Under the pieces are notes generated by a model. The model did no database searches and was not told where the DNA came from. It saw only the letters and a list, made by a program, of their open reading frames with translations. From the NCBI GenBank assembly GCA_947476255.1, contig CANJPY010000039.1, positions 1 through 42,090 on the forward strand: a stretch of DNA of 42,090 nucleotides. Direction: 5' to 3'. Shown here piece after piece: positions 1 to 42,090 of the stretch (positions are counted from its first letter, which is position 1; every line of letters begins with the position of its first letter). This DNA is from Chthoniobacteraceae bacterium. GTDB lineage: Bacteria; Verrucomicrobiota; Verrucomicrobiia; Chthoniobacterales; Chthoniobacteraceae. A program made the position numbers and the translations under genes.

Positions 1-321
1 AGCGAACAAACGATAAACCAAATCCTCGGAGTACTCGCGTTGTTCCCGGAAATCACCAAAGCCGTGCTTTTTGGCTCTCGAGCGAAGGGCGTCTCAAAGT
101 CTGGGTCCGATATCGATCTTGCGATTTGTGGCGAAGGACTCGACTGGCGAACACTGGGTAGAATTGAAGACGCTCTGGATGATCTTCTTCTTCCCTACTG
201 CTTCAGTTTGGTGATCGACAACCAAACGACGGATCCAGAACTCGCCGCTCATATCCGGAGGGTTGGATCCATTTTTTATATCAACGAAAAGCCAGCAGGA
301 AAGGTGCTTAACCCTCATTAG
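1..321 (+). CDS. MNT-type minimal nucleotidyltransferase, 5' partial
   Basis: The reading frame is open from base 1, so the start lies just left of the window; the internal TTG at 40 is not needed as a start. The signature LFGSRAKGVSKSGSDIDLAI is the GS-x(n)-DxD active site of minimal nucleotidyltransferases (MNT, Pol-beta fold), which bind NTP and metal through the two Asp residues. In this family such proteins are antitoxins or partners of HEPN or HI0074-like four-helix proteins, and the best characterised ones (MntA) AMPylate the HEPN toxin. No HEPN-like gene follows (the next gene is convergent), so any partner should lie upstream, outside the window. Family assignment is firm; the antitoxin role is inferred. 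Confidence 0.85.
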   Translation, partial: SEQTINQILGVLALFPEITKAVLFGSRAKGVSKSGSDIDLAICGEGLDWRTLGRIEDALDDLLLPYCFSLVIDNQTTDPELAAHIRRVGSIFYINEKPAGKVLNPH

Positions 322-415
322 GCTCCCGTGGAGGAGATGCGCAAAGAAATCCTGCATCCGGACCTTGCGGCTTCCGTTGATCAAAAACGGTGACGCAAAT
401 GGCTCAGACACTTGA

Positions 416-1324
416 TCACCTGAGGCGCAACAAATCGCCCTCCACAAAAAGAGTGCCGCAGCCGTCGCCATCCTCGAGGAGGTCCTCCACAACGGCGTTT
501 CCTATGAGGCGTTCCACCGCATCGCGCATGGGGCGCGCGCCGAGACGTGGATGGAAGCCGTGACGGACAAGAAAGTTCAATACTTCAAAGCCAAATTCCA
601 ACACGTGGCCCAGGCCGGCGAGATAAGTGATCTCCCTTTCCAATAACAACTTCGCAAGTTTCAGTTGAACGTCGTAAGACAGCTTGTTGAAAACCAGCTT
701 CTCATTGATTCTCGCAAACAACTCGGGGCGGACGTGTTGTTGCGCCCGCGCGAGCACAATCCGCTCAAGCGACGCAAATGTGGAGTGCTCGAGATCAAGC
801 ACCTCCGAGGACGCTAAATTCGAGGTAAACACTACGTAAAAATCACTCAGATCCAGCGTCTTTCCGGCTGAGTTCGTGAGTCGCGAAGCATCAAGCACCT
901 GCAGGAAAACATCCAGATTCCATGGGTGCGCCTTTTCAATCTCGTCGAAAAGCAATGTTCCTCCTCCAGTATTCGAGCAACCACATCCGGAGTGTTCCGC
1001 ACTCGCGCAGATCCGGTCAATCAGGGCTGCCAGACTTCCCTGGGTTTGGTATTCGGACATATCAAAGCGGTGGAGGTGCTTATCTCCAAAAAGGAAGCGC
1101 GTGAAGGTTTGCGTCACTTCGGTTTTACCGACGCCAGTCGGACCCAAAAGGAGGAAGCTGCCCCGCGGACGCCCTGTTTTTCGTAGTCCCATCTCGCCTC
1201 GCAGGAGCGCTTCTGTGAGGCGGTCGATGATTTGTTCCTGTCCAAGAATGTTTTGAAGCAGGTGCGGCTTTAGGGTTTTAAGTTGTTCCAGCCGTTTTGC
1301 TTCAGGTCTGTCGGTTTTCTTCAT
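416..1324 (-). CDS. Single-domain AAA+ ATPase, ClpB/Hsp100 D2-like
   Basis: This 302-aa protein is essentially one Clp/Hsp100 D2 ATPase module. It shows Walker A GPTGVGKT (61-68), Walker B TLLFDEIEKAH (123-133), sensor 1 TSN (168-169 region), an arginine-finger segment RPELFARI (200-206) and sensor 2 GARPM (262-266), followed by the small D2 C-domain. It lacks the N-domain, the D1 ring and the coiled coil of full ClpB (about 850 aa). The family remodels or unfolds proteins in hexameric rings. It is transcribed divergently from the T4SS operon across 82 bases that contain an inverted repeat. A role in assembling or disassembling the secretion machine is plausible but inferred only from position. 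The two Cys in GCGCSN just before Walker B are unusual. Confidence 0.85.
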   Translation of the reverse strand: MKKTDRPEAKRLEQLKTLKPHLLQNILGQEQIIDRLTEALLRGEMGLRKTGRPRGSFLLLGPTGVGKTEVTQTFTRFLFGDKHLHRFDMSEYQTQGSLAALIDRICASAEHSGCGCSNTGGGTLLFDEIEKAHPWNLDVFLQVLDASRLTNSAGKTLDLSDFYVVFTSNLASSEVLDLEHSTFASLERIVLARAQQHVRPELFARINEKLVFNKLSYDVQLKLAKLLLEREITYLAGLGHVLEFGFEVLNFLVRHGFHPRLGARPMRDAVERLIGNAVVEDLLEDGDGCGTLFVEGDLLRLR

Positions 1325-1354
1325 GAAAAGATCCTAACCGCAAGAATCAACAAG

Positions 1355-1386
1355 GTTCCGCGACCGGCGGCGGAACATCGTTCCGC
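1355..1386. promoter_or_regulatory. Inverted/direct repeat in divergent intergenic region
   Basis: GTTCCGC at 1355-1361 and its perfect complement GCGGAAC at 1370-1376 form a 7-bp inverted repeat. A third copy, GTTCCGC, follows at 1380-1386. The element sits between the divergent Clp-like gene and the pilin gene and could be an operator for both. A TATGAT hexamer at 1395-1400 lies only 7 bases before the pilin ATG, which would imply a near-leaderless transcript if it is the -10 element. Regulation is inferred; the repeats are directly visible. Confidence 0.5.
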
Positions 1387-1406
1387 AAAGCCGATATGAT
1401 GACGCC

Positions 1407-1706
1407 ATGAACTTATTCTCAATGGCAGGTGCAGTTCGCTTTGCGCCACTCCTGGCTCAGGCGGCGAATGCGGGTTTGGTTGACGGTGCAAGCAGGGCGA
1501 TGGGAATCGTAATGCTCATCGGGTTTATATTCGGGACCATTTGTGTGGTCGGAGGCGGTTTTGCAATACGACGCGGAGACACAGACGCAGGCAAGCTCTC
1601 CATCATCGGCGGGCTGATTATAGCGGGTGCGCCGGCAATCGTGCGCTCACTGTTCACTGCTTTCGGTATTGGAGCATCAACCGTCGATATCGGCGCATTT
1701 CAATGA
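1407..1706 (+). CDS. virB2: VirB2/TrbC-like T4SS pilin subunit
   Basis: A 99-aa protein with an N-terminal hydrophobic stretch, a small-residue junction (AQAANAG), then two strong transmembrane helices at about 32-54 and 64-87 separated by a short charged loop RRGDTDAGK. This is the architecture of VirB2/TrbC major pilins, in which the loop faces the cytoplasm or pilus lumen. It is first in the operon and its stop overlaps the next start (ATGA at 1703-1706), the classic VirB2-VirB3 coupling. Sequence alone gives little identity to named pilins; the call rests on size, topology and order. Confidence 0.8.
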   Translation: MNLFSMAGAVRFAPLLAQAANAGLVDGASRAMGIVMLIGFIFGTICVVGGGFAIRRGDTDAGKLSIIGGLIIAGAPAIVRSLFTAFGIGASTVDIGAFQ

Positions 1707-2068
1707 AAGCCAGTGAGCTCCATCTCTCCGACACCAACAGCGCCGACGATTCCGACGGACGTACCTGGGGTTTGGACGGCGGCCTCTTCTGGGTTGTGGC
1801 CGCCGGAAGCTTTCTATCTGTGGCCGTACTCCTCGTGATGTTCAGCGTGGTGCATCAGAGTTTTACTGCCTCTGCCGCGATTTCAGCGATGCCCGTAGCT
1901 TTTTCAATCACGTACGTTCTCGCATTCCGGAAAGGCAAACCTGCCGGCTACGACAGAGACCTTTTGGAAACCTGGATCAATGGGGCAGCCTTAACGCCAG
2001 ACCCACAAACCGTGCTTAAGCATCCCTTACTGCAATCGAGAAATGGCTCTACGCAATTCGTTCATTGA
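1703..2068 (+). CDS. virB3: VirB3/TrbD-like inner-membrane T4SS protein
   Basis: The start is the ATG at 1703, inside the ATGA overlap with the pilin gene; the open frame extends upstream to 1541, but that part is a shadow of virB2. The 121-aa product has an acidic N-terminus, then two adjacent hydrophobic segments (about 28-50 and 54-72) and a soluble C-terminal tail. VirB3/TrbD proteins are about 100 aa with this topology, lie between virB2 and virB4, and partner the VirB4 ATPase in the inner membrane. The 3' end overlaps virB4 by 26 bases, suggesting translational coupling. Confidence 0.75.
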   Translation: MKASELHLSDTNSADDSDGRTWGLDGGLFWVVAAGSFLSVAVLLVMFSVVHQSFTASAAISAMPVAFSITYVLAFRKGKPAGYDRDLLETWINGAALTPDPQTVLKHPLLQSRNGSTQFVH

Positions 2069-4799
2069 AGCGGCCCCAAACGGGTTTTTTATCCGTGATT
2101 TATTGGTGTTTAATGGCCTTCAAAAAGGAGGCTATGTTTCCAAGGGCTTTGTTTTTGAAGCGCCCGACTTCAGCAACGCATCAGCCTCCGAACTCAATAC
2201 ATTCCAGCAGCAACTTTCAATCATGCTGGCCTCGCTGGGAGAAAATCAGCGGCTTCAAATTCAATGGTATTGTGACTCCGATTACCAACAGGAACTGTTG
2301 CGGTATCAGGATGAAACAAAACGGGCTTCGAACCTGTGGACCCGCCGCGTTCGCAACGAGCGGTTCGTGCGGTTTTGGAACGCAATGCTCGAACGCCGAC
2401 TGCGGCGGCAAAAATTGATTTTCTACGTTTCACGGCAACTGGAGACGGCGCCTGAGTTTGATGCCTCGGAAAAAGATCTCACGCAGCATTACAAACACCT
2501 GCTCGACCAACTCGAACAGGAGTTCGCTCAAATTCGGCACACGCTCGAAACGATATTCAATGGCCAGGGGGTGAGAATCACATCGATGACGGATGCCGAG
2601 CACTACAGGCACTATGCGTCGTTTTTGAATCCGTCCTACGTGGAACGTTTCAACTATGACCCGACGGAAACGTTCTCACCCTCAAGCAGTATTCAGCAGA
2701 ACTGCTGGCATAGCGAAGGCGTGGCCCAGGCTGAGAGCGGGTTCTGGATGGATGGTTATTATCACACGGTGATCAGTCTGAGTCGCTGGCCCAAAACCAC
2801 ATTTCCGGGGATTGTCCACAGACTCACCAATCTCTCGCTTTTGGAATACGCCATCACGGTGAATATTGAACCTCTTCCGGTAGCCAGGGAGATCGCCAAG
2901 GAGGAGAAGGCGCACGAACGCATAGCGGGTGATTTTGCCAGCGAGGGAAAACTCTCTTTGAGAACGGCACTTCAAAAGAAGCAACGGAAGATCGACGCCC
3001 TTGCTCAAGGGCACACGCTCCCATTCACCGTGCTTTTTGTAATTCGCGTTTGGGACAAGACCAAGACCGGTCTCAACGCAAAAGTGATGGCAATCAAGAG
3101 CGCGATCAATTCGATGAATGGGGCGCAATACTTTGAATCGAGCCTGCCCGGCACCACGCGGAGACTGTTTTATCAGACATGGCCCGGATGGACATGGGGC
3201 AGGTCTGCACATCAAAAGCTGTACGCTGAACACCAGTATCTTGCAGACATGCTTCCGGTAAACTCGACGTTTACAGGGCATCTCGCGACGGCTGAAGCCC
3301 TGTATGAGGGAAATGCGGGAAATCTCGTCGGAGTTAAAACGTTCTCCGGAAAACAGGGAGAGCAAACACCCCAGCACGCCGTCCTCCTGGGAATGAGCGG
3401 CACGGGAAAGTCGGTAACCGTATGCGACCTGCTTTCGCAAACTGAGGTTTATTACGATTACACCGTCATCATTGAAGAAGGCCTTTCGTACGGGATTTAC
3501 ACCAGGACTGTCGAACCCACGGCGGAACCCATCATCCTTCAGCCAGACGGCGCACTGACACTTAACTACCTTGATACGGCCGGACTGCCGTTGACCTCTT
3601 TGCACCTGTCCACGGCAACTGCACTTGTGGCGAGAATGGCGGGAATCAGCAGCGACGAGGAGAAGCAAATGCTGAGGCAGGCCCAAATTGCAAAATATCT
3701 GAACCAGTTGTATGACGATGTGTACCACGATTGGAGCCGTAAGCACCCGGGTTGCGCAGAGACGGTTGCCAGAAAAGCATTCGGGCTTGCCAAGTTCCGA
3801 AAGGAAAGGATGCGGACCGGAGCAGCTGGTCTCGACGCTTTCGTTGATTTCAGAGACTGGGAGAAGACAAATCCGGACGAGGCGCAGGCATTTCTGGCGG
3901 CAACCGATACTGGAGATGTTCTGAAATTTGCGAAGTCTCCCGCAACGGCGCGCGAGGTGAGAAATCTCGCTTTCGCGCAGTTTAAAAGAGACGAGTTTCC
4001 CACGCATCGAATGCTTCAGGAGTTGTTGCAACTGGAGGCGTCCGGAAGCGACAAGGAACAGCTCAGGCACCTTGCAACCCTGCTGCTGCCATGGTGCCGG
4101 GATGGTGGTTATGGCGCCTTGTTTGACGGGGAAACCAACATCAGCCTAAGCGGTAAAATCGCCCACTTTGAACTCGGCTATATTCCGGATTCCGCCAAGG
4201 AACTGAAGTCAGCTGCCGGCTTTCTGATCACAAACTACACGCGGCAGCACATCATTTCGATGCCTCGTTCTTTGAAGAAACGCAATGTTTACGAGGAGGT
4301 TGCCCGGTTTATGGACATTCCGGAAGGGGAGAAGATTGTTCGCGAAAGCTATGCCCAGATGCGGAAGTTTAACACCTGGAACATTTCGATCGTTCAGCAG
4401 TACGCGCGTTTCAAAGAGAGCCGTATTCGTTCCGCCGTCTTCGGCAACAGCAGGCAGTTTTTTCTCATGCGCCAGAATGACCGCGGTGATCTGGAGGATA
4501 TTGCCGCTGACATCGCCCTGCCGGAGGTGACAAAGCAGAGCATCATGGGGTACCCGCTTCCGGACCAGCAGACCGGCGAGAAGTTTGCTGCCTTCACCTA
4601 CTACCACACGGACGGCCAGCGGGCGATATGCGGCACGGCTCACAACGTGGCATCTGCAGAGATGCTCTATTGCAGCAGCACCAGCGGTGAACACTTTGAG
4701 GAGCGGGCGCGGGAGTTGAAGCAATTTCGAGATATCATTGAAGGGATTGCTCAGGGCGCCCATGCGGAGACCACGGTCGGGGGAGGCTATGTATCATGA
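2043..4799 (+). CDS. virB4: VirB4/TrbE-type T4SS ATPase
   Basis: At 918 aa it has the usual VirB4/TrbE length. The N-terminal half resembles the membrane-associated VirB4 N-domain; the C-terminal half is a RecA-like motor with Walker A GMSGTGKS (450-457). VirB4 hexamers power pilus assembly and substrate passage. The segment expected to hold Walker B reads KRNVYEEVARFM (about 747-758), with Glu-Glu and no following Trp instead of the common DEAW/DEFW. The conserved MRKFN...IVQQYARF stretch follows it, so the fold is intact. The gene overlaps virB3 (26 bases) and the downstream lipoprotein gene (ATGA at 4796-4799). Identification is secure; the practical effect of the altered Walker B is unknown. 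Confidence 0.92.
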   Translation: MALRNSFIEAAPNGFFIRDLLVFNGLQKGGYVSKGFVFEAPDFSNASASELNTFQQQLSIMLASLGENQRLQIQWYCDSDYQQELLRYQDETKRASNLWTRRVRNERFVRFWNAMLERRLRRQKLIFYVSRQLETAPEFDASEKDLTQHYKHLLDQLEQEFAQIRHTLETIFNGQGVRITSMTDAEHYRHYASFLNPSYVERFNYDPTETFSPSSSIQQNCWHSEGVAQAESGFWMDGYYHTVISLSRWPKTTFPGIVHRLTNLSLLEYAITVNIEPLPVAREIAKEEKAHERIAGDFASEGKLSLRTALQKKQRKIDALAQGHTLPFTVLFVIRVWDKTKTGLNAKVMAIKSAINSMNGAQYFESSLPGTTRRLFYQTWPGWTWGRSAHQKLYAEHQYLADMLPVNSTFTGHLATAEALYEGNAGNLVGVKTFSGKQGEQTPQHAVLLGMSGTGKSVTVCDLLSQTEVYYDYTVIIEEGLSYGIYTRTVEPTAEPIILQPDGALTLNYLDTAGLPLTSLHLSTATALVARMAGISSDEEKQMLRQAQIAKYLNQLYDDVYHDWSRKHPGCAETVARKAFGLAKFRKERMRTGAAGLDAFVDFRDWEKTNPDEAQAFLAATDTGDVLKFAKSPATAREVRNLAFAQFKRDEFPTHRMLQELLQLEASGSDKEQLRHLATLLLPWCRDGGYGALFDGETNISLSGKIAHFELGYIPDSAKELKSAAGFLITNYTRQHIISMPRSLKKRNVYEEVARFMDIPEGEKIVRESYAQMRKFNTWNISIVQQYARFKESRIRSAVFGNSRQFFLMRQNDRGDLEDIAADIALPEVTKQSIMGYPLPDQQTGEKFAAFTYYHTDGQRAICGTAHNVASAEMLYCSSTSGEHFEERARELKQFRDIIEGIAQGAHAETTVGGGYVS

Positions 4800-5215
4800 A
4801 ATCGTATATCACTATTCTGAGCTTGTGCGGCAGTTTGTGGTTATCAGGGTGCGCCGGAACGCGGCGCGCCAGCATCGACATCGCGAGTGCCGGCATAGGC
4901 GCCTTTGCCGGCAACAAACTCGGGCATGGAAAGCCCTTGTCCGCGGTCGCCGGAGCAAGCGCTGGCGTCTTAGCTGGGGAAGTCCTGAACTACGCGAACG
5001 AGGTTCAGGAGAAGACGGCATACTCTGAGGGCTTTGAGAAAGGACGGAGCGATGCCGCCAAACAGCAGTACTGGATCATGGTGAACCAGCAGAAACGCAA
5101 CGGCGACAGGGCTGGAGAGGACTGCGTCAGCTTTTATGAAGTACCCCTGCCGGAGCGGCGTATAGACGGTGTCACACTCAATCCAACAACGAAGATTTTG
5201 AGAATCGAGGAATAG
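4796..5215 (+). CDS. Glycine-zipper lipoprotein of the T4SS cluster
   Basis: A 139-aa protein with a type II signal peptide: a hydrophobic core then lipobox LSGC, giving a lipidated Cys at about residue 19. It is followed by a Gly/Ala-rich zipper (GIGAFAGNKLG...AVAGASAGVLAG, about 33-62) typical of outer-membrane-associated glycine-zipper proteins, then a charged, probably helical region and a soluble tail. It starts within the stop of virB4 (ATGA). Position and lipidation suggest an outer-membrane accessory of the secretion channel. It is not a recognisable VirB7, and a second lipoprotein follows virB10. Confidence 0.75.
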   Translation: MKSYITILSLCGSLWLSGCAGTRRASIDIASAGIGAFAGNKLGHGKPLSAVAGASAGVLAGEVLNYANEVQEKTAYSEGFEKGRSDAAKQQYWIMVNQQKRNGDRAGEDCVSFYEVPLPERRIDGVTLNPTTKILRIEE

Positions 5216-5253
5216 ACGCCGGGAAATCACAGGCACCAGAAAGGAGGGAAAAC

Positions 5254-6066
5254 GTGAAACGCACGGGTAAAAATATATTGGCGCTGCTGCTGGCATGTCT
5301 TTCGGGCAGCGCATCGGGCCAATGGGTTGTAGTGGATCCGGCAATGATTGCCCAGGATGCGCGCAACCAGATCCTCGACCTCGCGAAGTACATCGAAATG
5401 ATCAACAACCAGGTCGCGCAGATCAACAACATGGTTGAGCAGTTGAATGTGATGAACACCCAGAACAGGGCTTTTGGAAACCCGGCGCAGTTGATTAATA
5501 TTTCGGGCGCTGGCGGAACCATCCAGGGGCTTCATACTGGTGGAGTAGGACAGGCGCCAAGCAGTCTGGAGCGGGCGGCTTCGGGATTGGATTCACTGCG
5601 GAACAATAGCAATGGAACGTATCAGACGGTCGAGTCTGTGTCGCTCTCAGGAGCAAAGGTCGTGAGGTCGGTCGATTCTTACAGGCGGTTTGGTGTGATC
5701 GAAAATACGACCAGCAATTATGGCTCGGTCTATGAGGATGCGCAGAGGCGTCGAGCAAGTGCGAAGGCAAGAATGGCGGAAACGCTCTGCCGGCTCCAAT
5801 CAGCAGCCACCGCATCGGAAGCGCAGAAATTACAGGGCGTGTTGGCAGGTGAGGCTGCCGAACTTCAGTCTCTTGAGCAGGAGCTGAGCATCGCTGCCAT
5901 GCAATCCGTGGTGCAGGACATCGCCAACCGGAATGATGTTTTTAAGCAGCAGCAGGCCCAGTCTGAGGATATTGTCGCAGACCGGCAGGACGCACTGATG
6001 AAGTTCGGTATCCTGATGGCGCCTGACGTTAGCAACGGGCTCCGATTTGGGAGGAATAGGCAATGA
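5254..6066 (+). CDS. virB5: VirB5/TrbJ-like periplasmic T4SS protein
   Basis: The start is GTG 5254, preceded by a strong Shine-Dalgarno AAGGAGGG at 5241-5248, one of the few good ribosome sites in the window. The 270-aa product has a cleavable signal peptide (predicted cut after SASG, about residue 22), the QWVVVDP motif seen at the mature N-terminus of TrbJ proteins, then long helices with Asn/Gln-rich heptads (DLAKYIEMINNQVAQINN). TrbJ/VirB5 proteins are minor pilus components or adhesins. The stop overlaps the virB6 start. Confidence 0.85.
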   Translation: MKRTGKNILALLLACLSGSASGQWVVVDPAMIAQDARNQILDLAKYIEMINNQVAQINNMVEQLNVMNTQNRAFGNPAQLINISGAGGTIQGLHTGGVGQAPSSLERAASGLDSLRNNSNGTYQTVESVSLSGAKVVRSVDSYRRFGVIENTTSNYGSVYEDAQRRRASAKARMAETLCRLQSAATASEAQKLQGVLAGEAAELQSLEQELSIAAMQSVVQDIANRNDVFKQQQAQSEDIVADRQDALMKFGILMAPDVSNGLRFGRNRQ

Positions 6067-7247
6067 TGATGCTTGGCGCTCTTCCCACCTTTACACGGCT
6101 GTTCCCGAACTTTCAGGAACAGTGCGGTGCGGTTCATAAACTGCTCCTGCCAGTTGCGGCAGTGCTGCTGGTGGCTGGAATTGTCGCTCAAGTCCAGCAC
6201 CTACGTTCCGGGCGTCCGATGCTACAACTTATCGGAAGTACGGCGGTCATTGTGATGTGCATAGCCTTCTACGGGGACTGGACAGACATGGCGACTGATG
6301 CCATGCAGACAATTGTCCATAAGATGGATGCAGCGCCCGAGAAAAGTGCACAGCGATACCTTGAAGTGTTGGTCGCAAAGGAGAATCCAAAGGAGAAGAG
6401 TGGCTGGTTTGGGCTGCCTAGCAGCGCCCAAATGTCTGAAGCAATTCTTTGGGGACTCCTCAGCATGATTGGACTGTTGGCCCAGTTTCTAATGTGGGGT
6501 GCATACGTCTTGCAGAAATTTTTCCTCGGACTCAGCTACGCATTTGCCCCGATTTTTCTGGGAATGCTCGCGGTCCGTTCTACCAGTCACATTGGTTCCC
6601 GATACATTCTTGGAAGCATAGGAATCATTGCCTGGCCGCTTGGTTGGGCGGCCGCATCAATTGGCACAAGCAATTTGATCGACCTTGCGACAGAACAGGG
6701 ACTTGTGGTGGTTGGCAATGCCTATGGCCTCCAGACTATTCTTGCGGGGGCAGTCATCGGTGGCTGGATTATCATCACGACGCTCATCGCGCCAGTGATC
6801 ATTCAAAATGCAGTGACGAGCGGCGCCCAGGTGGGCGGTGCGCTCATTGGAGGGGCAATCACTGCGGCAACGGCCGCGATCTCCTCGGGAGCATCTGGGG
6901 CGGTTGGTGTCGGTGCTGGAGGCGCTGGTGTTGCAGGAATGAGCGCGGCGGCGGGAGTTGGGGCTGCTGGCAGTCTGGCGGGTTCAGCGATGCATGGAGG
7001 CGGTCCGCCGATGAGCGGAAATATGTCAGCAAGCATTGCACAAGCAATGCAGGGCGGCCGGGGCGCATCAGCCGTTTCATCTGGCTCTCCGGGGGATGTT
7101 CAACGGAAACCCGGAGGCAATGAGAAATCCGGAGGCTCTGGCGCTTCAGCCTTAAACCAAGCGCCGTTCAATAGTGCGGATCCGTGCAATGACGCAGAGG
7201 CGCAAAGCCTCACAGAGCCAGCAAGACAAACGGGAGAACGCAAATGA
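6063..7247 (+). CDS. virB6: VirB6/TrbL-like polytopic inner-membrane protein
   Basis: A 394-aa protein with about six hydrophobic helices between residues 20 and 265, including a Trp/Leu-rich core (WGLLSMIGLLAQFLMWGAYV) typical of TrbL/VirB6. A long Gly/Ala/Ser-rich low-complexity region (about 250-345) and a hydrophilic tail follow. VirB6 forms the inner-membrane channel of P-type systems and lies between virB5 and virB8, as here. It overlaps the genes on both sides by four bases (6063-6066 and 7244-7247). The start has three successive ATG codons at 6063, 6066 and 6069. Confidence 0.88.
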   Translation: MMMLGALPTFTRLFPNFQEQCGAVHKLLLPVAAVLLVAGIVAQVQHLRSGRPMLQLIGSTAVIVMCIAFYGDWTDMATDAMQTIVHKMDAAPEKSAQRYLEVLVAKENPKEKSGWFGLPSSAQMSEAILWGLLSMIGLLAQFLMWGAYVLQKFFLGLSYAFAPIFLGMLAVRSTSHIGSRYILGSIGIIAWPLGWAAASIGTSNLIDLATEQGLVVVGNAYGLQTILAGAVIGGWIIITTLIAPVIIQNAVTSGAQVGGALIGGAITAATAAISSGASGAVGVGAGGAGVAGMSAAAGVGAAGSLAGSAMHGGGPPMSGNMSASIAQAMQGGRGASAVSSGSPGDVQRKPGGNEKSGGSGASALNQAPFNSADPCNDAEAQSLTEPARQTGERK

Positions 7248-7915
7248 ATCACACGGGACCAATTGAGGGACTGCGGAAAACACAGATTGATCATGGTTCA
7301 GTGCGCCCCCATCGCGCTGAATCGGATTGCATTCAGATTTTTGTAAACAAGGACCGAACGGCGTTTATTTGGTTTTGCGTTGCGTGCGTGTCTGCCGCTT
7401 TTGCGGTGTGCGAGCCGTATGTTTTAATTTCGAAACTTAAGCAGACGGAGCGCGTGGTGATCATTGATCCAGCCGGCACCTACTACTTGTCGCCACTGCT
7501 GGACTTTAAAGATGCGAAGGAGTTTCACGTTCAGCAGAGCACACTTGCTGTGGGGGCTCTTTTGGAACGGCAGCCACAAGGGTTCGATCACCCTGAATTA
7601 CTGAAGCAAATCCTGCTGAAATCCGCATTTGAAAAAGCGCAACGTCAGCTCCTTGGCGAGAGCTCTGAATTCAAGGCCAAGCAACTGCATCAAAAGCCCG
7701 AGGTGTCGAAGATAGACGTCCTTGAAACACGCGAGGACATCGTCATGACCCAGGTCACAGGACAGCTCGTGCGGACGGGAATTTTTGAAGGGCAACCCTT
7801 TAGCGAGGCTGTCCCGTTTAAGTTGGCGCTCAAGTTCAAGCGAAACCCAGACATGAGCAAGAACGGAAGATTTCCCACAGCAGTCATCGACTTCAAATAT
7901 GAAACGAATCGTTAG
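7244..7915 (+). CDS. virB8: VirB8/TrbF-like assembly factor
   Basis: A 223-aa bitopic protein: cytoplasmic N-terminus of about 40 residues, one transmembrane helix (about 42-65), then a periplasmic domain. It shows the usual VirB8/TrbF length and position between virB6 and virB9. VirB8 nucleates the core complex by contacting VirB9 and VirB10. The sequence is divergent and the periplasmic NTF2-like domain cannot be proved by eye, so gene order carries much of the call. The gene overlaps the next by 17 bases. Confidence 0.75.
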   Translation: MNHTGPIEGLRKTQIDHGSVRPHRAESDCIQIFVNKDRTAFIWFCVACVSAAFAVCEPYVLISKLKQTERVVIIDPAGTYYLSPLLDFKDAKEFHVQQSTLAVGALLERQPQGFDHPELLKQILLKSAFEKAQRQLLGESSEFKAKQLHQKPEVSKIDVLETREDIVMTQVTGQLVRTGIFEGQPFSEAVPFKLALKFKRNPDMSKNGRFPTAVIDFKYETNR

Positions 7916-8804
7916 GCCATTGGCTATTACAGCGCATCTGCTCATTCAATCTTCGCTGGCGTTTGCTCGCGGAGATCAACGCGTGCAAGAGACGGAATTG
8001 GAAGAGCACAACGTTTATACAGTCCCGGTTTCGACGGCCCGTGTAACAACGATTAGTTTTCCTACCCCGATTTCTGCCATTGATGCAGCGCTCGTAAGCA
8101 TTGATGGGAAATCAAATGGGCTGTTCCAACTCGCTCACAAGGCCGGATCGAGTTTCTTCTCCGTGAGAACTCTTGTGCACGACGCTCGAACAAACCTCAA
8201 CGTACGCTGCAACAACAAGACCTACATCGTTGAATTGCAGGACAGCATGGATCCTGTGTTGTCACTTGTTTTCAAGCTGCCCACGGACATTTCGCGCACG
8301 GCGGTTACCCGAAACGGGGTCACGCCCGGTATGCTGGTTGGATTGTTAGACAAAGCCAAAGCGTTTCCGTTGTTAAAACTTCACCATCCTGAGGCTGTTG
8401 AGCGCGTTGAGACGGCTGTCTACGAGGCTGGGAAATGTATGTCGGACTACAAAGACTTCACAGTCCATGTGGAGGAGGCTTTCCGCTTTGATCCGCAGGA
8501 CACGTTGGTTTTTCGAATCATGCTGAGGAACCTTACGGACCGCGAGATTCAGTATCGGCGCGAAGGCTTCTCGCTGCGTGTTGGCGATCGCCTCTACCCA
8601 CAGTCCATCAGCGATGCAACCGGCCTAATCCCACCGCTGAGCACGACGGAGGTTTATTTCGCGGTGACGGGGACGCCTGATGGCGGGCGAAACGATGTTT
8701 CTCTTAAAAATGAATTTAGCGTTCTCGTGGAAAGATCCGCACGTGACCCGCAAAAGGTCTCGCCGCCACGCATCTCAAAACAACTGGAGGGCCTGGCTAA
8801 GTGA
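7899..8804 (+). CDS. virB9: VirB9/TrbG-like outer-membrane core protein
   Basis: A 301-aa protein with an N-terminal signal peptide (cleaved near AFARG, about residue 25) and an all-beta-looking secretory domain. VirB9/TrbG proteins have two beta domains and form the outer-membrane-proximal ring with VirB10 and VirB7. It lies immediately before virB10 and overlaps both neighbours (7899-7915 and 8801-8804). Its sequence is diverged from textbook VirB9, so the family call depends on location, export signal and size. The ATG at 7899 lies inside the 3' end of virB8. Confidence 0.7.
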   Translation: MKRIVRPLAITAHLLIQSSLAFARGDQRVQETELEEHNVYTVPVSTARVTTISFPTPISAIDAALVSIDGKSNGLFQLAHKAGSSFFSVRTLVHDARTNLNVRCNNKTYIVELQDSMDPVLSLVFKLPTDISRTAVTRNGVTPGMLVGLLDKAKAFPLLKLHHPEAVERVETAVYEAGKCMSDYKDFTVHVEEAFRFDPQDTLVFRIMLRNLTDREIQYRREGFSLRVGDRLYPQSISDATGLIPPLSTTEVYFAVTGTPDGGRNDVSLKNEFSVLVERSARDPQKVSPPRISKQLEGLAK

Positions 8805-9913
8805 ATCCACGTTCTCTTTTGTTGTTTCTAAAAACACGCACCGGACGGTTTCTGTGGTTTGTGGTGCTGCTACTGATCGCGTTCTTTTTGGTTCGCGGCA
8901 TGCAGGAGCGCAAAAATTTGATAGCCCGTCCTGATAGAAAGGCTGTTATTGAAGGAAGCCCGAAGCCGCAGTTGGTTCAGACCGTCATCCGCGAGATGAC
9001 GCCCTTTCATCCGCCACCGGTGGCGGCAACAGTATCCCCGGTTCCCCCCGAACCGAGACCCTCGGAACCACGAGATAAACAAGAGGTACTTCCGATTAGC
9101 CTCTACGCGGCCCAACAGGAGGAGACCAGTTCTGTATTTTTGGGTAAAGACTATGCTCCCTTTGGCAGGCTTGTGCAGTGCGAGTTGATCGTAACGGTGG
9201 ATTCGTCAACGATTCAAACGCCGATCATCGGTCTTGTGACGGATGATGTCTGGCATGATGGACGGTTGATTATACCGGCTGGAACGGAGGTTCACAGTGC
9301 CGCGAAGGTTGATCGGGTACGGGAGAGGATTGCTGGTAGTAGTCAGTGGACTTTTGTGTGGCAGAGTGGTGAGGAATTAAGCGTATCCGGAATCGCATTA
9401 GATCGTGAGCGTGATGCGGATGGCGGCACATGGGGTATCACGGATGGGAGTGCTGGATTGCGCGGTGAACTGCTCAAAAGCGACGACCTCGCCGAGATCA
9501 AATTATTTACGGCGACATTCCTGAGTGGGGCCGCGAGTGGACTCACGGAAAAGGAACAAACCATTTTTGGATCACAGGCCAAGGGGTCGCTGCAAAACGC
9601 GCCGATAGTCGGCGCGCAGCAGGTGCTTAATGTCTATGCGCGCCAGATACTGGACACCATTCATCGCGACGGTTTCTACGTGCGCGTACCTGCAGGCAAG
9701 CAGTTTTACGTGTATGTGACGCAGACAATCGACAAGTCGAAGGCGACGATAGGAGGAACCCAAGTCGCTTCCAACAAGCGGTTTTCCCAGTCACGCCAAG
9801 TGCCGGCAAGTGATCCTCTGTCCCGCTTAAACCAGAATCTCCAGCGCCTGGCTCCGTCGAGTGAAGAGCCGCTGCAGTTTGATTTTCCCGTGCAAACCTC
9901 TGAATCCCGATGA
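8801..9913 (+). CDS. virB10: VirB10/TrbI-like core channel protein
   Basis: A GTG start at 8801 overlaps the previous stop (GTGA). The 370-aa product has a short cytoplasmic N-terminus, one transmembrane helix (about 15-33), a Pro-rich periplasmic linker (about 67-92, many PxP) and a C-terminal beta domain with the TrbI-like pattern: LVQCELIVTVDSS, then DGRLIIPAGTEVH, then a segment ending near VTQTIDKSK. VirB10 spans both membranes and transmits energy from the inner-membrane ATPases to the outer-membrane pore. Domain order and neighbours make this one of the safest calls in the cluster. Confidence 0.9.
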   Translation: MNPRSLLLFLKTRTGRFLWFVVLLLIAFFLVRGMQERKNLIARPDRKAVIEGSPKPQLVQTVIREMTPFHPPPVAATVSPVPPEPRPSEPRDKQEVLPISLYAAQQEETSSVFLGKDYAPFGRLVQCELIVTVDSSTIQTPIIGLVTDDVWHDGRLIIPAGTEVHSAAKVDRVRERIAGSSQWTFVWQSGEELSVSGIALDRERDADGGTWGITDGSAGLRGELLKSDDLAEIKLFTATFLSGAASGLTEKEQTIFGSQAKGSLQNAPIVGAQQVLNVYARQILDTIHRDGFYVRVPAGKQFYVYVTQTIDKSKATIGGTQVASNKRFSQSRQVPASDPLSRLNQNLQRLAPSSEEPLQFDFPVQTSESR

Positions 9914-10506
9914 AGTACACATTCGTTCTTATCGTTCCATGTCTGTGTTTATCAGCTTGTGCGAGCCGGTCGGCACCTTCTCGTGTGATGATTCGTCCAG
10001 TTTCATCTTCAAGTATGGAGGCGAAACCGGCCGCGCGGGTGCGTTCTGCTGAGACGCTAAAAGCCTATCCACTCGGGAGGTATATCGATCCAAATAACTC
10101 GAAGATCATGCACGAGGCCCACACCCTTTATCGGGTTGAGAGTACTGCTCATTGGAATCTGCGGCCATCCTCCGCGGAAGGTTTCCCTGCCAGATACCAT
10201 CGCGATTCGGCCTTGGCGGACGCTTCGACTCGGGGCGAATTGCTGGTTGAACTAAATCGTCAAAAGCAAACAACAGCTGCGGTTGTGCAGGGCAATCAGG
10301 CTGTTTCGGGACGACTTAACGAACTCCTGCAGAAAGTTCAAGAGGGCGGTCATTGGGCGGAACAGAACGCAAGACTTGAGCAGGAACTTGCGTCGACCAA
10401 GGTTCGACTTGAGCAGCTTGAAGCACGAATTGCGGAACAGTCTGCGGCGAGTACGAATGGGAGCCGCTCTGGGAAGGTCAACAAAGGAGAAATGCTCGAC
10501 TGGTAA
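9910..10506 (+). CDS. Lipoprotein with C-terminal coiled coil (VirB7-like position)
   Basis: A 198-aa protein with a signal peptide and lipobox LSAC (lipidated Cys near residue 17), a Ser/Ala-rich spacer, and a C-terminal predicted coiled coil (about 115-180; heptads such as NARLEQELASTKVRLEQLEA). It starts within the virB10 stop (ATGA, 9910-9913). It may play the outer-membrane-anchor role of VirB7, but it is far longer than classical VirB7 (about 50 aa). A role in bridging the outer membrane and cell wall is equally possible. Confidence 0.75.
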   Translation: MKYTFVLIVPCLCLSACASRSAPSRVMIRPVSSSSMEAKPAARVRSAETLKAYPLGRYIDPNNSKIMHEAHTLYRVESTAHWNLRPSSAEGFPARYHRDSALADASTRGELLVELNRQKQTTAAVVQGNQAVSGRLNELLQKVQEGGHWAEQNARLEQELASTKVRLEQLEARIAEQSAASTNGSRSGKVNKGEMLDW

Positions 10507-10524
10507 AGTCCGGTCGCCAAATCG

Positions 10525-10797
10525 ATGCACGAGAACAAAGCTGGCTCGAATATAAGTGTGGGAAACGCCGATACGCTGCGGACTGTGGCTGAGCTTTCGA
10601 GTGATTTTTATGAAAGGAAATTGCACGAAGTTTTCGGATCGCGCGTGGAGGCGCTATGCGATCCGGCAGTGCAAAGGGCCGTGGAGTCGCATTTTCGGGC
10701 GCATCCGGAGCAGATTCACGATGCGCGGCAGGTGGTTGCGGTGGCCTGTCAGGTAAAGAAGGCTCAGGTTCAGGAGCGCAACGGGATCCGGCCCTGA
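10525..10797 (+). CDS. Small soluble protein at end of T4SS operon
   Basis: This 90-aa mostly helical protein of unrecognised family starts with ATG 18 bases after the lipoprotein stop and runs in the same direction. No membrane segment or signal is visible. Codon usage and GC match the T4SS genes. A coding-like frame continues just beyond its stop in the next frame (10778 onward), which could mean that this is the N-terminal part of a longer, frameshifted protein. Confidence 0.6.
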   Translation: MHENKAGSNISVGNADTLRTVAELSSDFYERKLHEVFGSRVEALCDPAVQRAVESHFRAHPEQIHDARQVVAVACQVKKAQVQERNGIRP

Positions 10798-10978
10798 GAA
10801 AGCGGTCGAATCGTTTTGGAGTTGGCGCGATCTGGTGCTGAAGATTGCTGAAGAAATTCCCCAGTGGCCACATTGTGCTCTCCCGACTTTCGACGATTGT
10901 ATGTGTCGCGGATTTATCAACTCAGGAACTACTTGCTTGATCTGTTGTGTGGCCGACAAGAACCCCTCGTCTCCGCTC
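10778..10978 (+). pseudogene. Coding-like fragment after the T4SS operon
   Basis: In the +1 frame relative to the preceding 90-aa gene, the DNA encodes a protein-like stretch with phrases such as AVESFWSWRDLVLKIAEEI followed by a Cys-rich segment. There is no good start codon until GTG 10835. Removing one base near 10780 would fuse it to the 90-aa gene. Beyond about 10920 the frame is antisense to a better gene. It may be the 5' remnant of a transfer gene truncated at the boundary of the accessory region. The product is not recognised. Confidence 0.35.
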
Positions 10979-11425
10979 CCAGCAAAAGGAAGTATCGGCG
11001 GGCGGCGTTTGGTTGTTGCCGATCACAATGACGGCTTTCAATGGGGAGGCGGCACTCATGCGTTTTATGAGTCTATCGACGCTGCTCGGGGTGTGCTCGG
11101 CCTCAATGATGAGGAGCTCAGCAGGCTCAACGCCCTCGTAGACCACGTTACTGCCGGGCAGAACCCCGTCATAGTCGGGGTCATCTTCAAAAGAGTATCC
11201 CTCGTCTAGGACCAGCGTTATCCACTCGCAAATGGTGCAGCTGTAGTTGGATCCAAGGTGGGCTTTTAGCGCTTTGAGCACCGGCCATCGGCCCTCGCCG
11301 ACGTAGAATGCAGATTTGATCAGTCCTGGTGCAAGAGTTTCCTCAAGGACGGTTAGTAGGTCTGGATCAGCTGTCTTCCACGGTTTTGTGGTGTCGGAGT
11401 TTTTGCTGGGGTTGTCTTCAGGCAT
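10922..11425 (-). CDS. Hypothetical acidic 167-aa protein
   Basis: The minus-strand frame has natural composition: a charged N-terminus, a hydrophobic helix-strand pattern (VYEGVEPAELLIIEAEH) and a strand LKAVIVIGNN. No known motif is recognised. It points toward the T4SS operon, so it marks the end of that operon. The last 20 residues (Trp/Arg-rich) look less natural, and the true terminus could have been altered at the junction with the fragment at 10778-10978. No Shine-Dalgarno precedes the ATG at 11425. Confidence 0.6.
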   Translation of the reverse strand: MPEDNPSKNSDTTKPWKTADPDLLTVLEETLAPGLIKSAFYVGEGRWPVLKALKAHLGSNYSCTICEWITLVLDEGYSFEDDPDYDGVLPGSNVVYEGVEPAELLIIEAEHTPSSVDRLIKRMSAASPLKAVIVIGNNQTPPADTSFCWERRRGVLVGHTTDQASSS

Positions 11426-11599
11426 GATTTTTAGAGAGGAAACCGCATGCTTTGGTGGGCGCTCAAATGGTACTCGCGGAGTCGTTCAGAGCTCTTTGTT
11501 CCGGTGGATTCATCATTATCACACAAAGTACACCGGTGCTGCTGCGTACAGAGAGCGGTCTGGCATCCTTCAGCCGACGCATCTGGGGTGAATTTGCCG

Positions 11600-11650
11600 T
11601 TGAGTGGTTGGGGAAATTTCTGCCCCCCCTCCAAAGGTAGGACCCTCGTG
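11600..11650 (-). repeat. Intergenic C-tract repeat, copy 1
   Basis: On the plus strand, GGGGAAATTT is followed by CTGCCCCCCCTCCAAAGG (11620-11637). A related element at about 14,870-14,925 has GGGAATT, then CTG, a run of C, and TCAAAGGG. Reading the minus strand, both show CCTTTG-A-GGGGGGG-CAG followed by TTCCC and, further on, a TGCCA. The two copies lie in the same orientation and bracket the genes at 11668-14698. Confidence 0.4.
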
Positions 11651-11667
11651 CTAAAATTAAGGAAGCA

Positions 11668-12096
11668 ATGCAAACTATGATCACAACATTTCAAACACAG
11701 CACGGATTTCAGAAAATTGGCGCTTACCACCTACAGTCTGATGGAACGGTTAACCGCTCACAGACGGTCATGGTTACAATGAGAAAGCCTCTGGTGTACG
11801 GGATATTTTGCGACGGAATATGCAAATACCTTGGGAAGACAATCCAAGGATACAGCCGTCCTCTGAACTATCATAAAAACGAGGTCATGAGGACCGTGAA
11901 GGACGGGATCGAATGCTCTCTGAAAAGCGGGATGTCGGTTGAGGTATTCGCCAAAGAAACCAACCTGGTTCTCCACCACGAAGGGCTTGAGCTAAACGCG
12001 GTGGAGGCGATTGAGCAGGCGTTGATTACTCGGTACCACCCAGAGTGGAACAATTTCGTACAAGTCGCCTCGACAAGCTCGGAAGACGCACAATAA
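11668..12096 (+). CDS. GIY-YIG-like nuclease family protein
   Basis: A 142-aa protein in which VYGIF (about 43-47) and KYLGKT (about 53-58) match the first strand and second motif of the GIY-YIG fold. R/N/H residues follow in YSRPLNYHKN, and a C-terminal helix EAIEQALITRYHPEWN (about 113-128) resembles the conserved Glu-containing helix and terminal Asn of this family. AAGGA at 11659-11663 lies close to the ATG at 11668, with a second in-frame ATG at 11677. Members cut DNA in repair, restriction and mobile introns. The first motif is degenerate (VYG for GIY), so catalytic activity is uncertain. The gene precedes the Cys/His mini-protein gene. Confidence 0.65.
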   Translation: MQTMITTFQTQHGFQKIGAYHLQSDGTVNRSQTVMVTMRKPLVYGIFCDGICKYLGKTIQGYSRPLNYHKNEVMRTVKDGIECSLKSGMSVEVFAKETNLVLHHEGLELNAVEAIEQALITRYHPEWNNFVQVASTSSEDAQ

Positions 12097-12152
12097 AGCC
12101 GGGAGCTCATTCGTTTCATCCACATCATCAACTTCGAAAATCACAATCATCT

Positions 12153-12404
12153 ATGAGCAAATGCCGTTTCTGTAATTCAACTTCGTTCGGTTCGGGCTGC
12201 ATTCACAGCCCGCACGGGAAACATGAACACGTGTCGGACGAAGGCCATTGCGAGTTTTGCGGTTCAACCTCCCACGGTAGCGGGTGCATTCATAGTCCCA
12301 CCCGTAAACATCGCCACGGCCAGGGGAGCCGGTGTATCTGGTGCGGCTCCACGTCTACTGGTAGCGGTTGCATCCATAGTCCGCATGGTAAGCACGAGAA
12401 ATAA
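12153..12404 (+). CDS. Tandem Cys/His zinc-knuckle mini-protein (3 repeats)
   Basis: An 83-aa protein built from three tandem units of 28-29 residues, each C-x2-C-x-STS-x-GSGCIHSP...KH. Each unit provides three Cys and several His, a likely zinc site. The ATG at 12153 is preferred; the frame is open further upstream (12045) but that part overlaps the GIY-YIG gene. Almost the whole protein is repeat. Similar single-unit sequences may occur as small zinc proteins elsewhere, but no named function is recognised. Its place between a nuclease and a kinase gene, five bases before the latter, suggests one operon. Nucleic-acid binding is a guess from the zinc-knuckle form. Confidence 0.8.
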   Translation: MSKCRFCNSTSFGSGCIHSPHGKHEHVSDEGHCEFCGSTSHGSGCIHSPTRKHRHGQGSRCIWCGSTSTGSGCIHSPHGKHEK

Positions 12405-12409
12405 TCGAT

Positions 12410-13138
12410 ATGGACCAACAACCTAATTTCAAAGATGTCCCACACCGAATCAAATCCCGACGCCCAGCCCATAGTGAGTCTGAGCCACAATCATCTAAAA
12501 CCGAAACCGCAGGAAGCGCGTATGATCGAGCAATCGAGGCCGCTGGCGGAGAAAAATACCTCGCGGCCACCAAGGTCCTTGAAGGCCTTCCAAGAGCAGT
12601 TCGCCCGAATTCAAGAGTTACGACGCAATTAAATGCTGCGGTGCGGGCCGAAGAAGAAGCTTCATTGCGTCAGTTCGCAATCACGCAAGGATACCTGCAC
12701 GATGGCGAGCACTTTGAACGACAGTGGAAAGGCCAAGGGGAGATGGGAGGGGCGGAAAACGACATCATCTATGACGAGCTGACGGGTTTGGTTTGGAAGC
12801 GAAACCGTATCGATGTGATGCACTTGTCATGGAGGCAGTTTTTCGAGCGCATGCTGGCCCATAATCTTTATTTCCCTGAAGCCCCCCTGCGCCTGGAGGG
12901 GTTTGTGGAGTCGGAAAGCGGGCTGTGTCCACTTTTCACCCAACCCGACGTGCATGCAGAACGTGGTGCGCAGCGGAGCGAGGTGGAGGCCATGATGCAG
13001 GGGCGAGGCTACAAACGCAGGGCGGCTGACGACTACACCTCGGAACTGCTTTTTGTGGAGGACTTGCACCAAGGCAATGTGCTTGTCGACGAAGAGGGGG
13101 CTCTGCATGTCATCGACCCGGTCATTTTCGCGAGATGA
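12410..13138 (+). CDS. Polyvalent-protein-type kinase domain protein
   Basis: A 242-aa protein. The C-terminal half carries EDLHQGNVLVDEEGALHVID (about 217-236), the pattern LHxxN followed by a strand and IDP that marks the catalytic loop and metal-binding Asp of the atypical Ser/Thr kinase found in phage and plasmid polyvalent proteins. Upstream, ENDIIYDELTGLVWKRN (about 118-134) supplies the strand and Lys that would contact ATP. The first 60 residues look disordered. In its known context the domain is one piece of a giant protein injected ahead of mobile DNA; here it stands alone. It is five bases after the mini-protein stop. Kinase fold is likely, substrate unknown. Confidence 0.75.
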   Translation: MDQQPNFKDVPHRIKSRRPAHSESEPQSSKTETAGSAYDRAIEAAGGEKYLAATKVLEGLPRAVRPNSRVTTQLNAAVRAEEEASLRQFAITQGYLHDGEHFERQWKGQGEMGGAENDIIYDELTGLVWKRNRIDVMHLSWRQFFERMLAHNLYFPEAPLRLEGFVESESGLCPLFTQPDVHAERGAQRSEVEAMMQGRGYKRRAADDYTSELLFVEDLHQGNVLVDEEGALHVIDPVIFAR

Positions 13139-13198
13139 GTTGGCAACAAGCGAAAAAATCCAACAAGCATCAGCAACTGGCACGCGCCGGGGACACGT

Positions 13199-13603
13199 TT
13201 ATCCGGTGCCGCCTATTCCCTGCCTTAAGTAAGCCTGCTCAATCGCTTCAATGACGCCCACGATTTGCCTCCGTCCCTCGGTTGTCGGTTCTGCGGCGGC
13301 CCACAGAGATGCCTGTCGGGTTAGCCATTCAAAAAAGGGCTCCGTGATCGAGTCCACCTTCACTGTCAGCTTATCGATCTGTAGGGTTATCGTATGGTCT
13401 TCGGTCCCGACGATAAGAAGTGCGGGGGCCGGCAGACGCGGAATTTCGCTCAGGTTATAGTAAGGAGTTCCGTCTATAGAAAGAATGGGGATATTGGTGG
13501 GGCTTTTGGCCTGCGGTCGGTTGTGACGGCTACTTTTCGGGAGCATGAGAGGTGTTTGTAAGGGTTGTTCAGCGTTCAAACTGAATAGAACAGCGATCCC
13601 CAT
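13199..13603 (-). CDS. Hypothetical protein, possibly C-terminal helical domain
   Basis: This minus-strand gene ends 60 bases from the convergent kinase gene. The start is uncertain: in-frame GTG 13639, ATG 13603 and ATG 13546 are all possible and none has a Shine-Dalgarno; 13603 is a compromise. The confident part is the C-terminal 110 residues, with beta-like stretches (LLIVGTEDHTITLQIDKLTVKV) and a helical end (FFEWLTRQASLW). It lies 55 bases downstream of the WYL regulator gene on the same strand and may be co-transcribed with it. No family recognised. Confidence 0.6.
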   Translation of the reverse strand: MGIAVLFSLNAEQPLQTPLMLPKSSRHNRPQAKSPTNIPILSIDGTPYYNLSEIPRLPAPALLIVGTEDHTITLQIDKLTVKVDSITEPFFEWLTRQASLWAAAEPTTEGRRQIVGVIEAIEQAYLRQGIGGTG

Positions 13604-13693
13604 TATTGCAGACGATGTTTGAGCGGTGTTCCCGCGCACAAATCAAACTTTGGACACTCACTGGTGTCAGGACTGCAAGTCTTCTCCGCTCAT

Positions 13694-14698
13694 TTACTGC
13701 GCCTGATACTTCGCGGAAATTGCGAGTGCGCTCTTTCGGACGCGGTCGACGAGTTCCGAAGGTTCAAGAACGGTGCAGTGCTCCCCCCAACTTAAAATCC
13801 AAGATTCGACTTCCGAAAAAGACGCAAGTTCCAAGGTGACCTCACACTCGTCATTCGGTAATGGTTTTATGTCCTGCGAAAAGTGCCATTGTCTTTCCTG
13901 AACTCGGATGGAGGCCGCAGGTGAGAATCGCAGGCGGACAGTTTTGGGAGGGGTCTTTCCACCCTTGCCCACCATCTTAAAAGCGTGCTCCAACTGGGCA
14001 TCGATTTTTTGCCTTGAAATCGAATCAAACGTTTCATCGGTGATCTTCACACTCTTCATCCGCGTGAGTGCGAAGGTACGCATTTCATTGCGATCGTGGT
14101 CCCAGCCCATCAAGTACCACATGTCGTCATCCCATGTCATATGATGGGGATCCACCTTGCGCCGCATGAGACTTCCCTGCTCAGGCTTCCGGTAAGAAAA
14201 GGTAATCTGTTTCCGAGCATACACGGCCGAGGCTACTGCTTCGAAGCAACCCGGTTGCAATATAACCGGACGGGAGCGGTACGAAAACATGTCGCGCAAT
14301 TGGTGGTTGATCACGCTCAGTCTCCCATCATCGAGCAGTTTTATGAAACGCTCCGCTTCGCCAAATAACGGGGTGTTTCTCAAGAATTCCCGTCCACGCT
14401 GAAGCATCAGGAGGATTCCGAGGTCGGCTTTCGGAAGCTCTTTGAGTCGAGGAGCCAGCACATCATCTATCACTGCATGGCGATCCTGCTCCACCCACTC
14501 GTAATACCAGAAGTTGCGTTGTGCATTGTGTTTTGCGGGGTATCCCATCACTCGCAAAAAATCGATCGCCTTGGTGACCTGTTTTTCGGTGATGTGGAGT
14601 TTGCTTGCAATCCCGGGCTTGGTGAGTTCGCCCCGTCTGCGGTTGATGATCAAATCGTGCACTTGCAGTGCGTTTCTAAGGAGGGTGTAGCTAGACAT
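13694..14698 (-). CDS. WYL-domain transcriptional regulator 1
   Basis: A 334-aa regulator. An N-terminal winged-helix (about 1-70, starting YTLLRNALQVHDLI) is followed by a helical linker and the WYL domain with the literal WYL at 194-196 (MWYLMGWDHDRNEMRTFAL), then a C-terminal WCX-like extension to the end. WYL domains bind ligands, often nucleic acid or nucleotides, and commonly control defence islands. The ATG at 14698 is chosen over TTG 14716 because the paralogue at 27311-28072 begins at the aligned position. It diverges from the NADAR-led cassette and is a good candidate for its regulator. Confidence 0.9.
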   Translation of the reverse strand: MSSYTLLRNALQVHDLIINRRRGELTKPGIASKLHITEKQVTKAIDFLRVMGYPAKHNAQRNFWYYEWVEQDRHAVIDDVLAPRLKELPKADLGILLMLQRGREFLRNTPLFGEAERFIKLLDDGRLSVINHQLRDMFSYRSRPVILQPGCFEAVASAVYARKQITFSYRKPEQGSLMRRKVDPHHMTWDDDMWYLMGWDHDRNEMRTFALTRMKSVKITDETFDSISRQKIDAQLEHAFKMVGKGGKTPPKTVRLRFSPAASIRVQERQWHFSQDIKPLPNDECEVTLELASFSEVESWILSWGEHCTVLEPSELVDRVRKSALAISAKYQAQ

Positions 14699-15410
14699 GG
14701 ATTCCGGTGGGAGCAATTCTAAATCCCGATTTTGTATTGCATATTGTGCTTTGTGTGTATTCAGGCAAGCAACAGAAACTTCAGAAATAGCCGCATCTCA
14801 TACTGGCGCGGAAGTTGACGGTCATCAACGCCTAGGCATGAGGCTTTGACCATCGATTGGCAGCCTTTAGACCCGGAATTTGGGAATTCGCGCCCTGCCC
14901 CCCCCTCAAAGGGAACCCATGCCCGCCTACTATGTAAGGCGAGACACATACGGATTTGTGGGTGGGGAGGTGTTGGCATTTTGAGGAAATGGGGGTGGAA
15001 AATTAAGGGATGTTTAATGACATCTCGTTTCTCTTCGTGCCCTTAAGTTGAGATTTTTGAGTCGCCTGGAGGCACTTGAAACGAGTTTTGAACGTCTGTT
15101 TTTGTGCGGCAGTTTGCCTGCCAGACGGCCAAAGCGGGTAAAGCAGGGGGCGTTTTAAACCTCAAAGCTCCTGATGAAGGCTTCGTGGAAACAGTGGATA
15201 AGACGCCGGTGCCACGGTTAGCGGAAGCCGCGTGACGGTATCATTTCGAGAGAACCGGGGCGGAGAGTCGGAATGTCGACGGGGTGTGGAGTGGGGTGGG
15301 GGAAAGGTGGGTGGAGAGAGCGGGGGCGAGGCGCACATCCCAAACGTCAGTCCGAACGGATTTTGCGAGTGAGTGCAGTTAAAAACCAAACAATGAAAGG
15401 AAATAACAGT
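14699..15410. other. Long intergenic region before the NADAR cassette
   Basis: 712 bases with no convincing gene. It holds the second copy of the C-tract repeat (about 14,870-14,925), an inverted repeat GATGT-N6-ACATC at 15009-15024, a short GGCAG...CTGCC hairpin near 15111-15125, and a G-rich stretch at 15280-15330. It separates the divergent WYL regulator and NADAR genes, so promoters for both must lie here, but no clear -35/-10 pair can be picked. Confidence 0.5.
14870..14925 (-). repeat. Intergenic C-tract repeat, copy 2
   Basis: This resembles the element at 11600-11650: GGGAATT, then CTG, a run of eight C, then TCAAAGGG. Alignment is imperfect, with a short insertion between the TTCCC and CAG parts when read on the minus strand. 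Same orientation as copy 1, 3.3 kb away. Confidence 0.4.
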
Positions 15411-15965
15411 ATGGAAAACAAACAGTTGTGTAACGTTCATCGGTCTTTAAACGTCATCGCGTTCACGAAAGTGAGTTTGCCCTATGGCTGGCTGGGGAAC
15501 ATGGCTCCCTTCCCCATCGTCTATGGAGGGAAAAAGTATCTGACCTCTGAGGCCTTGTTTCAGTGTCTGCGTTATGAGGGGTTCCCGGAGGTTCAGGAAA
15601 AAATCCGTGAATGTACGTCTCCTATGGGAGCTAAAATGCAGGCAAAGAAATACAAGCACCTGATTGCTGGGTCGGTGGAAATGATGGGGCGGGAAGACTG
15701 CGAGCGGATGCTCCTTTGTTTGCGTTTGAAATTGGCGGCGTTTCCCAGGCTTCTGTCGGCGCTGCAAGCAACTGGGGAGAAGGTAATTATTGAGGATGTC
15801 GGCCGGAGATCCTCAAGGTCGGGAATGTTTTGGGGGGCCAAGTGGGACGATGCCAAAAGCCAGTGGGCAGGGCAAAACGTGCTTGGCTCACTGTGGATGC
15901 AAATTCGTCAAGAGGTGGTGCAGCAAAGTCGAGAGGTGGTGCAGCAAAGTCGAGAGGCCGCATGA
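15411..15965 (+). CDS. NADAR-family (YbiA/DUF1768-like) N-glycosidase
   Basis: A 184-aa protein with the NADAR pattern: LGNMAPFPIVYGGKKYLTSE (28-47, including the conserved aromatic/Glu), FQCLRY, GAKMQAKKYK (about 73-82), MFWGAKW and a C-terminal GQNVLGSLWMQIR. Family members split N-glycosidic bonds in riboflavin intermediates. One branch removes ADP-ribose from guanine in DNA as antitoxin to DarT1-type toxins. ATG 15411 is chosen because AAAGGA at 15397-15402 is well spaced; ATG 15393 is the alternative. No DarT gene is adjacent. It is first in a run of five same-strand genes. The tail carries a 21-bp tandem duplication giving REVVQQS twice. Confidence 0.88.
   Translation: MENKQLCNVHRSLNVIAFTKVSLPYGWLGNMAPFPIVYGGKKYLTSEALFQCLRYEGFPEVQEKIRECTSPMGAKMQAKKYKHLIAGSVEMMGREDCERMLLCLRLKLAAFPRLLSALQATGEKVIIEDVGRRSSRSGMFWGAKWDDAKSQWAGQNVLGSLWMQIRQEVVQQSREVVQQSREAA
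15911..15952 (+). repeat. 21-bp perfect tandem duplication in NADAR 3' end
   Basis: Two identical 21-base units (15911-15931 and 15932-15952), each beginning AGAGGTGGTGCAGC, followed by a partial third start AGAGG. They encode a repeated seven-residue EVVQQSR tail near the stop. In-frame length suggests a recent slippage or duplication event. Confidence 0.9.
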
Positions 15966-16020
15966 CTCGTCGGGTGTATTCGGGGTTGGGGTAAGGGTGA
16001 GCGGAGGGGCGAAAGTAGAT

Positions 16021-16113
16021 CCGGTTGGGCGCGCTCGCGCAGAGGACGGCGGCGGCAGAGCGAAAAGGCAGGTGGAGGAACGAGGGGTGTTTACATGGGC
16101 GCGTTTGCGCCCA
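16021..16113 (+). promoter_or_regulatory. GC hairpins in leader of giant repeat gene
   Basis: TGGGCGC at 16096-16102, loop GTTT, and GCGCCCA at 16107-16113 make a perfect 7-bp hairpin 46 bases before the chosen ATG at 16160. A related but imperfect version, TGGGCGCGCTCGCGC, lies at about 16025-16039. No U-run follows, so these are not typical terminators. They may be attenuation or processing structures between the NADAR gene and the large gene. Confidence 0.45.
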
Positions 16114-16159
16114 GCACCCTCATGCAGAGGAAGATCAAACCCATAGAAAACAAAAAACT

Positions 16160-19100
16160 ATGCAAGACATGATTGATCCAAAGAAGCAGGCGACACGAGC
16201 CGACGTTTATCGCTGGCCCCAGAAGGTGAAGCGTTATGGCTTGGATTTGCATCCGTTTCTGCGGCTGTTTGTGGGCCTTTATGAAAACACCGTGCCCTGG
16301 AACAAACACTCCAAGGGTTGGAATGCGGCTCTTTTGAACGAGTATATCCGCGACACGCTCCTGCCTGCGCTTGAGCCGACGGATTGTTCGGGTTCCTTGG
16401 ATGCCCCGTTTGGCGCAAAATACTATCTCAAAAACGTGGCTCTTGAAGCTGCGTTGCAAGCGGATGAACACGCGGAACTCGTGGCGCTCCGTCCCCGTGT
16501 GAGCTCTGATCCGGAAGGGGTGAAGGCGGCGGTGCTGCACTTTTTCAACAAGCGCAAACAGTTGCGCTTCAGGGAGTGGTGGGACGTCATGCATACGGAA
16601 TATCCGGACAACCCCGCCTGGATCTACTGCGTGTTGAAATCGGTTTTCGATGATTGCGGCCGTGGCGTGCGCCGCGCCCCCGACCGCGTCGAACAGCGTG
16701 CCGTGCATACCATGGCCGTCGCGGTGCAACAGGGGAATTTTGTGCCCGGGGCGGGCCTGGTGAGCATCTACGTGATCCAGCGCATGCGCCTTTTGACGGG
16801 CACCGCGCGGTATCTGCATCACGGGTGGACGCGGATTCCGGGCATCTCCAACGGTGAACCGACAAAGGAAGGCGTGAGCCTGCTCGCGTTTCTGGGGAGG
16901 AAAGGAGGGTGGTGTGTTGCGAGTGAGACATTGGGCCGCAGTTACCTTAGTCGGTGTGACTTTTTCGTCCTGTGCGACAGAGACACGCCTGTCATAGGCG
17001 CGCGCATCGGAAAAGAGGCCATCCATGGGGCTGCCGGTTGTCGGAACGGACCGCTGAAGCACAGTCGCGACCTCGAGCTATTGCGGCGTATCATCTTTCC
17101 AAACCACAAAGGTTTTTCGTCCTACAATAGGGATGCGGACACCGACTCGTGGAGCGACAGTCATTGGGTTGAGGCGTTGAAACGCTTTCCATTCGGCTGG
17201 GAGCATGCGCCCGCACATTTGCGCAAAGATCCCGTCTTAAAAAACGAGGTGTTTGCGGCTCTCCTAAGGCAAGCGGCTTTGGATCCGTTTTGGGCGCGTC
17301 ACATGCCGCTCGAGTTTTGCGGTCGTCCCGAATTGGCGGATATTGAGAGGATTTCCTGGCTCAGCCACTTGGAGAACCTCCCTGTGCAGCCTTCCACGGT
17401 CCCGACGATTCTTTTTAGCGACCCGGAAATGGTCAGGGCATTGGAAAAAGGGTGGGAGACGTTTGCTCAGTCAACCCCCCTGTACGCTGAGCAAATCCCG
17501 GAACAGATTTTCCAGAAAGAAATCTTTAAGCGTCACTGGGCCAAAGGTTGGAGGAGGGAGCTGTTCCGGTGCGCGAACACTTGGGAGCGGATTCCCGCAA
17601 CGCTGAGGGCTATGCCAAGCATCCAAAAAACGAGGATTAATGGCTGGAAAATATTGCTTCGTCGTTCCGTGGACCAATGGCGTCATGTTCCTCATGAACT
17701 GGCGGGCCTGCCGGAGGTGAAGGAGGCCTGGAGCAGCGGCTGGGCTTCACAGCTCGAGCGTTACACTCATCTCTGGGATCAGGTCCCCCAGGAACTTAGA
17801 GAGGTGCCAAAGATCAAGGCAGACCGCCTCACAGGGTTCAAATTGGCGATTAAGCAGCGCGCACAACGTTGGAGTGAGATTCCTGAAGAATTCAAAGGGA
17901 TACCTGAGGTTCGGGAAGCCTGGATTCAGGGCTGGGAGGCTGAACTGCTGAGTTCAACGTACAGTTGGGGGAGGGTTCCGGATGAGCTCCAAGAGTTGCC
18001 GCAGATCAAGGCGGCTTGGGTAGGCGGTTGGGAGGCCTCGCTTCGCCGCTGTACCTCGTGGTGGATGTATGTTCCCTCTGAGCTCAAGAAGCTTCCGCAA
18101 ATCAAGGAGGCTTGTGTCATTGGCTGGGAAGCAGAGATTCGACGTTGCCCGGACAGAGCCCAGTGTGTGCCCTATGAACTGGTTGAAAATCAGAGGCTTT
18201 TCTCTAAGCTCAGGGTTTTCTGGCTGCATCATTTGACGAACCACCCCGTCAATCTGTCAGCTATCCCTAAGGAGCTTTCGAGCGAGCCTGAGATTGTGAA
18301 GGCTTGGGAGGACGGCTGGCTGCTTTACGTCTCCACAAGCGATCTGGACATCGACAAAATACCATCGCAGATTGCTGCGTTAGATTCCTTCAAACCCTTT
18401 TGGGTTCGGGGTTGGCAGGGTGAAGTGCTGCGTTCACCGCTCAGTTGGTTGCGTGTTCCGAGTGAACTCAAAGGACTGCCAGGCCTGAGACAAGCCTGTG
18501 TGCAGGGTTGGGAAAGCGAGCTTCGCCATTCCCCGGAGCGCTGGAGGTACCTTCCCCCGGAACTCGCAGCAGAGCCTTGTATCAGGGAAGGTTGGATCCA
18601 GGGCTGGGAGGCACAACTCGGCCGCGAGCCGGAAAGCTGGAAGCACGTTCCCGAAGAGCTCAAACCGTTGCCCAATATTATGGGGGCCATGATCAAGGGG
18701 TGGGATGCGGCGCTTAGGCTCGCCCCGGAGAGCTGGCGGCATATTTCCGAGGAGGTCCGGCAACTGCCTCAAATCAGGGAGGCGTGGATCGCTGGTTGGG
18801 AGCAGTCCCTGGGCAGGTTCCCGCAGGGGTGCGGGCGCATTCCGGAGGAAGTGATTGAACGCTCACGGCTATCGTCGAAGGTGAGGGCGTTGTGGCAGGA
18901 TTATTTGGCGAAAACGCCCGTCCATCCTTCAAAAGTTCCCAAACCTCTTTCAAGAGATCCGGACATCGCGAAGGCGATGGAAGCGGGTTGGCAGGTCTAC
19001 GCAGCGTCAAAGCCGCTGGAGGTTGCAGAGATACCCGAGCAGGTATTGGAGTCGGCAGCTTTCAAAACGCATTGGGTTCACGGTTGGGAGCTGGAGCTTG

Positions 19101-20332
19101 TGCGAGAGCCCAAGTGTTGGGCGCAGGTTCCGAGGGCGCTGCGAGAAGTGCCAGCATTGACGGAGGCCAGGCTCAAGGGCTGGGATGCAAGCCTTGGGGC
19201 CTCTATGGAAGCCTGGAATGAACTTCCTTCTGAGATCGCGGATCTGCCGCGTTTCAGGAAGGCGTGGGAGAGCTCGAGTCGGACCTATTTGGCGAGTTTA
19301 CGGCGAGTTGTCGTGGACGTGCCTGCATTTGTTTGCAGGGAAAAAGACCTGTTTGCGCAATGGGATTCCATCTTGCGGCAGGCGCTCTCGGAGGGGTGCG
19401 TCATGGGCCGCTATGCCCTCTGGAAAACCTGGGTCAGGTATGCATCCATGGTTCCTGTCCGCATGAGTGAAGCTCCGGAAGCTGTGCGCTCCGATGCGTG
19501 TTTTCAGGCGGCATGGCGCGAATGCTGGCTGAGGCAAATGCGTTCCCCTTGGAGCGAGCGGTTCCTCGCGAGGCTCGCGGACGAGGGCCTCCTTGAGAGG
19601 GTCCTGGAGGGATGGGTGAAGCTGAACACAGCAGGCAGTTCGCCCTGCATTCCGGCGCTGCCTGCCGGAGTCTGCGATGCGCTGGCTCGCATGGCCAGTG
19701 ATCTATCGGAGCGCAAAATCATGAGGCACCCCGGGGTGAAGGTCTTGCGCTGGCTGGAACAAAATCCGTGGACCTTCGAGGATCTGCCGCAGGGGCAAAA
19801 GGACCACCCCTTCCTTTGGCGCGCATGCAGAGATGGCTGGCTGCACTATTTGAAGCTGTTTCCCCGTTTCGAAGAGGTGCTGCCGGGCGCCTTTTCTTCC
19901 GATCCTAAGATCAGCGCCGTTTTGCGCACGAATGCCGTGGAAAGGGAGTCTTTTGAGGAGAAAAGAAAGGCGGACAAACTTGCCAGAGGGTTGGCGGCGC
20001 TCAAGGCGGCCCCGGGATTCACCGACGAGGAACTTCCACGCGAATTCGCCAAGAATCGTGAGCTTCGCAAGGCTCGCCAACGCCACTGGCGTAGGATCAT
20101 CGCAAAGAATCCACGGGCCTTTCCTCGCGTACCGCAAAGTCTGCAACGTGATGCCGAACTTCTGGCCAGCCTCCGGGGGAATCTGGGCCCTGAAATCCGC
20201 TCGAATCCGCTGCTCTGGGAGACGCTCCACGAGGCCATACGCGCTGACGAGTGCCTGCAGCGGGTGCATCGCATCGCGACCCGCGCCGGCGTTCGTTTGG
20301 CGCCCGAGGCAACCTCGGCGAAGGCTGCATGA
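16160..20332 (+). CDS. Giant (1390 aa) helical-repeat protein, DUF4116-like
   Basis: ATG 16160 is preferred; the frame is open from 16025 but that leader contains the hairpins. Residues 1-360 form a unique N-domain with a signature GGWCVASET...YLSRCDFFVLC...VIGARIG...GAAGCRNG (about 247-297), similar in pattern to the WCTA...YL..GDFYV....G.P..GIR...I.EI.G..N block of phage and plasmid DUF4116-type proteins. From about 380 to 1050 a 32-residue repeat recurs: W..VP.EL..LP.I.EAWI.GWE..L...P. Three longer blocks begin near 17335, 18190 and 18865. The C-terminal 300 residues are less regular. No signal or membrane helix. Such arrays usually make curved helical scaffolds; the role here is unknown. 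Confidence 0.8.
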   Translation: MQDMIDPKKQATRADVYRWPQKVKRYGLDLHPFLRLFVGLYENTVPWNKHSKGWNAALLNEYIRDTLLPALEPTDCSGSLDAPFGAKYYLKNVALEAALQADEHAELVALRPRVSSDPEGVKAAVLHFFNKRKQLRFREWWDVMHTEYPDNPAWIYCVLKSVFDDCGRGVRRAPDRVEQRAVHTMAVAVQQGNFVPGAGLVSIYVIQRMRLLTGTARYLHHGWTRIPGISNGEPTKEGVSLLAFLGRKGGWCVASETLGRSYLSRCDFFVLCDRDTPVIGARIGKEAIHGAAGCRNGPLKHSRDLELLRRIIFPNHKGFSSYNRDADTDSWSDSHWVEALKRFPFGWEHAPAHLRKDPVLKNEVFAALLRQAALDPFWARHMPLEFCGRPELADIERISWLSHLENLPVQPSTVPTILFSDPEMVRALEKGWETFAQSTPLYAEQIPEQIFQKEIFKRHWAKGWRRELFRCANTWERIPATLRAMPSIQKTRINGWKILLRRSVDQWRHVPHELAGLPEVKEAWSSGWASQLERYTHLWDQVPQELREVPKIKADRLTGFKLAIKQRAQRWSEIPEEFKGIPEVREAWIQGWEAELLSSTYSWGRVPDELQELPQIKAAWVGGWEASLRRCTSWWMYVPSELKKLPQIKEACVIGWEAEIRRCPDRAQCVPYELVENQRLFSKLRVFWLHHLTNHPVNLSAIPKELSSEPEIVKAWEDGWLLYVSTSDLDIDKIPSQIAALDSFKPFWVRGWQGEVLRSPLSWLRVPSELKGLPGLRQACVQGWESELRHSPERWRYLPPELAAEPCIREGWIQGWEAQLGREPESWKHVPEELKPLPNIMGAMIKGWDAALRLAPESWRHISEEVRQLPQIREAWIAGWEQSLGRFPQGCGRIPEEVIERSRLSSKVRALWQDYLAKTPVHPSKVPKPLSRDPDIAKAMEAGWQVYAASKPLEVAEIPEQVLESAAFKTHWVHGWELELVREPKCWAQVPRALREVPALTEARLKGWDASLGASMEAWNELPSEIADLPRFRKAWESSSRTYLASLRRVVVDVPAFVCREKDLFAQWDSILRQALSEGCVMGRYALWKTWVRYASMVPVRMSEAPEAVRSDACFQAAWRECWLRQMRSPWSERFLARLADEGLLERVLEGWVKLNTAGSSPCIPALPAGVCDALARMASDLSERKIMRHPGVKVLRWLEQNPWTFEDLPQGQKDHPFLWRACRDGWLHYLKLFPRFEEVLPGAFSSDPKISAVLRTNAVERESFEEKRKADKLARGLAALKAAPGFTDEELPREFAKNRELRKARQRHWRRIIAKNPRAFPRVPQSLQRDAELLASLRGNLGPEIRSNPLLWETLHEAIRADECLQRVHRIATRAGVRLAPEATSAKAA

Positions 20333-20485
20333 GCGCGGGCGCCGCTCGGCCCCACAAACCTTTAACCTTCAAATGTAAATAGAAAGACATTCAGACAATA
20401 TTAAGTTGTGGCTTGCTGCAGCTTGTGCAAATTGGGTCCCGCTGGGGCCCGTCATCACACCGTTCACCCTCAAAAATACATCCCT

Positions 20486-21913
20486 ATGCCTGAGAATACG
20501 TTATACTCCATCCATCCGGCCCCGCCCACGCAGAATCCGACCGGCAGAAATCCCCAGAGTTACCTGCATGAAGCCGGTAATCTGCATCCTCAATTGGTGA
20601 ATCAACTCCCAAACCTGCATTTGCCCCCGGGGGGGCTGCTGGATCGACACATGGTTCGGCATATTTGCCTGAATCCGAACGTCCATGTTCTTACGGCGTA
20701 CGCCGTGGCGATGGCGTGGGGCGGGCAGGACATGGGGTATTTTCGAACATCGGTGGGGAGCCCCAGTCTGCCCGGCCTGCTGCTGCAGTTGAGGGGGAGT
20801 GTTAACAATCGGGCTGCCGACTTTGCAATCACTCAGACTGCCGCCGCGGCCATCCATGGTCTGGGAATCTCGTATTACACCAAACTGCTGTATTTTTTCC
20901 GTCCGTCCCCCGATGCCTACATCCTAGACCAGTGGACGGTGAAGTCTGCGAGGCTCCTATTCCACCCGTGCGGGGTCCATATGAGAGGAGACCTCCCCGA
21001 TCCAAACACCACACCCGTCCAATATGAGTGGTTTTGCGCTGAGTTAGACCGCTTGGCGCCTCGTCTGTGGCCGGCCAATCCGGGTGCCAGCGGCGAGGCT
21101 GCGGAAGTTGCGATTTTTGACGAGGGACATGGGCGCGGCGAATGGAGAAAATATGTGGTGGCTCATTTTGAAAACGAGAGAGTCGCCCGGGCGGTCAGGA
21201 GCGGAGCGCAGTGTCTTACCACTCATCAGGACTTTAGTGACGGCTGGCTGGTGATTCGTGTCCAGGATGGTTTAGAGATACATGCCACCGGAGTGCGTGC
21301 GGGGGATGGGAAGACGTTGCGGGTTCTTTTGGCGCGCATCCGTGAGCTCAAGCCGCGTCGAGTGTTCTTTCCGGCGGGGACGGTGGCTCTTCCGGATTGG
21401 TTCCTCGCCGCGTGCGAATCGCTTGGCGTGGAGGTTGTGTATTGCGAGTTTGGTGAGGGGCCCGGTAGGAATCCGGAGGGAGATGCCGGTCAAGACCCGG
21501 TTGCAGGCCCGGTTGTAGGCCCCGCAGGGGCCGTGGATTTGATGCGCGACGAGATTCGCCGCCAGCATGAGATGCGGCGTGCCGAGATGCCCGGAATCCC
21601 TAGCGTCAGGTATCAGGGCCCTCCCCACCGCTTGTCGACGGGAATGACGCATAATCACCCGGCTCAAGGGGGGACGTTTCAGTATCATCTAAACGCCAAT
21701 AGCGTGAGAGTGGATGTCTTCTTCGGGAATCCAAACAACTACGCTGCGCTTAACCATCGCAAAGGCGGGAATCACCAGTTCCCGGAGGCGCAGGCGAGGG
21801 GAAACGGCACACGGGCAGTGTCTGTCCAAGTCCCAAACCATCCTGCAGGCGTTGTCGCAACCGCTGGAAACGCGGTCGATGCCATGGTCCGCCTGTGGAA
21901 CGGTTTGATGTGA
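20486..21913 (+). CDS. OGG-fold DNA-glycosylase-like protein with novel C-terminus
   Basis: ATG 20486 is chosen (earlier in-frame starts lie in a Cys-rich leader). In the 475-aa product, residues about 95-160 include a helix AADFAITQTAAAAIHGLG followed by SYYTKLLYFF and then AYILDQWTVKSARLLF. This matches the helix-hairpin-helix/GPD part of 8-oxoguanine glycosylase-fold proteins, where a conserved Asp (here LDQ) activates the nucleophile. The usual catalytic Lys is not certain. The middle part (about 215-330) looks alpha/beta with ILVR-rich strands. The C-terminus (about 380-475) is Asn/His-rich and unlike known domains. Same strand as its neighbours, 154 bases after the giant gene. Confidence 0.6.
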   Translation: MPENTLYSIHPAPPTQNPTGRNPQSYLHEAGNLHPQLVNQLPNLHLPPGGLLDRHMVRHICLNPNVHVLTAYAVAMAWGGQDMGYFRTSVGSPSLPGLLLQLRGSVNNRAADFAITQTAAAAIHGLGISYYTKLLYFFRPSPDAYILDQWTVKSARLLFHPCGVHMRGDLPDPNTTPVQYEWFCAELDRLAPRLWPANPGASGEAAEVAIFDEGHGRGEWRKYVVAHFENERVARAVRSGAQCLTTHQDFSDGWLVIRVQDGLEIHATGVRAGDGKTLRVLLARIRELKPRRVFFPAGTVALPDWFLAACESLGVEVVYCEFGEGPGRNPEGDAGQDPVAGPVVGPAGAVDLMRDEIRRQHEMRRAEMPGIPSVRYQGPPHRLSTGMTHNHPAQGGTFQYHLNANSVRVDVFFGNPNNYAALNHRKGGNHQFPEAQARGNGTRAVSVQVPNHPAGVVATAGNAVDAMVRLWNGLM

Positions 21914-22066
21914 CGCCCAAGGCGTCGCCTCCTGCCTCGAAGTCGCATGAAGCGATGAGGGCTGGAGGCATGCCGGTTGAGCAAAAGCCAAAGGGCCTCG
22001 GTGGTTCTTAAAAGTCTTCAAAGCAAACCCATTCATTTCTTTCTACGCCTTATTTGACTCTTTTTT

Positions 22067-23347
22067 ATGCCATATGACTTCACTCCCAAGGGTCTTGGAA
22101 AAGGCGTTGGCCGCGTTTCTAAACACAAAACAGCGTCCGGAGAAACCCGCCATCAGTACGAGATACTGGATGAAAAAATCGGCGCAAACGGGGAGGCCTC
22201 GTCCCGCCTGCTTCAGCGCACGGCGGAGGGCGATCCCTATCGCGCGCAGACGAAGATAAACGCATTCAATTTCCCGTTTACGGGCAACAGCGGGGGAGGG
22301 TGCTTTTTCCAGTGTTCTTATTGCTTCCTGCGCCAGCCTTTTTTTCAGATGCACCGCACGCTTCCGCACGGTCGCGAGATGGATGTCTCGCTCAATTTTG
22401 GGTCAGCCACGGAGGCGTTTCTGAGGAAAAACGCACATTTGCCTCAGTACATGAAGCGCGTGCAGTGGGGCGTTGCGACTGAAATGTGGCATCCTCGTAC
22501 GGTCGGTTTGGGCAAACCCTTTGAGGGACTGAGGGCCTTTCAAAAATTCGGCCAGAATTGGATGCTTCACATTGTGACAAAATCTCCAAAGATTCTGGAT
22601 TATGCCGAGCTTCTTGCCGAGATGAAGCATCAGGTGCAGGTGGAGGTGAGTTTTGTGACGTTGAACGAGGAGGCCTCCCGGATCTTTGAAACAGGCACCC
22701 CCAGCGTGCGGCAACGCTTGCACATTGTGGAAGAACTCTCGCGAAAGGGGGTTTTTGTGCGCGTCATGATGATGCCGTGCATGCGCGAATATGTGCTGCA
22801 GACGATTGAAAATGTCCGTCATATTGTTTTTGAGCATCGTGACACAGGGAAAAGAGCGGCGGGTTTCAAGCGCGTCAGCGAGCGAGACGGCAACGCCGGG
22901 GAAGACAAGGTGGGGCTTGAGTTGTACATCAGCAAACGCTGGAAAAAGCTTCCACCCGGGGAGAGTTGTCTCTGGAAACCTGTGATTCTCAAAGACTGGT
23001 CGGACCTCGCTCAGACGCAGGCGAGTTGGCGAAACTGGGGGGCCAGCGCCTACAAGCAGAAGGACCTGAACTATTACTATGTGGACGAACTCATCCAAGC
23101 GCATCAGGAGGCTCGCGCCCCAAAGCCTGAACGCGGCAGGGTGGAGGATCCGACGGCTGAATGCCTTGTTCAGTCTGGAGAGAGTGTCGTGGATGAAAAC
23201 GGGAACTTCCGCACGGTGGAGGTGCGCGGGCACCACAAACCGAGGAGGGAGTGGAGTGGCGCAAAAACTCCACCCCTGGTCATGCGCAACATCATGGACT
23301 TTGGCTACCGACTGCACTCGAACATCGACTGGGTGGACTGCATTTAG
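22067..23347 (+). CDS. SPL-like radical SAM enzyme
   Basis: A 426-aa protein with the radical SAM cluster motif CFFQCSYC: Cys79, Cys83 and Cys86 (CX3CX2C) bind a 4Fe-4S cluster that cleaves S-adenosylmethionine. The surroundings (NAFNFPFTGNSGGGC upstream; WGVATEMWHPRT, LHIVTKSP and VEVSFVTLNEEASRIFE after it) fit the spore-photoproduct-lyase-like (SPL/Rv2578c) branch. True SPL reverses UV thymine dimers; most relatives have unknown substrates. It follows the OGG-fold gene by 153 bases and precedes the second repeat gene by 41. A nucleic-acid repair or modification role is attractive given the neighbours but not shown. Confidence 0.85.
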   Translation: MPYDFTPKGLGKGVGRVSKHKTASGETRHQYEILDEKIGANGEASSRLLQRTAEGDPYRAQTKINAFNFPFTGNSGGGCFFQCSYCFLRQPFFQMHRTLPHGREMDVSLNFGSATEAFLRKNAHLPQYMKRVQWGVATEMWHPRTVGLGKPFEGLRAFQKFGQNWMLHIVTKSPKILDYAELLAEMKHQVQVEVSFVTLNEEASRIFETGTPSVRQRLHIVEELSRKGVFVRVMMMPCMREYVLQTIENVRHIVFEHRDTGKRAAGFKRVSERDGNAGEDKVGLELYISKRWKKLPPGESCLWKPVILKDWSDLAQTQASWRNWGASAYKQKDLNYYYVDELIQAHQEARAPKPERGRVEDPTAECLVQSGESVVDENGNFRTVEVRGHHKPRREWSGAKTPPLVMRNIMDFGYRLHSNIDWVDCI

Positions 23348-23388
23348 CACCCCTCACAAACGCCCGCATCATTGATTCACCGCGCGAG

Positions 23389-26214
23389 ATGAGTCGGGCC
23401 TGGCTTCACGAAGACCTTTTTCCAGACAATAGTTCCACAAATGATCAGGATAGCGCATCAGAAATGGGTTCAAACCTCCCGCCACGGCTGGATCGGAAAA
23501 TGAAATATTCGGGGCCTAATGCAGTTGACCAAGCCGTAACTCACTTTAGGAGAGCTCAGCCAGCGGCGCAATTTGCGATCGTTCAACGGGCCATTCGTGG
23601 CCGGAATTGGACATTCCTCAGGGAATTGATTCTGCGAACAAACTGCGTGAGAGACGGGCTTGTCTGCGAGTTGCCTCTCGGTTTCCATCCGGGCAAGAAA
23701 GTGAGGATGGTTTGGAACGAGCGCCTGAAAATGACCGTTGCCGACTTCAACCGGCTTCCGGATCCACAGAAAGCGGAGCGGATTCTGGAGGCGGAGCGTC
23801 TCGGGCAGAATGGCTTCCTGAGGGTGCTCATTTTAAAAACCGATTGCGTGCGGGACGGTTTTATCGGGAAATTCCCAAAGTTATCCTGGAGGATGACCAG
23901 GGCAGTTAAAGCGGAATGGCAAAGGCAGGAGGCCGCTTTCGTCGATCGCTTCAGGCAGGCAACGGGTCGGGAGCGTGCGATGACTTTGCGAAGAATCTTC
24001 GAACTGAAGCAGTGGCGCGCATTGACCGTTCTGGTGGAATCGGGACGGATTGGGCTGCTTGGGCTGCCGGGAGAAATGCCCGATGTCATCAGTGAGCAAC
24101 GGGCCTGTTATAAGCAATGGGAGGAGCAGATCATCGAGGCACTGGGACATTTTGCAGACCTGCCGCGCGCGCAAAAAAAGGAGGCTCTTTCCGACGCTCT
24201 TGTATTTCAGAAGACCCGTTTTATCAGGGAATTACTCATCGCTTCATGCGATGGTCTCGGGCAGTTTTTGGAATCAGTGCCGTGTGCGGTTCTTTCAGAC
24301 GAGAAGGTGAATGAAAACTGGATGCACCTGCGTTTGGCGGAGTTGGAAAACTCGCAGGACCCGGCGCTCAAAGTGCTTTATAAAATGCAGCGTCTCCGCG
24401 CCGAGCCCGTGAACTACGCAGTGGCACGCCAGCGGGGCATTGAGGACGATGCGGCGCTTTTTTCCGCCTGGCGAGAGGGGTGGATCGCCTTCCTTCGAAG
24501 CCGGCGAGTATCCCGGAGGATGATTCCAAAATTGCTCTTAAACGACCCAGAAGTTGCCATTGGAGCCCGGAGTGAGGGCTTCGGAAAGCCCGGCGCCGCA
24601 ACAACGCTGGGCGTTGAGAACCGCCGTACGCGGAAAATCCCCGCCGCTCCCGGGTCGCCTTCGGTGTCAGTGTTGGCTGTTTCATGCCTCGTGGGTGCGC
24701 CCGAGGGCGTATGGAGCGAGGGCGGGGTGACGGATACGCTCGAGTCAAGGGAGGCGTGGGCCTGGGCGTGGCGAATGCATCTGTTGTGGAACCCCGGTGA
24801 TACGGCAGTGCCACCGTTACAACTTCAGAATATTCCTCAAATTCTGGAGGCGTGGGCGGCGCGGCGCATTTCAAATCTGGCCTCTGAATATTCGCTGGAT
24901 GAGCATGGCATGCCATTCCCAGCTGACACCAACGTGACCTTGCTGAATGGCGGCCTTTTGGATGTTTGGGCCCACGCGTGGAATCAGTTTGCCCGCCGCG
25001 ACGGTGCCCGGCGGGTGATTAATGTGGTTCCCCGCGAGTTGCGTTCGCACCCTTTGATGGAGGCGCTGTGCAGGGAAGGCCTCGTGTCCCTTCCTCAGGA
25101 TATTGGGAGTGCGTTGGCTCATCCCGATGCATTGCAGCGGGAGCGGGGCTGCACGCGTCTGGTCGCTGAACTCAAGCGGATGCCGTTTCCGTTGGCGTTA
25201 ATTCCTGAGGCTTTGCTTGAAAACTCCGAGGTTCTTTCTGCCTGGGGCAGGGGATGGCGGGATTTCTTCGAAAAGCAGGCAATGCCAAGCGAGGCTATTC
25301 CCAGCTTGTTGGCATCCCATGAGGCGGTTCTTCGGGCTTGGAGACAAGCGTGGAGCAGCGTGATCAAGCGGGGGGAGCTCATCCCCTGGCACTGCATCCC
25401 AATGTGTCTCCGCAGCGAGGAAAACTTTCGTCGCGAGGTTATTGAAAAATGGCTAGCGCACGCAAAGGAGCGAAAATGGATTCGCTCCGCCGTGCCTGAT
25501 GGAATTGCCGAGAGAGAAGCGCTGTTTTTCCAGTGGCTCAAGGCGTGGTACATACTGCCGAAAAAGAGGCGGTTTTTAAGAAGCACGGGTAAAGAACCGT
25601 GGGTGCCAGAGCATCGGTGTGAATACTGGACACGGTTTTTGTGCAGCACCCCGGTCGATACGCTTGATTTGATCCCGAAGAAGTTTAGAAAGCTGGCAGC
25701 TGTGATGCGGGCGTGGACACAAGGGTGGTTGATGGCTCTCAAAGAAAACGCCGTGGATCCTGTGAAGATCCCCGGGAAGATTTTCGCGATGGCGGAGGGC
25801 TTTGAGGCTTTCCGAATGGGATGGATTGCAACGATGCGTACGGCTTCCTTGTCCTTCTGGGAGCTTCCAGAAGCTCTGCGGCAGGACCCCGGTGTTGTAG
25901 AATCCCTGCTTGAAGGATGGACCAGTCGCATCGAGTCCTTCTCAGAGCAGGATCTATGGCTGCTTCCGCCCAGGGCTTGGTTCAACCCGGTGACAGAATG
26001 TGAGGCGCCTCAAGCAGAGGACCGGAGCGTTTGTATGTCTGAGGGAGAAAAGGATTGGGAAACGTCGTTTCAGGAGGTTCCGCTTTCGCAACTGTGGATG
26101 GATGCCGGTTCGAGGATCCAGGCGAGTTTAAGAACGAAATGTCTCAAACTGTTTGCCCTCGATTCGGATAAGTTGAACGCGGCCCTTGACCGTCACATTG
26201 ATAGGACTCCGTGA
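23389..26214 (+). CDS. Second large (941 aa) helical-repeat protein
   Basis: ATG 23389 lies 41 bases after the radical SAM stop; the frame opens earlier only inside that gene. Two repeat types are visible. The first (about 65-300) has units of about 67 residues; two neighbouring copies share FLRELILRTNCVRDGL and FLRVLILKTDCVRDGF (DNA starts 23614 and 23815), with weaker copies near 24022 and 24221. The rest carries degenerate 30-odd-residue units like those of the 1390-aa protein (IPKKFRKLAAVMRAWTQGW, LPEALRQDPGVVESLLEGW). The stretch at about 24,580-24,720 is Gly/Pro/Ser-rich and breaks the pattern. Cytosolic; no catalytic motif seen. Confidence 0.75.
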   Translation: MSRAWLHEDLFPDNSSTNDQDSASEMGSNLPPRLDRKMKYSGPNAVDQAVTHFRRAQPAAQFAIVQRAIRGRNWTFLRELILRTNCVRDGLVCELPLGFHPGKKVRMVWNERLKMTVADFNRLPDPQKAERILEAERLGQNGFLRVLILKTDCVRDGFIGKFPKLSWRMTRAVKAEWQRQEAAFVDRFRQATGRERAMTLRRIFELKQWRALTVLVESGRIGLLGLPGEMPDVISEQRACYKQWEEQIIEALGHFADLPRAQKKEALSDALVFQKTRFIRELLIASCDGLGQFLESVPCAVLSDEKVNENWMHLRLAELENSQDPALKVLYKMQRLRAEPVNYAVARQRGIEDDAALFSAWREGWIAFLRSRRVSRRMIPKLLLNDPEVAIGARSEGFGKPGAATTLGVENRRTRKIPAAPGSPSVSVLAVSCLVGAPEGVWSEGGVTDTLESREAWAWAWRMHLLWNPGDTAVPPLQLQNIPQILEAWAARRISNLASEYSLDEHGMPFPADTNVTLLNGGLLDVWAHAWNQFARRDGARRVINVVPRELRSHPLMEALCREGLVSLPQDIGSALAHPDALQRERGCTRLVAELKRMPFPLALIPEALLENSEVLSAWGRGWRDFFEKQAMPSEAIPSLLASHEAVLRAWRQAWSSVIKRGELIPWHCIPMCLRSEENFRREVIEKWLAHAKERKWIRSAVPDGIAEREALFFQWLKAWYILPKKRRFLRSTGKEPWVPEHRCEYWTRFLCSTPVDTLDLIPKKFRKLAAVMRAWTQGWLMALKENAVDPVKIPGKIFAMAEGFEAFRMGWIATMRTASLSFWELPEALRQDPGVVESLLEGWTSRIESFSEQDLWLLPPRAWFNPVTECEAPQAEDRSVCMSEGEKDWETSFQEVPLSQLWMDAGSRIQASLRTKCLKLFALDSDKLNAALDRHIDRTP

Positions 26215-26301
26215 AGAGGTTGCAGAGGCAGTCCGTGAACTCGGTCGTGATGCACCTCTCCTCGCGGCATTGTTTGACAGGGTGCTGGCCCACAACTTTT
26301 A
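26185..26301 (+). pseudogene. C-terminal remnant overlapping the repeat gene end
   Basis: In the +1 frame across the end of the 941-aa gene, the DNA reads a natural-looking helix (IGLREEVAEAVRELGRDAPL then LAALFDRVLAHNF) before a stop at 26299-26301. It has no start of its own. Either it is the tail of a lost gene or the 941-aa frame is shifted near its end. Nothing else is convincing in 26302-26428. Confidence 0.35.
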
Positions 26302-26428
26302 GTGCAGAAGCCTCCTTTCGGTTGGACGCGATGTGTGGAATTGAGGGCGCTATTGCTTCTCGAGGAGTACCACGGCGTTAGCCGAGGACACCGGGACACC
26401 GACAACTGCCGTGGGCGAGTTGAATGCC

Positions 26429-27268
26429 TTACTGCAGTTCACATTCACAAGTCGGATTACGGGTATATTTGGGGTCATGGTACTGTTCCCTGACGAGGGT
26501 GTAGTGTGGGGCGACAATCCGACTCAGTTCACACCATGCCTCGCAAAATGTTTTGTAGCCCTCTTTGCCCAGAAAATACCTAGTTCCTCCGGGTATCCCA
26601 AGATGGTGCCCAGTGAGGGCTTTCCAGCCAGCGGCTCCTTGTAATGCTTTTATAACGTCGGTCGACAAAATGGATTTGGCATTGTCGTGAAAACTTAAAG
26701 CAAAAGGTCCGTGACCTTTGTTATTCGATGGTGCAATGACGGCAATGTTAGGCTTACCATCGCCCCGTTCGATCTTAACTGTTTGAACCCAGTTTGATCG
26801 AGTATCTGAATGCAAAATTTTCATCTGATTAAAATCTAAACGGAAAAACTGTGATAGCCACTCGATTCCTGAACGGCTATATGCGAATTGTAGCTCTGGT
26901 GTGCAAGTGAATTGAGGATCCCCACAAACACATCCGGCATCAAAATCGTCCGAAGCGTTTAGCGGGACTACATTACACCATGATTCATCCCAAGGAGGCG
27001 GGTTCGGCCCGTGAACTGGGTTGTTTGTATTTATTTCAATCCCATTGCGCCAGTTCGGATTAATTTTGCAAAGCAGTTGATACAATGTTGGATAGACGCA
27101 GACCTGCCCAGCGTTTCCTCGAGTGCGGACCACATACCCGATGATTGGACCACCATCTTTGGTTTCAAAAATGTTAAACTGTCTTCCGACACAGCCTGGT
27201 GGAACCCCGCCGCCATCGTTACGTCTCCAAGTTTGAGCGGGTTTCAAATAGAGGGTTATGTTTGACAT
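26429..27268 (-). CDS. Hypothetical 279-aa protein, Cys/Trp-rich
   Basis: ATG 27268 is preferred over TTG 27277. The protein has a Gly/Pro-rich N-terminus, a Cys-containing middle (GCVCGDPQFTCTPE) and a C-terminal Cys pair (TCECE), and it lacks a signal peptide. The pattern of aromatic and Asn residues gives no family. It converges on the repeat-protein gene and lies 42 bases downstream of WYL regulator 2, so it may belong to that operon. GC is lower than that of the large genes. Confidence 0.65.
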   Translation of the reverse strand: MSNITLYLKPAQTWRRNDGGGVPPGCVGRQFNIFETKDGGPIIGYVVRTRGNAGQVCVYPTLYQLLCKINPNWRNGIEINTNNPVHGPNPPPWDESWCNVVPLNASDDFDAGCVCGDPQFTCTPELQFAYSRSGIEWLSQFFRLDFNQMKILHSDTRSNWVQTVKIERGDGKPNIAVIAPSNNKGHGPFALSFHDNAKSILSTDVIKALQGAAGWKALTGHHLGIPGGTRYFLGKEGYKTFCEAWCELSRIVAPHYTLVREQYHDPKYTRNPTCECELQ

Positions 27269-27310
27269 CACACTCAATCGACAGAATTTTGCCTGACTTT
27301 AGTTAATTTT

Positions 27311-28072
27311 CTAAGGCAGAGGAAGGAGCTCCCCAAACGAGTCCCGCAAGTACCGCTTCACAAGGCCCGGTTCCGGTGCTGGGAAATGCTCGCCTGTGCG
27401 GGCAGTCTTCGTAATGCATACCAACGGAAATGTCCTCACCACGTTTTGCGAGGGCTCTCGTGCAACCAGATACCATAGCCCCTCGCTCGAGGTCAGGTGG
27501 TATGGCTCGAGGGTGTAGACCTCCTCCGCATCCTGAATTACAACCTCAATTTGCGCACGCTCGTAGGCCGCCTCGCCGAGGGATTGAAACACACCTTCTG
27601 CGATGCTGCTCCCCTCCCTTGGGCGGATCGAAAAAACCTCGCCCATATCACGGGTCTGTTTCCAGAGGTCCGTTTCAAGCAGGGATTCGAAAAACTCCCG
27701 GACATCACCCCACAGTGGCGTTCCCACTAGGGAGTCCAGTCCGTTTCTGAGCATCAGCAGGACCGCAAAGGTGGGTTTGGGAAGGCTCCCGTAGCGTTTT
27801 GTGAAGGTCTCCAACAGGCTGGGATGCAGCTTGTTGGGGTCCCAATTGTAAAACCAGCGGTGCTGGGTTTCATCATATTGCACCGGGTAGCCGAGATTGC
27901 TCAGAAACGTAATCGCACTGTCGATCTGTTTATCCGACAAGCTCAGCGGGCTGACGATTCGAAGTTTCAGCGCCAGGGCGATGTCTGGTTTTGTCAGACT
28001 TTTGCCGGGCTTGGATTCAGCGATCAGCTCATGAATCCGGAGCACGTTGCGAAGGAGTTTGTAGTTTGCCAT
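27311..28072 (-). CDS. WYL-domain regulator 2 (paralogue of the first)
   Basis: A 253-aa protein starting at ATG 28072; the frame extends to 28336 but that leader overlaps the upstream gene. MANYKLLRNVLRIHELI aligns with the start of the regulator at 13694-14698, and both have the LTKP...I..A..FL...GYP winged-helix pattern. WYL is literal at 200-202 (LWYLVAREPSQNVVRTFPL). It stops about 80 residues short of the first regulator, so the C-terminal WCX extension is largely missing. The pair flanks the NADAR-to-repeat cassette, one at each side. Confidence 0.88.
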   Translation of the reverse strand: MANYKLLRNVLRIHELIAESKPGKSLTKPDIALALKLRIVSPLSLSDKQIDSAITFLSNLGYPVQYDETQHRWFYNWDPNKLHPSLLETFTKRYGSLPKPTFAVLLMLRNGLDSLVGTPLWGDVREFFESLLETDLWKQTRDMGEVFSIRPREGSSIAEGVFQSLGEAAYERAQIEVVIQDAEEVYTLEPYHLTSSEGLWYLVAREPSQNVVRTFPLVCITKTARTGEHFPAPEPGLVKRYLRDSFGELLPLP

Positions 28073-28108
28073 AGGGGAGGGGGCTTGAGGTGGCCGAAGG
28101 CAGGCAGG

Positions 28109-28193
28109 CAATGGAAGCCTGGTACATTGCACCAAATGGACGGCAAGCGCATCGTTTTTTCGACGTCCTTTCATGCCTCCGGGCCTTCCATTG
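28109..28193. promoter_or_regulatory. Long-spaced inverted repeat upstream of WYL 2
   Basis: CAATGGAAG at 28109-28117 and its exact complement CTTCCATTG at 28185-28193 lie 67 bases apart, just upstream of the WYL 2 start. They could be paired operator half-sites for looping or a weak hairpin. Chance occurrence is possible at this length. Confidence 0.3.
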
Positions 28194-28259
28194 TTTCCGT
28201 GGGATGCCCAGCGCCGCGGTGCCGGCCGGGGCCTGTCAGCGCAGGCCGAACCGAAGCGA

Positions 28260-28856
28260 CTATTCAGAGTTTGGGCGTCCTTCTCCGGCGGATTTTTTGG
28301 CAATAAAATCCTCCAGAAAAGGGAGAAATGCCTCAAGGGTGGGTTCGGGACCGCCGCCGTGATTGAGATGCCTGCCGTTGGAATCCCATTCGCAAAACAG
28401 ACTTTTTCTTCCCTTCACGTAACCCGAGTACCGCTCGAGAGTATAGTAATTGAGCGTCCATTCTTTTTGGCGCCCTGGGCCGGGATTCTCAGGATTTGGC
28501 TCTCCCCAAGTCATGAGATCCTCCTCCTCAATTTTTGAAACAATCGCCACAAAATACGCCTCCGTCGCTTCATGTGGAGGCGGCATTTCTACAACAAGGC
28601 ATGGAAGATTGGCGAAAGAATGCCGCGTGATCTTGAAGTCTGACGGTGTGTAATGGCGGACGGAGCCGTCTTCGATCAGCATATCGGTGGCTTCCAAAAG
28701 AGCCTCAAGGCGGGAGTTGAGGACCGCCTTGGGTCCTTCCGTGAAGAAGGAAAAAATCTCGCTCATGAAATGCACTGAAACATCCAAAAGGGCTCTGTGT
28801 GCGAAGGCGTAATGATGCGGGGACCAGCGATCGTCCTCGGGTGAATTTTGTTGCAT
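28260..28856 (-). CDS. Hypothetical protein, member of a local paralogous pair (B)
   Basis: A 198-aa soluble protein beginning with DRWSPHHYAFAHRALLD, closely matching DRWSPHHYLFVHQVLLN in the gene at 29312-29995. Other shared features are EMPPP versus SMPPP, EAYF.A.VS, NYYTLER versus NFYTLER, FCEWD and a C-terminal FL.FL.DF. No catalytic motif is recognised; conserved His, Trp and Cys residues could form an active or binding site. It lies upstream of WYL 2 on the same strand. The ATG at 28856 follows a very AT-rich region that probably holds its promoter. Confidence 0.75.
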   Translation of the reverse strand: MQQNSPEDDRWSPHHYAFAHRALLDVSVHFMSEIFSFFTEGPKAVLNSRLEALLEATDMLIEDGSVRHYTPSDFKITRHSFANLPCLVVEMPPPHEATEAYFVAIVSKIEEEDLMTWGEPNPENPGPGRQKEWTLNYYTLERYSGYVKGRKSLFCEWDSNGRHLNHGGGPEPTLEAFLPFLEDFIAKKSAGEGRPNSE

Positions 28857-28955
28857 TTTTAATTTGATAAACAGAGTTGGAGAAGGTCTTTAGGTTGCAA
28901 AGATTTAATTTAAGTAATATTTATTAAGGTGAAATAAAATTATTGCTTTTAACCG
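28857..28955 (-). promoter_or_regulatory. AT-rich segment, probable promoter of gene B
   Basis: A 99-base stretch of strongly AT-rich DNA (for example TTAATTTAAGTAATATTTATT on the plus strand near 28905) between two minus-strand genes in otherwise GC-rich surroundings. It probably contains the promoter for the 28260-28856 gene, but no single -10/-35 pair stands out. Confidence 0.4.
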
Positions 28956-29315
28956 TTAAACCTCAATGTTCCAGATGTCGCACCGCAGGCTGTAGCTGTC
29001 AGTCCACATTTCCTTAATCTCCGATAAATCGACGACTACTGGAGAATGCGGCTTCTCCGTGGTAATCCCTTCCAGAAGGGTTTTACCGAAGATTCTTGTC
29101 AGTTTGACGTCCTTGATCGAGGAGACCAATTTCTTGTTTTTCGAGATGTGAATGATGTCTGGATTTATTGCGATCCGTTTCTCGTTGTTCTGTTCCTTGA
29201 AACGAGCGAGGCCCATGCCTTTGATCTTAAGAGGAATCGCAAACTGGTCGTTGTCGACCGCCAATAGCGCCGATATTTGATCTGAACCGATTTCAGTTAT
29301 TTTTATGGTGGTCAT
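28956..29315 (-). CDS. Hypothetical 119-aa beta-rich protein
   Basis: ATG 29315 overlaps the stop of the upstream gene (ATGA at 29312-29315), so the two are translationally coupled; the longer frame to 29351 is not needed. The protein alternates short hydrophobic strands with Lys/Asp turns (ISALLAVDNDQFAIPLKIKG, SSIKDVKLTRIFG) and ends with a Trp/Cys-containing tail (LRCDIWNIEV). It is AT-richer than its neighbours. No family recognised. It sits between the two paralogues A and B. Confidence 0.7.
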   Translation of the reverse strand: MTTIKITEIGSDQISALLAVDNDQFAIPLKIKGMGLARFKEQNNEKRIAINPDIIHISKNKKLVSSIKDVKLTRIFGKTLLEGITTEKPHSPVVVDLSEIKEMWTDSYSLRCDIWNIEV

Positions 29316-29995
29316 TCGGATTGTATTTGTTTGATGGAGAGGAAAAGACAAAAGGTGGATGACGATTCAAGTTTTTGGGCGGCTTGCGCAGCGAGCGTGT
29401 TCGCCCTTGATGCCCTGCCTTCTTCAAGGGCCCTGGCCAAAGCAAAGTCCTGAAGGAACGCGAGAAAAGTTTCTTTGTCCGGGACAGGCCCTTTCCCGTA
29501 GTTGCAATGGCAGCCCAGATCCCACTCGCAAAATTTGGTGGCGTTTTCACCCCGGTGATTTGACGCACGCTCGAGGGTGTAAAAGTTCACCGGACCTTCT
29601 GCGGCGTCCGGTTGCGGCAAGATCCTGCCGCTTGAACCCGCTTCCTGCGCGCTTGTTTCGGCTTCCTGGTCCCGTGATACAACCGCCGCAAAATAAGCTT
29701 CGCCGGTTCTTTCCGGCGGCGGCATGGAAACGAGGACGCAGGGGGTGCTTCCGAACAAGTGGTGGGAAACTTTGATGTCCTCCGCTTCAAACGGGCGCAC
29801 CGAGTTGTCCTGCACCAGTGCGTCGGCTGAGCGCAGGAGTTCCTTGAGCTTGGAAGTGAGTTCCCTCGCGGGGGCGCTTCGCAGGTGCGCAAAGATACCG
29901 CTCCCCAAACGCCTTGATAAATTCAGGAGCACTTGGTGGACAAACAGGTAGTGATGCGGGGACCAGCGATCCCGGTTCGGGGTGTTTAGAGACAT
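29312..29995 (-). CDS. Hypothetical protein, member of a local paralogous pair (A)
   Basis: A 227-aa protein, paralogue of the gene at 28260-28856 over the first about 180 residues (DRWSPHHYLFVHQVLLN; FGSTPCVLVSMPPPERTGEA; NFYTLERASNH; FCEWDLGCHCNYGKGP). Its C-terminal 35 residues are extra and Ser/Ala-rich. It is first in the minus-strand operon A, 119-aa protein, B, WYL 2, hypothetical. The two copies differ in GC, so the duplication is not recent. Function unknown. Confidence 0.75.
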   Translation of the reverse strand: MSLNTPNRDRWSPHHYLFVHQVLLNLSRRLGSGIFAHLRSAPARELTSKLKELLRSADALVQDNSVRPFEAEDIKVSHHLFGSTPCVLVSMPPPERTGEAYFAAVVSRDQEAETSAQEAGSSGRILPQPDAAEGPVNFYTLERASNHRGENATKFCEWDLGCHCNYGKGPVPDKETFLAFLQDFALARALEEGRASRANTLAAQAAQKLESSSTFCLFLSIKQIQSE

Positions 29996-30450
29996 GGTGA
30001 AGAAGAGGCTGCAAAATCAACCGAAGCGCGCGCTTGGACGGTCTACCGGCGAGGCGACGTGTTCAGTCTTGCACACGCTGTCGCTCAGTCGTGTCGGGCG
30101 AGATTTTGCGCCGTGTCTCATGTCCTAAACCGGTATCTCCTTGGTGCAGCCCTGAGCGGTCGTATGAGCTCAACCGCGCCTGCACGAGGTCACCCGAGAC
30201 GCCCGCAAAAATAATCATTCACAGGCACCAAGGCGCTGTGGCGGAGGCTTGTTTTAATCAAAAACGAGTCGAGATAAACGGTTCTGAGCCCGCGCGCCCC
30301 CTGCCTCTCCCAGTCCAACGCCTGCCCGGCGGATATTCCCGGCGGATCAGGGACTTTCACGTCCGCGCACCACCCCATCAGGCGAAGGATGGCTGGTGCA
30401 TCCTGCATGAACAGACTGGATTAAGTTCGGATTCATTTATACATTCATGC
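29996..30450. other. Intergenic region between divergent operons
   Basis: 455 bases between the minus-strand hypothetical operon and the NERD-helicase gene. The helicase frame is open through it from 30034, but the leader is Arg/Ser/Pro-rich without domain character. A 72-codon minus-strand frame (30190-30408) is not convincing. Divergent promoters are expected here. No clear repeat seen. Confidence 0.4.
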
Positions 30451-32148
30451 ATGGCCCGATGGATCTATCATAATCCTCCCGAAACCGCCCCCAAGAGCGA
30501 GCAGGACACCGCCCGTCACCTCGTCCATCTCGACGACGAATTCACCATCCGGTGGGGCTTTTATTACACCGCGAAGAACTCCGGCCTGTTTCGAGAGGGC
30601 GATTTTGTGATCCAGGGGCCCGACGGCCATATTCTGGTGATGGAAGCCAAGGGCGGCCAACCCCGGTGCAATCCGCGTACCGGCGAGTGGAGCCTTGCGG
30701 ACGGCAAAAATCCGTTCCCGCAACTCGACGCCGAAGGGGCGGGCGTCGTCGACAAGATCCTGGCCAAGGCGGATGAGTTGGGGGTTCCCGCGCCCTTCAT
30801 CGACCGGGTTCTGGCGGTGCCGGACCTCGAACTCGCGGCAGAGTGCGAGCACCACGAGGGCGTCCCTCGCGCGCGCTTTGCAACCGCGGGCGACTTGCGC
30901 GGGTTCGCGCGCTGGTGGGCGCGGCGTTTCGCGAACGTGCGCAAGAATGGTTCGCTCGAGGATGCCCGCCGCATTTTTGAGTCGGTGTTCACCATCGGTC
31001 TGCCGGCGACGGCAAACCGGCGGACGCTGGACTTCGCGGACCGCATTATCGAGCAGCAGACGGAATGCAGTTACGAGCTGCTGGATGCGTTGTCGGAGAA
31101 CCATCAACTCCTTTTCAACGGCGGCCCCGGGACGGGCAAGACGTGGCTGGCGATCGAGCAGGCTCTGCGCGCGACGCGGGAGGGGGCGAGGGTTTTGTTC
31201 CTGTGTTACAACATCCAGTTGGAGAGCTGGCTGAGGCAGGTTTGCGGAAGGCTGAGCCGTGACATTCATGTGTTCAGCTACCAGTCTCTTGGCGCGATGT
31301 TGCTGAACCGTCCGCATCCGTCCTCCCACGGTTCGCGCGAGGAGGAGACCCGGTATTTTGAGGAGGAGTTGCCGCGCCTGTTGTGGGCCCGGGTGAACCA
31401 GCCCGAGTTCCGGCCGCTCTTTGACACACTGGTCGTGGACGAGGCGCAGGACCACAACACGTCTCCCGCGATCGAAGAGGGGGCGGGGCCCGGTTGGTGG
31501 CCCATTTATTTCGCGCTGCTTCGGGGTGGGAGGAATGCGCCGGTATCGATTTTTTACGACTGCGAGCAGAGGTTTGTCCGCCGAGCGGGGGCCTTTGAAC
31601 CTGAGGTGCTCCGGGGCGTGCTGCAGAATCCGGTGGGTGTTGTGGTGCGCAACCCTGTGCGGTTTACGCGCCAGTTGCGCCGCTATTTCCGGGGGCTGAT
31701 CTGCGGGCACACCGCGGAGTTGCTCCGAGACATGTCGCATTCGAAGGTGATCCTGCCGCAGGGACCGGAGCCTGAGGTGTTTGAAAATGTGGGGGAGGCG
31801 GCGGAGGGGGAGGTGTGTGCGAGGATCATCCGTGGCTGGCTGGAGAGTTGTGCGGCGCGGCCGCATGAGATCTTGTTGTTGCACGCGGGCTCGAGGCCGC
31901 CTGAATGGCTACGGGCGGGGAATGAGGCTGGGGTGCGTTTTTTCGCTGGGGATCCGGCGGCCCAGCCCGGGGACGCGATATTGGCGGTGTCGATCAACCG
32001 GGCGAAGGGGTTGGACCGGCGTGCGGTGGTGGTGACGGGGCTGCTTGCTTGGGAGGAGGCGTCGCAGGACGCTTACGCGGCGAAGACGTTCGTGCAAGGC
32101 GTGACGCGCGCCCGCCAGCTGCTGGCGGTGGTGGTGCGGGGCGGGTGA
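30451..32148 (+). CDS. NERD nuclease-SF1 helicase fusion
   Basis: ATG 30451 gives a 565-aa protein. The N-terminal NERD domain has the PD-(D/E)xK-like pattern GDFVIQGPDGHILVMEAKGG (Asp near 50; Glu-x-Lys near 65-67), implying a nuclease. The helicase core follows with Walker A NGGPGTGKTWLA (about 222-233), a Q-rich segment, Walker B DTLVVDEAQDHN (about 328-339) and a late NRAKGLDRRAVVV plus VTRARQLLAV like UvrD-type motifs V/VI. Such fusions are common in phage-defence islands. DNA is very GC-rich here. A possible start further upstream would add a non-conserved leader. Confidence 0.88.
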   Translation: MARWIYHNPPETAPKSEQDTARHLVHLDDEFTIRWGFYYTAKNSGLFREGDFVIQGPDGHILVMEAKGGQPRCNPRTGEWSLADGKNPFPQLDAEGAGVVDKILAKADELGVPAPFIDRVLAVPDLELAAECEHHEGVPRARFATAGDLRGFARWWARRFANVRKNGSLEDARRIFESVFTIGLPATANRRTLDFADRIIEQQTECSYELLDALSENHQLLFNGGPGTGKTWLAIEQALRATREGARVLFLCYNIQLESWLRQVCGRLSRDIHVFSYQSLGAMLLNRPHPSSHGSREEETRYFEEELPRLLWARVNQPEFRPLFDTLVVDEAQDHNTSPAIEEGAGPGWWPIYFALLRGGRNAPVSIFYDCEQRFVRRAGAFEPEVLRGVLQNPVGVVVRNPVRFTRQLRRYFRGLICGHTAELLRDMSHSKVILPQGPEPEVFENVGEAAEGEVCARIIRGWLESCAARPHEILLLHAGSRPPEWLRAGNEAGVRFFAGDPAAQPGDAILAVSINRAKGLDRRAVVVTGLLAWEEASQDAYAAKTFVQGVTRARQLLAVVVRGG

Positions 32149-32204
32149 GGGGGATGGAGAGGGGCGGGTGCGGGGCGGAAGTGATTGTAATGACAAATAT
32201 TTAA

Positions 32205-32219
32205 GTCGAAAGAATCGAC
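32205..32219. promoter_or_regulatory. Palindrome upstream of Nudix gene
   Basis: GTCGA-AAGAA-TCGAC is an inverted repeat with 5-bp arms and a 5-base spacer, in the AT-rich 117-base gap before the Nudix start. It is a candidate operator for the Nudix-helicase operon. GC content drops sharply from this point. Confidence 0.4.
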
Positions 32220-32265
32220 AAATGGCGTCAGATCATTAGATCTTAAAAAAAACTGTAATCAAAAA

Positions 32266-32673
32266 ATGAAAACCATTCAGGTGGTAGCGGCAGTGATAGA
32301 ACGGGATGGGAAAGTGCTTTGCGTGCAGCGTGGCCCACACAAATTTTCGTACATCCATGAGAAGTGGGAGTTTCCGGGGGGGAAGGTTGAGGTGGCTGAA
32401 TCCAATGAGGATGCGCTTCAACGTGAAATTTACGAGGAGTTAGAACTACGCATTCAGGTTGAATCGCACATTAAAACTGTGAGGCATCAATACCCCGACT
32501 TTTGCATAGAGATGGCGGCCTATCGCTGCAGAATTCGAGGAGAGTCCCCGTGTGTGCAGGTTCGCCTCAAAGAACACTTGGCATTTCAATGGTTAAGCCC
32601 ATGTGAAATTGAATTTGACCGATTGGATTGGGCTGCAGCTGATCTCCCGATCATTTCGGCTTTAAAATCCTAG
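32266..32673 (+). CDS. Nudix hydrolase, MutT-like
   Basis: A 135-aa protein with the Nudix box from Gly39: GKVEVAE, then seven residues, REIYEE, then LEL. It matches GX5EX7REUXEEXGU except that the Gly is Glu60, and the metal-binding Glu residues 54, 57 and 58 are intact. Family members hydrolyse 8-oxo-dGTP, CTP or other nucleoside diphosphate derivatives. Six bases separate its stop from the helicase GTG, so the two form an operon. The pairing of a MutT-like protein with a PLD-DUF3427 helicase recurs, to my knowledge, in many genomic islands. The true substrate here is not known. Confidence 0.9.
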   Translation: MKTIQVVAAVIERDGKVLCVQRGPHKFSYIHEKWEFPGGKVEVAESNEDALQREIYEELELRIQVESHIKTVRHQYPDFCIEMAAYRCRIRGESPCVQVRLKEHLAFQWLSPCEIEFDRLDWAAADLPIISALKS

Positions 32674-32679
32674 GTCAAC

Positions 32680-35600
32680 GTGAACGATTTGCAGCATTCG
32701 CCGGAGCAGTCAAAACTCGTACTCAACGCACGGCCTCGAGGATCGAGAGTTTTGAGTTCTATTCTGGACGAGTTGCGGACGTGCAGTTCGTTCAAGTTTT
32801 GCGTCGCATTTGTCAACCAGGAGGGTGTGGCTTGTTTGCTCCAGGCGTTGGCCGATCTCAAAAATCGAGGAGTGAAGGGACAAATTTTGGTCTCTCAGTA
32901 CTTGAATTTCACAGACCCAGTTGCTCTACGCACCCTTTCGTTGCTCGGCAACATCGAGGTGAAAATTGCAACAGAGGGCGCAATGCATTCTAAAGGGTAT
33001 TATTTTGACCATGCCGGCTTTCGCCGTTTTATCATTGGAAGCAGTAATTGGACGGCAGCAGCGCTATCGACGAATACAGAGTTGAACATACGAGTTCAGA
33101 CTCCTTCAGAAAGTGTTCTATCCAAAGAGGTTGATTTCGATTTTGAAGCTCAATATCGAGGCGCTGAACATGTAACCCCAGAATTTATTGAGGGTTACGA
33201 GCGCATTTATTCCAATCGTTTGAGCGAAAATTCTTCATGGGGAGCAGCAAGGATTATGGATGTTGCCGAAAGGCTAGAGCCAATCCTGACCCCGAATAAA
33301 ATGCAGGTTGAAGCACTAGGCTCTCTTGCAAGGTTGCGCGAAGCTGGAAAAACGAAGGCACTCATCGTTTCTGCGACAGGCACAGGCAAAACGCTTCTTT
33401 CTGCTTTTGACGCAAAGGCGGTTGGGGCCAGCAGGCTTCTTTTTGTCGTACATCGCGAAAATATCGCGCGGGCCGCTATGCTTTCGTTCAAGCGAGTCTT
33501 TGGTCACACCAGATCGTATGGTCTGTATTGCGGGAGGGAGAGGAGTATTGATGCAGATTTTATCTTTTCCACGGTGCAAACATTGTCGAGAGAGGAGCAC
33601 CACGGAAGATTTTCGAAAACATCTTTTGATTACATTGTCGTAGATGAATCTCACCGCACGGAAGCGGCCTCCTACAGGCGGTTCATTGAGTATTTCGCCC
33701 CAAGTTTTTTACTTGGGATGACGGCAACCCCCGAACGTTCCGACGGAGCCGATGTTTTTCGATACTTCGACTATAATATTGCATATGAAATCAGGCTTCA
33801 CCACGCCCTGGAATTACAAATCCTCTGTCCGTTTCACTATTTTGGAGTTGCTGATTTGGCAATTGATGGAGATCCAGTAGAAGATTTATCGGTATTTAAT
33901 CGGCTGATTGGAGACGAAAGGATTAAATTAATCGTTGAAAAGGCACGGTTTTATGGGTGTTATAATGGGATTGTACGAGGCCTGATCTTCTGTACGCTTG
34001 TTGAAGAGGCTCGTTTTTTGAGCGAAGGACTAAACCGTCTTGGGTATCGTACAATTGCTTTGAGTGGGGAAGATTCAGAGGAATTGCGTGAGGAGACTAT
34101 CCGTCGGCTTGAGGCCCCCGTAAATAGTGCACAACGCTTGGACTATATCATAACCGTTGATATTTTTAATGAAGGGATCGATATACCACTTGTTAATCAG
34201 ATAATACTACTCAGGGCGACTAAGTCAGCCATTGTTTTTGTTCAGCAACTCGGTCGCGGCTTGAGAAAAATTCCTTTTGAGGACAAATTTTTGACCGTAA
34301 TCGACTTCATAGGAAATTACGCGAATAATTACCTGATTCCAACAGCTTTATATGGCGATCGATCCTACACGAAAGACAGGATTCGCAGGCTTTTGGTAGA
34401 AGCGAGTGAGCCCCTTCCAGGAACTTCGACAATCAATTTTGATCCGATTGCCAAGGAGCGTATTTTTGAAAGCGTAAACTCGGCGAGAACGGAGCTAATT
34501 TCATCACTGCGGTCAGATTTTAAAGCTCTCCAACTCCGAGTTGGAAGGTTGCCGATGATGATGGATTTTATCCTACATGATTCTCGAGATCCTGCCGCGT
34601 TCTCCAACTACTCAAAGTCATTCTACGGATTCGCGAGAGGCCAGGGGCCGGAGCTTGTCCCTCCTCTTAGTGATCGCGCCGTAAGGGTCTTGGAAATCCT
34701 TTCCGCGGATGCCCTCAATGGAAAGTCCATTGAAGAGCCTGTGTTGATGGACTTGCTTTTGAAATCGCGAAATGTACCGACCGAGCATTTAAAGCAGCAC
34801 TTGCTGGATGTCTATGCATTAAACTTAGATGACAAGCGGTTGGATTCACTCTTTAGCAGCGTAAATCTTCGATTCCTTCGAAAAACCGTAAACCAAACCC
34901 TGGTTGGTGCAGGAGAAGCGGTTGGAGTAAATTGGGTCGGGAGACAAGGTGATTGCTTTCACCGCCTCCCGGATTTTGAAGATTTTTTACAAGAGAAGCC
35001 CTTCAAGGAATTTCTTCAAGATTTAATCCGTTACGCTATTCATCGATTTAAAGACGGGTTTGAGCAGAGTAATTTTTATGGCGGATTTCAGCTTTACAGA
35101 AAGTATAGCCGTGCCGATGTCTTCCGTATTCTCGGTGTTTGTGAGAACCCGGTTGCGCAGAATGTAGGTGGATATGTTGTTGCAGCCGACAAATCGTGGT
35201 GTCCTTTGTTCGTTACCTATAAAAAGAGTCAAAACCAGTCGTTGACTACCCATTACAAAGATACCTTTATAAATCGGGAGGAAATGCTTTGGTTTTCAAA
35301 AAACAGGAGGTATTTGACAAGCCCGGACGTGTGTTTTTTTCGGGAGGCCTCCGAGCGCCAAAGGATCCTGTTGTTTGTGCAGAAGAGTAATGACGAAGGA
35401 ATGGAGTTTTACTATCTGGGAGACGTCCGACCACGGCCGGAGACCTTCGCTGAAGAATTTATGTCAGGCGATGAAGGAAGGCCTCTACCCGTCGTCAGAA
35501 TGCGAATATCCCTGGTTCACCCGGTTCGAGAATCCCTTACGCGTACATCACCGAATGATGAGGGCAGAGAAGTGATCAATGCCAGAGATTGCTCGCAGGC

Positions 35601-35694
35601 GGAGGCAGAGTCCGACGGCGAGTCATGTGATGTTCCGGACGCACGGAGGTTCAGCCGTGTCCGGTCTGTGGCGGTTGAAGCGGGCCGGGTATAG
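32680..35694 (+). CDS. PLD nuclease-SF2 helicase-DUF3427 protein
   Basis: Starts at GTG 32680. Order of domains: a phospholipase-D-type nuclease (HSKGYYF near 103-109, then IGSSNWT), an SF2 helicase with motif I ATGTGKT (about 230), motif II VVDESH (about 320), motif III MTATPE (about 346) and motif VI QQLGRGLRK (about 520), then DUF3427 (about 700-960, YRKYSRADVFRILG and GGYVVAADKSWCPLFVTYKK). It resembles predicted defence helicases acting on nucleic acids. The last about 51 residues differ in composition and run antisense-like into the next gene. A one-base loss near 35539 would restore an earlier stop at 35556-35558 with the end SLYAYITE. Native end therefore uncertain. GC is lower than in flanking genes. 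Confidence 0.88.
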   Translation: MNDLQHSPEQSKLVLNARPRGSRVLSSILDELRTCSSFKFCVAFVNQEGVACLLQALADLKNRGVKGQILVSQYLNFTDPVALRTLSLLGNIEVKIATEGAMHSKGYYFDHAGFRRFIIGSSNWTAAALSTNTELNIRVQTPSESVLSKEVDFDFEAQYRGAEHVTPEFIEGYERIYSNRLSENSSWGAARIMDVAERLEPILTPNKMQVEALGSLARLREAGKTKALIVSATGTGKTLLSAFDAKAVGASRLLFVVHRENIARAAMLSFKRVFGHTRSYGLYCGRERSIDADFIFSTVQTLSREEHHGRFSKTSFDYIVVDESHRTEAASYRRFIEYFAPSFLLGMTATPERSDGADVFRYFDYNIAYEIRLHHALELQILCPFHYFGVADLAIDGDPVEDLSVFNRLIGDERIKLIVEKARFYGCYNGIVRGLIFCTLVEEARFLSEGLNRLGYRTIALSGEDSEELREETIRRLEAPVNSAQRLDYIITVDIFNEGIDIPLVNQIILLRATKSAIVFVQQLGRGLRKIPFEDKFLTVIDFIGNYANNYLIPTALYGDRSYTKDRIRRLLVEASEPLPGTSTINFDPIAKERIFESVNSARTELISSLRSDFKALQLRVGRLPMMMDFILHDSRDPAAFSNYSKSFYGFARGQGPELVPPLSDRAVRVLEILSADALNGKSIEEPVLMDLLLKSRNVPTEHLKQHLLDVYALNLDDKRLDSLFSSVNLRFLRKTVNQTLVGAGEAVGVNWVGRQGDCFHRLPDFEDFLQEKPFKEFLQDLIRYAIHRFKDGFEQSNFYGGFQLYRKYSRADVFRILGVCENPVAQNVGGYVVAADKSWCPLFVTYKKSQNQSLTTHYKDTFINREEMLWFSKNRRYLTSPDVCFFREASERQRILLFVQKSNDEGMEFYYLGDVRPRPETFAEEFMSGDEGRPLPVVRMRISLVHPVRESLTRTSPNDEGREVINARDCSQAEAESDGESCDVPDARRFSRVRSVAVEAGRV

Positions 35695-35938
35695 CGTTTT
35701 TACGGGAGACGATTTGGCGGGGATGGGCTGTCCGTTGGTTGAGGGCGGCGAGATTTATGCGGTGTTCGACGTCGAGTTTGACGGGGAATACGCGGCCTGC
35801 CGCTGGGACGGGGCGGCGGTCAATGAGCGACTGCTCGCGTTGGAACGGCGGCGGGGCCACCTGTGGCAGGGCCTGTACCGGCGCTCGCCCGATCCGCGCG
35901 TGCTGGGGCTGGGGGAGCTGTTGCAGGCGCGGTTGTGA
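35579..35938 (+). CDS. Hypothetical 119-aa GC-rich protein
   Basis: ATG 35579 follows the possible native stop of the helicase gene by about 20 bases, but it overlaps the helicase frame as it stands. The protein has an Arg-rich start, FRTHGGSAVSGLWRLKRAGY, an acidic strand YAVFDVEFDGEY and a helical end RSPDPRVLGLGELLQ. No family is recognised. It is markedly GC-richer than the helicase, so it may belong to the older backbone interrupted by the Nudix-helicase insertion. Confidence 0.65.
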   Translation: MPEIARRRRQSPTASHVMFRTHGGSAVSGLWRLKRAGYSVFTGDDLAGMGCPLVEGGEIYAVFDVEFDGEYAACRWDGAAVNERLLALERRRGHLWQGLYRRSPDPRVLGLGELLQARL

Positions 35939-36289
35939 GCCACGGTTTGGCTTCGAGAACGGATGAGCGTTCCACGGCGTACCTCTTGACTGCACGCTTT
36001 CCACTCGCTCCCAGAATGGAGAGCAGAAGCCCGTCGAAACGCACAGTCTCGATTTTGCGGTTCTTGGCCGTATTGAGGTGCTTCGCTCGAGGACTTGGCT
36101 GCAAGGCGAGGCTTGCGGAGGACTCAACATCGGAGCAAAGGAAAGATATGGGCGATGAGCGAAACTGTAAGTCACTGGTTCATGCCCAATGCCAGTACTT
36201 TAATACAGCCCGCTGCGGAGGCGTTCAACTCCATGCTCCTGAATTTGATCTGCCCATCCCGTAAAAGCGGACTGGCGGGCGCCACCTTA
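35939..36289. other. Intergenic region before the TA island
   Basis: About 350 bases without a confident gene. Short frames exist on both strands (for example minus 35820-36104, reading NRKIETVRFDGLLLSILGAS) but none has a start, ribosome site and family resemblance together. It may hold remnants of earlier TA genes. Confidence 0.35.
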
Positions 36290-36309
36290 ATGGGTTAACA
36301 TGAACCCAT
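36290..36309. promoter_or_regulatory. Autoregulatory-type operator at antitoxin start
   Basis: ATGGGTT-AACATG-AACCCAT: perfect 7-bp arms (36290-36296 and 36303-36309) overlapping the ATG at 36308. The place and form fit operators bound by TA antitoxins to repress their own operon. Confidence 0.65.
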
Positions 36310-36568
36310 GTCAACGGCTTCCGAGCAAACCAAAAGAGTGTACCCTAAGCCCGACATTTTGCGACTCAACGTCATTGAGCAATTGGAGCGATTGCCCGAT
36401 GAGGGAGTTGCCGTGCTTCATGATCTGGCGCAAGAATTAGAACTTCGTGCCGCTTGGGCTGATTTCTCGCAGGGGTTGGCTGCTGACTGGGCAGTTGGCA
36501 AATATGCCGATCTGGATGGTGCACTTATTGCGGCACGGGAATCCATAAAGGCATCGCGGATTGGATGA
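36308..36568 (+). CDS. Antitoxin of a PIN-domain TA module
   Basis: An 86-aa protein partly overlapping the toxin start (ATGA at 36565-36568). The N-terminal half (about 15-50) is amphipathic with LNVIEQLERLPDEGVAVLHDL, and the C-terminal half is helical and charged, as expected for toxin wrapping. The family is not a textbook VapB, but gene size, overlap, operator and the PIN partner define it as the antitoxin. Confidence 0.75.
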   Translation: MSTASEQTKRVYPKPDILRLNVIEQLERLPDEGVAVLHDLAQELELRAAWADFSQGLAADWAVGKYADLDGALIAARESIKASRIG

Positions 36569-36984
36569 TCGTCTGCATTGATACGTGTGTCCTTTTGCAG
36601 GCGGCAAAAGCGGGACACCCTTCTCATGTTCTTTTCGACGCATGGTTTCAACGTCGCTTTCGGTGGGCGGTGAGTAATGAGATACTCATAGAGTACCAAG
36701 AGATCATAGTCCTACACAGCGGCGTTCATCGCTGGAATCAACTCGGTAAAGTCTTCTGGCTTGCCGAAACCGTCGGTGACCTTGTTGTGAAGGTGCAACC
36801 CGCTTACCGGTTTCAAGTGATTGCAACCGATCCAGACGATAATAAGTTCACGGATTGCGCGATCACAGCGAATGCAGATTACGTGATCACAAACGACGCT
36901 CACTTTAAGCCCCTGGCGTCTGCTGGGTATAGGCCGCAACCCATATCTCCCGATGAATTCATTCGGTTGCATATTTCAATATAG
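36565..36984 (+). CDS. PIN-domain toxin (VapC-like, COG1569 type)
   Basis: A 139-aa PIN ribonuclease. Asp6 in VCIDTCVLL and the acidic cluster in IATDPDDNKFTDCAI...YVITNDAHF supply the metal-binding carboxylates, and Glu in ILIEYQEII is the second. The PDDNKF.DCA...A.YVITND signature marks the COG1569-type toxin branch. Translationally coupled to the antitoxin. Probable RNA-cleaving growth inhibitor; the module looks intact. Confidence 0.9.
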   Translation: MIVCIDTCVLLQAAKAGHPSHVLFDAWFQRRFRWAVSNEILIEYQEIIVLHSGVHRWNQLGKVFWLAETVGDLVVKVQPAYRFQVIATDPDDNKFTDCAITANADYVITNDAHFKPLASAGYRPQPISPDEFIRLHISI

Positions 36985-37280
36985 AGTATCTAAATTGTTC
37001 ATATAAAAGTGATTAATAGAAATGAACATGCTCTGTTAATGGAAGGGATCGGGCATGGTGTGATGAGATTATTTTTTCGTGCGCATTTCGCCGGGGACTG
37101 AAAGGACCGCGGCCCTGGGAAACTGCGGCACGCCGGACTCGCTCGCGAATCAATCTACAGAAACCTTGTTACACCGCCTTTCCGGGCGGTTGCCATGGTG
37201 AGGGCACCGAGTCCGAGGTAGATTCTTCCCGAGTGGCAACGCGACTCACTCTTGTTACAAAGGGTTTGTCAGACTAGCCT
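36985..37280. other. Intergenic with hairpin and TTGTTACA repeats
   Basis: 296 bases with no gene. ACCGCC-TTTCCG-GGCGGT (37173-37190) forms a 6-bp hairpin, and TTGTTACA occurs at 37166-37173 and, as the palindrome TTGTTACAA, at 37252-37260, 20 bases before the next antitoxin. The second copy may be an operator of that antitoxin; the first may be an earlier copy or a terminator-like structure without a T-run. Confidence 0.4.
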
Positions 37281-37568
37281 TTGACCGTGGTCAGAAGCAT
37301 CGCCATTGAAGACGTCTACAACGACCCGCACAAGCTGGATGCTTTTCTGGGAACCGGCGAATCCGTGGTTATGCTCAAAGAAGGGCGGGAGGTGGCCCAT
37401 TTGATGCCGATTCTTCCGAGTAGTAGGATCGGGAAGCTGGAGACCGCCAACTCTGGAAAACCGGATTTCCGGACGCGCTTTCTCGGGATGTGGGGCGCTG
37501 ACGCGTTTCAGAGCCAGAGGGCTGTTTCAGAGGACTTCGCGCAACTGCGCAGCGGTCGGGAATTGTGA
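37281..37568 (+). CDS. Phd/YefM-type antitoxin
   Basis: A 95-aa protein beginning at TTG 37281 (or GTG 37287). The pattern SVVMLKEGREVAHLMPI is the DNA-binding beta-hairpin of the Phd/YefM family, and the C-terminus is a toxin-binding tail. Its stop overlaps the start of a PIN toxin gene that is now truncated, so this antitoxin has lost its partner. Confidence 0.8.
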   Translation: MTVVRSIAIEDVYNDPHKLDAFLGTGESVVMLKEGREVAHLMPILPSSRIGKLETANSGKPDFRTRFLGMWGADAFQSQRAVSEDFAQLRSGREL

Positions 37569-37762
37569 AGGCGTTTGCAGAAACGAGCTTCCTGTTTGCC
37601 TTCTACTTCCCTCGGGTCGGCTCGGAACAGGCGATTCAAAAAGTGGAGACGACACGGGAAGGCCTCGTGCTCAGCTCTCTTGTCAGGCGCACAAGGACTC
37701 TACCTTCTCCGGTCCCTCTTGAATCTGAGCCAAAGTCACCTGGGAATCATGCTTCGTCATAG
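37565..37762 (+). pseudogene. Truncated PIN toxin (VapC 5' fragment)
   Basis: Starts at GTG 37565 overlapping the antitoxin stop. The first about 42 residues (AETSFLFAFYFPR...GLVLSSLV) match PIN N-termini, with Glu where Asp is usual. At about 37685 the sequence leaves the PIN pattern and runs, antisense, into the hepT-mntA fragment. The remaining two thirds, with the other catalytic acids, are missing. Confidence 0.8.
37683..37760 (-). pseudogene. Truncated HEPN toxin (HepT/DUF86 5' fragment)
   Basis: On the minus strand ATG 37760 opens within the end of the MNT gene and encodes TKHDSQVTLAQIQEGPEKVE, a close match in form to the start of DUF86 HEPN proteins, but stops after 25 codons at the junction with the vapC fragment. 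The R-x4-6-H ribonuclease motif is lost. Confidence 0.75.
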
Positions 37763-38058
37763 ATAGGAAGCATTTCGTTTCCAATGGCTTGAGCGATGTG
37801 GCGGTTAAGCCTCGAGCAAAGGTCGACCCGTGCGCCAAGAATCCGGGACAACTCCTCGCCATAAACAAAATAGTCCAAGCCCAGGCGGCTCAAGGCTTCG
37901 GGATGAAACTCCGCCAATATATCGACGTCGCTCCGCGTTGGATCAAAGTCCTCTCTCAGAACCGAGCCAAAGAGGCTCATACGGCGGATTCCACGGTCCT
38001 TGCAAAAGGCCGCTACCTGCCGAGTATCAATCTGAATGGGTAGTTCTGCGACCGACAT
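37747..38058 (-). CDS. MNT nucleotidyltransferase antitoxin (MntA-like)
   Basis: ATG 38058 (MSVAELP) chosen; earlier starts at 38070 and 38109 add no domain. A 103-aa protein with LFGSVLREDFDPTRSDVDIL, the GS-x(n)-DxD active site. MntA proteins neutralise HepT-type HEPN toxins by AMPylating them. The downstream hepT is only a 25-codon remnant, so the gene is now an orphan antitoxin. The arrangement is mntA-hepT facing phd-vapC. Confidence 0.85.
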   Translation of the reverse strand: MSVAELPIQIDTRQVAAFCKDRGIRRMSLFGSVLREDFDPTRSDVDILAEFHPEALSRLGLDYFVYGEELSRILGARVDLCSRLNRHIAQAIGNEMLPIYDEA

Positions 38059-38241
38059 TTGGTGAACCATACAACACAACTGAGGGTGATGCAAACAGCG
38101 CGCCCACATGACAAATCACAGAATGGAGGATGCAGGTGAAATTGCAGGGTTTGTGAAGATCCGACAGGGCGCTGAGAAGGAAAAAACCGTCTGAGTGACG
38201 GAACATTCATGAGACTGGAAAATTCGGTGTACCCAGGCCGG

Positions 38242-38676
38242 TCAGAACGTGACCCGAAGGCCCTCTGCCTCGGCGAGTTTCTTCTGGTTCGCGTCGAAGG
38301 TCAGGAAACGGTCGGCACGCCGGGAGAGAGCGGTGGCAACATGCAGGATGTCAAACGCCCGGTGCCCTTTTTCCGCCGTGTACATGCCCGAGAGGCGTTT
38401 GGCTTCACGTAGGATGTCCGCCAGATTGCAAATTTCCAGCCGGAGCCTGCCTGTCGCACAGTCAGACGCATACTGGGCCAGAAACCGGGCCGCATTCCCA
38501 GACCCCAGCCGCCCCGCGAATTCCGCGAAACGAAGCGCATTGCGAAGCTCGAAGTCAGCCAGTTCAGAAATGCAGACCATTTGCCCAGTCTCCCGGAGCC
38601 AGCTTACGGCCGCGGGCGTGTGCACATCGTTCCCGTACACGGCAAAAAGAAAACTCGTGTCTGCGAAAACTACCAT
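38242..38676 (-). CDS. vapC: VapC PIN-domain toxin
   Basis: A 144-aa PIN protein: Asp6 in VVFADTSFLFAVY, Glu in ISELADFELRNAL (about 38-44), Asp in HRAFDILHVATAL (about 109) and Asp in FLTFDANQKKLA. This is the full set for a Mg-dependent ribonuclease. Overlaps the antitoxin gene by 7 bases, so it is translationally coupled. Catalytically intact by inspection. Confidence 0.92.
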   Translation of the reverse strand: MVVFADTSFLFAVYGNDVHTPAAVSWLRETGQMVCISELADFELRNALRFAEFAGRLGSGNAARFLAQYASDCATGRLRLEICNLADILREAKRLSGMYTAEKGHRAFDILHVATALSRRADRFLTFDANQKKLAEAEGLRVTF

Positions 38677-38924
38677 CGGCCTCCTGATTCCTTTCGGAGT
38701 TCAGAGGATTCAGCGGCGCTCAGCCGGATCTCCCGGGACCGGTCCCGGCTCACTGCGGCGCTTAGATTCCAGTCCACCTTTTCCAAATCAGCCAAGCCTG
38801 GCGCGGGACTCAAACGGGCGACCGGTTTGCCCCGCCGGGTGATGGTGATTTCTTCGCCGGCAGAGATCCACGCCAGAAGCCGCGAGTAGTGGTTGCGGAG
38901 ATCTCGAACTGTGGCGGTCTTCAT
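38670..38924 (-). CDS. vapB: Phd/YefM-type antitoxin of VapC
   Basis: An 84-aa protein with the family start KTATVRDLRNHYSRLLAWI, then EEITITRRGKPVARLSP, the Phd DNA-binding fold, and a basic C-terminal tail that would wrap the toxin. It lies directly over a 9-bp inverted repeat that covers its ATG. Confidence 0.92.
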   Translation of the reverse strand: MKTATVRDLRNHYSRLLAWISAGEEITITRRGKPVARLSPAPGLADLEKVDWNLSAAVSRDRSREIRLSAAESSELRKESGGRW

Positions 38925-38949
38925 TGTGCTACATTATCAGAGCACAATG
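38922..38949. promoter_or_regulatory. Operator of the phd-vapC locus
   Basis: CATTGTGCT (38922-38930) and its exact complement AGCACAATG (38941-38949) are separated by 10 bases and overlap the antitoxin start codon. Half-site length and spacing suit binding by an antitoxin dimer. Confidence 0.7.
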
Positions 38950-39000
38950 GGAGTTTCAAGATGGCTCGCGCGTTTCGCCATCCCATGAAGCCCAGATTTG

Positions 39001-39011
39001 CAGAATTTCTG
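39001..39011. promoter_or_regulatory. Palindrome before AbrB antitoxin
   Basis: CAGAATTTCTG is a perfect palindrome around one central base, 21 bases before the ATG at 39032; GTATAC at 39019-39024 is a second short palindrome. Candidate autoregulatory site. Confidence 0.4.
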
Positions 39012-39031
39012 CTTTTCTGTATACTTGAGTC

Positions 39032-39274
39032 ATGCAAACGACCCTTTCTGTCTCCGGCCGCGGCCTCATCGCCCTGCCGGCAGCCATGCGCAAAGCCGCC
39101 GGGATTCGCCCTCAAGACAGTCTCATCGCCGAGATCACCGCGGAGGGCATCCTTCTGCGGCCCGCCGTCACATTGCCGGTGGAAATATATTCACGCGAAC
39201 GCACTGCCGAATTTGACGCCGCGGAATCCGACCTGGCACAGGCTTTGGAGCTGGCCAAACGCCGCAAAAAATAA
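39032..39274 (+). CDS. AbrB/SpoVT-type antitoxin
   Basis: An 80-aa protein with the swapped-hairpin pattern TLSVSGRGLIALPAAMRKAAG and DSLIAEITAEGILLRPA, typical of AbrB-family VapB antitoxins, then a charged toxin-binding tail. Six bases precede the toxin ATG at 39281. Confidence 0.9.
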   Translation: MQTTLSVSGRGLIALPAAMRKAAGIRPQDSLIAEITAEGILLRPAVTLPVEIYSRERTAEFDAAESDLAQALELAKRRKK

Positions 39275-39280
39275 AGGCGC

Positions 39281-39691
39281 ATGCGAATTTTCCTCGATGC
39301 AAACATCCTTTTTTCCGCAGGAAAAAGCGACGGCGCGATGCGCTGCTTTTTGGGGATCCTGAAGTCCGGTGGCCACACGCTGGTGGCCGATGCCTATGTT
39401 TTGGAGAAAGCCCGGAGGAACTTGGAGGCGAAGTTTCCCGAATCCCTGAAGGATTTTGAGGTTTTGCTCAACCAACTCGAGTCCTCCGCGACGCTTCGGT
39501 ATTTCCTTCCTCCCGAGATCGCGCCCGAACTCCCCGGAAAAGACCGCCCCGTGCTGGCTGCCGCCATCCAGAGCCGGTGTCATGTTTTGCTGACGGGCGA
39601 CAAGACGCATTTCGGCCCGCTCTACGGCAAGAATCTGGAAGGCATCACGATTCACTCTCCTGCCAGCTTGGCCAGCCAACTCAGCAGTTAA
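39281..39691 (+). CDS. PIN-domain toxin paired with AbrB antitoxin
   Basis: A 136-aa PIN protein: IFLDANILFSAG (Asp6), ADAYVLEKARRNL (Glu) and a late KDRPVLAAAIQSRCHVLLTGDKTHFG with two more Asp. It is likely a ribonuclease toxin. Immediately downstream of the AbrB antitoxin and intact by sight. Its 3' end touches the convergent phosphatase remnant by four bases. Confidence 0.88.
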   Translation: MRIFLDANILFSAGKSDGAMRCFLGILKSGGHTLVADAYVLEKARRNLEAKFPESLKDFEVLLNQLESSATLRYFLPPEIAPELPGKDRPVLAAAIQSRCHVLLTGDKTHFGPLYGKNLEGITIHSPASLASQLSS

Positions 39692-39894
39692 TCCGCCGCA
39701 GTTCCTCCAGGATTTGAGGTGAGAATGTTTTGCAGAATATGCCGCACTACCGCACCCGTGCGTCCCTGGCCCGCGCTGCAATGCACGAGCACAGGCTTCG
39801 GAAGTGATCCATACGCCTCGCACGCCTTTGCCAAACCTGCCAGACTCGGCTGCTCGTAGTCCTTGAGCGGGACATGCAAAGCGGATTGCGGCTA
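39688..39894 (-). pseudogene. Dual-specificity phosphatase 3' remnant
   Basis: The frame encodes ALHVPLKDYEQPSLAGLA, then VLVHCSAGQGRTGAVVRHIL. The latter holds the HCxxGxxRT loop of protein tyrosine/dual-specificity phosphatases, with catalytic Cys and Arg present. A stop codon (TAG) lies five codons before the only possible start, TTG 39879, and the first half of the fold is absent. Probably a broken gene. Confidence 0.75.
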
Positions 39895-39913
39895 TGGTTC
39901 CGCTGGCGCCGCG

Positions 39914-40189
39914 TTATGAAACCGCTGCGAGGCTTTTGAGCCATTTTTCGCGGGCACCCTCCAACAGGTTGGTAGCGTAGTCGCGGTAGTGCTTAGGCGC
40001 CGGTACCTTCGGGACGTATAGCTCGTCCATTCCCGGAAAACCGGCTTGGTTCGACTCAAACACCTTCGTGACACCGTTCAGCATGACCACCCAGGCTCCT
40101 CCCTGGCGATGCCCCGCCTTTTCATGGAACATTCGGCCGCCTTCTTCTTCCACAATGCGCTGCAATTCTTCGTATGGACGTCTTTTCAT
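39914..40189 (-). CDS. Hypothetical 91-aa basic protein
   Basis: ATG 40189 (MKRRPYEEL) is preferred to the upstream in-frame start at 40237. Helix (ELQRIVEEEGGRMF), strands (AWVVMLNGVTKVFES) and a Pro/Lys turn (YVPKVPAPKHYRDY) suggest a small folded protein. The family is unrecognised. It lies between the phosphatase remnant and the DUF6717-like gene on the same strand. Confidence 0.6.
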   Translation of the reverse strand: MKRRPYEELQRIVEEEGGRMFHEKAGHRQGGAWVVMLNGVTKVFESNQAGFPGMDELYVPKVPAPKHYRDYATNLLEGAREKWLKSLAAVS

Positions 40190-40326
40190 GGTGTGTTGTT
40201 TTTTTGATATTTGTTTTGTTGGCAGGTGATCGCTCAACCGGTCCTTCCCGGAACGCCCTGATTTTGCCGGCTCGTCTTAATTCAGGACCGGATGTTCGCA
40301 ATCACTTTTCAGAGGGTGGACGATTT

Positions 40327-40764
40327 TTATTCCTCCACCGGCACTCCGACAAACTTCCGGAATTGCACCCCGTCCTTCGGAATCCAGATGGGATTGACGC
40401 CCGCGGGCAGCTCCTCCGCGCGCATGTAAATGCGGTCGGGAGCGTTCGAAAAATAGAGGTACAACGCCGGGCACAGCCAGCCCTTCATTGGTTCGCCGCA
40501 GATCTCGCCGTGGTACCAGTTGCCCTCCTCCTCGCTGCCTCCCGCGATTTTTTGGATCACCGCATGGCTGCCTTCGAAGGGCTGGTGGCTGAAAATCATG
40601 CGGAATCCTGACGAGGCGCGCGGAATGCCGTGATGCTCCACAACCTTGCTGATGATTTCCGTCATGCCCGAGACAAAGGCCTCCTCCTTGAGACCGGCCC
40701 GTTCATCGTCGAAGACCCAGCAGCCCCGGGTCATGTAGGGATATAATTCTAATGTAGTGTTCAT
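40327..40764 (-). CDS. DUF6717-like protein
   Basis: A 145-aa protein with MTRGCWVFDDERAGLKEEAF near the start, FRMIFSHQPFEGSH in the middle, then GNWYHGEICGEPMKGWLCPA and LYLYFSNAPDRIYMRAEELP. This pattern is what I recall for DUF6717; its function is unknown. It diverges from the ClpP-like gene across 245 bases that should hold both promoters. Confidence 0.7.
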   Translation of the reverse strand: MNTTLELYPYMTRGCWVFDDERAGLKEEAFVSGMTEIISKVVEHHGIPRASSGFRMIFSHQPFEGSHAVIQKIAGGSEEEGNWYHGEICGEPMKGWLCPALYLYFSNAPDRIYMRAEELPAGVNPIWIPKDGVQFRKFVGVPVEE

Positions 40765-41009
40765 GATAAGTCTGGTTTTGTGGTCTGCGACGGAGGGCGC
40801 AACTGCTGCACCTCTAACCCCGCGTGATCACAGTATTGCACACGGCGGATCACCGGTTGTTTGGCGCCATGCCGGCCGGCCGGTCTCACGGCTTAACGCA
40901 CGAGGACGAGGGGCTGTTTCGAGGTCGGGGGGAGGTTCCGCGAGACGACTGTCTTATTCTGGAAATCCCGCGCCCGGAGCGCCCGCGGGAGCGTGTGTAA
41001 AAATGTAGC
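40765..41009. other. Divergent intergenic region
   Basis: 245 bases, GC-rich, between the DUF6717-like and ClpP-like genes. No repeat or gene worth reporting; divergent promoters are expected but cannot be placed. Confidence 0.4.
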
Positions 41010-41927
41010 ATGCCCCGTTCAAAAAACACCCCACGTGAAACAGCGGTCGGTTCCCGGCAGCTCGTCATCAACTTCGAAGACGACGCCACGCAATGGTTTC
41101 AAGCCCTTAGCGCAGCCGTGTCGGCGCAGCCCCAGGAAATTGAAGTCCAGTTTGTGGGCGGCTGCGTCGCTCCTCCCTACGAAATTATCGCATTACGCAA
41201 TGCGTTGCTCGGAATCCCGCGCCCCATCCGCTTGGTGACCACCGCTCTGGTCTCGCTTCCCCCAATGACATGCGCTGCCTGGCTCGTCGGCGATGAACGG
41301 CGGATCGCGAAGGACGCCGTCGTCTGGATTCCAGAACTTCCCGATGACATCCTTCGCCACGGACTGCGCCGTCCTCATCGCGCTTCGAGTGAGGGAGGTG
41401 TCAAGAAGGCTTCAGGAACAGGGGAGGCTGTGGGCGTGGACGAGGAGGATCTTGAGGACGACGACGATGCGGACGAGGCCGAGGATCCCGTTCCCTTTGG
41501 ACGCCCCAAAAGTCGGCTGGGACGTCAAAGATGCGAGCGGGATTTACGAACGCTCGCGGATGCCTGCAACGAATGGTTTCCCTGCTTTGAGTTCCGCGGT
41601 GGGTGTCTGACGTATGATGATCTTGTGGTCTGGGACGTGGTGAAGCCCGAGTGGTGTTTCGGTGGGCGCGGGGTTAGGAACAGACCAGAGGCACCCGTCA
41701 ACAGGGAGCGGACAAGTGTGCAGGTCAAAGAAAGCCGGGCTCCCGAGGGGATGGAAAACAGCGGAAAGACTGACGTCCAGGCGCCGGTGCACTGTGGGAA
41801 GGTGGACCTCGACGGGCAGAAACCCGAGCAGAGCACCAAGGGCGAACATGCGCCTTCAACGGAAGCGTCCCATGGCTCTGGCGCAGCATCTGAGCCACAA
41901 ACTGCAACAAAACCCTCAGACCTATGA
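41010..41927 (+). CDS. ClpP/crotonase-fold-like protein with acidic tail
   Basis: A 305-aa protein. Residues about 45-115 follow the ClpP/crotonase pattern: a strand EIEVQFVGGCVAPPYEI, a helix ALRNALLG, a strand IRLVTTALVSLPPM then TCAAWLVGDERR. In ClpP the ASM-type Ser precedes the second helix; here Thr or Cys takes that place, so protease activity is doubtful. A run of Asp/Glu (about 146-160) and a Pro/Ser/Glu-rich, low-complexity C-terminus follow. ClpP-fold proteins occur in conjugation clusters, and the next gene, overlapping by ATGA, is a lipoprotein. A role in transfer is inferred. Confidence 0.6.
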   Translation: MPRSKNTPRETAVGSRQLVINFEDDATQWFQALSAAVSAQPQEIEVQFVGGCVAPPYEIIALRNALLGIPRPIRLVTTALVSLPPMTCAAWLVGDERRIAKDAVVWIPELPDDILRHGLRRPHRASSEGGVKKASGTGEAVGVDEEDLEDDDDADEAEDPVPFGRPKSRLGRQRCERDLRTLADACNEWFPCFEFRGGCLTYDDLVVWDVVKPEWCFGGRGVRNRPEAPVNRERTSVQVKESRAPEGMENSGKTDVQAPVHCGKVDLDGQKPEQSTKGEHAPSTEASHGSGAASEPQTATKPSDL

Positions 41928-42090
41928 AATCCAAAATACCCACGCTCACCCCAATGCTCGCCATCGTTGGCAGCATGTTAACGTCCTGTTCTTCGGTCAA
42001 ACGGGATGACCACAGTTCTTTCTATTTTTACCAGCATCAGGCCGCGCCTCCACGGCAGGTCGTGGAAACTGTGACGACAAACTCCACCCG
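41924..42090 (+). CDS. Lipoprotein, 3' partial (cut by window end)
   Basis: ATG 41924 overlaps the previous stop (ATGA). The 55 codons seen encode a signal peptide with lipobox LTSC (lipidated Cys near residue 22), then a polar stretch with a short aromatic run (SSFYFYQHQ). The frame is open at the window edge. Coupled to the ClpP-like gene. Could be a T4SS outer-membrane lipoprotein of another transfer block. Too short for family assignment. Confidence 0.65.
   Translation, partial: MKSKIPTLTPMLAIVGSMLTSCSSVKRDDHSSFYFYQHQAAPPRQVVETVTTNST

Follow-up and report, generated by a model that had tools for sequence, protein, structure and literature searches.

Does a set of five genes between two WYL regulators in a Chthoniobacteraceae bacterium form one machine, or is it an island assembled from separable parts? 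We examined a 42,090-nt window of this genome (G000) together with other genomes, among them G292 and G294 of the same genus, and G296. An earlier note had placed five same-strand genes between two paralogous WYL regulators. ORF calls and domain searches confirm these positions: WYL1 (minus strand) is followed by NADAR, RepA, OGG-like, radical SAM (rSAM) and RepB genes (plus strand), and then by a 282-aa gene, which the note had left out, and WYL2 (both minus strand; Table 1). WYL1 and WYL2 are indeed paralogues (31% over 250 aa). The NADAR, OGG-fold and radical SAM assignments all score above Pfam cut-offs, and the two repeat proteins have the lengths given and match no Pfam family. The reading that we favor, at a probability of roughly 0.43, is that this freshwater bacterium of Spartobacteria type carries, beside a conjugation cluster, a genus-specific, modular conflict or stress island, the units of which are proposed to work jointly.

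Table 1 Features of the island and its surroundings in the window
Feature	Position	Strand	Evidence
Small gene, GIY-YIG-like by eye	11668..12096	+	84.5% identical homologue in G294 island; weak in Pfam (RE_Eco29kI 15.4 bits, below cut-off 30.8)
Polyvalent-protein-type kinase, PF18762	12410..13138	+	86.8 bits, cut-off 27; G294-island homologue, 82% identity
WYL1 transcription regulator, divergent from NADAR	13694..14716	-	WYL 70.4 bits, WCX 66.2 bits
Shared upstream element (leader/promoter region)	14895..15075	+	Six places in three genomes; core 21-mer at 14955-14975
Hairpin with some covariation, within leader	15007..15026	+	Pairing and both-side changes
NADAR enzyme	15411 (or ATG 15393)..15965	+	PF08719 51.2 bits, gathering cut-off 35.1
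RepA, 1390 aa, 32-residue repeats, modeled alpha-solenoid core	16160..20332	+	Repeat register, model; no family
OGG-like HhH-type protein	20486 (or 20408, upstream GTG)..21913	+	PF21790 49.5 bits, gathering cut-off 27
Radical SAM enzyme, CX3CX2C at residues 79-86	22067..23347	+	PF04055 37.5 bits, cut-off 29.5
RepB, 941-aa repeat protein, RepA paralogue	23389..26214	+	No family; 41 nt 3' of rSAM
282-aa gene between RepB and WYL2	26429..27277	-	No family matched
WYL2 regulator	27311..28072	-	WYL 33.4 bits, cut-off 21.8; no WCX domain reported
Family X protein	28260..28856	-	Family seen in G000 and G294 only, of 40 genomes
Family Y protein	28956..29351	-	Overlaps upstream X gene; Y 50% identical in G294
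Family X protein, second copy	29312..29995	-	X family

The surroundings are defense-like, as had been anticipated. Conjugation genes adjoin the island on the left, and the right flank encodes proteins recognised by PADLOC, for type IV restriction (646 bits) and a NERD-helicase (60 bits). A PIN gene is also present in the window. The open-licence papers searched describe no system with this gene set, in keeping with the earlier note.

Two units that recur in the genus

Close NADAR and rSAM homologues are jointly present or jointly absent across 12 genomes of the genus. They occur in the same three (G000, G292 and G294), on one contig in each, 5-9 kb apart and accompanied by Rep-family proteins. 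The carriers are draft genomes with completeness of 93, 68 and 95% (68% for G292), and absences are soft because completeness in the genus ranges from 62 to 97%. A 1-in-220 figure for the co-location is no independent test, since a single inherited event is possible in related genomes. Recurrence of all five families had been named as the test that could refute the earlier proposal; NADAR, rSAM and Rep recur together, but OGG does not.

Gene order differs among all three carriers. Over 22010-26198, which encodes rSAM and RepB, the DNA matches G292 at 84% identity; the similarity starts only 57 nt 5' of the rSAM start. RepB adjoins rSAM in G292 too, as a separate unit without NADAR-RepA in front. 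The island consists of two units, leader-NADAR-RepA and rSAM-RepB, and is not one fixed operon. The first, divergent from WYL1 in G000, recurs in a relative as leader, NADAR and a Rep gene, and so does the second; the X, Y and WYL genes accompany them in shuffled order. OGG, which was found in none of the carriers but G000, is an extra. This division separates the recurring parts, NADAR-Rep and rSAM-RepB, from a probably added OGG.

The earlier proposal was that all five genes, with OGG among them, form an operon whose products may sense a nucleic-acid modification and reverse it, or else make one. We consider it very unlikely: OGG was not found in G292 or G294, and unit 2 of G292 has neither NADAR-RepA before it nor similar DNA beyond those 57 nt, even though all five genes share a strand, lie 41-194 nt apart and belong to families whose activities would be compatible with such a role. 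The gaps had been put at about 150 bases, which fits RepA-OGG and OGG-rSAM (153 nt each) but not NADAR-RepA (~194 nt) or rSAM-RepB (41 nt), so that packing is tight in the rSAM-RepB pair only. Sequence comparison thus points to what is probably a real, mobile stress or defense island rather than one five-gene machine.

Outside the WYL bracket, 11626-13133 and a block of the G294 island share 82% DNA identity. As 28957-29094 also matches G294 island DNA, the shared set, as traced by similarity, reaches past the bracket. The G294 island carries a 54% identical WYL1 counterpart; no WYL genes were seen on the G292 stretches examined. Family X, seen among 40 genomes in G000 and G294 only, was not found in G292. 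The G294 island encodes X, Y, rSAM and X consecutively on one strand, and rSAM there adjoins X/Y, not RepB. The RepB homologue of G294 (47%) lies on a separate contig, where the 12 kb examined contain neither NADAR nor rSAM.

A shared leader and a MoxR-vWA unit

A leader of ~150-180 nt is located 5' of NADAR in all three genomes, of the island MoxR gene in both genomes that have one, and of RepA in G292. These are the six strong matches in 474,038 nt searched. The 21-mer core is exact at five places and has two mismatches at the sixth; at up to three mismatches it is expected 0.00 times in the window. The leader encompasses a hairpin in which 97.9% of 48 cells are paired and three of eight pairs are changed on both sides (0.8 in shuffles). 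Its five measures were reached by 4, 9, 4, 14 and 4 of 500 shuffles, the hairpin having been picked from the same six related sequences that supplied the counts. In the whole consensus fold, only 4 of 32 pairs are changed on both sides. No leader precedes rSAM in any of the three genomes, which also speaks against a single operon.

The islands of G292 and G294 encode a MoxR-like AAA_5 ATPase together with a DUF2201_N/DUF2201 metallopeptidase-vWA protein, with the leader in front and Rep genes following. This unit is not among the window genes scanned, and G000 has no close homologue; only distant vWA relatives were found elsewhere. Because the leader precedes NADAR, RepA and the MoxR-like/DUF2201-vWA operon, it suggests a regulon whose MoxR-vWA unit is missing from this window. 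Presence in the same genomes and the shared leader tie NADAR to the MoxR-vWA unit, and also to a solenoid family limited to the genus, which yields a concrete set of partners to test. Should the leader prove to be a genuine regulatory element, the remaining regulon could be sought by sequence alone. A more specific version, in which an RNA-leader/WYL-controlled immune regulon enables MoxR-vWA, an ADP-ribose-removing NADAR, client-holding solenoid Rep proteins and rSAM to jointly sense/reverse nucleic-acid (nucleotide) modification in phage or toxin attack, seems unlikely to us as a whole.

Alternatively, a mobile island may have collected separate accessory genes that each act alone, with only the NADAR-RepA and rSAM-RepB neighbors perhaps linked. 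This account would explain three gene orders in three genomes, OGG homologues amid unrelated defense loci, an rSAM gene without the shared leader, the RepB homologue located elsewhere in G294, and the restriction, helicase and PIN genes in the window. It accommodates less readily that close NADAR and rSAM homologues come and go together in 12 genomes, that family X is found in two of the same three genomes and no other, and that the leader links the NADAR, RepA and MoxR units across genomes. We regard it as possible but doubtful. Several of these points nevertheless weigh on the modular island with jointly working units as well: rSAM-RepB adjacency is not kept in G294, rSAM is leaderless throughout, G292 shows no WYL on the stretches examined, G000 lacks a close MoxR-vWA homologue, and the carriers are three drafts of one genus. 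Furthermore, G296 has a third, more distant MoxR-vWA pair (MoxR 56%, vWA 38%), and no leader occurs in the stretch examined there.

The MoxR-like and metallopeptidase-vWA genes near Rep in G292 and G294 are reminiscent of MoxR-vWA conflict systems (PMC7159879) and of a pair in jumbo phages, which, according to PMC7824862, carry NADARs and a MoxR ATPase accompanied by a vWA protein that has a metallopeptidase fused to its N terminus. Unlike the conflict systems, the relatives show no FtsH or VMAP third component that we noticed. This window was rejected as a MoxR-vWA ternary system: no MoxR or vWA gene is among its scanned genes. The G292 and G294 islands carry both. The word NADAR has 0 occurrences in PMC7159879.

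NADAR, the MoxR and metallopeptidase-vWA genes and the polyvalent-type kinase could instead be counter-defense or virion-assembly genes from a large phage or a similar element, mixed with host Rep. The known jumbo-phage genes and the kinase are consistent with such cargo, as are phrog matches of the G294 MoxR (phrog_1297, 149 bits), the window NADAR (phrog_1017, 76 bits) and rSAM (phrog_13321, 50 bits). We give this origin little credence, however: searches of viral contigs with six short patterns each recovered no rSAM or OGG relatives, phage records contain neither rSAM relatives nor the leader, and the exact leader core is absent from the viral contigs. In addition, no phage structural gene is among the window genes scanned, and Rep proteins are limited to the genus, where one member of the family is core and chromosomal.

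Predicted roles of the island proteins

The steps of the joint-working proposal follow in order of falling support: regulation, scaffold, NADAR, rSAM, OGG. The leader and/or the WYL proteins would co-induce the NADAR-RepA and MoxR-vWA units upon damage or infection; WYL control is itself a prediction.

The Rep proteins may be alpha-solenoid scaffolds or adaptors holding clients for the enzymes. RepA is related to RepB (24% over 257 aa, E 1e-14 for that single comparison), and the family includes a genus-core chromosomal protein. It was detected in 8 of the 12 genus genomes and in 0 of 28 other family genomes (E 1e-8 for both), as well as in 0 of 287 other genomes of the phylum (E 1e-6). A 471-aa core of RepA models as an alpha-solenoid, helical throughout (pLDDT 78.7, pTM 0.45), and the putative scaffold role derives from this model of part of the protein. 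The RepB model is poor (pLDDT 37), which counts against joint working.

NADAR may take ADP-ribose off nucleobases or off free ADP-ribose derivatives. The search queries began two codons 5' of the ATGs (NADAR at 15405, RepA at 16154), and NADAR residues are numbered from 15405. The YbiA-type active-site pair E49 and E130 is kept, aligning to published active-site glutamates of YbiA-fold enzymes; the NADAR signature is an active-site Glu/Lys pair and a catalytic Glu (E43, K50 and E125 in P. nicotianae numbering). R56 stands where Lys is usual, another point against the favored reading; a K-to-R mutant of the E. coli C7 NADAR retains in vitro activity but fails to rescue (PMC11543638). The protein resembles YarT-YbiA and DarT1-NADAR, whose NADAR reverses guanine ADP-ribosylation, in its fold and glutamates. 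It differs in the Arg, and where the DarT1 type has an Asp it carries the Glu of the YbiA type.

That the gene belongs to a toxin-antitoxin system built on NADAR, or to an anti-phage pair already described (DarT-NADAR, YarT-YbiA, DS-32), is scarcely credible. DS-32 combines a phosphoribosyltransferase-like protein (NF053875) with a NADAR (NF053876) of the same broad type as ours, and DS-32 pairs occur elsewhere in the phylum. Our NADAR is 34-37% identical to those of DS-32-like loci in three other phylum genomes (the third locus matched by eye, not by model), which have the Arg-for-Lys change in common with it. DS32_2 (NF053876) is also its best NCBIfam model, yet at 109.1 bits it stays below the cut-off of 240, and the neighbors are WYL1 and, downstream, the giant repeat protein RepA. 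NF053875 matches none of the ten genes around, although the same model does match L074 and L075, and no ADP-ribosyltransferase family appears among the neighboring genes scanned. DS-32 and DarT-NADAR membership were both rejected.

The radical SAM enzyme would share with NADAR a target that is injured or modified. Its PF04055 score and CX3CX2C motif place it in the superfamily. The motif is also present in the G294 protein and is absent from that of G292, so that radical chemistry is dispensable in G292 or the gene there is decaying; this, too, counts against the favored reading. Full-length relatives were found only in this genus; at our thresholds, 287 genomes from elsewhere in the phylum yielded none. 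The gene set of the island is, as far as these sequence matches go, known from one genus. The label SPL-like proved loose, and spore photoproduct lyase was rejected as an identity: TIGR04070 gives 13.5 and TIGR03886 12.4 bits, against cut-offs of 400 and 437.55. The closest NCBIfam models are Rv2578c (54 bits) and PA0069 (51 bits), far under their cut-offs of 430 and 360.

Instead of nucleic acid, the enzyme might modify peptides or proteins (X, Y or Rep), like the radical SAM effector proposed, with a standalone peptide gene, for simple MoxR-vWA-FtsH ternary systems, of which one subtype has such an effector (PMC7159879). The X, Y, rSAM, X row of G294 and the low lyase scores would suit this idea. 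Set against it are the separation of X and Y from rSAM in G000, the failure to find X in G292, and the NCBIfam results, in which no peptide-maturase model comes near its cut-off; we see a slim chance for it.

The OGG-like protein, once acquired, would contribute base excision. It looks like a late insertion in the island, since it was not found in G292 or G294 (E 0.001; G292 only 68% complete) and its homologues reside in other defense loci: of five homologous places in the family, four have defense genes nearby, of unrelated kinds (four scanned). As a base-excision-family protein in a defense setting it recalls the Brig1 DNA glycosylase (PMC11078745); the likeness is one of setting. Ours belongs to PF21790 and is no fixed part of the island. 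GLG, K133 and D148 (numbered from 20486) are invariant in all six OGG-like sequences. This HhH with Lys and Asp is a candidate match to the residues of HhH glycosylase/lyases, with a spacing that differs from that of hOGG1.

Recurrence and gene order within the genus

The genome carrying the window (G000; contig C39, 1-42090) comprises 5.15 Mb in 189 contigs, and its relatives are presumably freshwater MAGs. ORF and domain scans located the five plus-strand genes and two WYL genes that the earlier note had claimed, and added one minus-strand gene, which lies ahead of WYL2. The note's observation is correct, and the set extends beyond the bracketing WYL genes. The order is WYL1, then leader–NADAR–RepA–OGG–rSAM–RepB, then a 282-aa gene, WYL2, X, Y and X, where RepA and RepB are repeat proteins of one family (Rep), rSAM is a radical SAM protein, and X and Y are companion gene families.

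Recurrence was assessed across the family in 40 genomes, 12 in genus g1 and 28 outside it. Besides G000, two relatives, G292 and G294, have rSAM homologues over the full length (80-84%; E 1e-6), and the core domain alone is matched at 27-30% in four more genomes. NADAR homologues are also found in G292 and G294 (73-75%; E 1e-6), with NADARs at 32-36% in two further genomes. Because all three carriers are members of the genus, co-occurrence was counted among its 12 genomes: NADAR and rSAM share the same three, and neither was found in the other nine. The chance of this coincidence, if the genes were independent, is 1 in 220, a figure that is indicative only, given the linkage of the genes and the relatedness of the genomes. 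The Rep family is present in 8 of the 12 genus genomes and in none of the other 28 (E 1e-8). Across 288 genomes of the phylum, neither rSAM (E 1e-15) nor the Rep family (E 1e-6) was found outside G000. The earlier note would have been refuted had the genes not recurred together; its set stands this test for NADAR, rSAM and the repeat proteins, within one genus. It fails for the OGG-like protein, which has no homologue in G292 or G294 at E 0.001.

The relatives arrange these genes differently. In G292, a single strand of contig C9 carries rSAM–RepB and, after 5.7 kb, NADAR and a Rep gene running off the contig; contig C40 carries RepA–MoxR–DUF2201/vWA–Rep–Rep. The order on contig C14 of G294 is MoxR–DUF2201/vWA–Rep–Rep, a kinase, a GIY-YIG-like gene, a 181-aa gene and a histone-deacetylase-family gene. 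It continues with a vWA gene, NADAR, a second NADAR-like protein, WYL and a DNA-polymerase-IV-like gene (by eye), followed by X–Y–rSAM–X and a repeat protein. The MoxR-like label derives from an AAA_5 match (33.0 bits, cut-off 22) plus the DUF2201 neighbor. G000 and G292 have two stable gene pairs in common. In one, a Rep gene comes after NADAR; in the other, which spans 4.2 kb at 84% DNA identity, RepB comes after rSAM. The proposed single operon is replaced by two units, NADAR–Rep and rSAM–RepB, with a leader-linked MoxR–vWA unit in the relatives.

The function of the island genes is something we infer. Among the papers listed in open-licence searches, none describes this gene set; no paper was found on NADAR with radical SAM and defence, and none on OGG with a defence island. 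The one paper that combines MoxR, radical SAM, von Willebrand and operon does not mention NADAR. The set is not described in the excerpts seen of PMC11125620, PMC9503650, PMC13092281, PMC11543638, PMC7159879, PMC7824862 and PMC11078745. Jumbo phages provide a rival explanation, since one review reports both a MoxR + metallopeptidase-vWA pair and NADARs in these phages; NADAR, MoxR and WYL are all mentioned there (PMC7824862).

Coordinates of features in the window and in related stretches
Feature	Location	Setting	Remarks
Conjugation/type IV secretion cluster	window 2043-9913	left of island	TraC/VirB4-type ATPase 37.3 bits, TrbI 58.9 bits
Small protein of three similar Cys/His-rich units	window 12153-12404		matches no Pfam family
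Leader	window 14895-15075	WYL1–NADAR intergenic stretch	
Leader hairpin	window 15007-15026	within leader	
NERD-helicase-like gene, Nudix gene, type IV restriction-like helicase	window 30034-35694	right of island	helicase: PADLOC type IV restriction, 646 bits
Two PIN-domain proteins	window 36565-36984 and 38242-38676	right of island	
605-aa repeat protein, RepA-related	C24:32287-34104 (L008/L009)	G000, amid chromosomal genes	
rSAM of G292	L044:9486-10745		open frame intact
Second, diverged NADAR-like protein	L042:12346-12993	G294, tandem with the first	32.2 bits, cut-off 35.1
DS-32-type pairs (phosphoribosyltransferase-like + NADAR)	L074:7766-12653, L075:8180-11304, L076:1774-3707		L076 by eye only
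Two distant MoxR-like/DUF2201-vWA-like pairs	L063:768-3097, L064:4355-6561	G000 C28	without leader core

A shared leader with a candidate hairpin

The stretch between WYL1 and NADAR matches sites in the relatives (blastn). Alignment and scanning of 474,038 nt with a profile identified six strong sites. NADAR is preceded by one in each of the three genomes, the island MoxR gene by one in both G292 and G294, and RepA by one in G292. A 21-mer core, about 205-455 nt from the start codon, is exact at five sites and has two mismatches at the sixth. No leader precedes the rSAM gene in any of the genomes, nor the distant MoxR–vWA pairs in the stretches read from G296 and G000 C28.

A hairpin can form at all six sites, with 97.9% of 48 cells paired (one unpaired), compared with 37.5-60.4% for slid versions. 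Three of its eight pairs are changed on both sides, against 0.8 in shuffles, 9 of 500 of which reach three; in the consensus fold of the six leaders, which is where the hairpin was selected, 4 of 32 pairs show such change. Because selection and counting used one set of six sequences, this is suggestive and not decisive. The leader has no Rfam match. A TATAAT-like motif lies upstream of the core in the G294 copies (by eye), and a promoter scan gave no prediction in the window's leader stretch.

NADAR, radical SAM and repeat proteins

NADAR aligns with E. coli YbiA (PDB 2b3w) and weakly with the NADAR-domain protein 8bau. By alignment, E49 and E130 correspond to the published active-site glutamates, and R56 replaces the usual lysine, a substitution shared by the NADAR at each of three DS-32-like loci. 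Neither score nor partner supports membership of the window NADAR in DS-32, a system that presumably originates in the DefensePredictor study, although its number was not found in the main text of that study. In two of the DS-32-like loci, NADAR forms the N-terminus of a 1269-aa (L074) or 700-aa (L075) open frame, the latter also matching a type I specificity subunit weakly. A K-to-R NADAR mutant is described in PMC11543638 as keeping hydrolysis in vitro and losing toxin rescue.

The CX3CX2C motif is present in the rSAM of G000 and G294. The G292 protein, otherwise 84% identical, is without it and has a seven-residue gap at the alignment columns that hold its start; the copy may be decaying or have taken on another role, or the assembly may be wrong here.

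RepA contains regular 32-residue repeats, and RepB is its diverged paralogue. Single-sequence structure prediction gives an all-helical repeat for a 471-residue core of RepA (pLDDT 78.7, pTM 0.45), for which no solved structure was a convincing match. The gene neighborhood of the 605-aa relative is also kept in G302, G293 and G300, thus in four genus genomes, and the island versions may therefore have been recruited from a genus-core family. Rep relatives in G294 and G301 (L047, L048) have other neighbors in the stretches read.

The OGG-like protein and the surroundings

The OGG-like protein is an outsider to the recurring set. Within the family, homologues occur at five places in four genomes besides G000, and the four whose neighbors were scanned (L016-L019) lie near other systems. 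At L017, an ATPase that matches PADLOC candidate PDC-M07A is two genes upstream; at L018, a cytosine methyltransferase and an MzaC-like protein are some 6-8 kb away; at L019, the homologue directly follows a type I specificity subunit, and a PDC-M16A-like protein lies further on; at L016, AbiEii is ~3.4 kb away. GLG, K133 and D148 are invariant in all six aligned sequences, which fits, without proving, a working glycosylase.

The island setting is mobile and of defence type. The conjugation cluster on its left also encodes a CagX-like protein scoring below the cut-off, and both PIN proteins on its right are possibly members of toxin-antitoxin systems.
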